Origin: Ruania zhangjianzhongii
GTDB taxonomy: Bacteria; Actinomycetota; Actinomycetes; Actinomycetales; Beutenbergiaceae
Assembly (NCBI RefSeq): GCF_008000995.1
Contig: NZ_CP042828.1
Span: forward strand, 1,860,001 to 1,924,000
Direction: 5' to 3'
DNA: 64,000 nucleotides
Under the pieces are notes generated by a model, which was not told the origin of the DNA, made no database searches, and worked only from the letters and a program-made list of their open reading frames with translations. Position numbers and translations under genes: made by a program. Below, in pieces: positions 1-64,000 of the stretch; position 1 is the first letter of the stretch; each line of letters begins with the position of its first letter.

Positions 1-199
1 ATCACTCACGTACCTAAGTATCAAGCGTACCTAGGTAGAGTGCAAGTACCGGCAGGCGGCGGGCGGCAGGCGCAGAGATCTGGCGGGTGGCCTGGGTGGG
101 GTGATAGCCCCAACTGGTTCACACGCGAGAGTTCACACGCGAGAGTTCATGCGCCAGAACTCACTCGCCGCCAGCGGGGCTGTCGGTGGACTACCCGGG
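1..199. promoter_or_regulatory. Left-edge gene-free stretch with paired palindromes and a 14-bp tandem repeat
   Basis: No credible gene. Two related 10-mers, TACCTAAGTA at 11-20 and TACCTAGGTA at 28-37 (the second a perfect palindrome), are spaced 17 bp start to start, as operator half-sites or a paired operator often are. They probably belong to a gene left of the window. A 14-bp unit, TTCACACGCGAGAG, is repeated at 118-131 and 132-145, with the first four bases recurring at 146. Confidence 0.35.
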
Positions 200-922
200 T
201 CAGTTCTCTTCGCTGGCGCGGAGCACCTCGGTGAGCCGGTTCGCTGCCGCCATCACCGCGTTGGCATGCAGGCGCCCGGGCTGGCGGGTCATCCGCTCGA
301 TCGGACCGGATACCGAGACTGCCGCGATCACCCGGCCCGACGGCCCGCGCACCGGTGCGGACACCGAGGCGACGCCGAGCTCGCGCTCGCTCACGCTCTG
401 TGCCCAGCCGCGCCGGCGCACGCCGGAGAGGATGGTGGCGGTGAACTTCGCCCCGTGCAGGCCGCGGTGCAGCCGGTCCGGCTCCTCCCAGGCGAGCAGT
501 ACCTGCGCAGCCGAGCCGGCAAGCATGGAGAGCGTCGCCCCGACCGGGATCGAGTCGCGCAGCCCCATCGTCTTCTCCGCGGCGGCCACGCAGATCCGCT
601 GGTCGCCCTGGCGCCGAAACAGCTGGGCGCTCTCCCCGGTGTGGTCCCGCAGGGCCATCAGCACCGATCCGGCCGCGGCCAGCAGCCGGTCCTCGCCGGC
701 CGAGGCGGCCAGCTCGGCGAGCCGCGGGCCGAGGATGAACCGCCCCTGCATGTCCCGGGCGACGAACCGGTGGTGCTCCAGAGCGACCGCCAGGCGGTGC
801 GCAGTGGGCCGGGCCAGGTGTGTGGCGGCGACGAGTTGCGCAAGCGTCGCGGGGCCCGCTTCGAGGGCGCCCAGGACGGTCGCGGCTTTGTCGAGTACGC
901 CGACTCCGCTAGAGTTGTCCAT
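200..922 (-). CDS. ndgR: IclR-family regulator, NdgR/LtbR type (leucine biosynthesis control)
   Basis: A 240-residue IclR-family regulator: an N-terminal winged helix (about residues 5-65, with LARPTAHRLAVALEHHR as the recognition part) and a C-terminal effector domain (about 75-235, with the GAF-like GLRDSIPVG segment). It is divergent from leuCD, the arrangement of actinobacterial NdgR/LtbR proteins, which control leucine and other amino-acid genes. I chose the ATG at 922 because it gives the family N-terminus MDNSSGVGVLDKA; an upstream in-frame extension to 997 would run through the shared promoter. The inverted repeat at 938-952 may be its operator. The family is clear from sequence; the exact targets are inferred from neighbours. 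Confidence 0.88.
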   Translation of the reverse strand: MDNSSGVGVLDKAATVLGALEAGPATLAQLVAATHLARPTAHRLAVALEHHRFVARDMQGRFILGPRLAELAASAGEDRLLAAAGSVLMALRDHTGESAQLFRRQGDQRICVAAAEKTMGLRDSIPVGATLSMLAGSAAQVLLAWEEPDRLHRGLHGAKFTATILSGVRRRGWAQSVSERELGVASVSAPVRGPSGRVIAAVSVSGPIERMTRQPGRLHANAVMAAANRLTEVLRASEEN

Positions 923-937
923 AGGTCGATACTGCCG

Positions 938-952
938 TCTCATAGCGTGAGA
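938..952. promoter_or_regulatory. Inverted repeat in the ndgR-leuC divergent promoter
   Basis: TCTCA and TGAGA form perfect 5-bp arms around five bases, between the divergent starts at 922 (minus) and 1018 (plus). Size and position suit an IclR-dimer site that could both autoregulate ndgR and control leuCD. Binding is inferred. Confidence 0.45.
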
Positions 953-1017
953 TGCAAATCGACCGTTCCCAGGCCCTGTGATCCAGGGTGAGAGCATGAC
1001 GAAGAAGGTGACGCGCG

Positions 1018-2499
1018 ATGGCCGGAACTCTGGCTGAGAAGGTGTGGCGGGACCATGTGGTCCGCGAGGGGCAGGATGGGGCGCCCGACCTGCTCTACAT
1101 CGATCTGCACCTCGTGCACGAGGTGACCAGCCCGCAGGCGTTCGAGGGGCTTCGTCTCGCCGGGCGCCCGGTGCGCCGCCCGGACCTGACCATCGCGACC
1201 GAGGACCACAACACCCCGACGCTGGACATCGACCTGCCGATCGCCGATCTGACCAGCCGCACCCAGATCGACACGCTGCGCCGCAATGCCGAGGAGTTCG
1301 GTGTGCGGCTGCACTCCCTCGGCGACGCCGACCAGGGGATCGTGCACCAGGTGGGGCCGCAGCTGGGCCTGACCATGCCCGGGCTGACCGTGGTGTGTGG
1401 GGACTCGCACACCTCGACCCACGGGGCGTTCGGCGCGCTCGCCTTCGGGATCGGCACCTCTGAGGTGGAGCACGTGCTGGCCACCCAGACGCTGCCGCTG
1501 GCGCCGTTCAAGACGATGGCGATCACCGTCGACGGCGAGCTGCCGCCGGGTGCCACCTCGAAGGACATCATCTTGGCGATCATCGCCAAGATCGGTACCG
1601 GCGGTGGCCAGGGCTATGTCCTGGAGTACCGCGGTGAGGCGATCCGCAACCTCTCGATGGAGGCGCGGATGACGATCTGCAACATGTCCATCGAGGCCGG
1701 TGCCCGGGCCGGGATGATCGCTCCGGACCAGACCACGTTCGACTACCTGGCCGGCCGCCCGCACGCGCCGGAAGGTGCCGACTGGGATGCCGCGCTGGAG
1801 TACTGGAAGACCCTGCGCAGCGACGATGACGCGGTCTTCGACACCGAGGTGGTGCTCGAGGCCGCTGACCTGGAACCGTTCGTCACCTGGGGCACCAACC
1901 CGGGCCAGGGCCTGCCGTTGAGCGGCTCGGTTCCGGTACCGGAGGAGATCGGCGACGACAACGAGCGGGTGGCCGCCGAGCGTGCGGTGGAGTACATGGG
2001 CCTGGTGCCGGGAACCCCGCTGCGCGACATCGCCGTGGACACCGTCTTCATCGGCTCCTGCACGAACGGGCGGATCGAAGATCTGCGTTCGGTGGCCAAG
2101 GTGCTCGAGGGGCGCAAGAAGGCCGAGAGCGTGCGGGTGCTGGTGGTGCCGGCCTCGGCACGGGTGCGGCTGCAGGCCGAAGCGGAAGGGCTGGACGAGA
2201 TCTTCCTCAACTTCGGTGCCGAGTGGCGCAACGCCGGATGCTCGATGTGTCTGGGGATGAATCCCGACCAGCTGCAGCCGGGGGAGCGGGCGGCGTCCAC
2301 GTCGAACCGCAACTTCGAGGGCCGGCAGGGCAAGGGGGGACGGACCCACCTGGTCTCTCCGCTGGTGGCAGCCGCGACCGCCGTGCGCGGCACGCTGTCC
2401 TCGCTCTCGGACCTGAACCTCGGTGCCGAGACCGACCTGACCTCCTTCGACGGCTCACCGCTGGCGCCGCTGGACCCGCGCGTGCCGATGCAGGTCTGA
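1018..2499 (+). CDS. leuC: 3-isopropylmalate dehydratase, large subunit
   Basis: Large subunit of isopropylmalate isomerase, which interconverts 2- and 3-isopropylmalate in cytoplasmic leucine synthesis. At 493 residues it is full length for the aconitase superfamily. The three [4Fe-4S] cysteines are visible: C348 in the SCTNGR motif and C408 and C411 in [12 protein letters not shown]. The substrate-binding [12 protein letters not shown] motif lies near residue 130. It starts at ATG 1018 and is followed after 30 nt by leuD, with which it forms the LeuCD heterodimer; they are surely one operon. The divergent NdgR-type gene is the likely regulator. Nothing is truncated or missing. Confidence 0.98.
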
Positions 2500-2529
2500 G
2501 CCCCTCCCACGACGCAAGGAAGAACCACT

Positions 2530-3168
2530 ATGGAGAAGTTCACCACCCACACCGGGCTCGGGGTGCCACTGCGCCGCGGCAATGTCGACACCGACCAGAT
2601 CATCCCGGCCGTCTACCTCAAGCGGGTCACCCGCACCGGGTTCGAGGACGCGCTCTTCGCCGCCTGGCGCGGGGACCCCGAGTTCGTGCTGAACCAGGAG
2701 GCCTACACCAGCGGGTCGGTGCTCGTTGCCGGGCCGGATTTCGGCACCGGGTCCTCCCGGGAACACGCCGTCTGGGCACTGAAGGACTACGGCTTCAAGG
2801 CGGTGCTCGCCTCCCGGTTCGCGGACATCTTCCGCGGCAACTCGGGCAAGCAGGGGCTGGTGGCCGCCCAGCTCGCCCAGGAGGACATCGAGCTGATCTG
2901 GAAGGTCCTCGAAGCGGAGCCGGGCACCGAGGTCACGGTGGACCTGGAGCACAAGACGGTCACCTGCGCGGACGTGGTCGCCCAGTTCCAGATCGACGAC
3001 TACACCCGGTGGCGGCTGATGGAGGGCCTTGACGACATCGGCCTGACCCTCGGTCACGAGGAGGACATCGTCACCTACGAGGCGACCCGGGCCGACTGGC
3101 GCCCGCGGACGCTGCCGGCCAAGCACCTGCCCACGATCGAGGTCACCCCCGCCCGACCGGTCTCCTGA
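2530..3168 (+). CDS. leuD: 3-isopropylmalate dehydratase, small subunit
   Basis: Small subunit of isopropylmalate isomerase, 212 residues, the swivelling domain that closes the LeuC active site. It opens with the family pattern [30 protein letters not shown] and carries [14 protein letters not shown] near residue 80. An AAGGAAG ribosome site lies 7 nt before ATG 2530. It is co-transcribed with leuC and nothing is abnormal. murA follows after about 95 nt and may have its own promoter. Confidence 0.97.
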
Positions 3169-3263
3169 ACCCACCTCCCACGGGCTCCGGTGATCCCGGA
3201 GTACCCTGGGGACGCCTGCCCGGTGAAGGATGCCGAGCGGGGGAGTCTGGTGAGGACGTGGGT

Positions 3264-4577
3264 ATGAGTCAGTTGCGAGTCGACGGCGGTACGCCGCTCA
3301 GTGGTGAGATCACCGTGCGTGGGGCGAAGAACTTCGTCTCCAAGGCGATGGTGGCAGCGCTCCTCGGCGAGGGGCCCAGCGAACTGCGCAACGTCCCGGA
3401 GATCCGCGACGTCAAGGTCGTCGCCGGCCTGCTCAAGCTACATGGTGTGCAGGTGCAGCGGGACATCGCCGGTGGTGTGGTGCACCTCGACCCGAGCAAC
3501 GTGGAATCGGCGCACAAGGCAGATATCGACACCCACGCCGGCGCCAGCCGTATCCCGATCCTGCTCTGCGGACCGCTGCTGCACCGGCTCGGCGAGGCCT
3601 TCATCCCCGACCTCGGCGGCTGCCGCATCGGCGACCGGCCGATCGACTACCACCTGGAGATCCTGCGTCAGTTCGGTGCCCAGGTGGACAAGCTGGACAC
3701 CGGCATCCTGATCACCGCCCCCCGTGGGCTGCGCGGTACCAAGGTGGACCTGCCCTACCCGAGCGTGGGTGCCACTGAGCAGCTGTTGCTCACCGCGGTG
3801 CGCGCAGCGGGTGTCACCGAGCTCTCCGGTGCCGCCATCGAGCCGGAGATCATGGACCTGATCGCTGTCCTGCAGCGGATGGGCGCGATCATCTCGGTGG
3901 ACACCGACCGGGTGATCCGGGTCGAGGGGGTGGACCGGCTCGGCGGCTACGTGCACACCGCCCTGGCCGACCGGATCGAGGCGGCCTCCTGGGCGGCGGC
4001 CGCGCTGGCCACCCGCGGTGACGTGTACGTCCGCGGCGCACAGCAGCCGGGCATGATGACTTTCCTGAACACGTTCCGCAAAGTCGGCGGCAGCTTCGAC
4101 ATCGACGACGCCGGAATCCGGTTCCGGCACCCCGGCACCGAGCTGCGCTCGATCGTGCTGGAGACCGATGTGCACCCCGGGTTCATGACTGACTGGCAGC
4201 AGCCGCTGGTGGTCGCCCTCTCGCAAGCGTCCGGCCTCTCGATCGTGCACGAGACCGTGTACGAGAACAGGTTTGGCTTCACCGACGCGCTGCGGAAGAT
4301 GGGTGCCACCATCCAGGTCTATCGGGAGTGCCTGGGCGGATTGGAGTGCCGGTTCGGCCAGCGCAACTTCTTCCACTCCGCCGTCATCTCCGGACCCACC
4401 CGGTTGCGTGCCGCCGACATCGAGGTACCTGACCTGCGCGGTGGCTTCTCCCACCTGATCGCAGCCCTGGCCGCCGAAGGCACCTCGCACGTGCGTGGTA
4501 TCGAGCTGATCGACCGTGGCTACGAGAACTTCACCGGCAAGCTCGAGGCGCTCGGCGCGAAGATCGTCCGGGACTGA
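3264..4577 (+). CDS. murA: UDP-N-acetylglucosamine 1-carboxyvinyltransferase (MurA)
   Basis: First committed step of peptidoglycan synthesis: transfer of enolpyruvyl from phosphoenolpyruvate to UDP-GlcNAc in the cytoplasm. The protein has 437 residues, the normal length, with the N-terminal RGAKNFVSKAM lysine/asparagine motif. The catalytic loop reads GGCRIGDRP, with cysteine at residue 120. This is the fosfomycin-reactive cysteine form, not the aspartate form of mycobacteria. I start at ATG 3264, 8 nt after a GGTGAGG site; a GTG at 3258 is also in frame. It lies downstream of leuD but probably has its own promoter (a TACCCT hexamer at 3202 follows a small hairpin at 3185-3201). Confidence 0.96.
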   Translation: MSQLRVDGGTPLSGEITVRGAKNFVSKAMVAALLGEGPSELRNVPEIRDVKVVAGLLKLHGVQVQRDIAGGVVHLDPSNVESAHKADIDTHAGASRIPILLCGPLLHRLGEAFIPDLGGCRIGDRPIDYHLEILRQFGAQVDKLDTGILITAPRGLRGTKVDLPYPSVGATEQLLLTAVRAAGVTELSGAAIEPEIMDLIAVLQRMGAIISVDTDRVIRVEGVDRLGGYVHTALADRIEAASWAAAALATRGDVYVRGAQQPGMMTFLNTFRKVGGSFDIDDAGIRFRHPGTELRSIVLETDVHPGFMTDWQQPLVVALSQASGLSIVHETVYENRFGFTDALRKMGATIQVYRECLGGLECRFGQRNFFHSAVISGPTRLRAADIEVPDLRGGFSHLIAALAAEGTSHVRGIELIDRGYENFTGKLEALGAKIVRD

Positions 4578-4589
4578 ACCACAGCGGCA

Positions 4590-4620
4590 GGCGGAGCCAC
4601 CGGCGAACCGGAGCTCCGCC
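4590..4620. terminator. Bidirectional hairpin between murA and the GH-like gene
   Basis: GGCGGAGC at 4590-4597 pairs with GCTCCGCC at 4613-4620. Inside it, CCGG pairs with CCGG around a CGAA loop. The hairpin sits exactly between two convergent genes and would serve both. There is no T-tract, as is usual in such GC-rich genomes. Confidence 0.7.
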
Positions 4621-4629
4621 GTCGCCGGC

Positions 4630-6561
4630 TCAGCCGAACCGGAGCAGTTCGGCGCCCCCCGGCGCCAACCGAATCCGCTCGCGTGCGCTGCGGTACTGCC
4701 CGGTGCGGGGTTCGAAGCGCTCGGCCGTCCCGCCGCCGAACGTGAGGTGGGTGCGGGCGAGCTGTTCCCGGGAGTAGTTCGCCAGCAGCACGTACCGGTG
4801 CTCGGCTCCCGTGAACCGGCCCAGCACCACCGGGTCGCCGGTGGCGGCGGTGACGTCCTCGTCCGGCTCGAACTGCGCCAACCCGGCGGGGATCTCATCG
4901 GCGCCGGCGAGTTGCACCGAGGTGGAGGTCAGCGGGAGAAGCTCGGCGCCGAGCGGCGCGAGGAAGTCGGTGTTCACCCGCTGCGCCGCCCGGTACAGGC
5001 CGGTGCGCCGACCCCCCACACTGATCAGGCCCTCGTGGAAGTCCTCACCACGGGCGGGGTCCGGGGTCCAGTAGGTGAAGTACTGCACTCCTTTGTAGCC
5101 GTAGGCGAGGCTGATGCTGATCTGCCAGCGCAGGTCGTCCTCGGTGGGCACCGCATGCCCGGCATAGCCCACGCTCTGGATGAACACCCAGGGCAGCCGG
5201 TCGTGCGCCAGCGCGGCTTCGCGCACCTGGGCGAGGTTCTCGAAGTAGCCGGTGTCCTCGCCGTCGGCCAGGATCGGGTACCGGTCGAAGCTGAGCACCG
5301 GGGTGTCGATCTCCTCGGCAGCCCGCCGGTAGGCCGCGCCGTCATTGAACTCCGGCACCCCGTTCGGGAAGTGGTTGATGTAGGCCAGTGCGTCCGGATA
5401 GGCCTCGTTCGCGGCGGTGACGGCGCTCGCTAGCTGGGCGAACTTGGTCTCCCGTGGTTCGTCGTACAGGTGCAGCCCCGCGAACGAGGTGCGACCAGAA
5501 CCGGCGGGCCGGTGCCAGGCGGACAGGTCGCCGGTGAAGTCCTCTGCGAACAGCTCAGCTCCGTCGGCGGCGCTCACCCGCAGGTCGTCGAAGAAGGCGG
5601 ACTCGGGCCCGGCCTGGCGGAAGCCGGCGCTACCGGAGGCGAACGTGGCGTCGGTGCTGCGGTCGATCACCTCGCCGTCGATCGAGGTGACGATCGAGTC
5701 TGCGTCCAGCACGGTCTGGATCTGGTAGCTCTGCCCCTCCACCAGCTGGAAGGCCAGGTCGGTGCTGGTCACCGTGGGCGTACCGCCGGCGAACACCGCT
5801 TTCTTCAGCACGGCATTGCCATCGGTGCCCTGGCTGGACAGCAGCCACACGTAGGCGTTGGCCTCATCCTGCACCCGGAAGGCCCACCCGGCCTGCGCGT
5901 AGCCACCGGCACCGGTCCAGCGTGGCTCGGCGGAGAAGGCGATGGTGTAGTCGTCCCAGTCGGTGCCGTCCTCGACCCAGCCGATCGAGCCCTCGCTCGA
6001 TCCTCCGGTGATCAGCAGGCGGCCACCGCTGGTCTGCCAGTGCGGGGCGTAGCGGGCGGTCACCTCGGCGATCTTCTGCCGGGCCTCCTCCTCGCTGAGT
6101 GTGAACGGCTCGGAGGAGTCTCCGAAGGAGAACTGGTGCAGCAGCCAACGGATGTCCGGGTCATCGACGAGGACATGGAGTCCGGCCTGCTCGGCGACCG
6201 CCAGCAGGTGGTGGTTGATCTGGGTGTCCGCATAGGTGTAGTTGCCGCCGTGCACGAAGGTGAACCCCGCCGCAGCGATCTCCTCGTACCGCTCGACGGT
6301 GGTCTCCAGCGGTGGAGGTGGCCAGAACAGCCCGATCGGGAAGTGGTCACCGGCGAGGATGGGACCGCCGGTACCGGCGGCGGCAGCGCCGGGCGCCCCG
6401 CCAGGAGGGGCAGCACCTGCCGTGGCGCCAGCCCCGCTGTCCGCGTGGGCGGCACCGGTCGGCGACCAGGCACTGGTCGCGGCCAGGGCACCGACGCCCA
6501 GGCCACCGATACGCAGGAATGCCTTGCGGGACATCGCCGCTGAGGTGGGGTTCTCGTCCAT
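4630..6561 (-). CDS. Tat-exported TIM-barrel glycoside-hydrolase-like protein with inserted LamG-like domain
   Basis: A 643-residue secreted protein I cannot assign to a numbered family. The N-terminus has a twin-arginine-type signal (SRKAFLR followed by a small hydrophobic stretch, residues 10-40) and then an Ala/Gly-rich linker. Residues about 55-165 look like the first strands of a TIM barrel (GLFWPPPP, FVHGGNYTYAD). Residues about 185-345 resemble a LamG or DUF1080-like beta-sandwich (YTIAFSAEPRWTGAGGYAQ, FFDDLRVS). The barrel then resumes at GLHLYDEP (acidic residue near 365) through GYKGVQYFTYW, ending in a beta domain. Start ATG 6561 has AGGAG upstream. It lies 24 nt after the RpiR regulator gene, on the same strand, so probably one operon. 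Extracellular carbohydrate processing is inference. Confidence 0.72.
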   Translation of the reverse strand: MDENPTSAAMSRKAFLRIGGLGVGALAATSAWSPTGAAHADSGAGATAGAAPPGGAPGAAAAGTGGPILAGDHFPIGLFWPPPPLETTVERYEEIAAAGFTFVHGGNYTYADTQINHHLLAVAEQAGLHVLVDDPDIRWLLHQFSFGDSSEPFTLSEEEARQKIAEVTARYAPHWQTSGGRLLITGGSSEGSIGWVEDGTDWDDYTIAFSAEPRWTGAGGYAQAGWAFRVQDEANAYVWLLSSQGTDGNAVLKKAVFAGGTPTVTSTDLAFQLVEGQSYQIQTVLDADSIVTSIDGEVIDRSTDATFASGSAGFRQAGPESAFFDDLRVSAADGAELFAEDFTGDLSAWHRPAGSGRTSFAGLHLYDEPRETKFAQLASAVTAANEAYPDALAYINHFPNGVPEFNDGAAYRRAAEEIDTPVLSFDRYPILADGEDTGYFENLAQVREAALAHDRLPWVFIQSVGYAGHAVPTEDDLRWQISISLAYGYKGVQYFTYWTPDPARGEDFHEGLISVGGRRTGLYRAAQRVNTDFLAPLGAELLPLTSTSVQLAGADEIPAGLAQFEPDEDVTAATGDPVVLGRFTGAEHRYVLLANYSREQLARTHLTFGGGTAERFEPRTGQYRSARERIRLAPGGAELLRFG

Positions 6562-6585
6562 GAGTGTCTCCTCGTCTGGTCATCT

Positions 6586-7479
6586 TCAGGGAATCGTGGG
6601 GCGGTCGCGCCGATGGTCGGTGATCGCCTGGGCGGTCCGGGCCAGATGGTCCACCGTGCGCTCGTAGGTGAGCTGACCGACGGCGACGTACAGCACCTCG
6701 ATCACTGCCAGCTCAGCGTGCCGGGCGGCGAGCGGACCATCCTGGAACAGCGTCTGGGTCCCGGTGGTGAGCAGGACATGCTCGGCGAGATCGGCCAGCG
6801 GCGACCGGTGTGCACTGGTGATGACGGCGGTAGTCGCACCCTGCTCGTTCGCACACTGCAGCATTGCCAGCGTCTCCGCAGTGTGCCCACTGTGCGAGAC
6901 CGCGAGGGCAGCATCGGTGTCGGACAGCTGGGCGGCACCGGCCAGACCGTCATGGACGTCCGCATAGGTCCAGCACGGCACACCGATCCGAGAGAGGCGC
7001 AGCGCGAGCTCGCGCGCCATGATCGCACTACCGCTCACGCCGTAGACGTGCACCCGCCGGGCAGTGCCGATCGCGCGGGCCAGGGCAGTGACCGCCGGAA
7101 GGTCGAGCGCGGCCAGGGTGTCATGGACGGCTCGGGCCTGCACCGCTTCGAGCGTACGCACGACGTCGGTCAGCGGCGCGCCCGGATCAATGCCTCGGCT
7201 CACGTCCACGTTCCAGTGCTCGGCAGATCGCGAGCCGCTGTCCTCGGCGACGGCGATCCGCAGGGCCGGATAGCCGTCCAGGCCAAGCCGGCGGCACAGC
7301 CGGGAGACCGCTCCGGTGGAGGTGTCGGCAGCGCGGGCGAGGTCACCGATGGTTCCGGAGACCGCGCCTCGGGGGTCGTTCAGGATGTGCTCAGCAGTGA
7401 TCCGCAACGAGTCCGGCAGCTCGGGGAGCAAGAAGCGCAGCCGGGTGAGAATCCCTGCGGTCCCGCTGCCCTGATGCAT
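6586..7479 (-). CDS. RpiR/MurR-family transcriptional regulator with SIS domain
   Basis: 297 residues: an N-terminal RpiR helix-turn-helix (residues 1-80; TIGDLARAADTSTGAVSRLCRRLG) and a C-terminal SIS sugar-phosphate-binding domain (about 125-255; RVHVYGVSGSA, VSHSGHTAETL). Such proteins respond to phosphosugars. It is the first gene of a two-gene minus-strand unit with the secreted GH-like protein and probably controls it. Two AAAGAATATC-type elements upstream, at 7483-7492 and 7522-7533, are candidate autoregulatory sites. Start at ATG 7479. The effector is unknown. Confidence 0.88.
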   Translation of the reverse strand: MHQGSGTAGILTRLRFLLPELPDSLRITAEHILNDPRGAVSGTIGDLARAADTSTGAVSRLCRRLGLDGYPALRIAVAEDSGSRSAEHWNVDVSRGIDPGAPLTDVVRTLEAVQARAVHDTLAALDLPAVTALARAIGTARRVHVYGVSGSAIMARELALRLSRIGVPCWTYADVHDGLAGAAQLSDTDAALAVSHSGHTAETLAMLQCANEQGATTAVITSAHRSPLADLAEHVLLTTGTQTLFQDGPLAARHAELAVIEVLYVAVGQLTYERTVDHLARTAQAITDHRRDRPTIP

Positions 7480-7482
7480 GAT

Positions 7483-7533
7483 AAAGAATATCGCACAGAG
7501 TGATCAATAGCGGCAAGTGTGAAAGAAAATATC
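7483..7533. promoter_or_regulatory. Repeated A/T-rich motif upstream of the RpiR gene
   Basis: AAAGAATATC at 7483-7492 recurs as AAAGAAAATATC at 7522-7533. They stand out as AT-rich islands in GC-rich DNA, just upstream of the regulator start at 7479. A role as RpiR operator or promoter is inferred. Confidence 0.35.
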
Positions 7534-7669
7534 AGTCCGGTGCGTTCCTGGCCGAGATTCGCCAGACAGTTTCCAGGTGGTTCCCAGGCAATTATCAGGA
7601 TGGCCCCGCATGCTGAGGGACATCGGGACACAAGCCCCGAGTCGGTCGTCGGGACAACGGCCGATCTCA

Positions 7670-7762
7670 CTCCCCGGTATCCGTCTCCCACCGGGGAGCG
7701 GCGCAAGTGCTCACTCCCCGCACTTCGCGCTCAGGGCGCCGGGCCGCAACAGGCCCGGCGCC
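7670..7762. other. Three consecutive strong hairpins in a gene-free stretch
   Basis: Three inverted repeats follow one another: CTCCCCGGT/ACCGGGGAG (7670-7678 and 7689-7697), AAGTGC/GCACTT (7704-7709 and 7719-7724), and a perfect 12-bp stem GGGCGCCGGGCC/GGCCCGGCGCCC with a six-base loop (7733-7762). The last is followed by TTCTTCT and looks like a terminator. The gene it would serve on the plus strand is not visible, so a small structured RNA ending here is possible. The rest of the 7480-8020 gap holds no credible gene. Confidence 0.55.
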
Positions 7763-7768
7763 CTTCTT

Positions 7769-7864
7769 CTGCGCCCGGCGGCCTCTGCGCCCGGCGGTCT
7801 CTGCGCCCGGCGGCCTCTGCGCCCGGCGGCCTCTGCGCCCGGCGGCCTCTGCGCCCAGCGGCTT
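7769..7864. repeat. 16-bp tandem repeat, six copies
   Basis: The unit TGCGCCCGGCGGCCTC is repeated head to tail at 7769, 7785, 7801, 7817, 7833 and 7849. Copy 2 has one change and copy 6 has two. Because 16 is not a multiple of three, and because of the surroundings, it is non-coding. There are no spacers, so it is a minisatellite and not a CRISPR. Confidence 0.95.
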
Positions 7865-8020
7865 CGGCACCGGCAGGCGGTGACGTTTGTCATGGCCAGT
7901 CGATGATGAGCGTGTGCTGACCGGTGAGACCTGGCACTGCCGCGGGCGGCAGTGATCGGGAATCGTGGCAGCCACGAAGGAAAGTGCTAGTGCCACCGAG
8001 AGCCGCAGGAGAGACCGCCC

Positions 8021-8527
8021 ATGATCTTCGACTTCATCACCGACCTGTTCGTCTCGCTGACCCAGTTCGTGCTCGGCCTGGACTCGTGGCAGCAGGTGGC
8101 CGCGCTGATCCTGGTCGGCGCGATCCCGTTCATCGAGTCCTACCTCGGCAGCTTTCTCGGTGTGCTGGTCGGGATCGACCCCTTCTTCGCGGTGCCCGCC
8201 GCCGTGCTGGGGAACCTGCTGTGTACTTTCGTCCTGATCGCCACGACGAGCCGGGTACGTGCTGCGGCCACCCGGAACAGCCGCCCGGAGGGGACGCCGC
8301 AGCCGACCGGGCGCAAGCAGAAGGTCGCGAAGTACCTGGACCGGTTCGGTGTGCCCGGGGTCGCCCTGCTGGGGCCGATCGTGGTGGCGAGCCAGATCAC
8401 CGCCCCCACCCTGATCGCCCTCGGGGCGACCAAACGCAGCGTCTACCTGTGGGTGGGCATTTCCATTCTCGGCTGGGGTGTGGCCTTCGGATTCTTCGGC
8501 AACACGCTCGCCGGCGCGCTGCAGTGA
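8021..8527 (+). CDS. Small multidrug-export-like membrane protein (COG2426 type)
   Basis: 168 residues with about four membrane segments. Two conserved patches mark this family of predicted small exporters: GAIPFIESYLGSFLGVLVG near residue 32 and FGVPGVALLGPIVVASQITAP near residue 110. A charged, basic cytoplasmic loop (about residues 77-102) separates them. Start ATG 8021 follows an AGGAGAGA ribosome site. It stands alone downstream of the repeat region and about 80 nt before the kinase gene. The family is clear from the motifs; the transported compound is unknown. Confidence 0.78.
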   Translation: MIFDFITDLFVSLTQFVLGLDSWQQVAALILVGAIPFIESYLGSFLGVLVGIDPFFAVPAAVLGNLLCTFVLIATTSRVRAAATRNSRPEGTPQPTGRKQKVAKYLDRFGVPGVALLGPIVVASQITAPTLIALGATKRSVYLWVGISILGWGVAFGFFGNTLAGALQ

Positions 8528-8606
8528 GCGGCCGTTGCCGGATACCGGGGGCGCCGGCTCGCGCGGAACGCTCGGTCACACCGGTGGCCCAGGTAGCGTG
8601 AGCGTC

Positions 8607-9830
8607 GTGAGCAGGAGTGCGCCGGTCCGACTGCGAGGGTGGGCCGGCGGGAGCGACCCCGAGCGGTTCGAGGCCTACAACCGTTGGTCGCTGCTCGGGC
8701 TGCTGGCTATGGGGCCGGTGGCGCAGATAGTCCTCGGACTCGGTGTTCCCGCGCCGCCGGCCGGCATCGTGGCGAGTGTCGCAGCCTGGGGCTATGTGCT
8801 GGTCAGCCTCGTTCAGCTGGTTGCCGCCGGCTTCTTCTTCGCCCGAGGACTGGACGCCTATCTGGGCCGGGGCCAGTGGCGCGGGAGGTACCTGGGCGTG
8901 CTGGTCGCAGCCACCAGTGTGCTGGTCCTGCTCGCGCTGGGGAATGCCTGGTTCGTCCCCGGCACGTCAGTCTGGATGGTGGTGCTGCCGGCCGGTACCG
9001 CCCTGGCGTCGCTGGCCTCGGTGCTGACGATCCGGCAGCTGCTGCTCGGAACCGGAGCAGTGCTGCTGCTCGGTGCGGTGACTCTGGCGATCGCGGAGGA
9101 TGTTCGAGCCAGTGGGCCGGGGCTCGCCGCCGCGGCGGTGGTCCTGGTGACAGTGGTCTGCTCGTTCCGAGGGTCGGTGTGGATGACCGGAGTGGTCTGG
9201 GAGCAGGAACGGCGCCGAGAGGTGGATGCGCGGTTGGCCGTGGCAGAGGAGCGGTTGCGCTTCTCCCGCGATCTGCACGACATCTTCGGCCGCACCCTGT
9301 CCACCGTGGCCGTGCGCAGCGAGCTTGCCGCCGAGCTGGCCCGCCGGTCGGATCCCCGCGGTGCACAGACCATGCTCGAGGTCCGGCAGATCGCGCAGGA
9401 CGCACTCAAGGAGGTCCGGGGAGTGGTGGAAGGGTACCGGCGGGTGGACCTGGCCACCGAGCTGGTGGGCGCACAGGACATCCTCCGTGCTGCCGGGGTC
9501 CGGACCTCCGTGACCAGCCCCGAGGCCGAGGTGCCGACACCGGCGGCCGAGGCGCTCGGGTGGGTGGTGCGCGAAGCGGTCACGAACGTGGTCCGGCACG
9601 CGGACGCCACGACCTGCCAGATCACGGTGACGCTCACTGACGATCTGGTCGGTGTGCAGGTGCGCAACGACGGCGTTCGGCCGGCCGGGCCCTCCAGCTC
9701 GACCGGCTCCGGCCTGACTGGCGTGACCGAACGGCTGGCGGCCCTCGGTGGCACACTGCACAGCCGGTCCGACGCCGGAGAGTTCACCGTGACCGCCCAG
9801 GTACCCCGCAGCCCCCGGAGCAGCAGATGA
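8607..9830 (+). CDS. DesK-like sensor histidine kinase
   Basis: 407 residues. Five or six hydrophobic segments fill about residues 25-195. A HisKA_3 dimerisation helix follows, with phospho-acceptor H224 in RDLHDIFGRTL, then an HATPase domain with the N-box VREAVTNVVRHA and a G-box (TGSGLTGVTERLAALGG). I choose GTG 8607 because a TAGCGT hexamer at 8594-8599 ends seven bases earlier, which suits a leaderless transcript; GTG 8598 is also in frame. Its stop overlaps the start of the response-regulator gene by four bases, so they are a cognate pair. In related pairs the kinase senses membrane state or an antibiotic. The signal here is unknown. Confidence 0.9.
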   Translation: MSRSAPVRLRGWAGGSDPERFEAYNRWSLLGLLAMGPVAQIVLGLGVPAPPAGIVASVAAWGYVLVSLVQLVAAGFFFARGLDAYLGRGQWRGRYLGVLVAATSVLVLLALGNAWFVPGTSVWMVVLPAGTALASLASVLTIRQLLLGTGAVLLLGAVTLAIAEDVRASGPGLAAAAVVLVTVVCSFRGSVWMTGVVWEQERRREVDARLAVAEERLRFSRDLHDIFGRTLSTVAVRSELAAELARRSDPRGAQTMLEVRQIAQDALKEVRGVVEGYRRVDLATELVGAQDILRAAGVRTSVTSPEAEVPTPAAEALGWVVREAVTNVVRHADATTCQITVTLTDDLVGVQVRNDGVRPAGPSSSTGSGLTGVTERLAALGGTLHSRSDAGEFTVTAQVPRSPRSSR

Positions 9831-10435
9831 CCATCCGTATCGTGCTCGCCGACGACGAGGGGCTGATCCGCGATGCCGTGGCCACGCTGCTCGGACTGGA
9901 GGAGGACCTGGAGGTGGTGGCCCAGGCCGGTACCGGGCCGGATGCGCTCACCATGGTCCGCGCCCACCAGCCCGATGTCGCGATCCTCGACCTACAGATG
10001 CCGGGTCTGGACGGCATCGAAGTCGCCCAGCAGATCGCCGTCGACGCTCCTGGGTGCGCGTGCGTGATCGTCACCAGCCACGGTCGCCCCGGCTACCTGA
10101 AACGGGCGCTGCAGGTGGGGGTGCGTGCGTTCCTGCCGAAGACCGCCTCGGCCAAGGTGCTCGCTGATGCGGTGCGGCATGTGGTCACCGGTGGGCGATA
10201 CGTCGACCCGGAGCTGGCCGCTGAGGCCATCTCTGCCGGAGCGAGTCCCCTGACGGCCCGGGAGGCCGATGTGCTCGAGCTGGCAGCTGACGGCGCACCG
10301 GTGGAGGAGATCGCTCAGCGCGCCGCGCTCTCACCCGGCACGGTGCGCAACTACCTGTCGTCGGCAGCCGGCAAACTGCATGCCGCCAATCGGCACGAGG
10401 CCGCGCGCACCGCTCGGGCGCGCGGCTGGATCTGA
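9827..10435 (+). CDS. NarL/LuxR-family response regulator (DesR-like)
   Basis: 202 residues: a receiver domain with phosphorylatable D55 (AILDLQMPGLDG) and a conserved lysine in FLPKTASAKV, then a LuxR-type helix-turn-helix at about 138-200 (LTAREADVLELAADG, SPGTVRNYLSSAAGKL). It shares four bases (ATGA) with the kinase gene and is its partner. Targets are unknown. The downstream aquaporin gene, about 95 nt away on the same strand, or the upstream exporter are the nearest candidates. Confidence 0.93.
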   Translation: MTIRIVLADDEGLIRDAVATLLGLEEDLEVVAQAGTGPDALTMVRAHQPDVAILDLQMPGLDGIEVAQQIAVDAPGCACVIVTSHGRPGYLKRALQVGVRAFLPKTASAKVLADAVRHVVTGGRYVDPELAAEAISAGASPLTAREADVLELAADGAPVEEIAQRAALSPGTVRNYLSSAAGKLHAANRHEAARTARARGWI

Positions 10436-10529
10436 GCCACGCGCACGCACCTCGTGCCGATCGGGCTCCAGAGGAGTACAACTGGGGGAGTCCGATGTGA
10501 TCTGGATCTCATTGAGGAGGTGCATGGCG

Positions 10530-11471
10530 ATGGCGGCTGATGCGATCACCCCGATCCTCGCCAACAACCGCAGGCTGAAGATCTATCAGGGCCTGTGGGG
10601 GGAGTGCTTGGCCGAGTTCCTCGGTACTGCAGTACTCGTGTTGTTCGGCTGCGGATCGGTGGCGATGGCCGTGGCAGCCCTGCCCGGAACCGACCGGACG
10701 CAGGATCCCACCACGTTCTTCCTGGGGGCCGGTGACTGGTTGCTGATCACCTGGGGCTGGGCGATGGCTGTGGTCTTCGGTGTGTACGTGGCCGGTGGCG
10801 TCACCGGAGCGCACATCAACCCGGCGGTGACGTTGGCGTTCGCTGTCCGGCGTAAGTTCCCGTTGCGGAAGGTGGTGCCGTACTGGATCGCTCAGGTGGT
10901 CGGTGGCTTCGTCGGAGCCGCGATCATCCTGGCCGTCTACAAGGATGCGATCAACGCCTTCGACTCGCAGATGGAGACATTCGGCGATACCGGGCACACC
11001 GTGGCGAGCTTCTCCATCTTTGCCACTTTCCCTGGTCCGTACTTCGACGGCGGTATGTGGGGGCCGCTGTTGGACCAGATCGTGGGTACCGCGCTGCTGT
11101 TGCTCGCGATCGCGGCGGTGGTGGATATGCGCAACACCGCGGTCCGGGCCAACCTCGGGCCGTTGATCATTGGGTTCTCGGTGGCGGCGATCGGCATGTC
11201 CTTCGGTGCCAACGCCGGATATGCGATCAACCCGGCCCGTGACCTCGGCCCGCGGCTGCTCGCCTGGGCCGGCGGCTGGGGGGATCTGGCGATGCCCGGT
11301 AACGGCGACTGGTTCACCGGCTATTTCTGGGTGCCGATCGTCGGTCCGCTGATCGGCGGTGTGATCGGCATCCTGGTCTACGACCTGTTCATCGGCGATG
11401 TTCTGCACGCTCGTGCGCTCGCCGCCGAGGAGGCCGAGGTGGGCCGGGCTACGTCTCAGGACGAGGAGTGA
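10530..11471 (+). CDS. Aquaglyceroporin / glycerol uptake facilitator (MIP family)
   Basis: A 313-residue MIP-family channel with six membrane helices and both half-helix NPA boxes: AHINPAVT near residue 97 and YAINPARDLGPR near residue 237. The aspartate after the second NPAR is the mark of glycerol facilitators rather than strict water channels. A GGAGG at 10516-10520 lies nine bases before ATG 10530 and only three before an earlier in-frame ATG at 10524, so I prefer 10530. The loop with FPGPYFDGGMW before the fifth helix is longer than in the E. coli protein. No glycerol kinase gene is adjacent. Confidence 0.88.
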   Translation: MAADAITPILANNRRLKIYQGLWGECLAEFLGTAVLVLFGCGSVAMAVAALPGTDRTQDPTTFFLGAGDWLLITWGWAMAVVFGVYVAGGVTGAHINPAVTLAFAVRRKFPLRKVVPYWIAQVVGGFVGAAIILAVYKDAINAFDSQMETFGDTGHTVASFSIFATFPGPYFDGGMWGPLLDQIVGTALLLLAIAAVVDMRNTAVRANLGPLIIGFSVAAIGMSFGANAGYAINPARDLGPRLLAWAGGWGDLAMPGNGDWFTGYFWVPIVGPLIGGVIGILVYDLFIGDVLHARALAAEEAEVGRATSQDEE

Positions 11472-11493
11472 TCTGCTCCGCCTGAGCCTCGAG

Positions 11494-11540
11494 GCACGCC
11501 CGACGGCGCATCTTCAGTGGAGGGTGCGCCGTCGGCGTGC
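11494..11540. terminator. Hairpin between aquaporin and trans-sulfuration genes
   Basis: The arm at 11494-11510 (GCACGCCCGACGGCGCA) pairs with 11525-11540 (TGCGCCGTCGGCGTGC) with one bulged base and a 14-nt loop. It sits between convergent genes, so a bidirectional terminator is likely. The surrounding 11472-11633 stretch has no gene. Confidence 0.65.
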
Positions 11541-11633
11541 ATAGCGGGCCGGCCTGCGAGCAGGCAGTCGTCGACGTGCCGGGCGTCGATGACCACCCGG
11601 CTCGGGTGCTGCTGCCCTGCGCAGGTGAGCAGG

Positions 11634-12809
11634 CTACTGCGCTGCACGGCCGAGCGCCTGGTCAAGGTCGGCGATCAGGTCCTCGGCGTCCTCGATGCCT
11701 ACGGAGAGCCGGATCAGGTCCTCCGGGACCGTTCTGGCCTCATCGACGAGCCGGCGGCGCCGCTCCAGCAGCGACTCCACCCCACCCAGGCTCGTGGCTG
11801 GGGTCCACAGCCGCACGCGGCGGGTGAGCTCTTCTGCGGCCGCGGCGCCGCCGTGCGGCCGCACGGTGAGGATCGAGCCGAAGCCGTTCATCTGCGCTGC
11901 GGCGCGCTCGTGCTGCGGATGGTCCGTCAGGCCGGGATAGCGCACCTGCAGCACACCGGGGTGGCGGTGGAGGTGCTCGGCGACCTGCTGAGCGTTGTGC
12001 TGCGACCGCTCCACCCGCAGCGCGAGGGTCCGTACGCCGCGCAGGGCCAGCCAGGCGTCCCACGGGCTGGGCACGGCTCCGCCGACGCTGCGGCGCTCAT
12101 GCAGCCGGGCGTGCAGCTCCGGACTGTTCGTCAACGCAGCGCCGAGCAGCACGTCCGAGTGCCCGGCCAGGTACTTCGTCACCGAGTGCACCACCACGTC
12201 GGCGCCGAGCGACAGCGGCCGCTGGGCGATCGGCGTGGCGAAGGTGTTGTCCACGATCACCCGCGCACCCAGCTCACCGGCCGCCGCCGTCAGCGCTGGC
12301 AGATCGGCGATCTCCAGCATCGGGTTGGTCGGCGACTCCAGCCACAGCACCGGGTGCGGGTGTGCCGCGCCAGCACGGTGCAGCGCCTCGATCACAGCGG
12401 CCGTGTCGGCAACGTCCACGGTGTGCACCTGGACCCCGCACCGTTGCTGCAGCTCGCGGGCCGCCAGCACGCTGGCGTGGTAGGCGTGCTGGGGCAGCAG
12501 CAGGTGGCCACCAGGAGGCACCAGGTCCAGCGCCGCCGTGATGGCCGCCATCCCGGAGCTGAACGCCAATGCCGGCAGCTGGGCACCCTCCAGTGCGGCC
12601 AGTGTCTCCTCCAGCGGTAGCCACGTCGGGTTTCCATGACGGCCGTAGACGAAGTCCTCAGTACCCGGGGTGCCGGTGGAGTGGAACGTCGAGGAGAGCA
12701 CGATCGGCGGGTTCACCGGTGCCTGGTCGGCGCGTGCCGGCCGACCGGCGGCCACGGCGAGGGTGGACAGGCGGGTGCTCGCGACGCCGGTACCGGGTGG
12801 TTCACTCAT
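11634..12809 (-). CDS. PLP-dependent trans-sulfuration enzyme (cystathionine gamma-synthase/lyase family)
   Basis: 391 residues of the Cys/Met metabolism PLP family. Features in order: the N-terminal YGRHGNPT phosphate-binding segment, SSGMAAI (near 85), LESPTNPMLEIAD, DNTFATP, and the Schiff-base lysine K212 in HSVTKYLAGHSD, ending with the LSVGIEDAEDL motif. The enzyme acts in the cytoplasm on sulfur amino acids, as cystathionine gamma-synthase or lyase or an O-acetylhomoserine sulfhydrylase; sequence alone does not settle which. It is monocistronic, convergent with the aquaporin gene and divergent from ddl. Start ATG 12809. Confidence 0.88.
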   Translation of the reverse strand: MSEPPGTGVASTRLSTLAVAAGRPARADQAPVNPPIVLSSTFHSTGTPGTEDFVYGRHGNPTWLPLEETLAALEGAQLPALAFSSGMAAITAALDLVPPGGHLLLPQHAYHASVLAARELQQRCGVQVHTVDVADTAAVIEALHRAGAAHPHPVLWLESPTNPMLEIADLPALTAAAGELGARVIVDNTFATPIAQRPLSLGADVVVHSVTKYLAGHSDVLLGAALTNSPELHARLHERRSVGGAVPSPWDAWLALRGVRTLALRVERSQHNAQQVAEHLHRHPGVLQVRYPGLTDHPQHERAAAQMNGFGSILTVRPHGGAAAAEELTRRVRLWTPATSLGGVESLLERRRRLVDEARTVPEDLIRLSVGIEDAEDLIADLDQALGRAAQ

Positions 12810-12926
12810 TCCGCCAGGCTAACCAGAGGGCGGGCATCGCGCCGCCCCGGTGCCGGCATCTCACCGTGCTGACACCCAGCCTCGGTGCACCCACCGACCG
12901 GCACCTGCCCGGTAGGCTCAGCGGCG

Positions 12927-14048
12927 ATGAGTCAACAGAACCGAACCCGGGTTGCCGTGCTCTTCGGCGGCCGTAGCTCCGAGCACGCGATCAGCTGCGC
13001 CACCGCTGCCGGGGTGCTCGCCGCCATCGACCGTGACCGTTACGACGTCGTACCGATCGGCATCACCCGCAGCGGGGAGTGGGTCCCGGCATCGGACGAC
13101 CCGGACCGGTGGCGGATCACCGACGGACACGTCCCGGAGGTCACCACCAGCGACAGCCCCCAGCTGCTGCTGCCGATGGGCGAGGCCGGGCAGGACCTGG
13201 TCTCCTACCGGCCCGGCAGTGTTCCGGCCGAGCTGAGCGCTGTGGACGTGGTACTGCCGCTGCTGCACGGCCCGTTCGGGGAGGACGGCACCCTGCAGGG
13301 CATGCTCGAGCTCGCCGGACTGCCGTATGTGGGATCCGGGGTGCTGGCCTCGGCGGCATCGATGGACAAGCACTACACGAAGGTGGTGCTCGCCGGAGCA
13401 GGCCTGCCGATCGGCCCGTACACCGTGATCACCGATCGGCAGTGGCGCACCGCTGCCGACGCCGCCCGCGCCCGGGTGGCCGAGCTCGGCTTGCCGGTGT
13501 TCGTCAAGCCCAGCCGGGCGGGCTCCAGCATCGGTATCACCAAGGTGGACCGGCTCGAGGACCTGACCGCCGCCATCGAAACCGCCCGCGAGCACGACCC
13601 GAAGGTGATCGTCGAGGCCGGGATCGACGGCCGTGAAGTGGAGTGCGCCGTCCTGGAGGGACGCCATGACGCCCCGCCACGGAGCACACTGCCCGGCGAG
13701 ATCATCGTCACCTCCGCCGAGCACGGCTTCTACGACTACCAGGCCAAGTACTTCGACTCCGAGGCGGTGAACCTGTCCTGGCCGGCCGACCTGCCCGCCG
13801 ACGCCACAGCGCGGCTGCGTGAGCTGGCCGTGGCGACCTTCGAAGCGCTCGGCTGTGAGGGTCTGGCCCGGGTGGACTTCTTCTACACCCCGGCCGGTGA
13901 GCTGATCGTCAACGAGCTGAACACGATGCCCGGGTTCACCCCGTACTCGATGTACCCGATGATGTGGGAACGCTCCGGGTTGTCCTACCAGGACCTGATC
14001 ACCGAGCTGGTCGAGCTGGCCCGAGAACGGCGCACCGGGTTGCGCTGA
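12927..14048 (+). CDS. ddl: D-alanine--D-alanine ligase
   Basis: 373-residue ATP-grasp ligase making D-Ala-D-Ala for peptidoglycan. It has the N-terminal FGGRSSEHAISC motif, the LHGPFGEDGTLQG loop, the ATP-grasp core (FVKPSRAGSSIGITKV, VEAGIDGREVECAVL) and the C-terminal NELNTMPGFTPYSMYPMMW metal-binding motif. ATG 12927 is preferred: TAGGCT at 12913-12918 lies eight bases upstream, suggesting a leaderless or very short-leader transcript, and no ribosome site is seen. It is convergent with the DUF3515 gene. Confidence 0.96.
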   Translation: MSQQNRTRVAVLFGGRSSEHAISCATAAGVLAAIDRDRYDVVPIGITRSGEWVPASDDPDRWRITDGHVPEVTTSDSPQLLLPMGEAGQDLVSYRPGSVPAELSAVDVVLPLLHGPFGEDGTLQGMLELAGLPYVGSGVLASAASMDKHYTKVVLAGAGLPIGPYTVITDRQWRTAADAARARVAELGLPVFVKPSRAGSSIGITKVDRLEDLTAAIETAREHDPKVIVEAGIDGREVECAVLEGRHDAPPRSTLPGEIIVTSAEHGFYDYQAKYFDSEAVNLSWPADLPADATARLRELAVATFEALGCEGLARVDFFYTPAGELIVNELNTMPGFTPYSMYPMMWERSGLSYQDLITELVELARERRTGLR

Positions 14049-14061
14049 GCAGCGGCGGTGC

Positions 14062-14078
14062 GGCCCGCTGAGCGGGCC
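14062..14078. terminator. Short hairpin between ddl and the DUF3515 gene
   Basis: GGCCCGC at 14062-14068 and GCGGGCC at 14072-14078 form a 7-bp all-GC stem with a TGA loop, 13 nt after the ddl stop and between convergent genes. Confidence 0.6.
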
Positions 14079-14103
14079 AGCATGATCGCCGGCAGGGCCC
14101 GGA

Positions 14104-14577
14104 TCAGACGCAGGTGCGCTGCTGGTCGGTCAACGCCACCGCCGCGCCGAGGTCCACCAGGGTGGTCGTCGCATCGTCCCCGGCGTAGTCCACCGGTACG
14201 GTCACCTCGATCGCCGGCACCTGCCCGTAGGTGGTGAACTGCCAGGTATCCTCGGCAGCTTCGCCGAGCGGGGTCATCACCCAGTCCACCTGCGTGCCGT
14301 CCGCACCGGTGACCGAGATGCACCGGTCGGTGGTCGGACCAGGTGGGCTCACCCCGCACCGAAGCGCGATCGCCGGATCACCCCAGGCGGCAGTGGCCTG
14401 GCTGTTGGTGGACCGCCGCTCGGCTCCGGAGAGCTCCTCCGGCAGCACCCGGAGCACCTCCGCGCACAGTGGGGCGCTGGCCGTGGGACCAGGCTCCACC
14501 CCGGCGGTCGAACCACACCCGGTGAGGGTCAGCACTACTCCGGCCGCAGCCAGGGAGGAGAGAGAACGTCGGCGCAC
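14104..14577 (-). CDS. DUF3515 lipoprotein
   Basis: 157 residues. A short basic N-terminus (RRRSLSS), a hydrophobic stretch and the lipobox LTGC mark a lipoprotein exported by Sec and anchored to the outer face of the membrane. The mature part holds paired cysteines (PLCAEVL, LRCGV, DRCISV, RTCV) that may form disulfides. DUF3515 genes between ddl and thiL are typical of actinobacteria; function is unknown. I use GTG 14577, which puts the basic residues directly before the hydrophobic core; a start as far out as 14628 is possible. Confidence 0.82.
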   Translation of the reverse strand: MRRRSLSSLAAAGVVLTLTGCGSTAGVEPGPTASAPLCAEVLRVLPEELSGAERRSTNSQATAAWGDPAIALRCGVSPPGPTTDRCISVTGADGTQVDWVMTPLGEAAEDTWQFTTYGQVPAIEVTVPVDYAGDDATTTLVDLGAAVALTDQQRTCV

Positions 14578-14660
14578 TCTTCTACGGTAGCTCCCGGCGC
14601 CGGCAGTGAAGACGGCTAGGCTCGGCACGTCCAGGCCGAGGCTCGAGTTCAGGAGGGTGC

Positions 14661-15632
14661 GTGCAGGTCAGCGAGGTCTCCGAGGAGGAACTGCTCGCCA
14701 GGATCACTCCGTTGCTGCCGCGTGGCGGGCACACCCTCCTCGGCACCGGCGACGACGCCGCAGTGGTCGCCGCACCGGACGGCCGGTTCGTGGTCACCAC
14801 CGACGTCCTGGTCGCCGGCCGGGACTTTCGCGACGACTGGACCACAGGGGCCGACGTGGGTTGGCGGGCGACGGCCGCGAACGTCGCCGACGTGGCCGCG
14901 ATGGGTGGGCTGCCCACTGCCCTGGTGACCGCCCTGGTACTCCCGGCGAGCACCGCCGTCGACTGGGTGATCGACCTGGCCACCGGACTGGGTGAGGCAT
15001 GTACCCAGTGGCGAGTGGGCGCCGTCGGCGGTGATCTCTCCGGGGGAGACCAGCCGATGATCGCCATCACCGCGCACGGTGACCTGCAGGGCCGCGACCC
15101 GGTGCTGCGCAGCACCGCGCGCCCCGGCGACCAGCTCGCCCATGCCGGGGTGCTCGGTTCCTCCGCGGCCGGCTGGGCGCTGCTGGCGGGCGGACACGAC
15201 GCCCGCACCGCCGCCGGCCGGCAGGCACTGGCCGGGTTTCGCCGCCCGCAGCCGCCGGTCACGGCCGGGGTGGCCGCAGCGCAGGCAGGAGCCACCGCGA
15301 TGATGGACGTCAGCGACGGGCTGCTCCGGGACGCGGGCCGGATCGCCCGTGCCTCCGAGGTGAGCCTGGACCTGGACCCCACCGCACTGGCCGGCGATGT
15401 GGCCGCGCTCGCGGACCTGGCGGCGCTCTGCCACAGCGATCCGCTGGCCTGGGTGCTCACCGGGGGAGAGGACCACGGCCTGCTCGCCACCTTCCCGCCC
15501 GGTGCCTCGCTGCCCGAGCCGTTCCGGCCGATCGGCACCGTGCGCGGCGGACCGGGGCAGGTGACGTACGGCGGGCAGCGTCCACCGGTGTCCGGCACCG
15601 GGTGGGATCACTTCCGCAGCGATCAGATGTGA
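14661..15632 (+). CDS. thiL: Thiamine-monophosphate kinase
   Basis: 323 residues of the PurM/ThiL fold. ThiL phosphorylates thiamine phosphate to the active diphosphate in the cytoplasm. Motifs seen: GDDAAVV near residue 32, the TTDVLVAGRDF metal-binding segment, AANVADVAAMGG, GGDLSGGD, MMDVSDGLLRDAGRIA and the late TGGEDHGLLATF. GTG 14661 has AGGAGGG just upstream. A TAGGCT hexamer near 14616 could be the -10 box. It is divergent from the DUF3515 gene and followed by the CBS-domain gene. Confidence 0.95.
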   Translation: MQVSEVSEEELLARITPLLPRGGHTLLGTGDDAAVVAAPDGRFVVTTDVLVAGRDFRDDWTTGADVGWRATAANVADVAAMGGLPTALVTALVLPASTAVDWVIDLATGLGEACTQWRVGAVGGDLSGGDQPMIAITAHGDLQGRDPVLRSTARPGDQLAHAGVLGSSAAGWALLAGGHDARTAAGRQALAGFRRPQPPVTAGVAAAQAGATAMMDVSDGLLRDAGRIARASEVSLDLDPTALAGDVAALADLAALCHSDPLAWVLTGGEDHGLLATFPPGASLPEPFRPIGTVRGGPGQVTYGGQRPPVSGTGWDHFRSDQM

Positions 15633-15660
15633 CCGGGCTCACAGTGTCGTACCGTGGGGT

Positions 15661-16092
15661 ATGCGTATCTCAGAGGTGATCCGACGTAAGGGTGCCGAGG
15701 TGGTCACGATCCGCCCGGACGAGACCGTGACGGACCTGCTCGCTCTTCTCGCCGAGCACAACATCGGGGCCGTGGTGGTCTCGGTCGACGGCGGTCGCAC
15801 CGTGGGCGGGATCGTCACCGAGCGGGACGTGGTGCGTCATCTGAACAGCACGGGGACCAGTGTGCTCAGCAACCCGGTGGCCCAGGTGATGACCGCTGAG
15901 GTGGTCACCTGCAGCACCGAGGACGACCTGCAGACCCTCGCCCGCACGATGACCGAGAAGCGGTTCCGGCACCTGCCGGTGGTCGAGGACGGTGAGCTGC
16001 TCGCGATCGTGTCCATCGGGGACATCGTGAAGAACCGGATCGACGAGCTGCAGGCCGAGAACGACCAGCTGGTCGACTACGTGCAACGGTAG
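15661..16092 (+). CDS. Tandem CBS-domain protein
   Basis: 143 residues made almost only of two CBS domains (about 8-65 and 73-130), an adenosyl-nucleotide-binding module. Markers are NIGAVVVSVDGGRTVGGIVTERDVVRHL and its second-half counterpart KRFRHLPVVEDGELLAIVSIGDIVK. There is no catalytic domain. Single proteins of this kind are common in proteobacteria and actinobacteria, and their partners are mostly unknown. TACCGT at 15650-15655 lies five bases before ATG 15661, so translation may be leaderless. Confidence 0.9.
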   Translation: MRISEVIRRKGAEVVTIRPDETVTDLLALLAEHNIGAVVVSVDGGRTVGGIVTERDVVRHLNSTGTSVLSNPVAQVMTAEVVTCSTEDDLQTLARTMTEKRFRHLPVVEDGELLAIVSIGDIVKNRIDELQAENDQLVDYVQR

Positions 16093-16386
16093 GACCGGCC
16101 GAAGCGCCACTCGGGCCGGCCGGCGGGACCGTCGTTGTCCCGGTACAGCCCGGCGTTGACGAACCCGAGCACGGCGCCGCCGCTGCCGGTGGCGACGAGG
16201 GCGGGGGCGGTGTACCTGCGCGCTCCCGGTGACGTCGGTCGCGGTCGCAGTCCGGGTCGGCGGCGGCACAGTGGCGGGCATCCTGGCGGTCCGCGGGATC
16301 GGCGAGGGGTGGGAACAACAGAGCCGCCCACCATCGCGGTGAGCGGCTCGGCTGGGCGGCGCGGGTGCGCCGCGATGATCAGATCC
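16093..16386. other. Gene-free stretch with the likely rpmB terminator
   Basis: I see no supported gene. A minus-strand open frame (16077-16334) has no recognisable family and no good start. GCCGCCCA at 16323-16330 and TGGGCGGC at 16353-16360 form an 8-bp stem that lies just past the rpmB stop on the minus strand and is its probable terminator. Confidence 0.5.
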
Positions 16387-16578
16387 TCAGACGGCGCGGA
16401 CGACCTTGCCGGCCTTGAGGCAGGAGGTGCAGACGTTCAGCCGCTTCGGCGTGCCGTTGGTCACGGTGCGCACCTTCTGGATGTTCGGGTTCCAGCGCCG
16501 CTTGGTCCGGCGGTGGGAGTGCGAGATGCTGTGACCGAAGCTCGGGGCCTTGCCGCAGACTTCACACGTAGCAGCCAC
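16387..16578 (-). CDS. rpmB: 50S ribosomal protein L28, zinc-ribbon form
   Basis: 63 residues, a full-length L28: [17 protein letters not shown] at the start, the basic [14 protein letters not shown] block, and [14 protein letters not shown] at the end. Both CxxC pairs are intact, so this is the zinc-binding (C+) version; many actinobacteria also keep a cysteine-free copy expressed under zinc limitation. It is monocistronic and divergent from recG. Confidence 0.96.
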
Positions 16579-16801
16579 GGTGTGTCTCCTCTAGTTCTGT
16601 CCTCGCCACAGGGTGAAGCGGCGGTGAATCGTCCGGTCTCGGCCAACACACCGGGACGGCGGGCCGAGCAGTGCCTCGTCTAGGCAACCGCACCAGAGTA
16701 CTCCACCGGTGGCGTCATGCCCAAACCAGCGCGCGGGTGAGACCGGGCACACTCTGGTGTCGTTCCGGAGGGGGCTGGCGAGTCCGCCGGTCCCCGACTG
16801 T

Positions 16802-16918
16802 GGTGTGGGTGTGACGTACGGGGCACGTCAAACCCACACCGTAACGGCCCGTTCGGCGGATACCGGGTCCACGAGTCGCCTCCGCCAGTTTGCAGGACCC
16901 GGCAGCCCCGGGTCCTGC
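16802..16918. other. Two long perfect-stem inverted repeats between rpmB and recG
   Basis: Repeat 1: GGTGTGGGT (16802-16810) pairs with ACCCACACC (16832-16840), and inside it TGACGT (16812-16817) pairs with ACGTCA (16825-16830). This gives a 15-bp stem with a single mismatch and a 7-nt loop. Repeat 2: GCAGGACCCGG (16892-16902) pairs with CCGGGTCCTGC (16908-16918) around five bases. The 16579-16996 gap contains no gene. The repeats could be a structured RNA, terminators, or protein sites; recG has its own -10 closer in. Confidence 0.6.
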
Positions 16919-16982
16919 CACACCACGAGCGTGACGCACACCCGCGCACTCCGTGGGCTTCGGGCCTGTCGGCAGCTGCCGA

Positions 16983-16988
16983 TATCAT
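16983..16988 (+). promoter_or_regulatory. Likely recG -10 element
   Basis: TATCAT, five of six consensus bases, ends eight bases before the GTG at 16997. It supports that start and a leaderless recG transcript. Confidence 0.5.
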
Positions 16989-16996
16989 CGCTGGCG

Positions 16997-19237
16997 GTGG
17001 CACAAGTATCCGACGGACAGGTGTGGGGCGGGGACAGCCGTGCCCTGACGAAGCTGGTGGGCGAGCGGGGCGCCAAGCAGCTCGCACAGGTCGGGGTGAC
17101 CAGCCCGGCCGACCTGCTCCGCTACTACCCGCGCAAGTACCTGCACCGCGGCCGGTACAGCCGGCTGCTGGACCTGGTCTCCGGTGAGCACGCCACGGTG
17201 ATGGCCGAGGTGCGCAAGGTGGAGCACCGCCAGGCCCGGAACAAGCCGCTGCACATCATCAAGGTCACCATCACCGACGGCCATACCGACCTCCCGCTGA
17301 CGTTCTTCGCCCGCCGCCCGTACATGGCCGAGTACATCAAGAAGCGGCTGCCGCTGGGTACCTCGGCGATGTTCTCCGGGCAGGTGAAGAAGGACAAGCG
17401 TGGTGGTCTGGAGCTGATCCACCCCGAGTACGAGCCGCTGCCCGAAGTGCTCGATGAGGAGGAGGCGGCCCGGCGCGCCGCGCGCCCGGTGCCGGTGTAC
17501 CCGGCTACCGCGAAGCTGCCCACCTGGAAGATCGCCGAGATGATGCGTCTGGTGCTGGAGCCGCTGCAGCCCGGCGAGGTGGCCGATGTGCTGCCCGAGG
17601 ATGTCCGCGAGCGCCGCGAGCTGGTCGGCACGGTGCCCGCCCTGCACATGATCCACGACCCGGCCAATGATCTGGACTGGAAGACGGCCCGCCGGCGGTT
17701 CGCCTACGAGGAGGCGTTCCTGCTGCAGACCGCACTGGCCCGCCGCCGCGCGGACGTGGCCGCCCATGAGGCCACCCCGCGGCCCGGCAGCGCGGATGGT
17801 CTGCTCACCGCTCTGGACGGCCAGCTGCCGTTCGCCCTCACCGACGGGCAACGGCAGGTCAGTGCCGAGATCAGTGGTGACCTGGCCGAGGCCAGCCCGA
17901 TGCAGCGGCTGCTGCAGGGCGAGGTCGGCTCCGGGAAGACCGTGGTGGCGCTGCGGGCGATGGCCCAGGTGATCGACTCCGGCGGCCAAGCGGCACTGCT
18001 CGCCCCCACGGAGGTGCTCGCCCAGCAGCACGCCCGCTCGATCGAGCACCTGCTCGGACCGCTGGCCGAGGCCGGGATGCTCGGCGGTGACGCGCGCGGC
18101 ACCCAGGTGGTGCTGCTCACCGGCTCGGTCACCGGCGCCGCCCGCCGGCAGGCCCTGGCCGACGCGGCCTCCGGAGCAGCGGGGATCGTGATCGGTACGC
18201 ACGCACTGCTGAACGAGAAGGTGCAGTTCGCCGACCTTGCCCTGACCGTGATCGACGAGCAGCACCGGTTCGGGGTAGAGCAGCGGGACGCGCTGCGCGC
18301 CAAGGGCCGGACGATGCCGCACCAGCTCTACCTGACCGCCACCCCGATTCCGCGGTCGGTGGCGATGACGTTCTTCGGCGACGTGGAGGTCTCCACCCTG
18401 CGGGAGATCCCTGCCGGGCGCTCCGGGGTGAGCACGCACCTGGTGCCCTCCGGTCAGGAGCGGTGGATGCAGCGGGTCTGGACACTGATCGCCGAGCAGG
18501 TCGGCGCCGGCCACCGGGCCTACGTGGTCGCTCCGCGGATCACCTCCACCGCCACCGAGGACGACGGCGCACCCGACCTGGCCCCGGAGGCGGACGGGGA
18601 TCAGGACGCACCCGCCGGCGGGCCTCCGGCCACAGTGGAGGACACGTTCACCCGGCTCAGCCAGGAGCCGGCGCTGGCCGGGATCGCGCTCGGGCTGATG
18701 CACGGGCGGCTCAGTGCGGAAGAGAAGGACGAGGCGATGGCCGCCTTTGCCGACGGCCGCGTTCCGGTGCTGGTCACCACCACAGTGATCGAGGTGGGGG
18801 TGGACGTTCCGGAGGCCACGGTGATGGTGGTCCTCGACGCCGACCGGTTCGGCCTGTCCCAGCTGCACCAGCTGCGCGGGCGGATCGGGCGCGGTAGCGC
18901 CGCCGGGACCTGTTTGCTGGTCACCGGAGCGGGCGAGGACACAGCTGCCCTGGAGCGGCTGACGGCGATGACCGCGACCACCGACGGGTTCGTGCTGGCG
19001 GAGAAGGACCTGGAGCAGCGCCGGGAGGGTGACGTGCTCGGAGCGGCGCAGTCCGGGCGGGGGTCCTCGTTGCGGCTACTCTCGGTGGTGCGTGACCGCG
19101 AGCTGATCGAGGATGCGCGCCAGGACGCCCGGGCGCTGATCACAGCCGACCCCAACCTGGTGCACCACCTTGAGGTACTGACCGCGATCACCGAGCTCGT
19201 CGACCCCGATCATGAGGAGTTCCTGGACCGTGCCTAA
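16997..19237 (+). CDS. recG: ATP-dependent DNA helicase RecG
   Basis: 746 residues, the usual actinobacterial length. RecG remodels stalled forks and branched DNA. An N-terminal wedge OB-fold domain (about 60-200) is followed by the helicase core with Walker A GEVGSGKT (near 310), the DEQH box (VIDEQHRFGVEQR), motif III TATPIPRS, and C-terminal motifs (TTVIEVGVDVPEA, QLRGRIGRG) plus the RecG-specific tail. I chose GTG 16997, with a TATCAT box eight bases upstream; any longer N-terminus would be non-homologous. Its end overlaps the ABC ATPase gene by eight bases. Confidence 0.96.
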   Translation: MAQVSDGQVWGGDSRALTKLVGERGAKQLAQVGVTSPADLLRYYPRKYLHRGRYSRLLDLVSGEHATVMAEVRKVEHRQARNKPLHIIKVTITDGHTDLPLTFFARRPYMAEYIKKRLPLGTSAMFSGQVKKDKRGGLELIHPEYEPLPEVLDEEEAARRAARPVPVYPATAKLPTWKIAEMMRLVLEPLQPGEVADVLPEDVRERRELVGTVPALHMIHDPANDLDWKTARRRFAYEEAFLLQTALARRRADVAAHEATPRPGSADGLLTALDGQLPFALTDGQRQVSAEISGDLAEASPMQRLLQGEVGSGKTVVALRAMAQVIDSGGQAALLAPTEVLAQQHARSIEHLLGPLAEAGMLGGDARGTQVVLLTGSVTGAARRQALADAASGAAGIVIGTHALLNEKVQFADLALTVIDEQHRFGVEQRDALRAKGRTMPHQLYLTATPIPRSVAMTFFGDVEVSTLREIPAGRSGVSTHLVPSGQERWMQRVWTLIAEQVGAGHRAYVVAPRITSTATEDDGAPDLAPEADGDQDAPAGGPPATVEDTFTRLSQEPALAGIALGLMHGRLSAEEKDEAMAAFADGRVPVLVTTTVIEVGVDVPEATVMVVLDADRFGLSQLHQLRGRIGRGSAAGTCLLVTGAGEDTAALERLTAMTATTDGFVLAEKDLEQRREGDVLGAAQSGRGSSLRLLSVVRDRELIEDARQDARALITADPNLVHHLEVLTAITELVDPDHEEFLDRA

Positions 19238-19961
19238 TCCACAACGGGCCGGTAAAGCGGCGAAGAAGGCCGCCAAGCCGTTGCTGAAGGCCAGCTCGGT
19301 GAGCGTGGGGTACGGATCCACGATGGCCAGCGCGGTCTGCCCACCGATCAACGTGACCATGTCCGCTGGGCAGGGGCTGGCCGTGGTCGGTGCGAACGGC
19401 ACCGGGAAGTCCACGTTCCTGCGGGCTGCGGCGGGGTTGCTGGAGGTGCTCGGCGGCACGATCGACGTGCTCGGTATGCCGGTGGACGAACGGGCCCGTC
19501 GGTTCCGTGCCGAAGTGGCCGTGGTGCTGGACGAGGACTCCTATCTCCCGGCGCTGACGGTGCGCGAGCACCTGCTCCTCACTGCCCGAGGGCACGGGAT
19601 GCGCGAGGTCAGCTCCCTGGTCACCGAGCAGGTGGAGGCTTTCGGCCTGACCGAACGGCAGAATGCCTTACCCACGGCGCTCTCCTCCGGTCAGCGCCGC
19701 CGGCTGCTGCTCGCTGCGGCGTTCGTGCGCCCGCGCACGCTGCTCGTACTGGATGAACCAGAGCAGCGGCTGGACTCCGGGATGCGGGACCGGCTCGGGG
19801 AGCGCCTGGCCGCCGAGCGGGACGCCGGTGGTGGAGTGATCATGGCCACGCACGACCCGGTGCTGGTGCGCGAGGTGGCCACCAAGGCGCTGCTGCTGGC
19901 CGAGGACTCGGTGCGGGTGGTGTCGGCGGACGAGGGTGCCGAAGCGATCGAGGCGCTGTGA
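19230..19961 (+). CDS. ABC transporter ATP-binding protein
   Basis: 243 residues. Walker A GANGTGKST (near 57), the signature LSSGQRRRLLL and Walker B LLVLDEPEQ are present, though the signature is LSSGQ instead of LSGGQ and the usual D-loop is altered. GTG 19230 overlaps the recG stop by eight bases and has GAGGAG ten bases upstream; ATG 19212 is an alternative. A basic lysine-rich N-terminus (AGKAAKKAAKPLLK) precedes the domain. The next gene encodes its likely membrane partner, overlapping by four bases. Substrate unknown. Confidence 0.9.
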   Translation: MPNPQRAGKAAKKAAKPLLKASSVSVGYGSTMASAVCPPINVTMSAGQGLAVVGANGTGKSTFLRAAAGLLEVLGGTIDVLGMPVDERARRFRAEVAVVLDEDSYLPALTVREHLLLTARGHGMREVSSLVTEQVEAFGLTERQNALPTALSSGQRRRLLLAAAFVRPRTLLVLDEPEQRLDSGMRDRLGERLAAERDAGGGVIMATHDPVLVREVATKALLLAEDSVRVVSADEGAEAIEAL

Positions 19962-21583
19962 CCACCGGCGACGTCGAGGAGTCCTGGCCCACCGGGCGCC
20001 AGCTGCGCAAGCTCACCCGCGCTGCCACCGAGGCGCACACCGGTGGGCATATGGGCGAGCTGGTCTCCGAGGTCTACTCGGTGCTGTTCAGCGGCGCGAT
20101 CGCGGTGGTGATGGTGCTCGGTGCGGTGCAGGGGCTGAACGCCTCGCTGCATCCGGGTCCGGAGGCTGCCACCGTGGACCCCAGCTGGCTGGCGCTGATC
20201 GTGGGCCTGGTGGTGGCCGGCGCGGTGATCGGGCTGGCCGGGCGGCTCGGCCCGGTGGGGATGGGCGGCGCACAGGCACTGTGGTGGCTGACCACTCCGG
20301 CGGACCGGCGCACGCTGCTGCGGCCCCGCCTGGTGCTGCTGCCGGTGGTCGGGGCGCTGGTGGGCCTGGTCGGCGGGCTGCTGGTCGGCTTCCTGGCGTT
20401 CGGTGCCTTCGGGCCGAACCTGCTCTGGGTCACCGTGGACTTCGTGCTGGCCGGCGCGGTGATGGTGCTCGCCGTGGCGGCGGGGCAGGTGCGCGCTGGG
20501 GCCGGTGCCACCGGCCGGATGCGCCCCTCCGTGCTGGCCGGTGATGTGCTCACCGCCGCCGGGCCGCTGGCCGCGCTCGCTCTGGTGCTGCTGCGCCCGG
20601 AGCCGATCTCGGTGGACTGGGTGCACCTCGGACCGATCATCGCCGCCGTACTCGGCGTGCTGCTGGTGGCCAGCCTGTGGTGGCTGGACCGCGGGCTGGA
20701 GCAGATCTCCGGACGGGAGCTGCGGGCCAGGGGCTCGGTGGCCTCCTACGCCTCCGGTGCGGTCACCTCGATGGACACGCGTGAGCTGGGCCGGGCACTG
20801 AATGTGAACACCGCGCGGGACGCCCGCCGCCGCTCCGCGCCAATGCTCGGGGCACGCGGCCCGGTCAGCGCCATCCTCGTGGGTGATGCCACGGTGCTCA
20901 TCCGCACCCCACGGCACCTGATCCAGATCGCCGTGGGCCTGTGCGTAGCGCTCCTGGGGCTGGCGGCCGGCTGGCCGGTGGTGACGAACGTGGTGCTGCT
21001 GCTCGCTGGTGGGATGCTCACCTCGATGGCCACCGGGGAGGGGTCCCGCCGTGCGGAGATGGCTCCGGTGCTGGACCGGCACTTCCCGATCGCCGGCGCC
21101 GACGTCCGCCGGGCGCGGATACTGCTACCGATGCTGGTGATGGTGCCCTGGGCGCTGGTGGTGTTCGGCCTGTGGGGGTGGGTGCACGGGGAGCTGCTCG
21201 GCTACCTGCTCCTCGGTCTGGTGACCGGACCGGTGTTCGCCGCCGGGGTGCTGCGGGGCGCCTACCGCAAGCCGCCGGACTGGTCCAAGCCGCTGGTACC
21301 GGGCCCGTTCGGGCCGATGGCACCCGGGGTGATCGCCGCCTTCGCCCGCGGCCCGGACATCGTGGTGCTCTGTGCCGTGCCGATGATCGTGGGTGTGCTG
21401 GCGCTCGGCGTCACGCCGATCATCCTCGCGGTGCAGCTCGGTACCTCGCTCATCGCCCTGGCGATCGCGACCCGAGCACCCAAGGACGGTGGCAAGGGCT
21501 GGATGGCACGGATGACCGAGCAGGCCGAGGAACAGCGCAAGGAATCGCAGCAACTGCGCGACGCCCGTCGCGGCCGCCGGTGA
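19958..21583 (+). CDS. DUF6297-type multi-spanning membrane protein, ABC partner
   Basis: 541 residues with roughly 10-12 hydrophobic segments across almost the full length and a charged C-terminal tail (EQAEEQRKESQQLRDARRGRR). It starts at GTG 19958 inside the ATPase stop codon, so translation is coupled and the two probably form one ABC exporter. The family (DUF6297, restricted to actinobacteria) has no known function. No extracellular binding domain is seen. Confidence 0.75.
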   Translation: MTTGDVEESWPTGRQLRKLTRAATEAHTGGHMGELVSEVYSVLFSGAIAVVMVLGAVQGLNASLHPGPEAATVDPSWLALIVGLVVAGAVIGLAGRLGPVGMGGAQALWWLTTPADRRTLLRPRLVLLPVVGALVGLVGGLLVGFLAFGAFGPNLLWVTVDFVLAGAVMVLAVAAGQVRAGAGATGRMRPSVLAGDVLTAAGPLAALALVLLRPEPISVDWVHLGPIIAAVLGVLLVASLWWLDRGLEQISGRELRARGSVASYASGAVTSMDTRELGRALNVNTARDARRRSAPMLGARGPVSAILVGDATVLIRTPRHLIQIAVGLCVALLGLAAGWPVVTNVVLLLAGGMLTSMATGEGSRRAEMAPVLDRHFPIAGADVRRARILLPMLVMVPWALVVFGLWGWVHGELLGYLLLGLVTGPVFAAGVLRGAYRKPPDWSKPLVPGPFGPMAPGVIAAFARGPDIVVLCAVPMIVGVLALGVTPIILAVQLGTSLIALAIATRAPKDGGKGWMARMTEQAEEQRKESQQLRDARRGRR

Positions 21584-22134
21584 CCCGGATCGTGGCCGGC
21601 ACCGCCGGCGGTCAACGGCTCCAGGTGCCTGCGAAAGGTACCCGGCCGACCAGCGAGCGGGTCCGTGAGGCACTGTTCTCCCACCTGGACCACCTCGGCT
21701 ACACCGACGGCACCCTGGTGCTGGACCTGTACGCCGGCTCCGGTGCCCTCGGCCTGGAGGCCGTCAGCCGCGGCGCGGCCCGTGCGGTGCTGGTGGAGTC
21801 TGCCCGCGGCGCAGCCGCTGCCTGTCGCGCCAACGCCGCCAGCACCCAGCTGGCCGACCGGGTGCGGATCCGCAGCGTCCCGGTACAGCGCTACCTCGCC
21901 GGCCCGCCCCCCGCCGAACCGTTCGACCTGGTGCTCTGCGACCCGCCGTACGCGGACGAGACCACCGACGAGGTACTCACGGCGCTCACTGCGCAGGGCT
22001 GGCTCGCCGGCGACGCGCTGGTGGTGGTGGAACGCGACGTGCGCAGCCCGGCGCCGGTGTGGCCGGCCGGCTGGCAGGAACAGCCGGCCCGTCGCTACGG
22101 CGAGACCGCGATCCACCTGGCCCGCACCCCCTGA
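21580..22134 (+). CDS. rsmD: 16S rRNA (guanine966-N2)-methyltransferase RsmD
   Basis: 184 residues, Rossmann-fold SAM-dependent methyltransferase. The N-terminus TRIVAGTAGGQRL is characteristic. LDLYAGSGALGLEA (near 50) binds SAM, and the catalytic DPPY occurs in LVLCDPPYADE. It starts at GTG 21580, overlapping the previous stop by four bases. In many actinobacteria rsmD sits between recG and coaD; here about 4.8 kb of sugar genes separates it from coaD. Confidence 0.93.
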   Translation: MTRIVAGTAGGQRLQVPAKGTRPTSERVREALFSHLDHLGYTDGTLVLDLYAGSGALGLEAVSRGAARAVLVESARGAAAACRANAASTQLADRVRIRSVPVQRYLAGPPPAEPFDLVLCDPPYADETTDEVLTALTAQGWLAGDALVVVERDVRSPAPVWPAGWQEQPARRYGETAIHLARTP

Positions 22135-22166
22135 TCGGCCCGTGCGCCGGAGTCCCCACCGCCCCC

Positions 22167-22251
22167 GCGCCACGCGGCCCCACTCGCCACCCGGTCCCGC
22201 TCGCCACCCGGTCCCGCTCGCCACCCCGCCCCACGCGCCACCCCGCCCCAC
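22167..22251. repeat. 17-bp tandem repeat, five copies
   Basis: Copies begin at 22167, 22184, 22201, 22218 and 22235; copies 2 and 3 read TCGCCACCCGGTCCCGC exactly. Copies 4 and 5 read NCGCCACCCCGCCCCAC, and copy 1 is a variant of these. It lies between the convergent rsmD and oxidoreductase genes. Confidence 0.85.
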
Positions 22252-22324
22252 GTTGCCTGAGTACCGGTTTGCAGGCTGAGTACCAGAATTCCGGTCCTCC
22301 ACCTGCAAGTGGGTGTTCAGACGA

Positions 22325-22411
22325 GTGTGTAGCGCGAGAGGGTGCGCCGGGCGGTGTGCAGCGCGGGAGGGTGCGCCGGGCGGTGTGCAGCGCGGGAGGG
22401 TGCGCCGGGAG
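22325..22411. repeat. 29-bp tandem repeat, three copies
   Basis: Units at 22325-22353, 22354-22382 and 22383-22411. Copies 2 and 3 differ by one base; copy 1 has two further changes. Each unit carries GGGTGCGCCGGG. Together with the 17-bp array it fills most of the 327-nt gap 22135-22461, which has no gene. Confidence 0.9.
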
Positions 22412-22461
22412 TCTCAGGCGTCGTGGGCCCGGGTCGTGAGCCGGCGGCGCCCCGCGACGGG

Positions 22462-23589
22462 TCAGCGGGTCCAGGGGGCGCCGAGGGCGGTGAACGTGTC
22501 CAGCTCGGTGGCCACCCGGCGGCACCAGGCGTCCACCTCGTGCAGCACCCGGTACTGCTCCGGGCCGGCGCCGTGGGCGGTGAAATGCTCTCCGGCCACC
22601 TGCTGAGGGTCCGGGGCGGTGCGGACCGCTTCCAGCACCCGCATGAACGCCCCGGTGTCGGCCAGTGCGGACAGCAGGGGTGCGCCGGTGTCCAGGTGGT
22701 CGACCAGGTTGCGCAGCAGCCCGGTACGGCCGAGCTGCTCGGTGTGTTCCCCGGCTTGGGAGCGCACGGTGAGCACATCGTCGGTGTAGGACAGCTCGAG
22801 CTCGCCGGTGGTGCCGTGCACCTGCACCGTCGGCGGGACCCACCCGTCCGTCTCGGTGGCCAGCGTGAGGCCGAGGGCGATCGGGGTGCCGCGCCGGGTG
22901 CGCAGGCGTACGGCGGAGGTGTCGTCGGCCTCGATGTCGTTCACCCGGAACAGGTCGACCTCGACCTCGGCCACATCGTCGGCCTGGGTGGAACCGTCGA
23001 TCCGCAGTGCGGTGGCGACGGCGTGCGCGAGCGGGTTGGTGACCACCCCGTCCACGACGTCCACACCGTCCAGGTGCCGCCGGCCGGCCCAGCGGGATCG
23101 GTCGTAGTAGGAGCGCGCCCGGCGCCAGAGCCCGAGCCCGCCGATCCCGGTGACCTCACCGATGGCTCCCGCCTCGAGATACTCGGTGATCCGGTCCAGG
23201 GCGAGCGAGCCGAAGCTCTGGAAGCCCACCTGCACCGGCCGTCCGGTCTCTGCCGCCACTTCGGTCAGCGCGGTGAACTCGGCCAGTGACGCCGTCGTCG
23301 GCTTCTCCAGCAGCACGGCAGACCCTGCGCGCAGCGCCTTGGTGGCCAATGCCAGGTGGGTGTGGATCGGGGTCGCTATCACCACCACGTCCGGCACCAC
23401 CTGGGCCAGCAGCTCGTCCAGATCGGTGTGCACCGGTGTGCCGGCGGGCAGGTGTCGCGCCTCCGCGCCGCCGCGCGGGTCGGCTACCGCGACCACCTCC
23501 GCGAGTCCGTCGGCGCTCATCCGCTCCAGCTCGGCGAGGTGGTGCTTGCCGTATCCGTGGATGCCGATGACGGCGAAGGTGGTTCTCAC
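22462..23589 (-). CDS. Gfo/Idh/MocA-family sugar oxidoreductase
   Basis: 375 residues. An N-terminal NAD(P)-binding Rossmann domain (VIGIHGYGKHHLAEL), the EKPTTASLAEF motif with catalytic-site lysine near 95, and a C-terminal alpha/beta sheet domain. Such enzymes oxidise or epimerise sugars and cyclitols in the cytoplasm. GTG 23589 overlaps the stop of the upstream DUF6807 gene by four bases, so they form one operon. With DUF6807 and a divergent ThuA-like gene, the context suggests keto-sugar or modified-glycoside metabolism. Substrate unknown. Confidence 0.88.
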   Translation of the reverse strand: MRTTFAVIGIHGYGKHHLAELERMSADGLAEVVAVADPRGGAEARHLPAGTPVHTDLDELLAQVVPDVVVIATPIHTHLALATKALRAGSAVLLEKPTTASLAEFTALTEVAAETGRPVQVGFQSFGSLALDRITEYLEAGAIGEVTGIGGLGLWRRARSYYDRSRWAGRRHLDGVDVVDGVVTNPLAHAVATALRIDGSTQADDVAEVEVDLFRVNDIEADDTSAVRLRTRRGTPIALGLTLATETDGWVPPTVQVHGTTGELELSYTDDVLTVRSQAGEHTEQLGRTGLLRNLVDHLDTGAPLLSALADTGAFMRVLEAVRTAPDPQQVAGEHFTAHGAGPEQYRVLHEVDAWCRRVATELDTFTALGAPWTR

Positions 23590-24416
23590 GAGAGTTGCTC
23601 CAGCTCGGTGTAGAGAGTTCGGGCAGTATCGGTATCGATCGTGCGGTCGAGCAGCACCCCGGTCAGGTGCAGGTCGAGCTGCTCACCGTGCGGAAGATGC
23701 CGTGGGGCCTCCCAGGCTACGGCCGGACCGGCGCCCACGTACCCACCGGTGCGCACGAACCAGGGCAGCACCTGCGTACGGGACTGGGCGAGCAGCAGGC
23801 TCACCGGCCCGGTCGGGCGGTCCTGGGTGAGCAGCAGCCACGGTGAGGTGGACCCGAGCGGCTCCCCACCGCCGTCGACCTGGGCCGTGGTGGCCAGCTG
23901 ATCGCCGGAGATGCGCCAGAACAGACCGCCGTAACCGGCCCCCACACGGCCCCGGGTGGCCGGTGAGCCGAACGTCAGGTCGCCGGAATCGGCGAGCAGC
24001 CGGCTGTGCCAGCTGAGCGCCCAGCCGTCCCAGGCAGGCAGTAGCTCGGCGGTGATGCGGCGCTGCTCGGTGAGCAGGTGGTGCCCGTCCACGTCGAGGA
24101 ACTCCACCTGCTGGTCGATCGCGTGTGCAGTCGCCTCCACCGGCCCGCCCACCTGGCGGCCGTGGTTGTCCAGCATCTGGTAGCCGCTCGAGTGGACGTA
24201 GCTTCCGCCGCCCCAGAACATCGAGCCGTTGATCTCCACGACGGCGTTGCTCACCCCGTAGTGGTGGCGATGGTCCGCAGGGGCTACTTCGGTCAACGGC
24301 TGCCCGGCGAGCGTGCTCACCGGGTGCAGGTACGGTCGCGGGGAGAGTTCGGTGGGCATGTCCCGCCCGTCGCAGTAGCGGGCTACCTCGCGGGTGCCGA
24401 TGCTCAGGCTGGTCAC
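23586..24416 (-). CDS. DUF6807 (PmoA-like) family protein
   Basis: 276 residues, recognised by PRPYLHPVSTLAGQPLTEVAPADHRHHYGVSNA and HSSGYQMLDNHGR, typical of the DUF6807/PmoA family. No signal peptide and no membrane segment. Its members are usually encoded beside Gfo/Idh/MocA dehydrogenases and ThuA proteins, as here, and a role in sugar metabolism is assumed rather than shown. It is the first gene of the minus-strand pair; the LacI-type operator at 24474-24489 lies in its promoter region. Confidence 0.8.
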   Translation of the reverse strand: MTSLSIGTREVARYCDGRDMPTELSPRPYLHPVSTLAGQPLTEVAPADHRHHYGVSNAVVEINGSMFWGGGSYVHSSGYQMLDNHGRQVGGPVEATAHAIDQQVEFLDVDGHHLLTEQRRITAELLPAWDGWALSWHSRLLADSGDLTFGSPATRGRVGAGYGGLFWRISGDQLATTAQVDGGGEPLGSTSPWLLLTQDRPTGPVSLLLAQSRTQVLPWFVRTGGYVGAGPAVAWEAPRHLPHGEQLDLHLTGVLLDRTIDTDTARTLYTELEQLS

Positions 24417-24473
24417 AGGTCTCCTTCAGGACGAGGCTGGGTGGGGGCAGCGAGGTGTGCTCGTGGCAGTCTA

Positions 24474-24489
24474 TGGTAATCGCTTACCA
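24474..24489. promoter_or_regulatory. LacI-type operator in the DUF6807-ThuA divergent promoter
   Basis: TGGTAATCGCTTACCA: perfect arms TGGTAA/TTACCA around a CG-centred TCGC core, the standard architecture of LacI-family operators. It sits between the divergent starts at 24416 and 24518 and so can control both units. No LacI gene is adjacent. Confidence 0.7.
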
Positions 24490-24517
24490 AGAGCGTGTAC
24501 GTGGAGGGAGCCAGAAC

Positions 24518-25189
24518 ATGAGTGCAGTGGTGATCAGCGGAGCGGGTCGGTACGCCGACCCGTGGCACGACTTCACCGGAACCTCCGCCCGGCTGGCCAC
24601 GGAGCTCACCGCGCTGGGCCTGCCCGCCGAGGTCGCCACGCTGGGCGAGGCGGAGGTGCCCACTGGCGCCGTGGAGCTGCTGGTGGTCAATGCCGGCGGT
24701 GGCAGCACACCGCGCGCGGTCACCGGCACGGCGGCGGACCAGCGTGCGGAGGCACTCGCCGGCTGGGTCCGTGAGGCCGTGGCCGGGGGAGTGCCGGTAC
24801 TGATCACGCACACCGGCTCGAACACGTTCTATGACGACGACCGCTGGGCGAGCCTGATCGGCGGTCGCTGGGTGCCCGGTACCTCCTGGCACCCACCGTT
24901 GGCACCGGCCTGGGTCCAGGTGATCGATCCGGAGCACCCGATCACGGCCGGTATGACCGAGCTGGCGGTCACCGACGAGCGGTACTGCGACCTCGAGGTC
25001 CATCCGGGCAACGCCGTGCTGGTCGACCACGCGGAGGACGGACGGCGGCACCCGATCGTCTGGGCCCGGGAAGCCGGCGGTGTGCGCGTGGTGCACGACG
25101 GGCTCGGCCACGACTCGAATGCCTACGACGGTGCCGACCGGCGCGCCTTGCTGTCCCGTGAAGTGGACTGGCTGCTGCGGCGAGTCTGA
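24518..25189 (+). CDS. ThuA-like domain protein
   Basis: 223 residues, class-I glutamine-amidotransferase-like fold of the ThuA family (LLVVNAGGG, GGVPVLITHTGSNTFYDDDRWASLIGGRWVPGTSWHP, HDGLGHDSNAYD). In known systems ThuA works with a Gfo/Idh-type dehydrogenase in disaccharide 3-keto metabolism. The divergent partner genes here are exactly such a dehydrogenase plus DUF6807. GGAGGG lies nine bases before ATG 24518. The substrate is not evident. Confidence 0.85.
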   Translation: MSAVVISGAGRYADPWHDFTGTSARLATELTALGLPAEVATLGEAEVPTGAVELLVVNAGGGSTPRAVTGTAADQRAEALAGWVREAVAGGVPVLITHTGSNTFYDDDRWASLIGGRWVPGTSWHPPLAPAWVQVIDPEHPITAGMTELAVTDERYCDLEVHPGNAVLVDHAEDGRRHPIVWAREAGGVRVVHDGLGHDSNAYDGADRRALLSREVDWLLRRV

Positions 25190-25218
25190 GCGGTGCCAGG
25201 CCGCGCGCTCGTAGGGGA

Positions 25219-26757
25219 TCAGGTGACCGCCCCGACGTGCCACGGGATGAACTCCTCCTGACCGATGTCCAGCTCTTCGCTGACGGTCTGCTCGCCCGAG
25301 GCCACGGCGAGGATCAGCTCGTAGATCTGGCGGCCGACCTCCTCCAGCGTGGCCGTGCCGTCGATGATCCGGCCGGCATTGAGGTCCATGTCCTCGGCCA
25401 TCCGCTCGTACATCTCGGTATTCGTGGCCAGCTTGATCGACGGCGTCGGTTTGCAGCCGAACACCGAGCCGCGGCCGGTGGTGAAGACCACCACGTTCGC
25501 CCCGCCGGCCACCAGACCGGTGACCGAGACCGGGTCGTAGCCGGGGGTGTCCATGAAGGTGAACCCGGTATCGGTGATCGGCTCGGCGTACTCGTACACC
25601 GCCGTCATCTCCGCCTGGCCACCCTTGGCCACCGCGCCCAGGGACTTCTCCAGGATGGTGGTCAGCCCGCCGGCCTTGTTGCCCGGCGAAGGGTTGTTGT
25701 CCAGCGTGCCGTCACCGGCCGCGGTGTAGTGCTTCCACCACTCGATCCGGTCCAACAGCTTCTGCCCGACGGCCTCCGAGGCGGCGCGCCGGGTGAGCAG
25801 GTGCTCGGCGCCGTACACCTCCGGAGTCTCCGCCAGCACCGAGGTGCCCCCGGCCGCAACCAGGAGGTCCGAGGCGTAGCCCAGGGCCGGGTTCGCGGTG
25901 ATGCCGGAGTAGCCGTCCGAGCCACCGCAGTTCAGCCCGAGCACCAGCTCGCGCACGTGCGCCGGTGCCCGCGTCGCCTCGTTCACCTGCGGCAGCATCT
26001 CGCGGATCTTCTCCACCCCGGCACGCACAGTGGCGCGCACCCCGCCGAGCTCCTGGATCGTCATCGTCTCCACGTAGGTGCCCTCAGCCAAGCCGAGACC
26101 CTCGGCGAGGGACTCGACGGCGATCATCTCGCAGCCCAGGCCGAGCACGAGCAGACCGCCGAAGTTCGGGTGCCGGGCGTACCCGCGCAGCGTACGCAGC
26201 AGCATCTGCCCGCCCTCGGAGTCGGGCACCAGCCCGCACCCGCTCTGGTGGGTGATCGCCATCACGCCGTCGACCGACTCGAACTCGTCCAGGGCCATGC
26301 CACGGAACTGGTCGGCGATCATCTTCGCCGAGCTGGCCGAGCAGTTCACCGAGGTGATCACCCCGATGTAGTTGCGGGTGCCGACCTTGCCGCCGGGCCG
26401 GTGGTAGCCGAGGAAGCTACGGGGCAGGTGCTCGGGCAACTCCGGGGTGATGCGGGCGGTGCCGAACTCGTGCTTGCGCTCGCTCTCGTCCATCCCCAGG
26501 TTGTGGGAGTGCACATGGTCGCCGGGGGCAATCGCCGCGGTCGCCCGGCCGATCGACTGTCCGTACTTGAGCACCTGCGCGCCCACGGCCACCGCCTGGA
26601 CGGCGACCTTGTGCCCACGCGGGACGTCACCGCGCAGCCGCAGCGGTCCGTGCGGGCCGACCACCTCACTGTCGGCAGCCAGATCAGCGGTGGCGATCGC
26701 CACGTGGTCCTCCGGGCGCAGGTGGAGCACGAGGGTACTCTGGACGGTCGCAGTCAT
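25219..26757 (-). CDS. uxaA: Altronate dehydratase (UxaA family)
   Basis: 512 residues, with an N-terminal SAF domain (about 10-100) and a C-terminal galactarate/altronate dehydratase domain (FLGYHRPGGKVGTRNYIGVITSVNCSAS near 118; LGLNCGGSDGYSGITANPALG near 280). It dehydrates D-altronate, from galacturonate, to 2-keto-3-deoxygluconate. The KDG kinase and KDPG aldolase genes that would consume the product lie about 6 kb further right. It is convergent with the ThuA-like gene and divergent from coaD. Galactarate dehydratase activity is the main alternative. Confidence 0.87.
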   Translation of the reverse strand: MTATVQSTLVLHLRPEDHVAIATADLAADSEVVGPHGPLRLRGDVPRGHKVAVQAVAVGAQVLKYGQSIGRATAAIAPGDHVHSHNLGMDESERKHEFGTARITPELPEHLPRSFLGYHRPGGKVGTRNYIGVITSVNCSASSAKMIADQFRGMALDEFESVDGVMAITHQSGCGLVPDSEGGQMLLRTLRGYARHPNFGGLLVLGLGCEMIAVESLAEGLGLAEGTYVETMTIQELGGVRATVRAGVEKIREMLPQVNEATRAPAHVRELVLGLNCGGSDGYSGITANPALGYASDLLVAAGGTSVLAETPEVYGAEHLLTRRAASEAVGQKLLDRIEWWKHYTAAGDGTLDNNPSPGNKAGGLTTILEKSLGAVAKGGQAEMTAVYEYAEPITDTGFTFMDTPGYDPVSVTGLVAGGANVVVFTTGRGSVFGCKPTPSIKLATNTEMYERMAEDMDLNAGRIIDGTATLEEVGRQIYELILAVASGEQTVSEELDIGQEEFIPWHVGAVT

Positions 26758-26867
26758 CGACAGGGAACCTTCACTGGTCTAGGGGAGTGGCGCCGTCGCC
26801 GACCTCAGCAACGACCGTGCGCCAGGCACGGACCGCCACCCGGCAGCCACGGATGGGGGCGAACCGT

Positions 26868-26896
26868 GGTTAGTGTAACCGAGAAACCGGTCTCTC
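26868..26896. promoter_or_regulatory. Adjacent palindromes in the uxaA-coaD intergenic region
   Basis: GGTTA and TAACC flank GTG at 26868-26880. Directly after it, GAGAAACCGGTCTCTC (26881-26896) is a CG-centred palindrome with one mismatched pair. They lie upstream of uxaA on the minus strand and are candidate operators for a uronate-responsive regulator. Confidence 0.4.
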
Positions 26897-26945
26897 ATAC
26901 CGGTGGGCCGCGTGCTGGGACGCCTGGGGAGGGTACGTTAGGCCC

Positions 26946-27449
26946 GTGACGTCACGTATTGCCGTGTGCCCAGGATCCTTCGACCCGGTGACCGTGGGGC
27001 ACCTCGATCTGGTGCGCCGGGCCCGGTCCCTGTTCGACGAGGTGGTGGTGGCCGTCGGTATCAATGCCGGCAAGTCGCCGCTGCTGGACGCGCAGGCCCG
27101 GATCGACCTGTTCGCTGGTGCCGTGGCGGACCTGGACGGCGTCCGCGTGGAGCGGATGCCTGGTCTGCTCGCCGACCTGTGCCGGGAGGTGGGGGCGAGC
27201 GCGATCGTGAAAGGGCTGCGCGGTGGCGCCGACTTCGACGCGGAGCACCCGATGGCGCTGATGAACCGGCACCTGTCCGAGGTGGAGACGGTGTTCGTGA
27301 TCGGTGACCCCGCGCTCGCGCACGTGTCCTCCTCGATGGTCAAAGATGTGGCACGGTACGGCGGAGACATCACAGATGTTGTTCCCCCACGCGTCGCCGA
27401 GGCGGTCTACACCGCCTTCGGCACCGATGTGAAGGATGGTGCACGATGA
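26946..27449 (+). CDS. coaD: Pantetheine-phosphate adenylyltransferase
   Basis: 167 residues. CoaD adenylates 4'-phosphopantetheine to dephospho-CoA. It shows the nucleotidyltransferase PGSFDPVTVGHLDLV motif (TxGH), the KGLRGGADFDAEHPMALMN substrate segment and HVSSSMVKDVARYGGD. GTG 26946: a TACGTT hexamer at 26934-26939 lies six bases upstream, so the message may be leaderless. It is first in a tight run (coaD, coiled-coil, DUF177, rnc) joined by four-base overlaps. Confidence 0.96.
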   Translation: MTSRIAVCPGSFDPVTVGHLDLVRRARSLFDEVVVAVGINAGKSPLLDAQARIDLFAGAVADLDGVRVERMPGLLADLCREVGASAIVKGLRGGADFDAEHPMALMNRHLSEVETVFVIGDPALAHVSSSMVKDVARYGGDITDVVPPRVAEAVYTAFGTDVKDGAR

Positions 27450-28024
27450 CCGAAGAGGGCCAGGGCGAATCCTTGGTGGCGATCCTGGACGAGCTGGCCG
27501 ATCTGGTCGCCTCCGCCAGGTCAATGCCGATGAGCGCGTCGGTGCTGGTCAACCGCGCCGAGGCGATGGAGCTGATCGAGTCCGCCAAGTCGGTGCTGCC
27601 CAGCCAGATCACCCGCGCCCAGGGCGTGGTCGCCGATGCCGATGCAGTGCTCGGCCGTGCCCGGCTGGAGGCCAGCGACCTGGTGGAGCGCGCCCAGGAG
27701 CGCGCCGAGGAGATGGTCTCGCAGGAGTCGGTCGTGGCTCAGGCGAAGACTCGCGCCGAGGAGATCGTCGCCGAGGCGCAGGCGTCGGCGGACAAGCTCG
27801 CCCGCGAGGCGGACGACTACTGCGACCGGCAGCTCGCCCAGTTCGAGATCGACCTGAACGCGATCGGCTCCCAGGTGGCCGCCGGCCGCGCCCGCCTGCT
27901 GGAGCGGACCCGGCACCGGCCCGAGGCGCCGGCAGCCGGTGACCGGGGCGTGGGTGACCGGGGCGCGGGCGTCCTCCCGGGGCAGAGCCGGGAGACAGCG
28001 CAGAGCCCGGAGGCGCAGGAGTGA
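27446..28024 (+). CDS. Coiled-coil protein, DivIVA / ATP-synthase-b-like
   Basis: 192 residues, almost wholly helical, with a long Ala/Glu/Arg-rich coiled coil from about residue 60 to 150 (ARLEASDLVERAQERAEEMV, KTRAEEIVAEAQASADKLAREADDY). The C-terminal tail is disordered and rich in Gly/Pro. No membrane segment. Proteins like this are conserved next to coaD in actinobacteria and are often labelled DivIVA- or F0F1-b-like; a role in cell-envelope or polar organisation is guesswork. The ATG overlaps the coaD stop. Confidence 0.75.
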   Translation: MTEEGQGESLVAILDELADLVASARSMPMSASVLVNRAEAMELIESAKSVLPSQITRAQGVVADADAVLGRARLEASDLVERAQERAEEMVSQESVVAQAKTRAEEIVAEAQASADKLAREADDYCDRQLAQFEIDLNAIGSQVAAGRARLLERTRHRPEAPAAGDRGVGDRGAGVLPGQSRETAQSPEAQE

Positions 28025-28629
28025 ACCAGTATCAGATCTCCACCCACGACCTGGGGCGCCGGCCCGGGTCGACGCACACGCTGGAGCTCGATGTCACGGC
28101 GGGTGAGCCGATGGGCAACGAGGTGATCGCCGTCCGGGCAGGCACGGGGATCTCCCTGGACCTTCGACTGGAGGCGGTGATGGATGGCGTTCTGGTCACC
28201 GGCACGGCGAGCACTCTCGCCGAGGGGGAGTGCGTGCGCTGCCTGGATCCGGTCAGCCGGGACCTGACCGTCGACCTCACGGAGATGTTCGCCTACCCAG
28301 GGACGCAGCAGGACGTGGAGTCCGACGAGGACACCGAGGTGTTGCCCGAGCTGGACGGGGAGATCGCCGACCTGGAGGCCACGATCACCGACGCGGTGGT
28401 GCTCGCGTTGCCGTTCCAGCCGCTGTGCCGGCCGGACTGCCCGGGGCTGTGCTCGGTGTGCGGTGTCCGGCTCGCCGACGCCGAGCCCGGACACGCCCAC
28501 GAGCAGCTCGACCCCCGGTGGGCGGCGCTGGAGGCGTTGCGCGAGCAGGCGGCCGACGGCGCAGCCGATGACCCTGACAACAGAGCCGGGGAGGAGGCCA
28601 GCGGGCCGGACCAGGGCGCACGAGGATGA
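28021..28629 (+). CDS. DUF177 (YceD) family protein
   Basis: 202 residues. The central DUF177 region has the conserved [13 protein letters not shown] segment and the late [13 protein letters not shown] cysteine cluster, likely a metal site. YceD proteins are linked to 23S rRNA or ribosome maturation and are normally followed by rpmF. Here the next gene is rnc, overlapping by four bases, and no rpmF is present. It starts at GTG 28021 inside the stop of the preceding gene. Confidence 0.88.
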
Positions 28630-29345
28630 GCACCGGACCGACCGACCAGCTCCTTGCTGCCCTGCACACCGACCTGGACCCCGAGCTGCTGGTGCTGGCC
28701 CTCACCCACCGCTCGTTCGCCCACGAAGCCGGCGGCATCCCCACCAACGAACGGCTGGAGTTCCTCGGTGACTCCGTGCTCGGTGTGGTGGTGACCGAGC
28801 ACCTGTACCGCAGCTACCCGGACCTGTCCGAGGGGGATCTGGCCAAGATGCGTGCGGCCACCGTGTCCCAGCGCGCCCTCGCGCAGGTGGCCCGGACCCT
28901 GAACCTGGGGGAGTACCTGCTGCTCGGCCGGGGCGAGCAGGGCACCGGCGGCCGGGACAAAGACTCGATCCTCTCCGACACGGTGGAGGCGATCCTCGGG
29001 GCGGTGTATCTGGGCCACGGGCTCGAGCCCACGCGGGAGCTGATCCTGCGCCTGGTCGGGCCTACGCTGACCGCGGCCGCCGAGCTCGGTGCCGGGCTCG
29101 ACTGGAAGACCAGCGTGCAGGAGCTCGCGGCCGAGCGCGGCCTGGGAGTGCCGCACTACGACGTGCGTGCCGACGGACCGGACCACGAGCGGCACTTCAC
29201 CGCGTACCTGACGCTCGACGAGACGGTCTGGGGCACTGGGGAGGGCTCGGCGAAGAAGGTCGCCGAGGCCAATGCCGCCGAAGCCGCCTACCGGGCGCTC
29301 GCAGCGGAGGCACCTTCGAACGGAGCTGCGGCACCTCCGGCCTGA
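28626..29345 (+). CDS. rnc: Ribonuclease III
   Basis: 239 residues, double-stranded-RNA endonuclease for rRNA and mRNA processing. The signature [13 protein letters not shown] is near residue 40, with catalytic acidic residues there and in [18 protein letters not shown] dsRNA-binding domain spans about 158-230 ([33 protein letters not shown]). It is translationally coupled to the DUF177 gene by an ATGA overlap and followed by mutM after 38 nt. Confidence 0.97.
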
Positions 29346-29383
29346 GCTGAGGCACCTCCCGCCGGAACAGGTAAGTTGGGCGG

Positions 29384-30313
29384 GTGCCCGAGCTGCCTGA
29401 GGTCGAGACCGTCCGCGCCGGAGCGGCCGACCACCTGCTCGGCCGCCCGATAGTGACCGTCGAGGTGTTGCGGGACCGCTCGGTGCGCCGCCAGGAGGGC
29501 GGGCCGGCCGAGTTCACCGCGCTGCTGACCGGGCGCACCCTGGACGCCGCCGTGCGGCGGGGCAAGTTCCTCTGGCTGCCGCTGCGGGGTCCGGACGGCG
29601 CCGCAGAGGACCACGCGCTGCTGGTCCACCTGGGGATGAGCGGGCAGCTGCTGGTCACCGGGGCGGGCGAGAACCCGCACCTGCGGGTGCGGCTCACCTT
29701 CGCCGACGGCGGTCAGGCCTGGTTCGTGGACCAGCGCACCTTCGGTTACCTCACCGTGGCGGACCTGGTGCCCACCCCCGACGGTGGCCCCGGCGGGCTG
29801 GGCGCCGCGCCCGGTCCGGCGGAGCACATGCTGCCGGCGCCGGTGGCGCACATCGGGCGGGACCTTCTCGATCCGCTGCTGGCCGATCCGGCCGGGCCAG
29901 GCCGAGCCGACCTGATCCGCCGGCTGCGCCGCGGCCGGCGGGGGATCAAACGGGCCCTGCTGGACCAGACCCTGGTCTCCGGGATCGGCAACATCTACGC
30001 CGACGAGGCGCTCTGGCGTGCCCAGCTGCACTACGACCGGCGCACGGACACGATGCCCCGGGCGCAGGTGGCCGCCGTGCTCGAAGCCGCCGCCGAGGTG
30101 ATGCGCACGGCGCTGGCCGCGGGCGGAACGAGTTTTGACTCGCTGTACGTGAACGTCAACGGCGCCAGCGGGTACTTCGACCGGTCGCTGAACGTCTACG
30201 GCCGAGAGGGCTTGGACTGCCCGCGCTGCGGCACACCGATCGTGCGGGAGTCGTTCATGAACCGATCGGCCGCCTTCTGCCCCCGCTGCCAGCGCCGTCC
30301 GCGCCGCCGCTGA
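29384..30313 (+). CDS. mutM: Formamidopyrimidine-DNA glycosylase
   Basis: 309 residues, base-excision repair glycosylase/lyase for oxidised purines. It has the catalytic N-terminus [10 protein letters not shown] (after Met removal, Pro and Glu are the catalytic residues), the RRGKFLW lysine, HLGMSGQL, the helix-two-turn-helix with [12 protein letters not shown], and the zinc finger [30 protein letters not shown] at 29372-29377 ends six bases before GTG 29384, so it may also be made from its own leaderless message. Confidence 0.96.
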
Positions 30314-30399
30314 CCGATACCTGGCACTGGAGGAAGCTGAACATCGCCACGGGGCAAGAGCGGACGCCAGGGCGCTTCACCTGCGACGAGCCGTTTTCC

Positions 30400-31296
30400 T
30401 CACGAGTTGCCTCTGCTCGGTGACCGATCGGTGCGAGGAGCGGGGTCGCTCAGGCCGGATGCGACACGAACCAGCGCGGAGATCGCCGACGAACGGCTGC
30501 CGGCAGGCCACGCGAGGACCGTCGTGATTCGTGGCGCGTCTGTCACGGGCACGGCGACATGCTCGGGCCATTGCCACGCGCGACTGGACGCGGGGATGAC
30601 GAGCAGGGCCTTTGCCAGCGCCACCAGCTGGGCGATCTGTGACTGCGTGCGCACTTCCGGCCCAGGCCCGTCGGGATAGGTGCCGTCCAGGCGGGGCCAC
30701 CTAGCCATCGGTACCGCGTGATCCTCCTGCACGTCGGCGAGGACGACCTCACTGCGGTGAACGAACGGATGGGCGGCGGGCACGATCACGACCTGGCCCT
30801 CGGTGTAGAGGTCCTCGGTGTCGAATCCGACAAGGTCGTCGACGGGCTTGTGCATGATCGCCACGTCTGCGGTCCCGGAGCGCAGCAGACCGGCCTGCTC
30901 GCCGACCTCGCACAGCTGCACCTCCACTTGCCCTAGTGCGGGTTCGTCCGTCACTGCGTCGAGCAGCCGCTGTAGCAGTTCATGCGACGCGCCGGCCTTC
31001 GTGGCGAGCACGAGCGGCTGTCGGGATGCTCCAGCGCGCTGTGTTCGCTGCGCGGCGGTGGAGATCGCGTCCAGCGCCGTCCGTGCCTCGCTGAGCAGCA
31101 CCGTGCCTGCGTCGGTGAGCGTCACGCGGCGGCGGTCTCTCTCCAGGAGCTGGACGCCGAGCCTGCGCTCTAGCTGACTGATGGCCCGCGACAACGGTGG
31201 TTGGGCGATCCCCAGGCGGTCGGCAGCACGTCGGAAGTGCAGCTCTTCCGCGACGGTGACGAAGTAGCGCAGCTCGCGGGTCTCCAGGTTGGCCAC
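30400..31296 (-). CDS. LysR-family transcriptional regulator
   Basis: 298 residues: an N-terminal winged helix (ELRYFVTVAEELHFRRAADRLGIAQPPLSRAISQLERRLG) and a substrate-binding-like effector domain (about 90-290). It is divergent from an SDR-family reductase gene and is its likely regulator. The shared 92-bp region contains a T-N11-A palindrome at 313-333 past 31 kb. Start ATG 31296. Effector unknown. Confidence 0.9.
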   Translation of the reverse strand: MANLETRELRYFVTVAEELHFRRAADRLGIAQPPLSRAISQLERRLGVQLLERDRRRVTLTDAGTVLLSEARTALDAISTAAQRTQRAGASRQPLVLATKAGASHELLQRLLDAVTDEPALGQVEVQLCEVGEQAGLLRSGTADVAIMHKPVDDLVGFDTEDLYTEGQVVIVPAAHPFVHRSEVVLADVQEDHAVPMARWPRLDGTYPDGPGPEVRTQSQIAQLVALAKALLVIPASSRAWQWPEHVAVPVTDAPRITTVLAWPAGSRSSAISALVRVASGLSDPAPRTDRSPSRGNS

Positions 31297-31312
31297 AGGT
31301 CGAGCCTATCCC

Positions 31313-31333
31313 GTGATGCTCGTGCGGTATCAC
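31313..31333. promoter_or_regulatory. LysR-type T-N11-A site
   Basis: GTGAT (31313-31317) and ATCAC (31329-31333) are separated by exactly 11 bases, the classic LysR recognition layout, between the divergent LysR and SDR genes. Confidence 0.6.
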
Positions 31334-31388
31334 AGCTCACCCGATCGGTCTTGGACGACCGTGCCCGCTGCATTGGAAACTGGATGCC

Positions 31389-32105
31389 ATGAGTGAGAAG
31401 AAGACAGCGCTGGTGACCGGAGCGAACAAGGGCATCGGGTTCGCGATAGCCGTCGGCCTCGGCGAGCTCGGTTTCACCGTCGCGATGGGCGCACGCGACG
31501 ATGCCCGCCGCGCCGCAGCCGTCAGCCGCCTGCGAGCGTCGGGCGTGGACGCGTTCGGCGTCGCCCTCGACGTCACGTCCGACGACAGCGTCGCTCAGGC
31601 GGTCGAAGCGATCGAGCAGCAGTCTGGCCGCCTCGACGTCCTGGTCAACAACGCCGGCATCGGCGGAAGCTATCTGAATGGTGAGCAGGACCCGATCACC
31701 CTCGACCTCGACGTCCTGCGAACGGTCCTCGACACCAATGTCTTCGGCGTGGTGCGGGTGACCAACGCCATGCTCCCGCTGCTGCGCCGGTCGCCCTCGC
31801 CGCGAATCGTCAACGCCTCCAGCAACATGGGTTCCTTGACACTGCAGACCGGACCGCAGCTGGCCGCCTATGCGCCGTCGAAGACCATGCTCAACAGCAT
31901 CACCGCCCAATACAGCCGCAGGCTCGCCGACACGAACGTCATCGTCAACGCGTACTGCCCCGGTTACGTCGCGACTGATTTCACTGGCCACGCCTCGGAC
32001 CGCACCCCCGAGCAGGGAGCCGCCGTCGCGATCATGCTCGCGACTCTCCCCGACGAGGGACCACGCGGCGGCTTCTTCGACGACAGTGGTGTCGTGCCGT
32101 GGTAA
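31389..32105 (+). CDS. Short-chain dehydrogenase/reductase
   Basis: 238 residues, classical SDR: TGANKGIGFA nucleotide-binding motif near residue 10, NNAG (LVNNAGIGG), a serine in VNASSNMGS, and the catalytic pair Y161/K165 in YAPSK. The C-terminus PRGGFFDDSGVVPW resembles plant-type carbonyl/menthone reductase-like SDRs. It probably reduces a small carbonyl with NADPH; the substrate is not evident. Divergent from the LysR gene. Confidence 0.88.
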   Translation: MSEKKTALVTGANKGIGFAIAVGLGELGFTVAMGARDDARRAAAVSRLRASGVDAFGVALDVTSDDSVAQAVEAIEQQSGRLDVLVNNAGIGGSYLNGEQDPITLDLDVLRTVLDTNVFGVVRVTNAMLPLLRRSPSPRIVNASSNMGSLTLQTGPQLAAYAPSKTMLNSITAQYSRRLADTNVIVNAYCPGYVATDFTGHASDRTPEQGAAVAIMLATLPDEGPRGGFFDDSGVVPW

Positions 32106-32264
32106 TCAGCACAACGCGCGAGGGGAACCAGGTTGAATCGAATCACGCGATACTTCCCGCGGTGAGTAGTGCTCCCGGGTATCGCGTCAGCGAGCGCGGT
32201 AACGAACAGCCCAGGTACGAACGGCCTCGGTGAGGAACGGGCGCTGTGCTAGCGGGTTCACACG

Positions 32265-32360
32265 GGCGCACGTCCACCCAGGCGCACGTCCACCCAGGCG
32301 CACGAACGCCCTCCTCCGCGGTCACAGCGTGACCTCTGGCCGCGGCGAAGGGCGTTCGTG
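32265..32360. repeat. 16-bp direct repeat followed by a long hairpin
   Basis: GGCGCACGTCCACCCA occurs at 32265 and 32281, with a partial third copy at 32297. Then CACGAACGCCC (32301-32311) pairs with GGGCGTTCGTG (32350-32360), enclosing GGTCAC/GTGACC (32320-32334). The hairpin lies between the convergent SDR and kdgK genes and probably ends both. The rest of the 32106-32410 gap has no gene. Confidence 0.7.
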
Positions 32361-32410
32361 GGATTAGTGCCCGGTCCGGTCGCAGACGACCCAGGCCGGG
32401 CGGGGCCGGC

Positions 32411-33511
32411 TCAGCGGTCGACGCGGGCGCTTCCGCCGCCGGCGAGCTTGACCACCTCAGCCTTGGTGACCATCGAGGTGTCACCGGGGGTGGACATCGC
32501 CAGCGCACCGTGCGCGGCGCCGTACTCCACGGCCGTGGCCAGCGGCTCACCGGTCAGCAGCCCGTAGATCAAGCCGGAGGCGAACGAGTCCCCGCCGCCC
32601 ACCCGGTCCAGGATCTCCAGGTTCTTGCGGTGGGTGGCCTGGGCGAAGCCGGCGTCCTTGCTCCACGCGATCGCGCCCCAGTCGTTGTCCGAGGCGGAGT
32701 GCACGGTGCGCAGCGTGTTCCCGATCACCTGGAAGTTCGGGTAGGCCTCGGACGCAGTGGCGATCATCGACTTGAAGCTGGAGATGTCCAGGTCGGAGAG
32801 GTTCTCGTCGACCCCCTCCACCTCGAACCCGAGGGAGGCGGTGAAGTCCTCCTCGTTCCCGATCATCACGTCGATGTGCTCAGCGATGCGCTTGTTGACT
32901 TCCTGCGCCTTCGCCTGCCCACCGATCGACTTCCACAGGCTCGGCCGGTAGTTCAGGTCGTAGGAAACCACCGTGCCGTGCTTCTTCGCCGCGGTCACCG
33001 CTTCGATCACCACCTCGGCAGTCGTCTCGCTGAGCGCAGCGAAGATGCCACCGGTGTGCAGCCAGCGCACGCCCAGCTCACCGAAGAGGTGCTCCCAGTC
33101 GATGTCCCCGGGCTTGAGCTGGCTGGCGGCGGTGTGGCCGCGGTCAGAGACCCCCACTGCGCCGCGCACGCCGAAGCCACGCTCGGTGAAGTTCAGCCCG
33201 TTGCGCACCTCTCGGCCTAGCCCGTCGAACGGGGCCCAGTGGATCAGCGAGGTGTCCACACCACCGGTGAGGATGAAGTCCTCAACCAGCTGTCCCACGG
33301 CGTTGTCGGCCAGGGCGGTGACTACACCGGCGCGCAGGCCGAAGGCACGGCGCAGCCCGCGGGCCACGTTGTACTCGCCGCCGCCCTCCCAGACCTTGAA
33401 GTTGCGGGTGGTGCGGATACGGCCCTCACCGGGGTCCAGGCGGAGCATCACCTCACCCAGGGAGACGATGTCGTAGCGGCACTCGGACTCAGGTCGGATG
33501 GTCAGGCTCAT
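32411..33511 (-). CDS. kdgK: 2-keto-3-deoxygluconate kinase (PfkB family)
   Basis: 366 residues, PfkB/ribokinase fold: an N-terminal substrate-binding region (SLGEVMLRLDPGEGRIRTTRNFKVWEGGGEYNVARGL) and the ATP-site signature DRVGGGDSFASGLIYG with the catalytic Asp near residue 310. It phosphorylates KDG to KDPG. It lies 15 nt after the KDPG aldolase gene, so the two form one operon and act in sequence. The assignment as KDG kinase rests on this pairing; other sugars are possible for the fold. Confidence 0.87.
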   Translation of the reverse strand: MSLTIRPESECRYDIVSLGEVMLRLDPGEGRIRTTRNFKVWEGGGEYNVARGLRRAFGLRAGVVTALADNAVGQLVEDFILTGGVDTSLIHWAPFDGLGREVRNGLNFTERGFGVRGAVGVSDRGHTAASQLKPGDIDWEHLFGELGVRWLHTGGIFAALSETTAEVVIEAVTAAKKHGTVVSYDLNYRPSLWKSIGGQAKAQEVNKRIAEHIDVMIGNEEDFTASLGFEVEGVDENLSDLDISSFKSMIATASEAYPNFQVIGNTLRTVHSASDNDWGAIAWSKDAGFAQATHRKNLEILDRVGGGDSFASGLIYGLLTGEPLATAVEYGAAHGALAMSTPGDTSMVTKAEVVKLAGGGSARVDR

Positions 33512-33526
33512 GGGGTCCTCCTCTTC

Positions 33527-34156
33527 TCAGGCCGCAACCAGGGCGACGGCCTCGGCGGTCAGGGTGGTGATGCGCTCGAAGTCACCGGCAGCGACCGCGT
33601 CCCGCGGCACCATCCAGCTCCCGCCGATGGCCAGCACGGAGCTGATCGCGGTGTACTCGGCCACGTTCTTCGGCCCGATTCCGCCGGTGGGCACGACCTT
33701 CAGTCCTGCGAACGGACCGGACAGAGCCTTGATCGCCGGTGCCCCACCCGAGGTCTCGGCGGGGAAGAACTTCACCGCTTCCAGCCCCTCGGCCAACGCG
33801 GCCTGGATCTCGGTGGCGGTGACCGCACCGGGCAGCGGCAGCACCCCGCGCTCGAAGCAGCGGCGCACCACCGCGGGGGAGAAGCCGGGGGAGACGATGT
33901 AGGAGGCACCCGCGTCCACGGCGGCATCCACCTGGTCCGGGGTGAGCACGGTGCCGGCACCCAGCAGCATGTCGCCGCGAGCGGACATCGCCTTGATCGA
34001 CTCCACGGCGGCGCTGGTGCGGAAGGTAACCTCCGCGACCGGCAGGCCGCCGGCCACCAGGGCATCGGCGAGCGGGGCGGCCTGCTTCGCGTCGTCCAGG
34101 ACGACCACCGGCACCAGCCGGGCCGCTCCGATTCGTTCCAGCAATTCCTGAGCCAC
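33527..34156 (-). CDS. eda: KDPG/KHG aldolase
   Basis: 209 residues, class I aldolase. The Schiff-base lysine is in GLEAVKFFPAE (near 132), the catalytic glutamate in VAEVTFRT (near 43), and phosphate-binding PTGGIGPKN follows. It splits KDPG into pyruvate and glyceraldehyde 3-phosphate (or 4-hydroxy-2-oxoglutarate). First gene of the eda-kdgK operon, GTG start at 34156. The CACAAACGTTTACATC operator at 34197 lies 41 nt upstream. Confidence 0.92.
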   Translation of the reverse strand: MAQELLERIGAARLVPVVVLDDAKQAAPLADALVAGGLPVAEVTFRTSAAVESIKAMSARGDMLLGAGTVLTPDQVDAAVDAGASYIVSPGFSPAVVRRCFERGVLPLPGAVTATEIQAALAEGLEAVKFFPAETSGGAPAIKALSGPFAGLKVVPTGGIGPKNVAEYTAISSVLAIGGSWMVPRDAVAAGDFERITTLTAEAVALVAA

Positions 34157-34196
34157 TGGGGCAGTCCTCTCCGTGAAGCGGCTTCGTCATCCGCGC

Positions 34197-34277
34197 CACA
34201 AACGTTTACATCATGGCAGTGAAGTGAAACGCTAGCACGGCCTATCTGGTCACACAATGACGATGTAAACGTTTGTG
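34197..34277. promoter_or_regulatory. Matched pair of LacI-type operators
   Basis: CACAAACGTTTACATC at 34197-34212 and its exact reverse complement GATGTAAACGTTTGTG at 34262-34277 flank the divergent promoter of eda-kdgK and the LacI gene. Both are CG-centred and their centres are 67 bp apart, which would allow the bound repressors to interact by looping. Confidence 0.85.
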
Positions 34278-34427
34278 AGAATCTCTGGACTCTGACATGA
34301 TCACCGTGGAGCAGCAGCGGCGCCCGGCTCTGCAGCTGTCTCACTCGGCTACCAGGTACGGGTGCTGGCACCGACTGCACCGTCCGATGAGTTGCTGCAC
34401 CTGTCTGGACGCAGAGGAGGAGACACG

Positions 34428-35414
34428 ATGGTCACCACCATCCGGGACGTGGCGCGTGCCTCCGGCGTCTCGATCGCCACGGTCTCCCGCGCACTGGCCG
34501 GCTCCACGATCGTGGCCCCGGGCACCCGGGAGCGGGTGCGCCGAGCGGCGGCAGAGCTCGGCTACCAGCCCAACCGCGCCGCCCGGCAGCTGGTCACCGG
34601 CCGGGGGCAGGCGATCGGGCTGGTGCTGCCCGACCTGCAGAACACCTTCTACGCATCCGTCGCCAAAGGGATGCAGCGGCGGGTACGTGCTGCCGGACTG
34701 AGCGCGATGATCGCCGATACGGACGAGGACACCGGCGCCGAACGCGAGGTGCTCGACCAGCTCGCCGCTGTGGTGGACCGGCTCGTGCTGGCCTCCCCAC
34801 GGGTGAGCGACGGTGACCTTCGTGACCTCGCCGGGCGCTGCGCCGTCGTGCTGATCAACCGTGAGCTGCCCGGCCTGGCGAGCGTGGTGGGAGACAACGC
34901 GGATGGCATTCGCCAGTCCGTCACCCACCTGCTCGCCCTCGGCCACCGCCGGATCGGCTATGCCGGGGGACCGGCCACGTCCTGGTCCGATGCCCGCCGC
35001 CGGGACGGTCTAGCGCTGCTGGACCTGGCGGGCGGTCAGGAGATCGTCGATCTGGGCTCCTTCCGGGCTTCCCAGGCCGGTGGTGTGGCCGCCGCCGACC
35101 TGGCCATCGCCGCCGGGGTGAGCGCGGTGATCGCCTTCAACGACCAGCTTGCCCTCGGCGTCCTCGGCCGCCTGGCCGAACGCCGGGTGCCGGTGCCCGA
35201 GCAGATCTCCGTGGTCGGCTTCGATGACGTACCGGTCGCCCGGCTGCTCGCCCCGCCGCTGACCACGGTCGCCGTGCCCACGATCGAGATCGGCGAGCGC
35301 GCCGCCGGGCTGCTCGTCGACCCACCCACCGGCGCCGCCGAACCGCCGCAGATCGTGCTCGACGTGGAGCTGCAGGTGCGCCGCTCCAGCGCACCCCCTG
35401 CCCGGATAGGCTGA
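34428..35414 (+). CDS. LacI-family regulator of the KDG genes
   Basis: 328 residues: a LacI helix-turn-helix and hinge (TTIRDVARASGVSIATVSRALAGS, then NRAARQLVTGRG) and a periplasmic-binding-protein-like effector domain (GLVLPDLQNTFYASV, VVGFDDVPVARLLAPPLTTV). Start ATG 34428 with GAGGAGG seven bases upstream; a longer frame to 34362 is not needed. It is divergent from eda-kdgK across two matched operators, so it very likely represses that operon and itself; KDG, KDPG or a uronate is the likely inducer (inferred). Confidence 0.9.
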   Translation: MVTTIRDVARASGVSIATVSRALAGSTIVAPGTRERVRRAAAELGYQPNRAARQLVTGRGQAIGLVLPDLQNTFYASVAKGMQRRVRAAGLSAMIADTDEDTGAEREVLDQLAAVVDRLVLASPRVSDGDLRDLAGRCAVVLINRELPGLASVVGDNADGIRQSVTHLLALGHRRIGYAGGPATSWSDARRRDGLALLDLAGGQEIVDLGSFRASQAGGVAAADLAIAAGVSAVIAFNDQLALGVLGRLAERRVPVPEQISVVGFDDVPVARLLAPPLTTVAVPTIEIGERAAGLLVDPPTGAAEPPQIVLDVELQVRRSSAPPARIG

Positions 35415-35419
35415 GCGGT

Positions 35420-36061
35420 GTGCAGCAGCCGGTACGCGTGATGATCGTGGACGATCACGAGATCGTCCGCCGCGGCATCGCCGAGCTGCTCTCCAGCCAC
35501 CACGATCTGAGCGTGGTGGCGGAGGCCTCCACAGTGGCCGAGGCGACCAGGCGGATGGGGCTGGTGCACCCGGACCTGCTGCTGGTGGACCTGCAACTGC
35601 CGGACGGCACCGGCCTGGACGTGATCGCCGCGGCCCGCACCGAAGCACCGGCGGCCCGGTCGGTGGTGCTGACCTCGTTCGGCGATGACGACGCCGTGGC
35701 CGCCGCCCTGGATGCCGGAGCGCACGCCTTTGTGCTGAAGTCGGTACGCGGGGACGAGATCATCGATGCGGTGCGCGCTGTGGCCGCTGGGCGAACGTTG
35801 CTCCGCGACCGGCACCTGGACCGGCGCCGCAGCAGCGACGATCCGACCGCCACCCTCACCGCGACCGAGCTGCGGGTGGTGGACCTGATCGGTGACGGCT
35901 GCTCCAACCGGGAGATCGCCGAGCGGCTCGGCACCGCGGAGAAGACGGTGAAGAACCACGTCACCTCCCTGCTGGCGAAGATGGGGCTGCAGCGGCGCAC
36001 CCAGGTCGCAGCCTGGGTAGCCGGCCACCGTGGCGGGCGCTGGCGCACGGGCGGGCGTTGA
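35420..36061 (+). CDS. DevR/DosR-like response regulator (orphan)
   Basis: 213 residues: a receiver domain starting VRVMIVDDHEIVRRG with phosphorylatable D57 (LLLVDLQLPDGTG) and the lysine in FVLKSVRGDE, then a LuxR-type helix-turn-helix (LTATELRVVDLIGDG, AEKTVKNHVTSLLAKMGL). The receiver pattern resembles DevR/DosR of hypoxia and redox control. No kinase gene is next to it. TAGGCT at 35407-35412, inside the last codons of lacI, ends seven bases before GTG 35420, so a separate leaderless promoter is likely. Confidence 0.9.
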   Translation: MQQPVRVMIVDDHEIVRRGIAELLSSHHDLSVVAEASTVAEATRRMGLVHPDLLLVDLQLPDGTGLDVIAAARTEAPAARSVVLTSFGDDDAVAAALDAGAHAFVLKSVRGDEIIDAVRAVAAGRTLLRDRHLDRRRSSDDPTATLTATELRVVDLIGDGCSNREIAERLGTAEKTVKNHVTSLLAKMGLQRRTQVAAWVAGHRGGRWRTGGR

Positions 36062-36135
36062 CCGCTGAACCACTGACTACTGACCACACTGGCGTGCACC
36101 GGACCACAGCATTCGACAACGGAGGAACGACGAGA

Positions 36136-37497
36136 GTGTCCACCCGCGAGGAAAACCTACCCACCGCCGTCGAGGAGCTGATGCCCCGCGCACTCAGCGA
36201 TCTACGTGACCTGGTCGCGTTGCGTTCCGTCCAAGACCCGGCGGTCGAAGACCCGCAGCAGTGCCGGCTGGCGGCCGAGTGGGCGCGTCAGGCCTTGCTG
36301 GACCTCAGCCTGAGCGATACCGCCCTGGTGCCCACTCCGGACGGCAGCGACGCGGTGATCGGCCACTACCAGGGCCCGAACGGAGCGCCCCGGGTACTGC
36401 TCTACGCCCACTACGACGTGCAGCCCGCCCCGCCTGCGGACTGGGTCAGCGACCCGTGGACGCTCACCGAGCGCGACGGTCGCTACTACGGGCGCGGTGC
36501 GGCCGACTGCAAGGGCAGCATCGTCACCCACCTGACCGCGCTGCGCGCCCTGCTCGCCACCGGGGATCTGCCGGTCTCGCTCACTGTGGTGCTGGAGGGC
36601 TCCGAGGAGCAGGGCACAGCCGGGCTGGAACAGTACGTGGCCGCCCACCCGGAGGAGTTCGCCGCCGAGGCGATCCTGATCCAGGACACGGGCAACGTGC
36701 GGGTGGGCCAGCCCACGCTCACCGTGGCACTGCGGGGGGTGGCGGATCTGGTGGTGGAGGTCGAAGCGTTGCACGGTGAGCTGCACTCGGGCGCTTTCGG
36801 CGGTGCCGCCCCCGATGCGCTGGCAGCGCTGGTCTCGATGCTGGCCACCCTGCGCGATGCCGAGGGGAACACCACGATCACCGGTCTGGACGCCACCGGC
36901 ACCTGGCCGGGCGCCGGCTACGACGCCGAAGCCTTCACTGCCGACGCCGGGATGCTCGAGGGCACCCACGTGCTCGGCTCGGGGGCTGTGGCCGATACCC
37001 TCTGGGCGCGGCCCGCGGTCACCATCCTCGGTATCGACGCACCCGCGGTGAGCGGCGCGGTGGCCGCGATCCAGCCACGCGCCGCCGCCCGGCTGAACCT
37101 GCGGGTGCCACCCGGGCAGGACGCTGGAGCGGCCGCTGAGCTGCTGCGGACCCACCTGGGACAGGTCGCACCCTGGGGCGTGCGGGTACGCACCGAGGTG
37201 CAGGGCCTCGGCTCCCCGTTCGGGGCACGCACCGATACGACGGCGTTCGCCCAGCTCAGCCAGGCACTCACCGAGGCGTTCGGTACTGCGACCATCACGG
37301 CCGGGCAGGGCGGATCCATCCCATTGACCGCGGCACTCGCCCGGGCGCAACCGAACGCCTCGATCGTGATGCTGGGGCTGTCCGACCCGGCCAGCCAGAT
37401 GCACGCCCCGAACGAAAGTGTGCATCCGGACGAGATCCGGCACACCGCGCTCGGGGTGGCGCTCTTCCTGCACCGCCTCGGCGTATCGACTACCTGA
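36136..37497 (+). CDS. M20-family dipeptidase
   Basis: 453 residues, zinc metallopeptidase of the M20 family. The metal motif YAHYDVQPAPPADW is near residue 87, GRGAADCKGS near 118, the catalytic glutamates in LEGSEEQGTAGLE near 153, and the late HAPNESVH motif. Family members cut dipeptides or deacylate amino acids in the cytoplasm. I use GTG 36136 with GGAGGA nine bases upstream; a frame opening at 36058 would add an unconserved 26 residues. Confidence 0.88.
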   Translation: MSTREENLPTAVEELMPRALSDLRDLVALRSVQDPAVEDPQQCRLAAEWARQALLDLSLSDTALVPTPDGSDAVIGHYQGPNGAPRVLLYAHYDVQPAPPADWVSDPWTLTERDGRYYGRGAADCKGSIVTHLTALRALLATGDLPVSLTVVLEGSEEQGTAGLEQYVAAHPEEFAAEAILIQDTGNVRVGQPTLTVALRGVADLVVEVEALHGELHSGAFGGAAPDALAALVSMLATLRDAEGNTTITGLDATGTWPGAGYDAEAFTADAGMLEGTHVLGSGAVADTLWARPAVTILGIDAPAVSGAVAAIQPRAAARLNLRVPPGQDAGAAAELLRTHLGQVAPWGVRVRTEVQGLGSPFGARTDTTAFAQLSQALTEAFGTATITAGQGGSIPLTAALARAQPNASIVMLGLSDPASQMHAPNESVHPDEIRHTALGVALFLHRLGVSTT

Positions 37498-37536
37498 CTC
37501 GCAGCCCCTGGGGGTAGCCTGCCCACTCTGTGCCCA

Positions 37537-37584
37537 GGTCGTCATGTCAGGGGTGCGCCAGAGCGCACCTCTCGCCTGACGACC
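37537..37584. terminator. Nested hairpin after the dipeptidase gene
   Basis: GGTCGTCA (37537-37544) pairs with TGACGACC (37577-37584), and inside it GGTGCGC (37552-37558) pairs with GCGCACC (37563-37569). A probable terminator, 40 nt after the dipeptidase stop, ahead of the next gene's ribosome site. Confidence 0.6.
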
Positions 37585-37615
37585 GGCAGCGAGCGAAGAG
37601 TAGGGAGGGGCCGAG

Positions 37616-40492
37616 ATGAGGTTCCGGGTGCTGGGGCCGGTGGCCCTGCGCGCCGAGGACTGGCTTGTGCCCGGCCCCGGGCTGCGGAGCACGCTGCTCG
37701 GCGCCCTGCTCGCTGCCCGAGGAGCGCCGGTGAGCGCCGACGCGCTCGTGGCGGCGATGTGGGGTGAGTTGCCGGGGGAGGGGGCGCACTCCCGGCTGCA
37801 GGTGCACGTGCACCGGCTGCGCAAACTGCTCGACGACGCCGAAGCGGTCAGGCTGATCCGGGAAGGGGCCGGGTATCGGCTCTTGCTCGAGACTGGTGAG
37901 CTGGACGCTGAGGTCTTCGACCGCCTCGCCGACCGGGTCCTGGACCGGGACTGTGCGCCCGACGAGGTGGGCGGACTGGCGACGGAGGCGCTCGAGCTGT
38001 GGCAGGGGGAAGCCTTCGCCGGGGTGAGCGGGGACCTGGTCGACCCCGAAGCCACGCGGTTGAACGATCGTCGCCGCGCCGTGCTGGAAGCGAAGTTCGC
38101 GGCTCGGCTCCGGCTCGGCGAGCACCGGGAGATCCTCGACGAGGTGCGTAGCGCCGCCCGCGCCCACCCGCTCCACGAAGGACTCCAGGCCCAGCTGATG
38201 TCCACATTGGCCGCCGGTGGCCGGCGCAGTGACGCGCTCGCTGCCTACCGGGACACCCGGGAGATCCTCGTCGAGGAACTGGGCATCGAACCCGGGCACC
38301 AGCTGAGGTCCTTGCACGAGGAGATCCTGCTCGGCGGCGGTACCGGGGATTCCGGTGCGCCGCGACCGCACCAGCTTCCGCCGGCGCCGGTGCGGCTGCT
38401 GGGCAGAGAGCAGGAGCTCGCCCGCTTGGACGAGACGCTGCTGACCGGCCCGGCCGGCGGCACCGCGACCCTCACCGGTGCCCCGGGCATCGGGAAGACC
38501 GCCCTGGCGCTGGCCTGGGCACACTCGCACGCGGAGTCCTTCTCCGACGGGCAGCTCTACGTGGACCTGCAGGGCTTCGGCCCCGGAGAGCCGCTCTCGA
38601 CGCAGCGGGTGCTGCTCGCGTTCCTGCGCGCTCTCGGAGCACCCGGAGAAGCGCACAGCTGGCCGGTGGCGGAACAGACGACGTTGCTGCGCAGTCTCAC
38701 CCATGGCCGGCGCCTGCTGATGCTGCTGGACAATGCCGCTTCCGTCGAACAGGTCCGCCCACTCCTGGCTGGCAGCGGAGGCTGCACTGTGCTGCTCACC
38801 AGCCGGCTCAGCCTGAGTGGACTGGCACTGCACGAGGGCGCACAGACGATCGAGGTGCCGCACCTGAGCCAAGCGCGGGCGAGCGAGCTGCTCAGTGGCG
38901 CGTTCGGCAGCGACGGCGGGCCAGAGGCACTCGCTCCGCTGTTGGAGTGCTGCGCGGGGCTGCCGCTGGCCCTGGCGATCGTCGCCGAGCGGGCGCGGTC
39001 GACGCCGGGCGCCACAGCGGCGGACCTGGTGGCCGAGATCACGGCGACCGCCGGCCGGTTGGACCGGTTCGACCTGGGGGAGGAGGACGGCAGCCTGCGC
39101 AGCATCCTCACCTGGTCCTATCAGTCGCTGAGCGAGACGGCTCAGCTGGTCTTCCGCACGATGGGGGCCTTTCCCGGGTTCGGGCCGGATATCGGGGCAC
39201 TGGCAGCGATCAGCGAGCAGGACTACCGAACGGCCGCGCGGGCGGTGGATGAGCTGGTCCGCGCGCACCTGGTCACCGCCGAGGATGTGCAGCTGCGCCA
39301 GCACGACCTGCTCCGGGACCTGGCTGCCGAGCTGGCCGAGGCGCAGGGGCCCGCCCTGGACCAGGGGGCGGTGACCCGGCTGATCGCGTATTGGGTGCTG
39401 CGTGGCCGTCAGCTCCTGCCCCGGTTCATCCCGGAGCCGGTCCGAGCGGTGGACCTGGCCGAGCTCGGCCTGGTCCAGGCCCCGGACTTCACCGACGACG
39501 AGCGGGCCCGCCGTTGGTGGGGCCAGCACTTGCCGAGCCTGTTAGATGCTGCGGCACTGTCCGGTGCGTACCCGGTGCCCAGCCTCGACCGCCTCATCCT
39601 CGTGCTCTCCCGGACGGTGGCAGCCATCGCTGCCGCGACCGGTGCCACGGCGAAGTGCGTCCCACTGACGGCGGCCGCCCAGGACGCCGCGGAACGCGTC
39701 GGCGAGCGGCACGATGTGGTGCGCACCCGGCTGCAGCACGCCACCGCCATGGCCGGGTGCAGCGTGGATGCGGCTATCGACGCCTTTCGCGGGGCCATCG
39801 CGCTCGCGCTGGACAGCGGCGAGCTGGCGCAGGCAGCGATCGGCACCGGTAACCTCGGTCTGCAGCTGGCCCGCGCCAACGACGCGGACGCGGCGCGGGA
39901 GCACTACCAGGAGGCTGTTCACCTCGCCGAGGGTGCCGGGGACGAGTTTCAAGCGAACTTCTGGCGGTGCAACGTGGCCTCCCATGCCTTGCGCACCGGT
40001 GACCTGCCGACCGCCGAACGCTACGGGCGACGAGGACTCGAAGAAGCCCGGCGGCTCGGCAGCGACCGAGAGATCACCGCCGCCAGTGCCGCCCTGGCCG
40101 AGGTGGCACTGCGGCGCGGCGACCTGGACGGCGCCGAGTCCTGGACGGCGCAGGCTGCCGAGCACGCCCGAGCGAAGGGTCTCGCCTTCCGGGAAGCGGA
40201 CGCCGAGGTGCTCTTCGGTGCTATCGCCGCCGAGCGCGGACGCCTGGAGACCGCGAACGAGCACTTCCGCCGGGCGGTCACCCTGGCGAGCCAGGTACGG
40301 CGCTCGGACATCGTCGTCGTCGCCTATCTCACCTGGGCGGAGGCGCTCGCCGCACACGGCTCAGCAGACGCGCGGTCCTGCCTGGCCGAGGCAGGAGCAG
40401 TCGCCCAGCAGTCGATGGAACGGGAGTCCCTGGTCGCTGTGCAGGAGAAGACCCGGGAGGTGGAGCGGCTGCTCGTCGCCCAGGCGTCCTAG
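37616..40492 (+). CDS. AfsR/SARP-type regulator with NB-ARC ATPase and TPR tail
   Basis: 958 residues in the AfsR layout. An OmpR-like winged helix (1-90) is followed by a bacterial transcriptional activation (BTAD) domain (about 95-245) and an NB-ARC ATPase (about 260-560) with Walker A GAPGIGKTALAL near residue 290 and RLLMLLDNAASVEQV as Walker B. Then come helical TPR-like repeats to the end (DAAREHYQEAVHLAEGAGDE, ETANEHFRRAVTLAS). Such proteins activate secondary-metabolite or developmental genes in response to nucleotide binding. No biosynthetic cluster is adjacent, so its targets are unknown. AGGGAGGGG precedes ATG 37616. Confidence 0.88.
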   Translation: MRFRVLGPVALRAEDWLVPGPGLRSTLLGALLAARGAPVSADALVAAMWGELPGEGAHSRLQVHVHRLRKLLDDAEAVRLIREGAGYRLLLETGELDAEVFDRLADRVLDRDCAPDEVGGLATEALELWQGEAFAGVSGDLVDPEATRLNDRRRAVLEAKFAARLRLGEHREILDEVRSAARAHPLHEGLQAQLMSTLAAGGRRSDALAAYRDTREILVEELGIEPGHQLRSLHEEILLGGGTGDSGAPRPHQLPPAPVRLLGREQELARLDETLLTGPAGGTATLTGAPGIGKTALALAWAHSHAESFSDGQLYVDLQGFGPGEPLSTQRVLLAFLRALGAPGEAHSWPVAEQTTLLRSLTHGRRLLMLLDNAASVEQVRPLLAGSGGCTVLLTSRLSLSGLALHEGAQTIEVPHLSQARASELLSGAFGSDGGPEALAPLLECCAGLPLALAIVAERARSTPGATAADLVAEITATAGRLDRFDLGEEDGSLRSILTWSYQSLSETAQLVFRTMGAFPGFGPDIGALAAISEQDYRTAARAVDELVRAHLVTAEDVQLRQHDLLRDLAAELAEAQGPALDQGAVTRLIAYWVLRGRQLLPRFIPEPVRAVDLAELGLVQAPDFTDDERARRWWGQHLPSLLDAAALSGAYPVPSLDRLILVLSRTVAAIAAATGATAKCVPLTAAAQDAAERVGERHDVVRTRLQHATAMAGCSVDAAIDAFRGAIALALDSGELAQAAIGTGNLGLQLARANDADAAREHYQEAVHLAEGAGDEFQANFWRCNVASHALRTGDLPTAERYGRRGLEEARRLGSDREITAASAALAEVALRRGDLDGAESWTAQAAEHARAKGLAFREADAEVLFGAIAAERGRLETANEHFRRAVTLASQVRRSDIVVVAYLTWAEALAAHGSADARSCLAEAGAVAQQSMERESLVAVQEKTREVERLLVAQAS

Positions 40493-40552
40493 CGTTCCGG
40501 TGCTGCCTCGGAGCCGGTGCTGCCGACCAGGCGGCACCGTGATGAAAGGGCG

Positions 40553-42082
40553 ATGAAAGCGCCCCCGGTCATGGTGACGGCCATGACTGACACCGTGACC
40601 CAGGCGCCTGCCGCCCAGCCGACGGAGCGCTCGTCGCTCGCCAAGGACCGGCTCGGCGTCAGCGCGGTGATGTGTTTCATCGCCACCGCTGCCACGCCGA
40701 TGACGGTGGTCGCCGGGGTGATGACCACCGGCTTCGCCACCACCGGTCTGATCGGGATCCCGGTCGCCTTCCTCGCCGTCGGCGCCATGCTGCTGCTGTT
40801 CAGCGTGGGCTATGTGGCGATGGCGCGCCGGGTGCGCAACACCGGGGCGTTCTACGCCTACATCTCCCACCTGGGCCGCCCCGTGGGGGTCGGCGCCGCC
40901 TGGGTGGCGCTGATCGCCTACAACGCGCTGCAGGTGGGCCTGTACGGACTGCTCGGCGCCACTGCCGCACCGATGCTCGAGCAGTGGTTCGGACTGAGTG
41001 TGCCCTGGTGGGCGGTCGCCGCCGGGTGCTGGCTGGTGGTTGCTGCCCTTGGCCTGCAGGCGGTGGACGTGAACGGGAAGGTCCTCGCCGCACTCCTGGT
41101 CACCGAAGTGGCGATCATCGTGGTGCTGAGCGTGTCGAACGTGCTCACCCCCGCCGGCGGCGCGCTGGACTTCGCCGCGTTGGCACCCAGCGAACTGGTC
41201 GGCCCGGGGGCCGGCGCGATCCTGGTGCTCGCCGTCCTCGGCTTCATCGGATTCGAGGCCGCCACTGTCTACGCCGAGGAGAGCCGCAATCCTCGGCGCA
41301 CCGTGCCGGTGGCCACGTACACCTCGGTGATCGCGCTCGCAGTCCTGTACACGTTCGCCGCCTGGGCGATGACGGTGGCCGTGGGCACCGACCAGATCGT
41401 CGCTACCTCGCAGGAGCAGCAGACCGGCGTGATCTTCGGCCTCGTCGGCGCCCAGCTGGGACCGACAGTGGTGACGATCGCCGAGGTGTTGCTGATCACC
41501 AGCATCGTCGCCGCGACCGTCTCCTTCCACCACACCGTGGCCCGCTACATGTTCTCCCTCGGCCGGGAAGGTGTGTTGCCGCGGGCGCTCGGGCGTACCT
41601 CGGCCACCTCTGGTGCGCCTCGGACCGCCTCCATCGTGCAGTCCGTGATCGGAGCTGCAGTGATCGGTGGCTATGCGCTCGGCGGGCTGGACCCGCTGGT
41701 GGAGCTGTTCTTCTACGCCGGCACCGCCGGCGGGCTCGGTGTGCTGATGCTGATCACCACCACCGCGATCGCCATCGTGGTGTTCTTCGCACGCACCCCC
41801 GGTCGGGAGAACGCCTGGCGCTCCCGGGTGGCACCGGTGGCCGCCGCGGTGATCCTGCTGCTGGTGTGCACCGCAGGGATCGTGAACATGCCTCAGCTGC
41901 TCGGTACCCCGCCCGGTTCGGCGCTGCCCTGGGTCGTTCCGGCCGTCTATGTGGCGGCCGCTGTCGCCGGCATCGCCTGGGGCCGGGAGCTGGCCCGGTG
42001 CCGGCCGGAGGTCTACCAGACGATCGGCCTGGGCGCCGGCGCGGCAACCGAAGAACGATCCTCGACAGGGGGCCTGCGATGA
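40553..42082 (+). CDS. APC-family amino-acid permease
   Basis: 509 residues with about 12 hydrophobic membrane segments, amino acid-polyamine-organocation type (GVSAVMCFIATAATPMTVVAGVM, GFIGFEAATVYAEESRNPRRTVP, RYMFSLGREGVLPRALGRT). It imports amino acids or amines with protons. Its last codons overlap the acetyltransferase gene by four bases. ATG 40553 has GAAAGGG upstream; ATG 40571 and 40583 are alternatives. Substrate unknown. Confidence 0.86.
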   Translation: MKAPPVMVTAMTDTVTQAPAAQPTERSSLAKDRLGVSAVMCFIATAATPMTVVAGVMTTGFATTGLIGIPVAFLAVGAMLLLFSVGYVAMARRVRNTGAFYAYISHLGRPVGVGAAWVALIAYNALQVGLYGLLGATAAPMLEQWFGLSVPWWAVAAGCWLVVAALGLQAVDVNGKVLAALLVTEVAIIVVLSVSNVLTPAGGALDFAALAPSELVGPGAGAILVLAVLGFIGFEAATVYAEESRNPRRTVPVATYTSVIALAVLYTFAAWAMTVAVGTDQIVATSQEQQTGVIFGLVGAQLGPTVVTIAEVLLITSIVAATVSFHHTVARYMFSLGREGVLPRALGRTSATSGAPRTASIVQSVIGAAVIGGYALGGLDPLVELFFYAGTAGGLGVLMLITTTAIAIVVFFARTPGRENAWRSRVAPVAAAVILLLVCTAGIVNMPQLLGTPPGSALPWVVPAVYVAAAVAGIAWGRELARCRPEVYQTIGLGAGAATEERSSTGGLR

Positions 42083-42693
42083 GTACCCCGACCCGGCCGA
42101 CCACCGACGCCGCCGCCACGGACCAGATCGGTGTGGTCGCCGACGTGATCGCTACCGCCTTCCACCGCCTGGCCGTGAGCAAGTGGCTGGTCGCCGATCC
42201 GGAGGAGCGGTTCGCCGCGCAGCGTGGCCAGTTCGGCATCATCGTCGAGCACGCCGCCGAGCACGGGCGGATCTACCTCGATGCCGACCACCGGGCCGCC
42301 GCCGTCTGGCTGGACTACACCCAGCCGATTCCCGAGCCCGCCGATTACGACCGCCGGCTGTTCGATCTGTGCGGGCCACACACTCCGCGGTTCGCCGCCC
42401 TGGACGTCGCGTTCGAGGAGAACCATCCCCGGGTGGCGCACCAGCACCTCGCGTTCATGGCAGTCCTGCCGGAGTACCAGGAGCAGGGGCTGGGTAGCGA
42501 ATTGGTGGCCGCCCACCACGAGGTCCTGGATCGCGAGGGCACACCGGCGTACCTGGAGGCAGCCAACCTGCGGGTGGCGCGGATGTACGGCAAGTGGGGC
42601 TACCGGATCATCTCCCGCATCGACCTTCCCGGGGGGCCGAGCATGTGGCCGATGTGGCGGGACCCGAGCGCGGCCGGGGAGGGCCGCCGCTAG
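42079..42693 (+). CDS. GNAT-family N-acetyltransferase
   Basis: 204 residues with a GNAT domain in the second half: HLAFMAVLPEYQEQGLGSELV is the acetyl-CoA-binding motif A (near 130-150), then AYLEAANLRVARMYGKWGYRI. It overlaps the permease gene by four bases, so the two are co-expressed and may handle the same amine or amino acid. Its 3' end overlaps the converging LacI gene by four bases. Substrate unknown. Confidence 0.87.
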   Translation: MSTPTRPTTDAAATDQIGVVADVIATAFHRLAVSKWLVADPEERFAAQRGQFGIIVEHAAEHGRIYLDADHRAAAVWLDYTQPIPEPADYDRRLFDLCGPHTPRFAALDVAFEENHPRVAHQHLAFMAVLPEYQEQGLGSELVAAHHEVLDREGTPAYLEAANLRVARMYGKWGYRIISRIDLPGGPSMWPMWRDPSAAGEGRR

Positions 42694-43778
42694 CTGCGGG
42701 CTCCGGCCGGCGGCGGCGCGGTGCTCTCTCGGACCACCAGCTCGGTGGCCAGGTCCACCCGCAGCGCCGGGGGCTGCTGTCCCTCGGCGAGGGAGAGCAT
42801 CATCGACGTCGCGGTCTTGGCCATCGCCCGCAACGGCTGGTTCACCGTGGTCAGCCGCGGGGAGAACCAGTCTGCGAGCGGCAGGTTGTCGTAACCGACC
42901 ACGGACAGATCACCCGGCACGCTCAGTCCCAGCTCGCGCGCGGCCCGGAGCACACCGACCGCCTGCATATCCGCTCCGGCGAAGATCGCCGTCGGCCGGT
43001 TCGGGCGAGCGAGCAGGTCGATCGCGTGCTCGTAGCCGCCGGCGATGTAGAAGTCTCCCCAGCGGATCAGATCCGGGTCGTAGGGCAGGCCCGCGCGCTC
43101 ATGGGCGCTGCGGAAACCGTCCACCCGGGCACGGGAGCAGAGCACGTCTTTCGGGCCGGAGATCACCGCGAGACGCCGGTGCCCGAGTTCGATCAGGTGC
43201 CGGGTCGCGGACATGCCGCCATCCCAGTTCGTCGACCCCACGGCCGGTACCCCGGTGGGCGGTTCACCATCGGTGTCCAGCGCCACGAACGGGATCGACC
43301 GGGACTCCAGCTGCTCCCGCTGGGCGGAGGTGAGCGTGGACATCACCAGGATGACGCCGAGCGGGCGGCGAGCCAGCACGCCGTCCAGCCAGGCCTGACC
43401 GGGGCGGTGCGCACCGCCGGAAGCGGTCAGCACGACGCTGGCACCGAGGCTCGCAAGCGTCGCCTCCACACCGCGCACGATCTCCAGCGCCCATTCCGAC
43501 TCCATCTCGTGGAACACCAGGTCGACCAACGGGGGGCCGGACGGAGACGGGCCACGGGCGCGCCGCTTGTACCGGTGCCGCGCCATCACCTCCTCGATCC
43601 GCGCCCGGGTGGCTGGTGCCACGTCAGAGCGTCCGTTCAGCACCTTCGAGACCGTGGGCACCGATACACCGGCTTCGGCCGCGATCGAGGCAATCGTGGC
43701 CCGTGGCCGCGCTGACCCGGTGGTCGCGTCGGTCGCAGAGGCAGCGGGGGGACTATCCGGTGCGGAGGAGGGGGGCAT
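42690..43778 (-). CDS. LacI-family regulator 1 (GH3 module A)
   Basis: 362 residues. After an unusual Ser/Ala/Thr-rich lead of about 25 residues comes the LacI helix-turn-helix (ATIASIAAEAGVSVPTVSKVLNGRSDVAPATR) and an effector domain (VDLVFHEMESEWALEIVRGVEATL, SVVGYDNLPLADWFSPRLTTVNQP). It is divergent from the first GH3 gene and its probable repressor. I use ATG 43778; the frame stays open to 43862. Related in layout to the second LacI gene at 46.6 kb. Confidence 0.88.
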   Translation of the reverse strand: MPPSSAPDSPPAASATDATTGSARPRATIASIAAEAGVSVPTVSKVLNGRSDVAPATRARIEEVMARHRYKRRARGPSPSGPPLVDLVFHEMESEWALEIVRGVEATLASLGASVVLTASGGAHRPGQAWLDGVLARRPLGVILVMSTLTSAQREQLESRSIPFVALDTDGEPPTGVPAVGSTNWDGGMSATRHLIELGHRRLAVISGPKDVLCSRARVDGFRSAHERAGLPYDPDLIRWGDFYIAGGYEHAIDLLARPNRPTAIFAGADMQAVGVLRAARELGLSVPGDLSVVGYDNLPLADWFSPRLTTVNQPLRAMAKTATSMMLSLAEGQQPPALRVDLATELVVRESTAPPPAGARS

Positions 43779-43855
43779 CGCGGTCTCGGAGCTCCGGCAG
43801 GGGTCGATGTCAGGGAATTCGTCGCGTGGGACTCGGCCGATAGAGACTGAGCACC

Positions 43856-43967
43856 TTCGCAACTTTCGAGAATGACGTTAGCAGGTGTGCAGAGGGCAAC
43901 GGTTGACCTCCGTCGTTGGGCGCAGTAATGTCCCCATATTATCGGATGTTGCTCCGATAGTTGCGAA
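43856..43967. promoter_or_regulatory. Divergent promoter of LacI-1 and GH3-A with repeated motifs
   Basis: The octamer GTTGCGAA occurs at 43960-43967 and inverted at 43856-43863. TTTCGAGAAT is at 43864-43873. An inverted repeat TATCGGA/TCCGATA (43940-43946 and 43953-43959) lies 34 nt before GH3-A. TTGACC at 43903-43908 is a possible -35 box. The octamer and the decamer recur at the start of the second LacI gene. Confidence 0.55.
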
Positions 43968-43992
43968 GCGTATGAATGACGAGGGAGTCTGA

Positions 43993-46329
43993 ATGACGGT
44001 GCCGACCCGGTCCCCGGCCGCTGCCCGGTGGCATGACCCCCAGGTTCCCGTCGGGCAGCGGGTGGAGGCGCTGATCGCGGATCTCACTCTGGAAGAGAAG
44101 GTCGCTCAGCTCGTGGGTCTCTGGGTCGGTGCGAACCCGGAGACCGGGGATGTCGCACCGCAGCAGTCGGAGATGGCCGGCGATCCGGTGATCTGGTCCG
44201 AGGCGATCCGCCACGGGCTCGGCCAGCTCACCCGGCCGTTGGGTACCGTGCCGGTCCCGCCGCACGACGGTGCGCAGGCGCTGGCCCGGTCGCAGCGGGA
44301 GGTGCAGGCGGCCAGTCGGCACCGGATCCCCGCGCTGGTGCACGAGGAGTGCCTGGCCGGCTACGCCGCCTGGCAGGCCACTGCCTATCCGGTTCCGCCG
44401 AGCTGGGGAGCGACCTTCGATCCGGAGCTGATCGGCGCGATGGCCCACCAGATCGGTACCGCGATGCGCTCGGTCGGGATCCACCAGGGCCTGGCCCCGG
44501 TGCTGGACGTCACCCGGGACTACCGCTGGGGCCGGACCGAGGAGACGATCAGCGAGGACCCGTACCTGGTCTCGGCGATCGGCACCGCCTACGTCCGTGG
44601 TCTCGAGGACGCCGGCATCATCGCCACGCTCAAGCACTTCCCCGGATACTCCGCCTCCCGGGCCGCCCGCAACCTCGCCCCGGTCTCGATGGGACCACGG
44701 GAGCTGGCCGATGTGATCCTGCCCCCGTTCGAAGCAGCCTTGCGATACGGCGGCGCCCGGTCCGTGATGCACTCCTACACCGAGATCGACGGTGTGCCCA
44801 CTGCTGCGGACTCCGGGTTGCTCACCGAGCTGCTGCGCGAGCAGTGGGGCTTCACCGGCACCGTGGTCGCCGACTACTTCGGCGTCCGGTTCCTGCAGAC
44901 GCTGCACCGCGTGGCCGCGACCGCCGGAGAGGCCGCGGTCGCGGCACTGCACGCCGGTGTGGACGTGGAGCTGCCCTCCGGAGATGCCTATCTGGAACCG
45001 CTGCTGGAGGAGATCCGCGCGGGCCGGACCGAGAAGGCGTTGCTGGACCGGGCGCTGCGCCGGGTGCTGACCCAGAAGATCGAGCTCGGTCTGCTGGACC
45101 CGGACTGGGACCCCGAACCCAGCGGGGCGGTGGTCCTGGACGACGAGGCGAGCCGGGACCTCGCCCTGCGCTTGGCTCGCCAGGCGGTCACCGTGGTCGC
45201 TAACGACGGCACCCTGCCGTTGCCGCCAGGCGCACGGATCGCCGTGGTCGGGCCGCTCGCCGACGAGGCCGCCGCCATGCTCGGCTGCTACTCCTTCCCG
45301 GCGCATGTCGGTGCCCGCTACCCCGATCATGCCGTGGGCATCGAGATCCCCACCGTCCGGGCCGAGCTGGCCGCACGGCGGCAGGTCAGCTTCGCCGAGG
45401 GTGGCGACACCATCGGCGGTGAGCAGACCCAGATCGAGCAGGCGGTCGCTGCCGCTCGCGGGGCCGACGTGTGCGTGGTGGCCGTCGGTGACCGCGCCGG
45501 GTTGTTCGGGCGTGGGACGTCGGGGGAGGGCTGCGATGCCACCGATCTGCGCCTGCCCGGGGCCCAGCAAGACCTCGTCGACGCCGTACTGGCCACCGGC
45601 GTACCGGTGGTGCTGGTGGTGCTCAGCGGTCGACCGTACGCGCTCGGGCAAGCGCTCACCAGCGCTGCGGCGATCGTGCAGGCGTTCTTCCCCGGCCAAC
45701 TCGGCGGGCGGGCGATCGCGGAGATCCTCACCGGTGAGACGAACCCCTCCGGACGGCTCCCGATGAGCCTCCCCGCGCAGCCGGGCGCCCAGCCCGGCAC
45801 CTATCTGTCCGCTCCGCTCGGCCGAGCCAGCGGAGTCTCGGCTATCGACCCGACACCGGCGTTCTCCTTCGGCCACGGGCTCAGCTACGCCACGTTCGAC
45901 TGGGACGAGGCGGTGCTGACCAGTGGCCCGGAGTGGGACGTCGCCGGCACCGCGACCGTCGAGGTCACGGTGCGCAACACCGGGCGCCGGGCGGGCACCG
46001 AGGTGGTGCAGCTCTACCTGCACGACTGCGCCGCCCAGGTGACCCGGCCGGAGGCAGCGCTGATCGGGTTCGCCCGGGTGCCGCTGGCCGCCGGCTCGTC
46101 GGCCACGGTGCACTTTGACATTCCCGCCGACGTCACCTCGTTCACCGGCCGCGATCTGCGCCGCATCGTCGAACCCGGACCGGTCGAGCTCCGCCTCGCC
46201 CGGTCGGCGGCCGATACCGCCAGCACGGTGCAGGCCAGGCTGGTCGGCGCCGTGCGCGAGGTGGGGCAGGAGCGGGAGATGTTCAGCGCCGTCACCATCC
46301 AGGACCCGCGATGCCAGGCAGGGGGATGA
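43993..46329 (+). CDS. GH3 beta-glycosidase A
   Basis: 778 residues, cytoplasmic (no signal peptide). An N-terminal GH3 barrel has the PVLDVTRDYRWGRTEETISEDP motif, KHFPGYS and the nucleophile D294 in TVVADYFGV. A C-terminal GH3 sandwich and a fibronectin-III-like domain follow (TVEVTVRNTGRRAGTEVVQLYLHD). It resembles beta-xylosidases and beta-glucosidases that split short imported oligosaccharides. It lies next to its LacI regulator and is about 1.4 kb upstream of a paralogue (GH3 B). Its 3' end runs into a fragment of a different glycosidase gene. The bond cleaved cannot be read from sequence. Confidence 0.9.
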   Translation: MTVPTRSPAAARWHDPQVPVGQRVEALIADLTLEEKVAQLVGLWVGANPETGDVAPQQSEMAGDPVIWSEAIRHGLGQLTRPLGTVPVPPHDGAQALARSQREVQAASRHRIPALVHEECLAGYAAWQATAYPVPPSWGATFDPELIGAMAHQIGTAMRSVGIHQGLAPVLDVTRDYRWGRTEETISEDPYLVSAIGTAYVRGLEDAGIIATLKHFPGYSASRAARNLAPVSMGPRELADVILPPFEAALRYGGARSVMHSYTEIDGVPTAADSGLLTELLREQWGFTGTVVADYFGVRFLQTLHRVAATAGEAAVAALHAGVDVELPSGDAYLEPLLEEIRAGRTEKALLDRALRRVLTQKIELGLLDPDWDPEPSGAVVLDDEASRDLALRLARQAVTVVANDGTLPLPPGARIAVVGPLADEAAAMLGCYSFPAHVGARYPDHAVGIEIPTVRAELAARRQVSFAEGGDTIGGEQTQIEQAVAAARGADVCVVAVGDRAGLFGRGTSGEGCDATDLRLPGAQQDLVDAVLATGVPVVLVVLSGRPYALGQALTSAAAIVQAFFPGQLGGRAIAEILTGETNPSGRLPMSLPAQPGAQPGTYLSAPLGRASGVSAIDPTPAFSFGHGLSYATFDWDEAVLTSGPEWDVAGTATVEVTVRNTGRRAGTEVVQLYLHDCAAQVTRPEAALIGFARVPLAAGSSATVHFDIPADVTSFTGRDLRRIVEPGPVELRLARSAADTASTVQARLVGAVREVGQEREMFSAVTIQDPRCQAGG

Positions 46330-46498
46330 CGGCCGGATCGGCTACCTGCTCAACCACAGCGGCGCGGAGCTGCCGGTGACGCTGCACGCCTCCGGGACCG
46401 ATCTGCGTTCCGGCGACCGGGTGGCAGGCGGCGAGCAGGTCACCCTCGCCACTGCGGAGGTGTTTGGTCTGGGTACTCGATCCGTCTGCGCCGCCTAG
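46325..46498 (+). pseudogene. C-terminal remnant of a GH42-type beta-galactosidase
   Basis: In a different frame from GH3-A, the segment reads GRIGYLLNHSGAELPVTLHASGTDLRSGDRV and then VTLATAEVFGLG. This matches the pattern of the last beta domain of GH42 beta-galactosidases (YLLNHS... TDLLSGD... VTLAPYGVAVL). About 58 residues remain and there is no start codon or catalytic domain. The simplest reading is a deletion that joined GH3-A to the tail of a former downstream GH42 gene. Homology judged by eye. Confidence 0.6.
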
Positions 46499-46510
46499 GT
46501 GATCGAAAGA

Positions 46511-46518
46511 TTGCGCAA
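46511..46518. promoter_or_regulatory. Perfect CG-centred palindrome
   Basis: TTGCGCAA, just after the GH42 remnant and about 120 nt before the LacI-2 start, in a locally AT-rich stretch. This is a common LacI-family operator core. Confidence 0.4.
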
Positions 46519-46600
46519 ATTTACTGGGACGGATTGTCGGCACCCTCGGCGAGAAATACGCGCCATGACAGCAACTTCCCCTGTGCCAGGTGTTCAAGCC

Positions 46601-46664
46601 TTGGCTTCCGCCGGACAATCTGACTAGTATCGTCTGATAATGGTTGCGAAAGAGTTTCGAGAAT
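46601..46664 (+). promoter_or_regulatory. LacI-2 promoter and overlapping operator-like motifs
   Basis: TTGGCT (46601-46606) and TAGTAT (46625-46630) are 18 bases apart and end nine bases before ATG 46640, so the message is leaderless or nearly so. GTTGCGAA (46643-46650) and TTTCGAGAAT (46655-46664), both also present in the LacI-1/GH3-A promoter, lie within the first codons, where a bound repressor would block elongation. Confidence 0.5.
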
Positions 46665-47722
46665 CGCGCGATGCTCTGGCGGAGGGGTCCGTCGATCGTC
46701 GCCGGCCGACGCTGGGTGATGTGGCGCAGCGCGCCGACGTCTCTGCTCCCACAGTCTCGAAGGTGCTCAACGGGCACACCGACGTGTCTGCGGCTACCCG
46801 GAAGCGGGTGCAGCAGGTGATCGACGAGCTCGGCTATGTTCGGCGTCAGGCACGAGGCGCACCGGGGACGTCGGGCGTCGAAGTCATGGTCGATCGGATC
46901 GTGACACCGTATGCCGCCGAGATCCTTGGCGGAGTGACCTACGCCGCCGAGAACGTCGAAGCAGATGTGATCGTCGGCCGGTTCCACCGCTCGGGACCCG
47001 ACCAGACGCCACTCCCACCGCAGGCATGGGCGCGACGACTGGCCAGCCGCGGGCGGTCGGGGGCGATCGTGCTGACCGCGCACCTGAGCCCGAGCTATGT
47101 GCGAGAGCTTCATCAGGAGCACCTACCGGTAGTTGTGGTCGACCCGCTCGACCTGACCAATCCGGAGGTGCCGAGCGTGGGCTCGACGAACTGGGCCGGC
47201 GCCTTCGCCGCCGCCGAGCACCTCCTCGGCCTGGGGCATCGCCGGATCGGTGCTATCGGCGGACGCCAGGACTCGATCGCTGCGAATGCGCGGATCTCGG
47301 GCTACCGGGCGGCACTGGGCGCAGCCGGGATCGCTGCGGCGGACGAGCAGGTGGAGTTCGCGGGCTTCGACTTCGACTCCGGCCAGGACGTCGCTCGAGG
47401 CTGGCTGGAGCGGCAGGAGCGGCCGACGGCGATCGTCGCGGCCAGCGATACCCAGGCGCTCGGCGTGCTCTCCGCGGCGGCGCAGCAGGGGCTTCGGGTG
47501 CCTGAGGATCTCAGCGTCGTGGGCTATGACGACACCCATGTGGCCCGCTGGTCCGTCCCGGCCCTGACCACTGTGCGTCAGCCGTTGCACGAGATGGGCC
47601 GAGTCGCGCTGCAGATGGTGCTCGATCTCGCCCAGGGTCTTCCGATCAGTGCCAGGCACATCGAGCTCGCCACCGAGCTCATCGTCCGTGACTCGACCAC
47701 AGCAGCACAGAGCCAGGAGTAG
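46640..47722 (+). CDS. LacI-family regulator 2 (GH3 module B)
   Basis: 360 residues: a charged lead of about 20 residues, the LacI helix-turn-helix (PTLGDVAQRADVSAPTVSKVLNGHTDVSAATRKRVQQVIDELGYV) and an effector domain (VEVMVDRIVTPYAAEILGGV, SVVGYDDTHVARWSVPALTTVRQPLHEMG). It precedes GH3 B by only 11 nt on the same strand and so is the first gene of an operon running to the dehydrogenase at 53.9 kb. Its recognition helix (SAPTVSKVLNGHTDVSAATR) is close to that of LacI-1 (SVPTVSKVLNGRSDVAPATR), so overlapping operators are likely. Confidence 0.9.
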   Translation: MVAKEFRESRDALAEGSVDRRRPTLGDVAQRADVSAPTVSKVLNGHTDVSAATRKRVQQVIDELGYVRRQARGAPGTSGVEVMVDRIVTPYAAEILGGVTYAAENVEADVIVGRFHRSGPDQTPLPPQAWARRLASRGRSGAIVLTAHLSPSYVRELHQEHLPVVVVDPLDLTNPEVPSVGSTNWAGAFAAAEHLLGLGHRRIGAIGGRQDSIAANARISGYRAALGAAGIAAADEQVEFAGFDFDSGQDVARGWLERQERPTAIVAASDTQALGVLSAAAQQGLRVPEDLSVVGYDDTHVARWSVPALTTVRQPLHEMGRVALQMVLDLAQGLPISARHIELATELIVRDSTTAAQSQE

Positions 47723-47733
47723 AAGGAGGATCG

Positions 47734-50064
47734 ATGAACGCTCGCCATCCGGCCCCCGAGACAACGCCGATCTGGGCCGATGCAGGCCGTAGCGTCCACG
47801 ATCGCGTCGAGGGGTTGCTCGCCGAGCTCACCGTGGCCGAGAAGCTCGCCCAGCTCGGTAGCTATTGGGACGATCGACGCAGCACCGGTGAAATCATCGC
47901 ACCCTTACAAGACGTCTTTCAGCAGGGACGCCCGTCCTTCGACGAGGCGGTCCAGGACGGTATCGGCCACCTCACCCGGGTGTTCGGCACGCGGCCCACG
48001 ACGGCGGCCGGCGGCGTGCGGGCGCTGAACGCAGCGCAGCACACGGTGCGTTCCAGAAGCAGGTGGGGCATCCCCGCGATCGCCCATGAAGAGTGCCTCA
48101 CCGGTTTCACCACGCTCGGCGCTACGGTCTATCCCTCGCCGCTGGCCTGGGGCGCGACCTTCGATCCGGAGGTGATCGAACTGGTAGGGGCAGCTATCGG
48201 TGCCGATATGCGTTCGGTCGGCGTGCATCAGGGCCTGGCGCCTGTTCTGGACGTCGCCCGGGACTATCGGTGGGGCCGGTTGGAGGAGACCATCGGTGAG
48301 GACCCCTACCTGGTGGGAATGATCGGCACCGCGTATGTTCGCGGGATGGAGTCGGCCGGTGTGGTCGCCACGCTGAAGCACTTCGCCGGCTACGCCGGTT
48401 CCCGGGGCGGACGAAACCACGCTCCGGTAGCCATCGGGCCGCGAGAGCTCGCCGACGTCGTCCTGCCTCCCTTCGAGATGGCGATCCGGTTGGGTGGCGC
48501 ACGTTCGGTGATGAACTCGTACTCGGAGATCGACGGGATGCCCGTGGCGGCCGATGCCGAGCTGCTCACCCGGGTCCTCCGTGAGGAGTGGGGCTTCGAG
48601 GGGACGGTCGTCTCCGACTACTGGTCCGTACCATTCCTGAAGTCCAAGCACGGAGTGGCCGCCACAGTGGCGGAGGCGGGCGTGGTCGCGCTCCGGGCCG
48701 GGCTGGACGTCGAGCTGCCGGACACGAGCGGTTTCGGGCTCCTCGGGCCCCTCGTCGAGGACGGCAGGTTGGACGAAGCCCTGGTCGACCGCGCTGTGCG
48801 GCGAGTGCTGCGGCAGAAGGTCGAGCTCGGCCTCCTCGACCCGCAGCAGGAGGCGCCTGGCACGGCCGACGTCGACCTCGACAGCGACACCAACCGCAGC
48901 TTGGCGCGGCAGGTGGCCGAGGAGTCGATCGTCCTGCTGGAGAACCGCCAGGACCTGCTTCCGCTCGCAGACCAGCCTCGGCGGATCGCCGTCATCGGTC
49001 CGTGCGCGGACGACCCGCGCGCGTTCCTGGGCTGCTACTCCTATCCGATCCACGTCCTGGCGCGCCATCCCGAGTATGGTCTCGGCCTCGAGGTGGACTC
49101 GTTGCCCGAAGCGCTCGCCAGCGAGCTCCCCGCTGCCGAGATCGTCACCGCTCCTGGGTGCCCGCTCGCTGAGCCCGACCGCACCGGCATCGCCGATGCC
49201 GTCTCGCTCGCGAGCTCGGCCGACGTCGTCATCGCGGTGGTCGGGGACCGCGCGGGGATGTTCGGACGCGGAACCTCTGGTGAGGGCTCCGATGCCGTGG
49301 ACCTCAACCTCCCCGGAGTCCAGGGAGAGCTGCTCGACGCGCTGCTCGATGCCGGAACCCCGGTGGTCATCCTCAGCCTCTCCGGGCGACCGTATGCGCT
49401 TGGCCGGTACCGCGACCGCGCCGGCGCCCTCGTCCAGGCGTTCATGCCTGGTGTCGAAGCAGCCGGTGCCTTGGCCCGCATGCTCTCCGGCCGCATCGAT
49501 GCCGGCGGACGACTGCCGGTGGAGATCCCCGCGTCGACCGGCGGTGCACCGCACACCTACCTCGGCCCGGCGCTGCAGCACGACGGCGACCGCATCTCGA
49601 ACGTGCGGGTCGCGCCCGCATTCCCGTTCGGTCACGGCCTGTCCTACGGCAGCACCCACTGGGAACCACTGGTCGTCGAAGACCGGGAGATCCCCATGGA
49701 CGGCACGGTGCGCGCCTCGGTGACCGTGCGCAACACCGGGGACCGACTGGCCTGCGACGTCGTCCAGCTGTACGCCCACGACCCGGTAGCGAGCGTGACC
49801 CGGCCGGTCCGCGAGCTGGTGGGCTTCCAACGGTTGCGGCTGGACCCCGGGGCGAGCAAGACAGTGACGTTCGCCGTGCATACCGACAGGTTGTCTTTCA
49901 CCCGCGGCCGGGCGGAGCGGGTGGTGGAGCCGGGGGCTGTGGAATTCTTCGCGGCGCGGTCGTCGCTGGAGGTGGTCTCGTCCGAAGTGGTCGAACTAGT
50001 GGGTCCAACTCGATGCGTGGCCCCTGGCCAGCGCGTCCTGACGACGGAGGTTGAGATTGTCTGA
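47734..50064 (+). CDS. GH3 beta-glycosidase B
   Basis: 776 residues, same architecture as GH3 A: a barrel with PVLDVARDYRWGRLEETIGEDP and nucleophile D295 in TVVSDYWSV, then the sandwich domain and a fibronectin-III-like end (SVTVRNTGDRLACDVVQLYAHD). No signal peptide. AAGGAGG lies five bases before ATG 47734. Catalytic and flanking motifs match GH3 A closely, so the two are paralogues. Its stop codon lies within the first codons of the downstream TIM-barrel gene, so the released sugar is probably handled by that enzyme set. Confidence 0.91.
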   Translation: MNARHPAPETTPIWADAGRSVHDRVEGLLAELTVAEKLAQLGSYWDDRRSTGEIIAPLQDVFQQGRPSFDEAVQDGIGHLTRVFGTRPTTAAGGVRALNAAQHTVRSRSRWGIPAIAHEECLTGFTTLGATVYPSPLAWGATFDPEVIELVGAAIGADMRSVGVHQGLAPVLDVARDYRWGRLEETIGEDPYLVGMIGTAYVRGMESAGVVATLKHFAGYAGSRGGRNHAPVAIGPRELADVVLPPFEMAIRLGGARSVMNSYSEIDGMPVAADAELLTRVLREEWGFEGTVVSDYWSVPFLKSKHGVAATVAEAGVVALRAGLDVELPDTSGFGLLGPLVEDGRLDEALVDRAVRRVLRQKVELGLLDPQQEAPGTADVDLDSDTNRSLARQVAEESIVLLENRQDLLPLADQPRRIAVIGPCADDPRAFLGCYSYPIHVLARHPEYGLGLEVDSLPEALASELPAAEIVTAPGCPLAEPDRTGIADAVSLASSADVVIAVVGDRAGMFGRGTSGEGSDAVDLNLPGVQGELLDALLDAGTPVVILSLSGRPYALGRYRDRAGALVQAFMPGVEAAGALARMLSGRIDAGGRLPVEIPASTGGAPHTYLGPALQHDGDRISNVRVAPAFPFGHGLSYGSTHWEPLVVEDREIPMDGTVRASVTVRNTGDRLACDVVQLYAHDPVASVTRPVRELVGFQRLRLDPGASKTVTFAVHTDRLSFTRGRAERVVEPGAVEFFAARSSLEVVSSEVVELVGPTRCVAPGQRVLTTEVEIV

Positions 50065-51043
50065 ACAGTTCACTGCCCGGTCGTGGCCGATCGCGGCCAG
50101 TACGCTGCCCTTTGCCGGAGTCACCCGTGCGGGCCGGCTCCAGCACGAGGCTGATGCTGGTGAGTGGGCGGCAGTCTTCGATGAGGTGGCTGCGGCGGGG
50201 TTTGATCATGTCGATCTGACCGATAGCTGGCTGCGGGTGGGGGATGTGGCCGCCGAGCGGTATGGCGAGCTTGCGGCGGCGGCTGCTGAGGCGGGTGTGG
50301 CGTTCGGCTCGGTCTCGGTGATCCGGCAGAGCGTGATCCACGCCGAACGTGGTGCGGAGAACCTTGCCTACAGTCATCGCACGATCGAGGCGGCTGCTGC
50401 ACTGGGGATCGAGACGGTCTCGGTGGGGTTGCATCAGGAGCTGAGTCCTGCCCAGCGTGAGGCGTTGTGGTTCTGGACCCAGCCGGGTCATCAGGACCGC
50501 CCGGAGGACTGGGACCTGGCAGTGGCGCGGTTGCGTGAGCTCGGCGATCATGCCGCACAGGTCGGGGTGCTGTTGTCGTTGGAGATGTACGAGGACACGT
50601 TCCTGGGAACGGGTGAGTCGGCAGTGCGCCTGGTTGAGGACATCGGTTCGGAGGTGGTGGGGCTGAATCCGGATATCGGGAACCTGGTCCGGTTGCACCG
50701 GCCGGTGGAGACGTGGCGCAGTCTGCTCGAGGCGACGCTGCCGTACACGAACTACTGGCATGTGAAGAACTACTCCCGCACCGAGGATCCCGATCGGGGT
50801 CTCTATGTGGCGCTGCCGGCGACGATGGAGAGCGGGCTGATCGACTACCGGACCGGTCTCAAGCTCGCGGTGGAGTATGGCTTCCAGGGCGTGATCTGCA
50901 CGGAGCACTACGGCGGTGACGGGCTGAGCGTGTCTGCGGCCAACCGCGACTACCTGCGCCGGCATGCGCTGCCCAAGCGCGGCGACTATGAGCTGGGGCG
51001 CAGCCGGGTGCGCCAGATCAACCGGTCTGGGGCAGCGTCATGA
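50057..51043 (+). CDS. Sugar-phosphate isomerase/epimerase-like TIM barrel (possible 3-oxo-acid decarboxylase)
   Basis: 328 residues, xylose-isomerase-like TIM barrel with metal-ligand candidates in LLSLEMYEDTFLG (Glu), VGLNPDIGN (Asp), YWHVKNY (His) and VICTEHYGGDG (Glu). Enzymes of this fold isomerise tetrulose phosphates or, in the apionate route, decarboxylate a 3-oxo acid to erythrulose; which applies here is open. I choose TTG 50057: the GGAGG at 50046-50050 is six bases away, whereas an in-frame TTG at 50051 abuts it. It overlaps the GH3 stop by eight bases and the kinase start by four, so all are one operon. Confidence 0.82.
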   Translation: MSEQFTARSWPIAASTLPFAGVTRAGRLQHEADAGEWAAVFDEVAAAGFDHVDLTDSWLRVGDVAAERYGELAAAAAEAGVAFGSVSVIRQSVIHAERGAENLAYSHRTIEAAAALGIETVSVGLHQELSPAQREALWFWTQPGHQDRPEDWDLAVARLRELGDHAAQVGVLLSLEMYEDTFLGTGESAVRLVEDIGSEVVGLNPDIGNLVRLHRPVETWRSLLEATLPYTNYWHVKNYSRTEDPDRGLYVALPATMESGLIDYRTGLKLAVEYGFQGVICTEHYGGDGLSVSAANRDYLRRHALPKRGDYELGRSRVRQINRSGAAS

Positions 51044-52854
51044 CGAGGCTGCACAACGATCCCGATGAGTTCGTAGCGCAAGCGTTGGAGGGTTTCCTGG
51101 CCGTGCACAGCGGCGCGGTGCGCGGGGTCGACGGCGGTGTGGTCCGGGCTCAGGAGATGTCCGAGGGGCAGGTCGCTGTGGTGATCGGGGGCGGGTCGGG
51201 GCACTATCCGGCATTCGCCGGCGTGGTCGGGCCGGGCCTGGCGGCGGGGGCGGTCTGCGGCAACATCTTCACCTCGCCCTCGGCGGGGCAGGCCTACCGG
51301 GTGGCCACGGCGGCCGAGGCGGGTGGGGGAGTGCTGTTCTCCTATGGCAACTATGCCGGTGACGTGATCCACTTCGGCAAGGCCGAGCAGCAGCTGCGGG
51401 CGGAGGGGATCGATACCCGCACGGTGCTGGTCACCGACGATATCGCCAGCGCACCGGCGCAGAATCACCTGGAGCGGCGGGGGATAGCCGGGGATCTGGT
51501 GGTGTTCAAGATCGCTGGTGCCGCTGCCGAGCGTGGCGATGGTCTGGATGAGGTCGAACGTCTCGCGCGGCTGGCCAACGAGCGCACCCGCAGCCTGGGG
51601 GTCGCGTTCGCCGGGTGCACGTTCCCGGGCGCGGACGAACCGCTGTTCACCGTCCCGGAGGGAATGATCTCCATCGGGCTGGGCATCCATGGTGAGCCCG
51701 GTATCCGTGATGTGCCGGCGATGGGCGCTGACGAGCTGGCCGCCACACTGACCGCGGAGCTGCTCGCGGACGTACCGGCCGATCGCGGTGATCGGGCGGT
51801 CGTACTGGTCAACGGGCTGGGTACGGTGAAGTACGAAGAGCTGTTCGTGCTCTACCGCGGGGTGGCCCGCGAGCTGGAACGAGCCGGGGTGAGCATCGTC
51901 GAACCTGAGTGTGGGGAGCTGGTCACGAGCCTGGATATGGCCGGGGTCTCGGTGACGCTGCTCTGGCTCACCGAGGAGCTCGAAGAACTGTGGAGTGCAC
52001 CGGCACACACGCCGGCCTTCCGGAAAGGAACCCTGACCGGCACCGGCACCGGCACCGGCACCGGAGTGGGCATGGGCACCGGCACGGGAGTGGGCATGGG
52101 CACCGGAGCGGGCAGGGGCCGGGCCCAGCACCACCGCGCCCGCGCCTCGGCGGCGCCCCGGCCGGTAGCGGTGCCCGCGGCCTCGGCCCGCTCGCTGGAG
52201 CAGGCTCGGGCCGCGATCACGTGGCTGAGCACAGCGCAGACCACGCTGCACGAGCACGCCGAAGAACTGGGCCGCCTGGATGCCGTGGCCGGTGACGGTG
52301 ACCACGGGGTCGGCATGACCCGGGGGATCGACGCCGCCCTGGCGGCCGCATCCGTAGCCGCAGGGGACGGGCTGCGTGCGCTGCTGGCTGCGGCCGGGGA
52401 GGCCTGGAGCGAGACCGCCGGGGGTACCTCCGGTGCTCTCTGGGGCGCCGCACTGCAGGCCCTCGGTCCGGTCCTGGACGACGTCGACCTCGTCAGCCAG
52501 CCGCGCACGTGGGGCACCGCGGCCCGCGCAGCCCTGGAGACCATTCAGCAGCTCGGCAAGGCTCAGCCGGGCGATAAGACCATGGTCGACGCACTCGACC
52601 CGTTCGTTCGCACGCTCGAAGAACGCCTCGGTGCGGGCGAGGCGCCGGTCACCGCGCTGAGCGCCGCGGCCGATGCCGCCACCAGCGCGGCCGAGCAGAC
52701 CGCACGACTACGACCAGCCCTCGGGCGTGCCCGCCCGCTGGCCCAGAAGAGCCTGGGACACCCCGATCCCGGGGCGACCTCGCTCGCCCTGGTGACCTCC
52801 GCCGTCGCCAGCTCACTGGCAGGACCACAGCAGAGGCGACCTGACCTGACCTGA
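51040..52854 (+). CDS. Fused DhaK-DhaL kinase (dihydroxyacetone/tetrulose kinase type)
   Basis: 604 residues, ATP-dependent single-chain type. The DhaK domain (1-325) has GGGSGHYPAFAG with H55, D108 in NYAGDVIHFG, and H217 in LGIHGEPG, the residue that covalently holds the ketose. The DhaL domain (about 383-600) has the Mg-ATP aspartates in DAVAGDGDHGVGMT and GDKTMVDALDPF. The linker (about 326-382) is an unusual Gly-Thr/Gly-Met repeat. It starts inside the stop of the TIM-barrel gene. Dihydroxyacetone, erythrulose and related ketoses are all possible substrates; operon context favours a breakdown intermediate made by the TIM-barrel enzyme. Confidence 0.88.
   Translation: MTRLHNDPDEFVAQALEGFLAVHSGAVRGVDGGVVRAQEMSEGQVAVVIGGGSGHYPAFAGVVGPGLAAGAVCGNIFTSPSAGQAYRVATAAEAGGGVLFSYGNYAGDVIHFGKAEQQLRAEGIDTRTVLVTDDIASAPAQNHLERRGIAGDLVVFKIAGAAAERGDGLDEVERLARLANERTRSLGVAFAGCTFPGADEPLFTVPEGMISIGLGIHGEPGIRDVPAMGADELAATLTAELLADVPADRGDRAVVLVNGLGTVKYEELFVLYRGVARELERAGVSIVEPECGELVTSLDMAGVSVTLLWLTEELEELWSAPAHTPAFRKGTLTGTGTGTGTGVGMGTGTGVGMGTGAGRGRAQHHRARASAAPRPVAVPAASARSLEQARAAITWLSTAQTTLHEHAEELGRLDAVAGDGDHGVGMTRGIDAALAAASVAAGDGLRALLAAAGEAWSETAGGTSGALWGAALQALGPVLDDVDLVSQPRTWGTAARAALETIQQLGKAQPGDKTMVDALDPFVRTLEERLGAGEAPVTALSAAADAATSAAEQTARLRPALGRARPLAQKSLGHPDPGATSLALVTSAVASSLAGPQQRRPDLT
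52036..52110 (+). repeat. In-frame microsatellite coding the kinase linker
   Basis: ACCGGC is repeated nearly five times from 52036 to 52064 (Thr-Gly). It is followed by two 24-bp units at 52063-52086 and 52087-52110 that encode GVGMGTGT and GVGMGTGA. All units are multiples of three, so length changes keep the frame. Confidence 0.9.
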
Positions 52855-52960
52855 CCAGACCGGCCAACACACCCAGCACACCCAGCCCCCGCCTCAGCTA
52901 CTCGGTCGAACGCTCGGACACGATCGCAGCCATCACCGCCCACGAAGAGGAACAGACACG

Positions 52961-53911
52961 ATGACCACACCCACGATCGCCATCGTCGGCTCCGGGTACA
53001 TGGGCGGAGGCATCGCCCAGATCTTCGCCCTGGCCGGCCATCAGGTCCGCATCGCCGACGTCGACGCCGCCACCGCGCAGTCCAACTATCAGCGCATCCT
53101 CACCGAAAGTCGCGAATTCGTCGATGGCGGTCTGCTCGCGCCGGGCGCAACCGAGACGATCCAGACCAACCTGTCCGCGGCGAACACCATCGAGGAGGCG
53201 GTCGAGGGCGCCGACTTCGTCGAAGAGGCAGTTCCCGAGATCATCGAGATCAAGCACACGATCCTCGGCCGGATCTCCGCTGCGAACTCCAGCGCCACGA
53301 TCGGGAGCAACACCTCGACGATCTCCATCGAGGCACTCGCCGGCGGGGTGAACGGCCCGGAGCGATTCCTCGGCGTGCACTTCTCCAACCCGGCTCCGTT
53401 CATCCCCGGCGTCGAGGTGATCCCGCACCCGGGGACCGACCAGGCGCGCATTCCCGGCGTCGAACACCTCCTGCTCGGCATCGACAAGATTCCCGCTCGG
53501 GTGAAGGACAGCACCGGGTTCGTGCTGAACCGCCTGCAGTATGCGCTGTTTCACGAAGCCACCCAGCTGGTCGAGGAGGGGGTGGCGACCACGGAGGACG
53601 TCGATGCGATCGTGCGGACCACGTTCGGCTTCCGACTGCCGTTCTTCGGCCCGTTCGCGATCGCCGACATGGCTGGTCTCGACGTGTACGACTTCTGCTA
53701 CCGATCCCTGCAGACACGCTTCCCGGAGCGCTTCGCCACTCCTGAGTCCCTGACCGAACTGACGGAGGCGGGCAAGCTCGGGACGAAGACCGGGGGAGGC
53801 TACCGGGACGTCGACCCGGACCGGATCGCCGACCTGGTGGCCTACCGCAACCGCGCCTACGCACGGATGAAGGAGGTTCTGGCCGAGCTCGGCCCGTCGC
53901 CGTTCGAGTGA
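52961..53911 (+). CDS. 3-hydroxyacyl-CoA dehydrogenase-fold oxidoreductase
   Basis: 316 residues: an N-terminal NAD domain (IAIVGSGYMGGGIAQIFALAGHQVRIADVD) and a helical C-terminal domain (DSTGFVLNRLQYALFHEATQLVEEGVAT). The catalytic His-Glu pair is present as H140 and E152 in GVHFSNPAPFIPGVEVIP, the same 12-residue spacing as in HCDH. The fold also serves L-gulonate and carnitine dehydrogenases, which oxidise a 3-hydroxy acid without CoA. No other fatty-acid gene is nearby, so a sugar acid is the likelier substrate (inference). It follows the kinase gene by 106 nt. Confidence 0.83.
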   Translation: MTTPTIAIVGSGYMGGGIAQIFALAGHQVRIADVDAATAQSNYQRILTESREFVDGGLLAPGATETIQTNLSAANTIEEAVEGADFVEEAVPEIIEIKHTILGRISAANSSATIGSNTSTISIEALAGGVNGPERFLGVHFSNPAPFIPGVEVIPHPGTDQARIPGVEHLLLGIDKIPARVKDSTGFVLNRLQYALFHEATQLVEEGVATTEDVDAIVRTTFGFRLPFFGPFAIADMAGLDVYDFCYRSLQTRFPERFATPESLTELTEAGKLGTKTGGGYRDVDPDRIADLVAYRNRAYARMKEVLAELGPSPFE

Positions 53912-53994
53912 CCTGGCTGCTGGGCCGCGTCCAGCTGCGGGAAGCCACGCCCGGGCATCGACCTGACCATCACATCTTTGCTTACAAGCACTCA

Positions 53995-54011
53995 TGTTAG
54001 ACTGTCTAACA
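53995..54011. promoter_or_regulatory. Perfect 17-bp palindrome upstream of the GHL6 genes
   Basis: TGTTAGACTGTCTAACA: 8-bp arms around a single base, 25 nt before the GTG at 54037. It overlaps the -10 of a possible TTACAA-17-TCTAAC promoter (53982-54010). A 13-of-17 match lies at 58152. A repressor site, perhaps for a GntR-type protein, is inferred. Confidence 0.75.
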
Positions 54012-54036
54012 ATTCGTGCGACGAAAGTGAGCAGAT

Positions 54037-56151
54037 GTGACAACGACGGATGCCCGACCCGCAGATGTGACGAGCGTTCGATCGCCGGAGTGGTATCACA
54101 CGGCGACGCGGTGGACCCAGGTGACGTTCACCGACGATGACCCGGGGACCTTCGACCTCGATTTCTGGGTGGACCTGATGAAGCGCACCAGGTCCAATGC
54201 GCTGTGTGTGAGTGCCGGCGGATACATGGCGTTCTACCCCACGCAGCTGCCGTACCACCGCCGCAGTGCCAACCTTGGCGACGGCGACGCGTTCGGTGAT
54301 CTCGTCGCCGAAGCGCGCGCACTGGGTATGCACGTGATGGCGCGGGTGGACCCGCATGCGATTCGTGCCGACGCCGCACAGGCTCATCCCGAGTGGCTCG
54401 CGCGAGACGAGGACGGCAATGCGATCGAGCACAGCTCGATGCCCGGGGTGTACTGGACTGACCCGTTCAGCACGTATCTGACCGAGCACATCACCGAGAT
54501 CGCTCAGGAGATCACGCGCGAGTACGACGTCGACGCACTCTTCGCCAATCGCTGGGAGACCGTCAAGGGCGTCTCCTACTCGGAGCCGGTCGCACGGCGG
54601 TTCCACGCCGATACCGGTTATCACCTCCCGCGGGCGAGCGATCTCGAGGATCCGGCGTGGCCCGCCTACAGCGCCTGGCGCAGTCATCGGTTCAGCGAGC
54701 TGGTCGGCCGGTGGGACGATGCGGTCCGGTCGGTCAAGCCGCACGTGCGCTTCATGCCGAACCGCTCGGCGTCGCTCACCCGGGACCTGGTGCGCGAGCT
54801 GATCGAAGACCGCTACCCGATGTTCGTCATCGACAAGCAGGGCCGCTGGGATGATGAGCCCGCGTGGATCCCGGGCCAGATCGGCAAGCGCGCCCGGGGG
54901 CTCTGGCCGGACCGTCCAGCTGCCCTGCTCGCCTCCGTGGGCACCGAAGATCACGTGCTGCGGTGGAAGGACTCGGTGACGAACCCGCACGAGCTCCGCA
55001 GCTTCGTGGTGGACGGCTTCGCCCAGGGTGCGCGGCCGTGGTTCTCCAAGTTCAAAGCGGACCTGTTCGACCACCGCTGGGTGGAGCCGATCGTTGAGGC
55101 CTTCGACTGGCACGCACGCACCGAGCACCTGCTGGAGGGCCTGACGGTCACTGCCGACGTCGCACTGTTGGACTGCCGCGCCCCGCTCGGCCCCACGCCG
55201 TGGCAGCTGTCCGACCGACACCCGCGGGCGCATGAGGACGGCGTCTACCAGGCGCTGATCGAGGCCAGGATCCCGTTCGAGTACATCGCGGACGAGACGC
55301 TCACGGCTGAGCGCCTCGAGGGAATCAGAGTGCTCGTCCTGCACTCCGGATCCGACCTGGACCCGGAGCATGTGCAGATCCTGGAGGACTATGTCGCCCG
55401 GGGAGGCAGCATCGTCGCCGCCTACGATGCCTCGCTCACCGGCCAGAGCGATCGCCGGCTCGCCCTGGGCGAGACGCTGGGCGTTCGCCTGGTCGAGGAC
55501 GTGCGCGGCCCGGTCAAGAACAACTACATCACCCTCACTCCGGGCCATCCGGTCTCGGCCGGCTACGACGGTGCTACCCGCATCGTCGGTGGTACCCGGG
55601 TGCTCGGGGTCGAAGCGGTCGACGATACCGAGGTGGCCTTTCGCTTCATCCCGGACTATCCCGACCTGCCGATGGAAGAGGTCTATCCCCGCAGCTTCGA
55701 TGGCCCGCCAGCTGTGGTCACGCGAGAGCACGAGACTGGGGCGCGGACCGTCTACATTGCCTTCAACATCGGCGAGGTCTACTGGCAGGCACTGCAGTCC
55801 GACCATGGCCGGCTGATCGCGAACGCGGTGCGGTGGGCACTCGGAGGTACTTCGCCGCGGGTCGAGGTCAACGGCTGCGGGCTGATCGACATCGCGGTGC
55901 GCGAGGGCCAGGACCAGCTCGCAGTATCGCTGGTCAACCTCAATCACCCGATGGCGATGCGCGGGCAGCGGCACGAGACCGTGGCGTTGGTCGACCAGAC
56001 GATCGTGGTCCGGTTGCCCGCGGGCGTCTCCTCGGTCACGGCACGCCTCGTGCTCGCCGATCAGGAGATCGAGGCCACGGTCACCGGCGGGCTCGCGACG
56101 ATGCGCCTAGAGCGCCTCGACCTGTTCGAGACCGTCCACCTGGTGTGGTGA
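54037..56151 (+). CDS. GHL6-type putative glycoside hydrolase, copy 1
   Basis: 704 residues, no signal peptide. A TIM-barrel domain of the hypothetical glycosyl hydrolase 6 type (about 20-330: NALCVSAGGYMAFYPTQLPYH, VMARVDPHAIRADAAQAHPEW, DALFANRWE) is followed by a beta-galactosidase-trimerisation-like alpha/beta domain (about 375-560: GIRVLVLHSGSDLDPEHVQILEDYVARGGSIVAAYD) and a beta tail. Such proteins are distant relatives of alpha-amylases and GH42 and their substrates are unknown. GTG 54037 is the first start after the 17-bp operator. A divergent paralogue follows immediately. Confidence 0.78.
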   Translation: MTTTDARPADVTSVRSPEWYHTATRWTQVTFTDDDPGTFDLDFWVDLMKRTRSNALCVSAGGYMAFYPTQLPYHRRSANLGDGDAFGDLVAEARALGMHVMARVDPHAIRADAAQAHPEWLARDEDGNAIEHSSMPGVYWTDPFSTYLTEHITEIAQEITREYDVDALFANRWETVKGVSYSEPVARRFHADTGYHLPRASDLEDPAWPAYSAWRSHRFSELVGRWDDAVRSVKPHVRFMPNRSASLTRDLVRELIEDRYPMFVIDKQGRWDDEPAWIPGQIGKRARGLWPDRPAALLASVGTEDHVLRWKDSVTNPHELRSFVVDGFAQGARPWFSKFKADLFDHRWVEPIVEAFDWHARTEHLLEGLTVTADVALLDCRAPLGPTPWQLSDRHPRAHEDGVYQALIEARIPFEYIADETLTAERLEGIRVLVLHSGSDLDPEHVQILEDYVARGGSIVAAYDASLTGQSDRRLALGETLGVRLVEDVRGPVKNNYITLTPGHPVSAGYDGATRIVGGTRVLGVEAVDDTEVAFRFIPDYPDLPMEEVYPRSFDGPPAVVTREHETGARTVYIAFNIGEVYWQALQSDHGRLIANAVRWALGGTSPRVEVNGCGLIDIAVREGQDQLAVSLVNLNHPMAMRGQRHETVALVDQTIVVRLPAGVSSVTARLVLADQEIEATVTGGLATMRLERLDLFETVHLVW

Positions 56152-56153
56152 GG

Positions 56154-58154
56154 ATGGCCGCGCAGACCGGCCCCTGGTGGCGTGCGCCGTTCCGCGGGTT
56201 CCAGACCAATCTCCGGCAGATCGACCCGAGCGGGCTCGATGTCGAGAAGGTGCTCGACACCATCGAGGAGTATGGCGCCGACACCTGGCTGCTGAGTGTG
56301 GGCGGCATCATCGCGAACTACCCCAGCGAGCTCGACTGTCAGACGGTCAACCCGACGCTGGCCCAGCGTGCTTCCGGGGACGTCATCGGTGACGCGGTCG
56401 CGGCTGCTGGCCGGCGTGGCATCCGGGTGCTCGCTCGGATGGACTTCTCGAAGATCGACCGGCGGCGGTCGGAGCGGTACCCGCAGTGGTGTTTCGTCGG
56501 CCCGGACGGCGAGCCGCAGGTCTACAACGGCTACCGCAGCGTGTGCCCGTCGAGTGCGTACTACCAGCAGAAGATGTTCGACGTCGTCGGGGAGGTGCTC
56601 GGCCGATACGACATTCGCGGCTTCTTCTTCAACATGATGCACTTCAACGAGTACGACTACTCACGCCGGTACCGGGGAGTCTGCCAGTGCGAGTCGTGCC
56701 GGGTGGCGTTCGCCGCCCATGCGCCCGGCGTTGCGCTACCGACCGGACCGTCGTCGTCCGGATACGCGACCTGGCGCAGCTTCGCGACCGAGACCTTGGA
56801 GGACCTCAACCAGAGGATGAGCGAGCACATTCGGTCGCTCGCGCCGGAGGCGGCCCTCCTGCTCAAGGACAACGCTGACGTCACCTACTACGAGGCCAAC
56901 AACGCCGTAGGGCGACCGTTGTGGCACACGGCGACCGCCGAATCGGTGAGCGCCTCGCGCACAGCGGACCCGGAGCGCACGGTGTACGTCAACTGTGTGG
57001 GCTTCGTCGATATGCCCTACCGGTGGGCCGGCGAGGATCCGCACCACTTTGCCCAGTACCTCCTGCAGACGATCGCACACGGCGGCAGTCCCTCGACCTA
57101 CGTGATGGGGCTGCCGGAGACGGGCGGGTATGACTGCCTGACGATGGGGTCCTGGATCACCCGATTCCATCGGGACAACACCGACATGTATGCGGGCCTG
57201 CGGTCGGCCGCCCGCGTCGGGCTGGTGCGGGGGACGGGCACGGGGACTGATGCCGCGCAGCGGCTCGCGGAGTTCCGTGGCTGGTACCAGTCGTTGCAGG
57301 AGTCCCACATCCCGTTCGATGTGGTCCGCCAGGACCTGCTGAGCGACGAGCTGGCGTCGCGCTATGACCTGTTGATCCTGCCGGCGCTCGGTGCGCTCGC
57401 TCCCGATGCGGTGGCAGCGGTCGAGGCGATCCTCGCCGCGGGCGGCACCGTGGTCGCGGTCGGGGACTCGGCGTGGCACAAGGGGGACCTGCAGATCGGG
57501 ACCGCTGCGCCGCTTGCGACGCGAACGGCACAGTTCACTACTCAGGAATCGTTGTTCTCCCTGCACCTCCCGGTGGGCTCCGGGTACGCACCGGCGATCG
57601 GTGCCTTCGAGGTGCTGCAGGGGCGCGAGGGTGCCGAGGCGGACTGGTACGCCCTCGGTCGGTCGACCTACGGTCCGCCGGAGCTCTGCTACGGCAACGA
57701 GCCCACCCCGCACCCCGGTTGGCTGGCCGGAGCCGAGGGGCCCGGACAGCTCGCCCTCGTGCCCTGGCGGCCGGGGCAGGCCTTTCACGAGCTCGGTCTG
57801 CACCGAGTGCGGGAGGGCCTCATCGACAAGGTCCTCGAGCTGACCGGCCGTGCGGACCAGCTGCGGATCGAGACCGACCTGCCCGGGCAGGTGCAGCTGG
57901 TCCTCGGCCGCAACTGGTCCGGGGCCACGGTGCTGCATCTGCTGAACCGATCGGGCGATAAGCCCCAGCGGTTTGTCGAACCGCTGCCGATAACCCCGGG
58001 TGCGGTGCGTATCCCGAGTGATCGCGAGCCGGTACGGGCCCGCGCCCGGGTGGCTGGCGTCGACCTCGAGTGGACGTTCACCGGGACCCACGTCCAGGTA
58101 CAGACACCGGAGCTGGGACTCTTCGAGGTGATTGAGTTAGACATGCAATCTTGA
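56154..58154 (+). CDS. GHL6-type putative glycoside hydrolase, copy 2
   Basis: 666 residues, same two-domain layout as copy 1 but clearly divergent: a barrel (TWLLSVGGIIANYPSELDCQTVNP, VLARMDFSKIDRRRSERYPQW, GFFFNMMHFNEYDYS with a CQCESC motif near 180) and a trimerisation-like domain (YDLLILPALGALAPDAVAAVEAILAAGGTVVAVGD). ATG 56154 lies two bases after the copy 1 stop; GTG 56148, with the classic four-base overlap, is equally possible. Its stop codon is the first three bases of the second 17-bp palindrome. Cytoplasmic; activity unknown. Confidence 0.78.
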   Translation: MAAQTGPWWRAPFRGFQTNLRQIDPSGLDVEKVLDTIEEYGADTWLLSVGGIIANYPSELDCQTVNPTLAQRASGDVIGDAVAAAGRRGIRVLARMDFSKIDRRRSERYPQWCFVGPDGEPQVYNGYRSVCPSSAYYQQKMFDVVGEVLGRYDIRGFFFNMMHFNEYDYSRRYRGVCQCESCRVAFAAHAPGVALPTGPSSSGYATWRSFATETLEDLNQRMSEHIRSLAPEAALLLKDNADVTYYEANNAVGRPLWHTATAESVSASRTADPERTVYVNCVGFVDMPYRWAGEDPHHFAQYLLQTIAHGGSPSTYVMGLPETGGYDCLTMGSWITRFHRDNTDMYAGLRSAARVGLVRGTGTGTDAAQRLAEFRGWYQSLQESHIPFDVVRQDLLSDELASRYDLLILPALGALAPDAVAAVEAILAAGGTVVAVGDSAWHKGDLQIGTAAPLATRTAQFTTQESLFSLHLPVGSGYAPAIGAFEVLQGREGAEADWYALGRSTYGPPELCYGNEPTPHPGWLAGAEGPGQLALVPWRPGQAFHELGLHRVREGLIDKVLELTGRADQLRIETDLPGQVQLVLGRNWSGATVLHLLNRSGDKPQRFVEPLPITPGAVRIPSDREPVRARARVAGVDLEWTFTGTHVQVQTPELGLFEVIELDMQS

Positions 58155-58179
58155 CAGACAGTCTGACATGTATAAGTAT
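58151..58179 (+). promoter_or_regulatory. Second 17-bp palindrome with TTGACA box, ahead of the transporter genes
   Basis: TGACAGACAGTCTGACA at 58152-58168 matches the 53995 palindrome at 13 of 17 positions and keeps the GAC-N-GTC core. A consensus -35, TTGACA (58151-58156), overlaps it, with AAGTAT 17 bases further. It suggests an internal promoter under the same regulator. Confidence 0.65.
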
Positions 58180-58232
58180 TGCGGTACGACAGGCCCTGCG
58201 GGGCACTCACTTCCAATGACGGGAGAATCACC

Positions 58233-59546
58233 ATGGTTGTGCTCAGTCGACGAAGCCTCTTCACGGTCGCCGGTGCTGCGGTCGGAGGCGGCATCCTCTC
58301 CGGGTGTACCGGTGTGGCCGGGTCCGGCGGTAGCGGCGGCGGTGATGGCGGCGGCGGTGCTTCCGGAACCGTGAGCTATGCGTTCTGGGGTAACACCGTC
58401 CGCGAAGAGAACTACCGGACGGCCTTCGAGGACATGGCCGAAGAGGTCTCCGACATTCAGCTGGAGATCGAGTTCGCGGACTACAACGCCTATCGCGAGC
58501 GGATGACCACCCAGATGGCAGCCCGCAACGTCGCGGACATCTTCTGGGTGCCGTCACCCGACGTGCTGACGTATCACGCGAACGACCTCTTCCGTCAGGT
58601 CGACGACATCGACTCTCTCGACCTCTCCGACTTCGACGACTCCGACATCGAGTCCTTCAAGCTGAGCGGCGAGTTCAACACGATGCCGTTCGGCGTGCAC
58701 ATCCCAGTGTTGCGGTACAACCGCACATTCGCCGAGGAGGACGGCGTCGAGATCCCCGACCAGTGGAGCTGGGACGAGCTCGCCGAGTTCTGCCTCGATT
58801 ACAGCGACAACAATCCCCACGATCGGCGGGCTCTGTCCTACCGGGCGGACCACGACCTGTCGCTGCAGAACTGGCTACGGCAGCACGGCGAACAGTTGTG
58901 GACCGAGGAGGGCGGGCTCGGCTTCACCGCCGAGACCATGATCGCCTGGATCGAGTGGTGGGAGAGGCTCCGCGAAGCCGGTGCGACGACCTCGATCAGC
59001 GAGCAGGACGGCGTCGAGCCGAGCTGGGAGGACATCGGTGACATCACACTGCTGCACTTCGGCAACGCCAACCATGTGATCGACGATGCGGCGATGTTCC
59101 CCGACTTGGAGTTCTCGCTGATGCACCCGCCGGTGGCGTCCGACGCGGTCGCCGGGTACCAGTTCCTCTACACCCCACGGATGGGGCTGTACTCCGGTGT
59201 CTCCGACGACGTCGTGGAACCAGCCGGTCATGTGCTCAGCTACGTCATCAACAGCATCGACCTGCTCCGGGAGGTCGGCTTCACGATGGGAACCCCGATC
59301 AATCCGCGGGTCGCCGAGGAGTACCGCGAGTTCGCCACGCCCCTCGAGGTGGAGATGATCGACCTGGGCGAGGAGAACCGCTCCGCCGACCGAACCCCCT
59401 TCTACGAATCGCCGCCTGGCTCCAGTGAGTGGCGGGTCACGCTGCGGCGGGTGCTCGAGGGGATCATCGACGGCTCGACGACCATCCCGGCCGGAGTCGA
59501 CCAGATGATGTCCGAGGTTACGGACAGCCTCGAGAGAGCGAGCTGA
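58233..59546 (+). CDS. ABC sugar transporter, substrate-binding lipoprotein
   Basis: 437 residues. A signal with an RRSLF start and lipobox LSGC (residues 1-26), a Gly/Ser linker, then an extracellular-solute-binding family 1 domain (VSYAFWGNTVREENYRTAFEDM, FWVPSPDVLTYHANDLF, PFGVHIPVLRYNR). It captures the glycoside at the outer membrane face for import. ATG 58233 has GGGAGA six bases upstream; earlier in-frame starts lack a ribosome site. It is followed in order by two permease genes. Sugar identity unknown. Confidence 0.92.
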   Translation: MVVLSRRSLFTVAGAAVGGGILSGCTGVAGSGGSGGGDGGGGASGTVSYAFWGNTVREENYRTAFEDMAEEVSDIQLEIEFADYNAYRERMTTQMAARNVADIFWVPSPDVLTYHANDLFRQVDDIDSLDLSDFDDSDIESFKLSGEFNTMPFGVHIPVLRYNRTFAEEDGVEIPDQWSWDELAEFCLDYSDNNPHDRRALSYRADHDLSLQNWLRQHGEQLWTEEGGLGFTAETMIAWIEWWERLREAGATTSISEQDGVEPSWEDIGDITLLHFGNANHVIDDAAMFPDLEFSLMHPPVASDAVAGYQFLYTPRMGLYSGVSDDVVEPAGHVLSYVINSIDLLREVGFTMGTPINPRVAEEYREFATPLEVEMIDLGEENRSADRTPFYESPPGSSEWRVTLRRVLEGIIDGSTTIPAGVDQMMSEVTDSLERAS

Positions 59547-59553
59547 CCGTCCG

Positions 59554-60507
59554 ATGTCCCAGACGCTGACGGACTCAGCGAGGTCTGGGTCGCAAGCCGC
59601 GCCACCACCCCCCTCGCGGCGGAAGAGGAAGTCGTGGCGTCGTCAGGAGGGTGCTGCGCACGTCTTCATGCTCCCGTGGCTTCTCGGCCTGGTGCTGGTG
59701 ACCGCGGTGCCGATGCTCGCGTCGTTGTACCTGTCCTTCACGAACTACAACGTGCTCTCCAGCCCTGAATTCATCGGCGGTGAGAACTTCGCCCGACTGG
59801 TCGAGGACCCTCGGTTCTGGAACTCGGTCCGGGTCACAGTGACCTATGTGTTCGTCTCGGTGCCTTTGCAGCTGGCGTTCGCGTTGTTGTTGGCCCTGGT
59901 GTTGGACAAGGGTCTGCGCGGACTGGCGATCTACCGAAGTGCGTACTATCTGCCGTCACTGCTGGGCGGTTCGGTAGCGGTCGCGGTGCTGTGGCGGCAG
60001 GTGTTCGGCCATAGCGGGCTGGTGAACCAGTTCCTCGCCCTGTTCGGAGTGGAGGGTTCGAGCTGGCTGCAGAACTCCGGAACCGCGCTCGGCACCCTGA
60101 TCATCCTCAACGTCTGGACCTTCGGGTCGCCGATGATCATCTTCTTAGCGGGCCTGCGCCAGATCCCCGAGGAGTACTACGAGGCGGCCCGGGTGGACGG
60201 CGCATCGGCGGTCCGGCAGTTCAGCAAGATCACCGTGCCGCTACTGACGCCGATCATCTTCTTCAACCTGATCTTGCAGACGATCGGAGCGTTCCAGGCG
60301 TTCACGCAGGCACACATCATCAGCGGCGGAACCGGCGGGCCCTCAGACTCGACCCTGTTCTACACGCTGTACATCTATCAGAAGGCATTCGTCAGCTTCG
60401 ACATGGGTTACGCCTCCGCCCTGGCGTGGGTGCTTCTCGCGGTGATCGGGATCATCACCGCGGTGCACTTCACCTTGTCCAAGTACTGGGTGTTCTACGG
60501 AGATTGA
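59554..60507 (+). CDS. ABC sugar permease, MalF/UgpA type
   Basis: 317 residues with six membrane helices after a basic N-terminus (RRKRKSWRRQEG). The cytoplasmic EAA loop EEYYEAARVDGASAVRQFSKITVPLL contacts the ATPase. Forms the channel with the next gene's product. Starts 8 nt after the binding-protein gene. No ATPase gene is present in the window, so it presumably uses a shared MsmK-type ATPase encoded elsewhere. Confidence 0.94.
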   Translation: MSQTLTDSARSGSQAAPPPPSRRKRKSWRRQEGAAHVFMLPWLLGLVLVTAVPMLASLYLSFTNYNVLSSPEFIGGENFARLVEDPRFWNSVRVTVTYVFVSVPLQLAFALLLALVLDKGLRGLAIYRSAYYLPSLLGGSVAVAVLWRQVFGHSGLVNQFLALFGVEGSSWLQNSGTALGTLIILNVWTFGSPMIIFLAGLRQIPEEYYEAARVDGASAVRQFSKITVPLLTPIIFFNLILQTIGAFQAFTQAHIISGGTGGPSDSTLFYTLYIYQKAFVSFDMGYASALAWVLLAVIGIITAVHFTLSKYWVFYGD

Positions 60508-60508
60508 G

Positions 60509-61417
60509 ATGGCTGAATCGACGATGACAGCGACGGAGCACCCGCCCACCTCCACGGGGCGGCTCGGCCAGCGTGCCTCGATGACGCAGCGCCGTCGGCG
60601 TAGCAGCATCCTGCGGCACGGGGGCCTGATCCTGTTCGGAATCTTCATGCTCTACCCGCTGATCTGGATGGCGGTCAGTGCTTTCAAGCCGGGGCATCTG
60701 GTGCTGACTGACCCGAGCATCATCCCGACCGAGCTCACCCTGGAGAACTTCAGGCTCGGCTGGGAGGTCGGGGAGTACACCTTCCTGGTGTTCTTTGCGA
60801 ACTCGACGATCGTGGCGCTGAGCTGTGTCGCCGGGAATCTGATCGCGTGTTCCCTGACGGCGTATGCCCTGGCACGCCTGGAGTTCCGCGCGCGTAAGGT
60901 CTACTTCGCGATCGTGCTCGTCTCGGTCATGCTACCGATGCATGTGACGATCATCCCGCAGTACATCATCTTTGCGAATCTGGACCTGGTGAACACGTTC
61001 GTGCCGTTGATCCTGCCGAAGTTCCTCGCCACGGATGCGTTCTTCATCTTCCTCATGGTGCAGTTCATCCGGGGGATTCCTAGAGAGTTGGATCAGGCGG
61101 CGTGGATCGACGGGTCGGGCCCCTTCCGCACGTTCTGGTACATCGTGTTGCCCTTGATGCGGCCAGCCTTGATCACGACGGCGATATTCACTTTCATCTG
61201 GACCTGGAACGACTTCTTCGGCCAGTTGATCTACCTGACCGACAATGCGGTCTACACCGTGCCGGTGGCGTTGAATGCCCTGGTCGACTCGACGTCGAAC
61301 CAGGGGGTGGGGACGCTGATGGCGATGTCGCTGCTGTCTCTCGCGCCGATCCTGTGCTTCTTCGCCTTTGCGCAGAAGTACTTGATCAAGGGCATCTCGA
61401 CCACGGGCTTGAAGTGA
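60509..61417 (+). CDS. ABC sugar permease, MalG/UgpE type
   Basis: 302 residues, six membrane helices, EAA loop RELDQAAWIDGSGPFRTFWYIVLPLM. Partner of the upstream permease; its ATG is one base after that gene's stop. A cytoplasmic basic lead (TQRRRRSSILRHGG) precedes helix 1. The dehydrogenase gene follows after 28 nt, so both probably belong to the same message. Confidence 0.94.
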   Translation: MAESTMTATEHPPTSTGRLGQRASMTQRRRRSSILRHGGLILFGIFMLYPLIWMAVSAFKPGHLVLTDPSIIPTELTLENFRLGWEVGEYTFLVFFANSTIVALSCVAGNLIACSLTAYALARLEFRARKVYFAIVLVSVMLPMHVTIIPQYIIFANLDLVNTFVPLILPKFLATDAFFIFLMVQFIRGIPRELDQAAWIDGSGPFRTFWYIVLPLMRPALITTAIFTFIWTWNDFFGQLIYLTDNAVYTVPVALNALVDSTSNQGVGTLMAMSLLSLAPILCFFAFAQKYLIKGISTTGLK

Positions 61418-61445
61418 TCGAGATCGACCCGGAAGGGGGTCCGAG

Positions 61446-62405
61446 ATGATCGACACGATCGTGGTCAAGCGGCCGGCGGCTCCGTCCGTTCAGCAGCTGA
61501 AGCAGGCTGCCGCGGGACGAGAGGTGGTGGAGATCGAGCAGGTGAGCGAGCAGAGCTGTCGGGCGAGCGGAGTCGACCCTCTCCGCGTCGGGGCGGTCCT
61601 CGGTGCCTCGCCCGGGGATGACCTGAGCTTCCTGCCAGCACTGCGGTGGGTGCACAGCAGCGCCGCCGGCGTGGATGCCTGGATGGCGGCTGGGGCGATA
61701 CCGGACCAGGCACTCTTGACCTCCGCCGTCGGCAACGGGGCGGTCCCGCTCGCGGAGCATGCGCTCCTCCTGATGCTCATGCTGAACCGAGACGCGCCGC
61801 GGTGGTTCCGGGCGCAGCAGCGGCGGGAGTGGGACCGCTATGTGCACGGTGAACTTGCGGGGGCGTCTCTGGGCATCGTGGGCTACGGCAACAGTGGGAC
61901 TGACCTCGCAGGGAAGGCCCTGGCATGCCATATGCAGGTCCGTGCACTGCGCCGGAGTGTAGGTCCGGCGCAGGACGGAGACGTCCGTCTGGTGTACCAC
62001 CGGGAGGGGCTGGAGGAGCTGCTCCGGGAGAGCGACTTCGTTGTGGTCACCACCCCCCTCACCGCGCTGACCCGGGGCCTGATCGGTGCCGAAGAACTGG
62101 CGCTGATGATGCCGAGCGCGTTCCTCGTGGTGGTCTCACGTGGCGGCATCGTGGACGACGACGCGCTCCTCGCTGCGCTCCGAGAGGGCACGATCGCCGG
62201 CGCTGGCCTTGACGCGCATGGCGACGAGCCGCTTCCCGCTGACAGTGAGCTGTGGGACCTGCAGAATGTCATCGTCACTCCGCATAATGGCGCGACGACG
62301 CCCGGTACCGGTGAGCGTGGTCGCCAGATCGTGCTCGATAATGTCGCTCGCTGGGTGAACGGGGACACGCTGGTCAACGTGGTCGATCCGTCCCAAGGCT
62401 ACTGA
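61446..62405 (+). CDS. D-isomer-specific 2-hydroxyacid dehydrogenase family protein
   Basis: 319 residues. Substrate domain with WVHSSAAGVDAW; NAD domain with GIVGYGNSGTDLAGKAL near residue 140; catalytic Arg in VSRGGIVDDDAL, Glu in DEPLP and His in VTPHNGATTPGTGER. It reduces or oxidises a 2-keto/2-hydroxy acid in the cytoplasm. Last enzyme gene of the transporter operon, GGAAGGGGG before ATG 61446. It could reduce a keto acid from sugar breakdown; the substrate is not known. Confidence 0.88.
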   Translation: MIDTIVVKRPAAPSVQQLKQAAAGREVVEIEQVSEQSCRASGVDPLRVGAVLGASPGDDLSFLPALRWVHSSAAGVDAWMAAGAIPDQALLTSAVGNGAVPLAEHALLLMLMLNRDAPRWFRAQQRREWDRYVHGELAGASLGIVGYGNSGTDLAGKALACHMQVRALRRSVGPAQDGDVRLVYHREGLEELLRESDFVVVTTPLTALTRGLIGAEELALMMPSAFLVVVSRGGIVDDDALLAALREGTIAGAGLDAHGDEPLPADSELWDLQNVIVTPHNGATTPGTGERGRQIVLDNVARWVNGDTLVNVVDPSQGY

Positions 62406-62428
62406 GGTTGGCCCGTGCGACAGGTAAT

Positions 62429-62441
62429 CTTGCCTAGCAAG
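62429..62441. promoter_or_regulatory. Inverted repeat upstream of the GntR gene
   Basis: CTTGCCTAGCAAG, extended by one more pair to 62428-62442: 6-bp arms around CTA, 24 nt after the dehydrogenase stop. A 9-of-13 match, CTTTGCTTACAAG, lies at 53976-53988 in the GHL6 promoter. Candidate GntR autoregulatory site. Confidence 0.45.
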
Positions 62442-62515
62442 AGATGAGTGAGGGCCGTGTGGTGAGTCGGACAGGATTCGGCGCCCAGTGGCCACGACCA
62501 GTGGAGAGGATGCAC

Positions 62516-63196
62516 GTGGCTACGTCGTCGCAGTACAAACTCGGACCATCCTCGCTAGGTGAGGCGCTTTTCGAGGCGCTGCGAAGCAGGATCATCAACG
62601 GTGATATCGCTCCGGGTGAAAAGGTGACGGAGCTTCGAGTCGCCAGCGAGTACGGTATCGCGCGACCGACCGCGAAGGCGTGCCTGGAGCGGCTCACCGC
62701 CCTAGGGCTTCTTCGCCGCGTGGCGCACAAGTCCGCCGTAGTGCCGCGGCTGACCGATGCTGAGATCAGGGACCTCTTCTTCAGCCGGTCGACTTTCGAG
62801 TCGACCGCAGTCGCGCATCTGGCGGGCAAGAAGAAGGTCCCGGAGGAGCTGACCCGCGCTCAGCAAGCGATGCAGGCAGCCGAGGCGCACGGCGAGTTCA
62901 CCGAACTCGTCCAGGCCGACATCACGTTCCACTGGGGCCTCGTGCGAGGCTTCGAGAGTGAGCGACTGAGCCGCATGTACGAGATGATCTCCGGTGAGAT
63001 CCAACTGACGATCGGGCAGTACCAGGCGCACCGGCGCACCACGCTCTCGACCGTGACTGCTGAACACCAAGCGGTCATCGATGCGATTGCCGTAGGCGAC
63101 GTCGAGGCGGCGTGCCACGCGCTGGCGGGGCATATCAGCCTCGCCCGGGATCGGGTGCTCGCCGAGCTGCACAGCCACGACGTGCCATCGGCTTGA
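62516..63196 (+). CDS. GntR-family regulator, FCD type
   Basis: 226 residues: a GntR winged helix (about 10-75; LRSRIINGDIAPGEKVTELRVASEYGIARPTAKACLERLTALGLLRR) and an all-helical FCD effector domain (about 85-215) with metal-ligand candidates (ADITFHWGLVRGF, EHQAVIDAI, LAGHISLARDR). FCD regulators sense organic or sugar acids. I choose GTG 62516, with GGAGAGG six bases upstream; the ATG at 62444 would place the start two bases after the inverted repeat. Likely regulator of the GHL6-transporter operon. Confidence 0.85.
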   Translation: MATSSQYKLGPSSLGEALFEALRSRIINGDIAPGEKVTELRVASEYGIARPTAKACLERLTALGLLRRVAHKSAVVPRLTDAEIRDLFFSRSTFESTAVAHLAGKKKVPEELTRAQQAMQAAEAHGEFTELVQADITFHWGLVRGFESERLSRMYEMISGEIQLTIGQYQAHRRTTLSTVTAEHQAVIDAIAVGDVEAACHALAGHISLARDRVLAELHSHDVPSA

Positions 63197-63253
63197 CCGG
63201 CCTCACCCGCCGTACGAGCCGTCGCAGCGGTTGTCCGCCGTCCTCACCGCGCC

Positions 63254-64000
63254 TCAACGGCGCTCCGCCGTCCAGGTGAGCACCGAGCCCACCTCCCCGG
63301 CCACCAGCTCACAGGTGCCGTTGTACGCCTCGGCACGGGCCGCCAGGTTGGCCAGTCCGGAACGGCGGCTGCGGTGCGGATCGACTCCGGTGCCGTTGTC
63401 GCTGACCTGCACGGTCAGCCGGTCCACCTCGAGCTGGACGGCTGCGTGCACAGCAGTGGCACCGGCGTGCCGGGCGGCATTGGCGAAGCCTTCCCGCACC
63501 ACCGCGACCACATCGTCGGCGAGGTCGCTCCCGAGTCGTTCCTCCAGCTGCGGGTCCTCGGCCAACGGGCCGTCGATGCTCAGCGTGGGCGCGAAGCCGA
63601 GTCCGATCCGCGACAGGGACTCCTCCCGCTGCAGCCGGACCAGCAGTGGGGACTCCTGGGCGTCGGTGCGCAACGTGCGCACGATCGAACGGATCTGGGC
63701 GACCGCCTGGTCCACGCCGGCCAGCGCCGACTCGAAGTTCTGCTCCGCCTGCGGGTCCGCGGTGGCCTGTGCGGCCGAACGCAGCTGCAGCTCGGTGGCG
63801 AACAGCTGCTGGATCGCTAGATCGTGCAGGTCCCGTGCGATCCGCCCCCGTTCGGCGAGCAGCGACGCCAGGTCCGCCGCCTGCCGGGACTCGGCCAGGG
63901 TGAGCGCCAGCGCCGCCTGCCGAGCGATCGACTCGGCGATGGTCAGCTCGTTCTCGGTGAACTCGGGGGCATCCTTGTTCCGGAGCAGGATGAACACGCC
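63254..64000 (-). CDS. GAF-type sensor histidine kinase, C-terminal part (cut by window end)
   Basis: About 248 residues of a longer protein whose start lies beyond 64000. The end of a GAF domain (FILLRNKDAPEFTENELTIAESIARQAALALTLAES) is followed by a HisKA_3 helix with the phospho-acceptor His in RDLHDLAIQQLFATELQLRSAA and an HATPase domain (VVREGFANAARHAGA, DNGTGVDP, GLANLAARAEAYNGTCEL). This is the DevS/DosS pattern of hypoxia and redox kinases. It is convergent with the GntR gene. Confidence 0.88.
   Translation of the reverse strand, partial: GVFILLRNKDAPEFTENELTIAESIARQAALALTLAESRQAADLASLLAERGRIARDLHDLAIQQLFATELQLRSAAQATADPQAEQNFESALAGVDQAVAQIRSIVRTLRTDAQESPLLVRLQREESLSRIGLGFAPTLSIDGPLAEDPQLEERLGSDLADDVVAVVREGFANAARHAGATAVHAAVQLEVDRLTVQVSDNGTGVDPHRSRRSGLANLAARAEAYNGTCELVAGEVGSVLTWTAERR

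Follow-up and report, generated by a model that had tools for sequence, protein, structure and literature searches.

The 64,000-nucleotide stretch of Ruania zhangjianzhongii DNA analysed here (the window) raises the question of what two divergent GHL6-type proteins, encoded head to tail beside an importer, a dehydrogenase and a regulator, take up and break down. Seven open reading frames, all on the + strand, occupy positions 54037-63196, and the window's open reading frame list and a Pfam search agree with the families that had been predicted for them. GHL6A (54037..56151, 704 aa, GH151/GH42-like) and GHL6B (56154..58154, 666 aa, GH151-like) both match Pfam PF14871; the TGA stop codon of GHL6A lies at 56149-56151, and GHL6B starts 2 bp past it. 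They are followed by a lipoprotein solute-binding protein (58236..59546, SBP_bac_8/SBP_bac_1), ABC permease 1 (59554..60507) and ABC permease 2 (60509..61417), both BPD_transp_1 and closest, below the NCBIfam cut-offs, to the UgpA/MalF and UgpE/GlcU types, respectively, then by a D-2-hydroxyacid dehydrogenase (2-HADH; 61446..62405, 2-Hacid_dh_C, with all NCBIfam matches below cut-off) and a GntR/FCD regulator (62444..63196, Pfam GntR and FCD). Translations read by eye show no obvious signal peptide in GHL6A or GHL6B, and the best start of the binding protein, 58236, makes it open with a lipobox-like LSGC. The 2-HADH is putatively a hydroxypyruvate or glyoxylate reductase, and the GntR/FCD protein would be the local regulator of the GHL6 operon. 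The importer had been called complete, but the genes at 54037-63196 comprise a binding protein and two permeases and no ABC ATPase, so that it is not self-sufficient. Likewise, the statement that the operon holds no numbered GH family gene is correct within 54037-63196, although upstream of it, on the same strand, there is a GH3-type gene (47734-50064).

With PF14871 scores of 64.7 bits for GHL6A and 94.1 bits for GHL6B against a gathering cut-off of 35, both proteins are members of the family, and a profile comparison shows them to be paralogues along their whole length (E 9e-77, 653 columns, 18% identity). The original prediction held GHL6 proteins to be without known activity. This does not apply to the Pfam family, as the alpha-L-fucosidase Mfuc3 matched pfam14871 (PMC4723247) and is now assigned to GH151 (PMC10154630). 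That activity, however, cannot be transferred to GHL6A and GHL6B (A and B), because both lack the GH151 nucleophile. This residue, Asp154 at the end of strand beta-4 (6tvk chain position 183; the numbering offset is 29, with a chain length of 689 and residue numbers 1-660), aligns to Asn171 in GHL6A and Asn160 in GHL6B, and the position is Asn in 43 of 43 aligned A and 81 of 81 aligned B homologues. One further GHL6 match in a 149-genome phylum sample has Asp there, its strand reading ...GIHLDY, which is too few to generalise. In GHL6B, an invariant Glu247 lies in strand 243-248, which was taken as barrel strand 6 and which falls, for A as for B, outside the residue-level alignments to 6tvk that would relate this beta-6 acid to Glu235, the general acid/base of GH151 at the end of strand beta-6; GHL6A has Asp266 at the presumed acid position. 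Besides this acid, the barrel polar residues R103/R95, D105/D97 and Q28/Q17 (GHL6A/GHL6B) are invariant. The modelled GHL6B shows the GH151 arrangement of a barrel, a Rossmann-like middle domain and a C-terminal beta-sandwich. Compared with the GH151 alpha-L-fucosidases (ALfuk2 of Paenibacillus thiaminolyticus, 6tvk, and Mfuc3), identity is 16%, and A and B differ from them both in carrying Asn in place of Asp154 and in their genomic setting, that of a glycerate-type pathway. GHL6A also seems to differ from GH42 beta-galactosidases, the catalytic Glu of which lies at the end of beta-7: its profile consensus aligned with 3tts, a comparison that covers A alone, has no Glu in that nucleophile region.

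Whether the pair is peculiar to this strain was addressed with samples of 396 genomes of the phylum and 297 of the order. An A-like match at 1e-20 occurs in 4 of the 396 and in 21 of the 297, 14 of the latter being clear (E <= 6e-117), and in all 14, the window's own genome included, B lies in the same 20-kb stretch as A. The pairing is thus beyond chance, and its conservation in other genomes bears out this part of the original prediction. An obligate heteromer is unsupported, because B occurs without a clear A: it was found in 21 of the 297 order genomes, 7 of which have no clear A. A search of GTDB contigs with a B profile, of which the best 80 of 103 relatives were kept as named loci, gives the same picture. 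Among these best 80 of 103 B loci, A (>200 bits) is present in 42, directly upstream of B in 15, and not found at 38, some of which are short stretches. By our count by eye, the 42 A-holding loci from this set span 20 genera: Ruania, Isoptericola, Auraticoccus, Brachybacterium, Nonomuraea, Occultella, Kribbella, Nocardiopsis, Allonocardiopsis, Saccharopolyspora, Rhodococcus, Phytoactinopolyspora, Kineococcus, Inquilinus, Microlunatus, Plantibacter, Labedella, Promicromonospora, Actinopolymorpha and Pseudonocardia. The Microlunatus A copy is a distant one (27%).

Again among the best 80 of 103 B loci, a tartronate-semialdehyde reductase (TSAR) gene is present in 60, of which 30 have it immediately before B and on the strand of B, and was not seen at 20, some of them short stretches; 2-HADH is present in 63, both permeases in 54, hydroxypyruvate isomerase (Hyi) in 35, glycerate kinase (GlxK) in 5, malate synthase G or GlcD in 6 and a PcaD-like hydrolase in 6. 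In the same set, Hyi accompanies A at 34 of 42 loci and occurs at 1 of 38 loci without A (Fisher 8.5e-14, for loci that are non-independent). That sole exception, L183, is a short contig. When the set is restricted to the 59 loci flanked by 6 kb or more on either side, the Hyi present/absent counts are 31/5 with A and 0/23 without A, and the TSAR counts are 35/1 and 12/11, respectively; A shows no association with 2-HADH or GlxK. In a quick tree of 81 B proteins, certain long branches of which are unsure, A changes at least 6 times independently, and across six independent pairs, a number with which significance is unreachable, Hyi tracks A in 3-4 and never does the opposite (sign test p 0.125-0.25), while TSAR tracks A in 3-5 (p 0.0625-0.25). 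As a control, loci with a single, distant GHL6 type (L085-L088, L094) have TSAR or Hyi in 0 of 5 cases. Because B goes with TSAR and A with Hyi, the pairings suggest two different products or two bonds. GlxK stands at the end of the cluster in 4 of 4 relatives of the same genus that have it. TSAR, Hyi and GlxK are all absent from the window operon, which is why these partners escaped the original prediction; the operon's gene order follows the Nonomuraea loci (A-B-SBP-perm-perm-2HADH-GntR-Hyi-TSAR) minus the last two genes.

Names for these partners need some care. Against the TIGR01505 cut-off of 340.75, the best TSAR copy of the genome scores above in 8 of 17 genomes and below in 9; the cluster TSARs score 301-365 bits, exceeding the cut-off in four Occultella genomes and reaching 301-338 in the others listed, and the copy at L081 scores 377. 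For Hyi, none of the 17 genomes exceeds the TIGR03234 cut-off of 353.45, cluster copies scoring 215-310 bits, and copies beside a true glyoxylate carboligase (Gcl) also fall below it. As many matches do not reach the curated cut-offs, the cautious names are 'Hyi-like' and 'TSAR-like', and since this applies to Hyi in 17 of 17 and TSAR in 9 of 17, the cluster enzymes may act on larger analogues. In profile searches, the nearest solved structures of the cluster TSAR are tartronate-semialdehyde reductases (1yb4, 1e-111), and those of the Hyi-like protein are 3ngf and YgbM. The glycerate kinase is above its subfamily cut-off (366 versus 168), as is the malate synthase G at L081, where the GlcD-like protein is below.

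The Hyi, TSAR and GlxK families are common to this system and to the glyoxylate/allantoin pathway (Gcl-Hyi-GlxR-GlxK), but the two differ in that none of the best 80 of 103 B loci holds Gcl, as judged by one Gcl query at >300 bits; feeding by glyoxylate carboligase was rejected as an explanation on this ground. Moreover, Gcl is above cut-off in 6 of the 14 A+B order genomes (G000, G406, G450, G460, G574, G661) and not in the other 8. These 8 have a single Hyi (1e-35) and a single TSAR (1e-60), both in the GHL6 cluster, whereas in 5 of the 6 Gcl genomes one Hyi and TSAR lie beside Gcl by their coordinates, with another copy of each in the GHL6 cluster; the Gcl operon was mapped in G000, G406 and G460. 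Because genomes without Gcl keep their sole copies in the cluster, and separate copies exist otherwise, the cluster Hyi and TSAR of the relatives are independent of Gcl. The window's genome (G000) has its only Hyi and TSAR at C2:3190642-3192357, in a Gcl operon that also holds glycerate kinase and allantoin genes. With neither in the window operon, therefore, this strain must borrow the Gcl-operon copies or use something else.

As to what is imported, the best match of the binding-protein profile among solved structures is YesO (1.8e-35, full length), with 4r6k and 4ovj nearly tied and 2uvh lower (1.9e-23). YesO binds RG-I oligosaccharides with a Kd of 1.6 uM and does not bind digalacturonic acid (PMC7596534). 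The resemblance to the Bacillus subtilis rhamnogalacturonan-oligosaccharide importer YesO-YesPQ thus includes a binding protein homologous over its full length, two CUT1-like permeases and no ATPase of its own, but no GH105 YesR-like hydrolase was recognised by Pfam among the seven operon genes. Further clues come from a few B loci at which no clear A is present: L194 encodes a beta-glucuronidase (881 bits, cut-off 544), a glucuronate isomerase (512, cut-off 387) and ManD (700, cut-off 550), L201 a beta-glucuronidase, L205 ManD, and L196 KdgD (415 bits, cut-off 374) with a glucarate dehydratase slightly under cut-off. The glucuronate genes and those of L081 point to acidic sugars and two- and three-carbon acids, though from few loci and B types unlike that of the window. 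The substrate is thus probably a small acidic compound, and the idea of a dedicated system for the uptake and breakdown of such a compound is borne out as a recurrent one, the pairing being conserved elsewhere.

Local regulation is suggested by candidate sites. An operator-like perfect palindrome, TGTTAGACTGTCTAACA, lies at 53995..54011, 25 bp before GHL6A, and a degenerate copy with 3 mismatches lies at 58152..58168, between GHL6B and the binding protein gene; neither is assigned to a strand. Palindromic sites had likewise been overlooked at first. At <=3 mismatches, TGTTAGACTGTCTAACA has 2 matches in the window, with 0.04 expected, and just these two in the whole genome (5.1 Mb), one of them perfect; the backwards motif also gives 2 sites genome-wide, and the window holds 11 perfect palindromes with arms of at least 8. 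The degenerate copy by itself is no better than the backwards control, and its position is its support. The exact core is absent outside the window's own region among 211 loci, and no such site occurs at <=3 mismatches at the Gcl operon of the window's genome. In the relatives, a different motif, TTGTCNGACAA, is enriched: at <=1 mismatch, the cluster intergenic DNA of the 42 A loci (15.6 kb) contains 51 sites, their other intergenic DNA (46.7 kb) 4 and their coding DNA (725 kb) 16, with sites present in 32 of the 42, and 19 permuted motifs, which control for composition only, give 0-3 sites in the cluster intergenic DNA. This enrichment is post hoc, because the motif was picked after viewing the upstream regions of the same loci. 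As the window has no TTGTCNGACAA at <=1 mismatch, its palindrome is tied only loosely to the relatives' motif and is at best a variant of it. Scanning for consensus sigma-70 promoters and for terminators gave nothing beyond chance.

The analysis establishes the gene content, its conservation, the partner genes, the lost nucleophile, the fold of GHL6B and the enrichment of sites in the relatives; from these features we infer the substrate class, the chemistry, the direction of flux and the target of the GntR/FCD protein. We consider the chances about even that the operon is a catabolic one, dedicated to a small acidic glycoside, regulated locally and feeding a glycerate route. The lipoprotein and two permeases would import the compound with an ATPase encoded elsewhere, and GHL6A and GHL6B would act on it inside the cell without the usual carboxylate nucleophile, by an inverting or substrate-assisted mechanism. 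One of the products would be a three-carbon acid at the tartronate semialdehyde, hydroxypyruvate or glycerate level. In the relatives, TSAR, Hyi and 2-HADH would bring it to D-glycerate, and glycerate kinase would turn this into 2-phosphoglycerate, with no involvement of glyoxylate carboligase; in the window strain, the genome's sole reductase and isomerase, in the Gcl/allantoin operon, would serve in trans. The GntR/FCD protein would release the promoter once an acid intermediate binds. In a redox-neutral variant, TSAR, Hyi and 2-HADH would take L-glycerate to D-glycerate, a redox-neutral conversion that would need exactly these three enzymes; this specific version is perhaps conceivable, and we regard it as doubtful. 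Gellan or a high-acyl polysaccharide, conceivable sources of L-glycerate, were set aside.

Other readings of the same genes have to be weighed against this catabolic operon. A and B might be ordinary GH151/GH42-like hydrolases of a known sugar type, such as alpha-L-fucoside or beta-galactoside, that use different catalytic residues and have the three-carbon enzymes as convenient neighbours. We judge this unlikely, though worth keeping in mind: no matching carboxylate is found at the GH151 beta-4 Asp or, in A versus 3tts, in the GH42 beta-7 region, among the families searched, genes specific to fucose, galactose or another sugar do not recur beside A+B clusters, and the TSAR adjacency directly upstream of B is too regular for a bystander. 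The loss of the nucleophile Asp to Asn in every protein compared could instead mean that A and B are dead as enzymes and serve as carbohydrate-binding or regulatory relatives, leaving 2-HADH and its partners to do the chemistry on an imported hydroxyacid, but the many invariant polar residues of the barrel and the maintenance of two full three-domain enzymes across 20 genera make this improbable.

The association of the two proteins, A never having been seen without B in the clear-A order genomes, would also fit obligate hetero-oligomer partners with an active site completed across subunits, and GH151 monomers are reported to complement each other's active site (PMC10154630). The genomes and loci with B and no clear A, together with the fact that A does not always adjoin B, leave such partnership with a rather small probability. 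Finally, GHL6 could form one pathway in the window strain with the upstream module (47734-53911) of GH3, isomerase-like (AP-endonuclease-like), dihydroxyacetone kinase (DAK) and hydroxyacyl dehydrogenase (HCDH) genes, which shares its strand and has short gaps, the one between the dehydrogenase and GHL6A being 126 bp. However, relatives of 50051-51043 (56 of 198 order genomes) and 52961-53911 (49 of 198) lie mostly near each other and are conserved separately from A+B, being hundreds of kb or more from GHL6 in A+B genomes such as G422 and G257, and the palindrome lies between the modules, so that we hold a joint pathway to be very unlikely. Because of this separate conservation and the palindrome preceding it, GHL6A was treated as the start of its own unit. 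An apiose-type pathway was also considered and set aside, its candidate genes belonging to the upstream module.

Returning to the catabolic operon, the gene set seems undescribed in the open-access literature within the searches made there. Our most specific proposal, offered tentatively and with less than even confidence, is that GHL6A and GHL6B are a nucleophile-free glycosidase-like group, B tied to TSAR and A to the isomerase, through which together an acidic glycoside of plant or soil origin would enter the tartronate semialdehyde/hydroxypyruvate pool independently of Gcl, possibly via L-glycerate. If true, this would give many soil actinomycetes, across the 20 genera, one more carbon source and a further way into central metabolism, and would account for the presence of Hyi and TSAR in genomes without glyoxylate carboligase. 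A pair with the GH151 fold in which the nucleophile is replaced by Asn would further be well suited to testing for substrate-assisted or inverting catalysis, and the substrate can be tested directly by means of the gene set, the conserved sites and the binding protein.

In the genome of Ruania zhangjianzhongii itself (G000), a tartronate-semialdehyde reductase gene and a hydroxypyruvate isomerase-like gene were found only in an allantoin/glyoxylate operon with glyoxylate carboligase (L096, contig C2, G000:C2:3180001-3200000). A third GHL6 protein of this genome, encoded at 9723-11909 of locus L085 (about 2516723-2518909 of G000:C2), is accompanied by its own binding protein and permeases, and no gene for either enzyme lies near it within 20 kb.

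Among relatives, GHL6B copies at five loci (L194, L198, L201, L205, and L196) stand beside peptide-type ABC importers and glycolate/glyoxylate or glucarate genes, with glucuronate genes at part of these loci; lacking a clear GHL6A, these loci represent a distinct, second GHL6B system. At another five (L078, L079, L080, L089, and L090), GHL6B occurs without GHL6A and is adjoined by a binding protein of a different kind, as well as by a small gene whose product, roughly 120-149 aa long, is, judged by eye, putatively HIT-like; the L078 copy had no Pfam match at 1e-10. In a distant GHL6 protein (L211), the strand that ends in Asn in both GHL6A and GHL6B instead ends in Asp (GIHLDY), so that one or more further GHL6 proteins in the phylum have Asp here.

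Upstream of the GHL6 operon, a four-gene module (47734-53911) encodes a GH3-type enzyme, an AP_endonuc_2 barrel protein, a fused dihydroxyacetone kinase that scores above cut-off for PRK14479, and a protein resembling 3-hydroxyacyl-CoA dehydrogenases. In the kinase, a GT-rich, low-complexity coding stretch (about 52020-52140) separates the Dak1 and Dak2 domains and translates as a Gly-Thr/Gly-Met repeat linker. Across 198 genomes of the order, relatives of the barrel protein and of the dehydrogenase-like protein, the second and fourth gene products, occur in 56 and 49, respectively, mostly near each other. The module is a candidate for degrading a sugar acid by beta-oxidation/decarboxylation.
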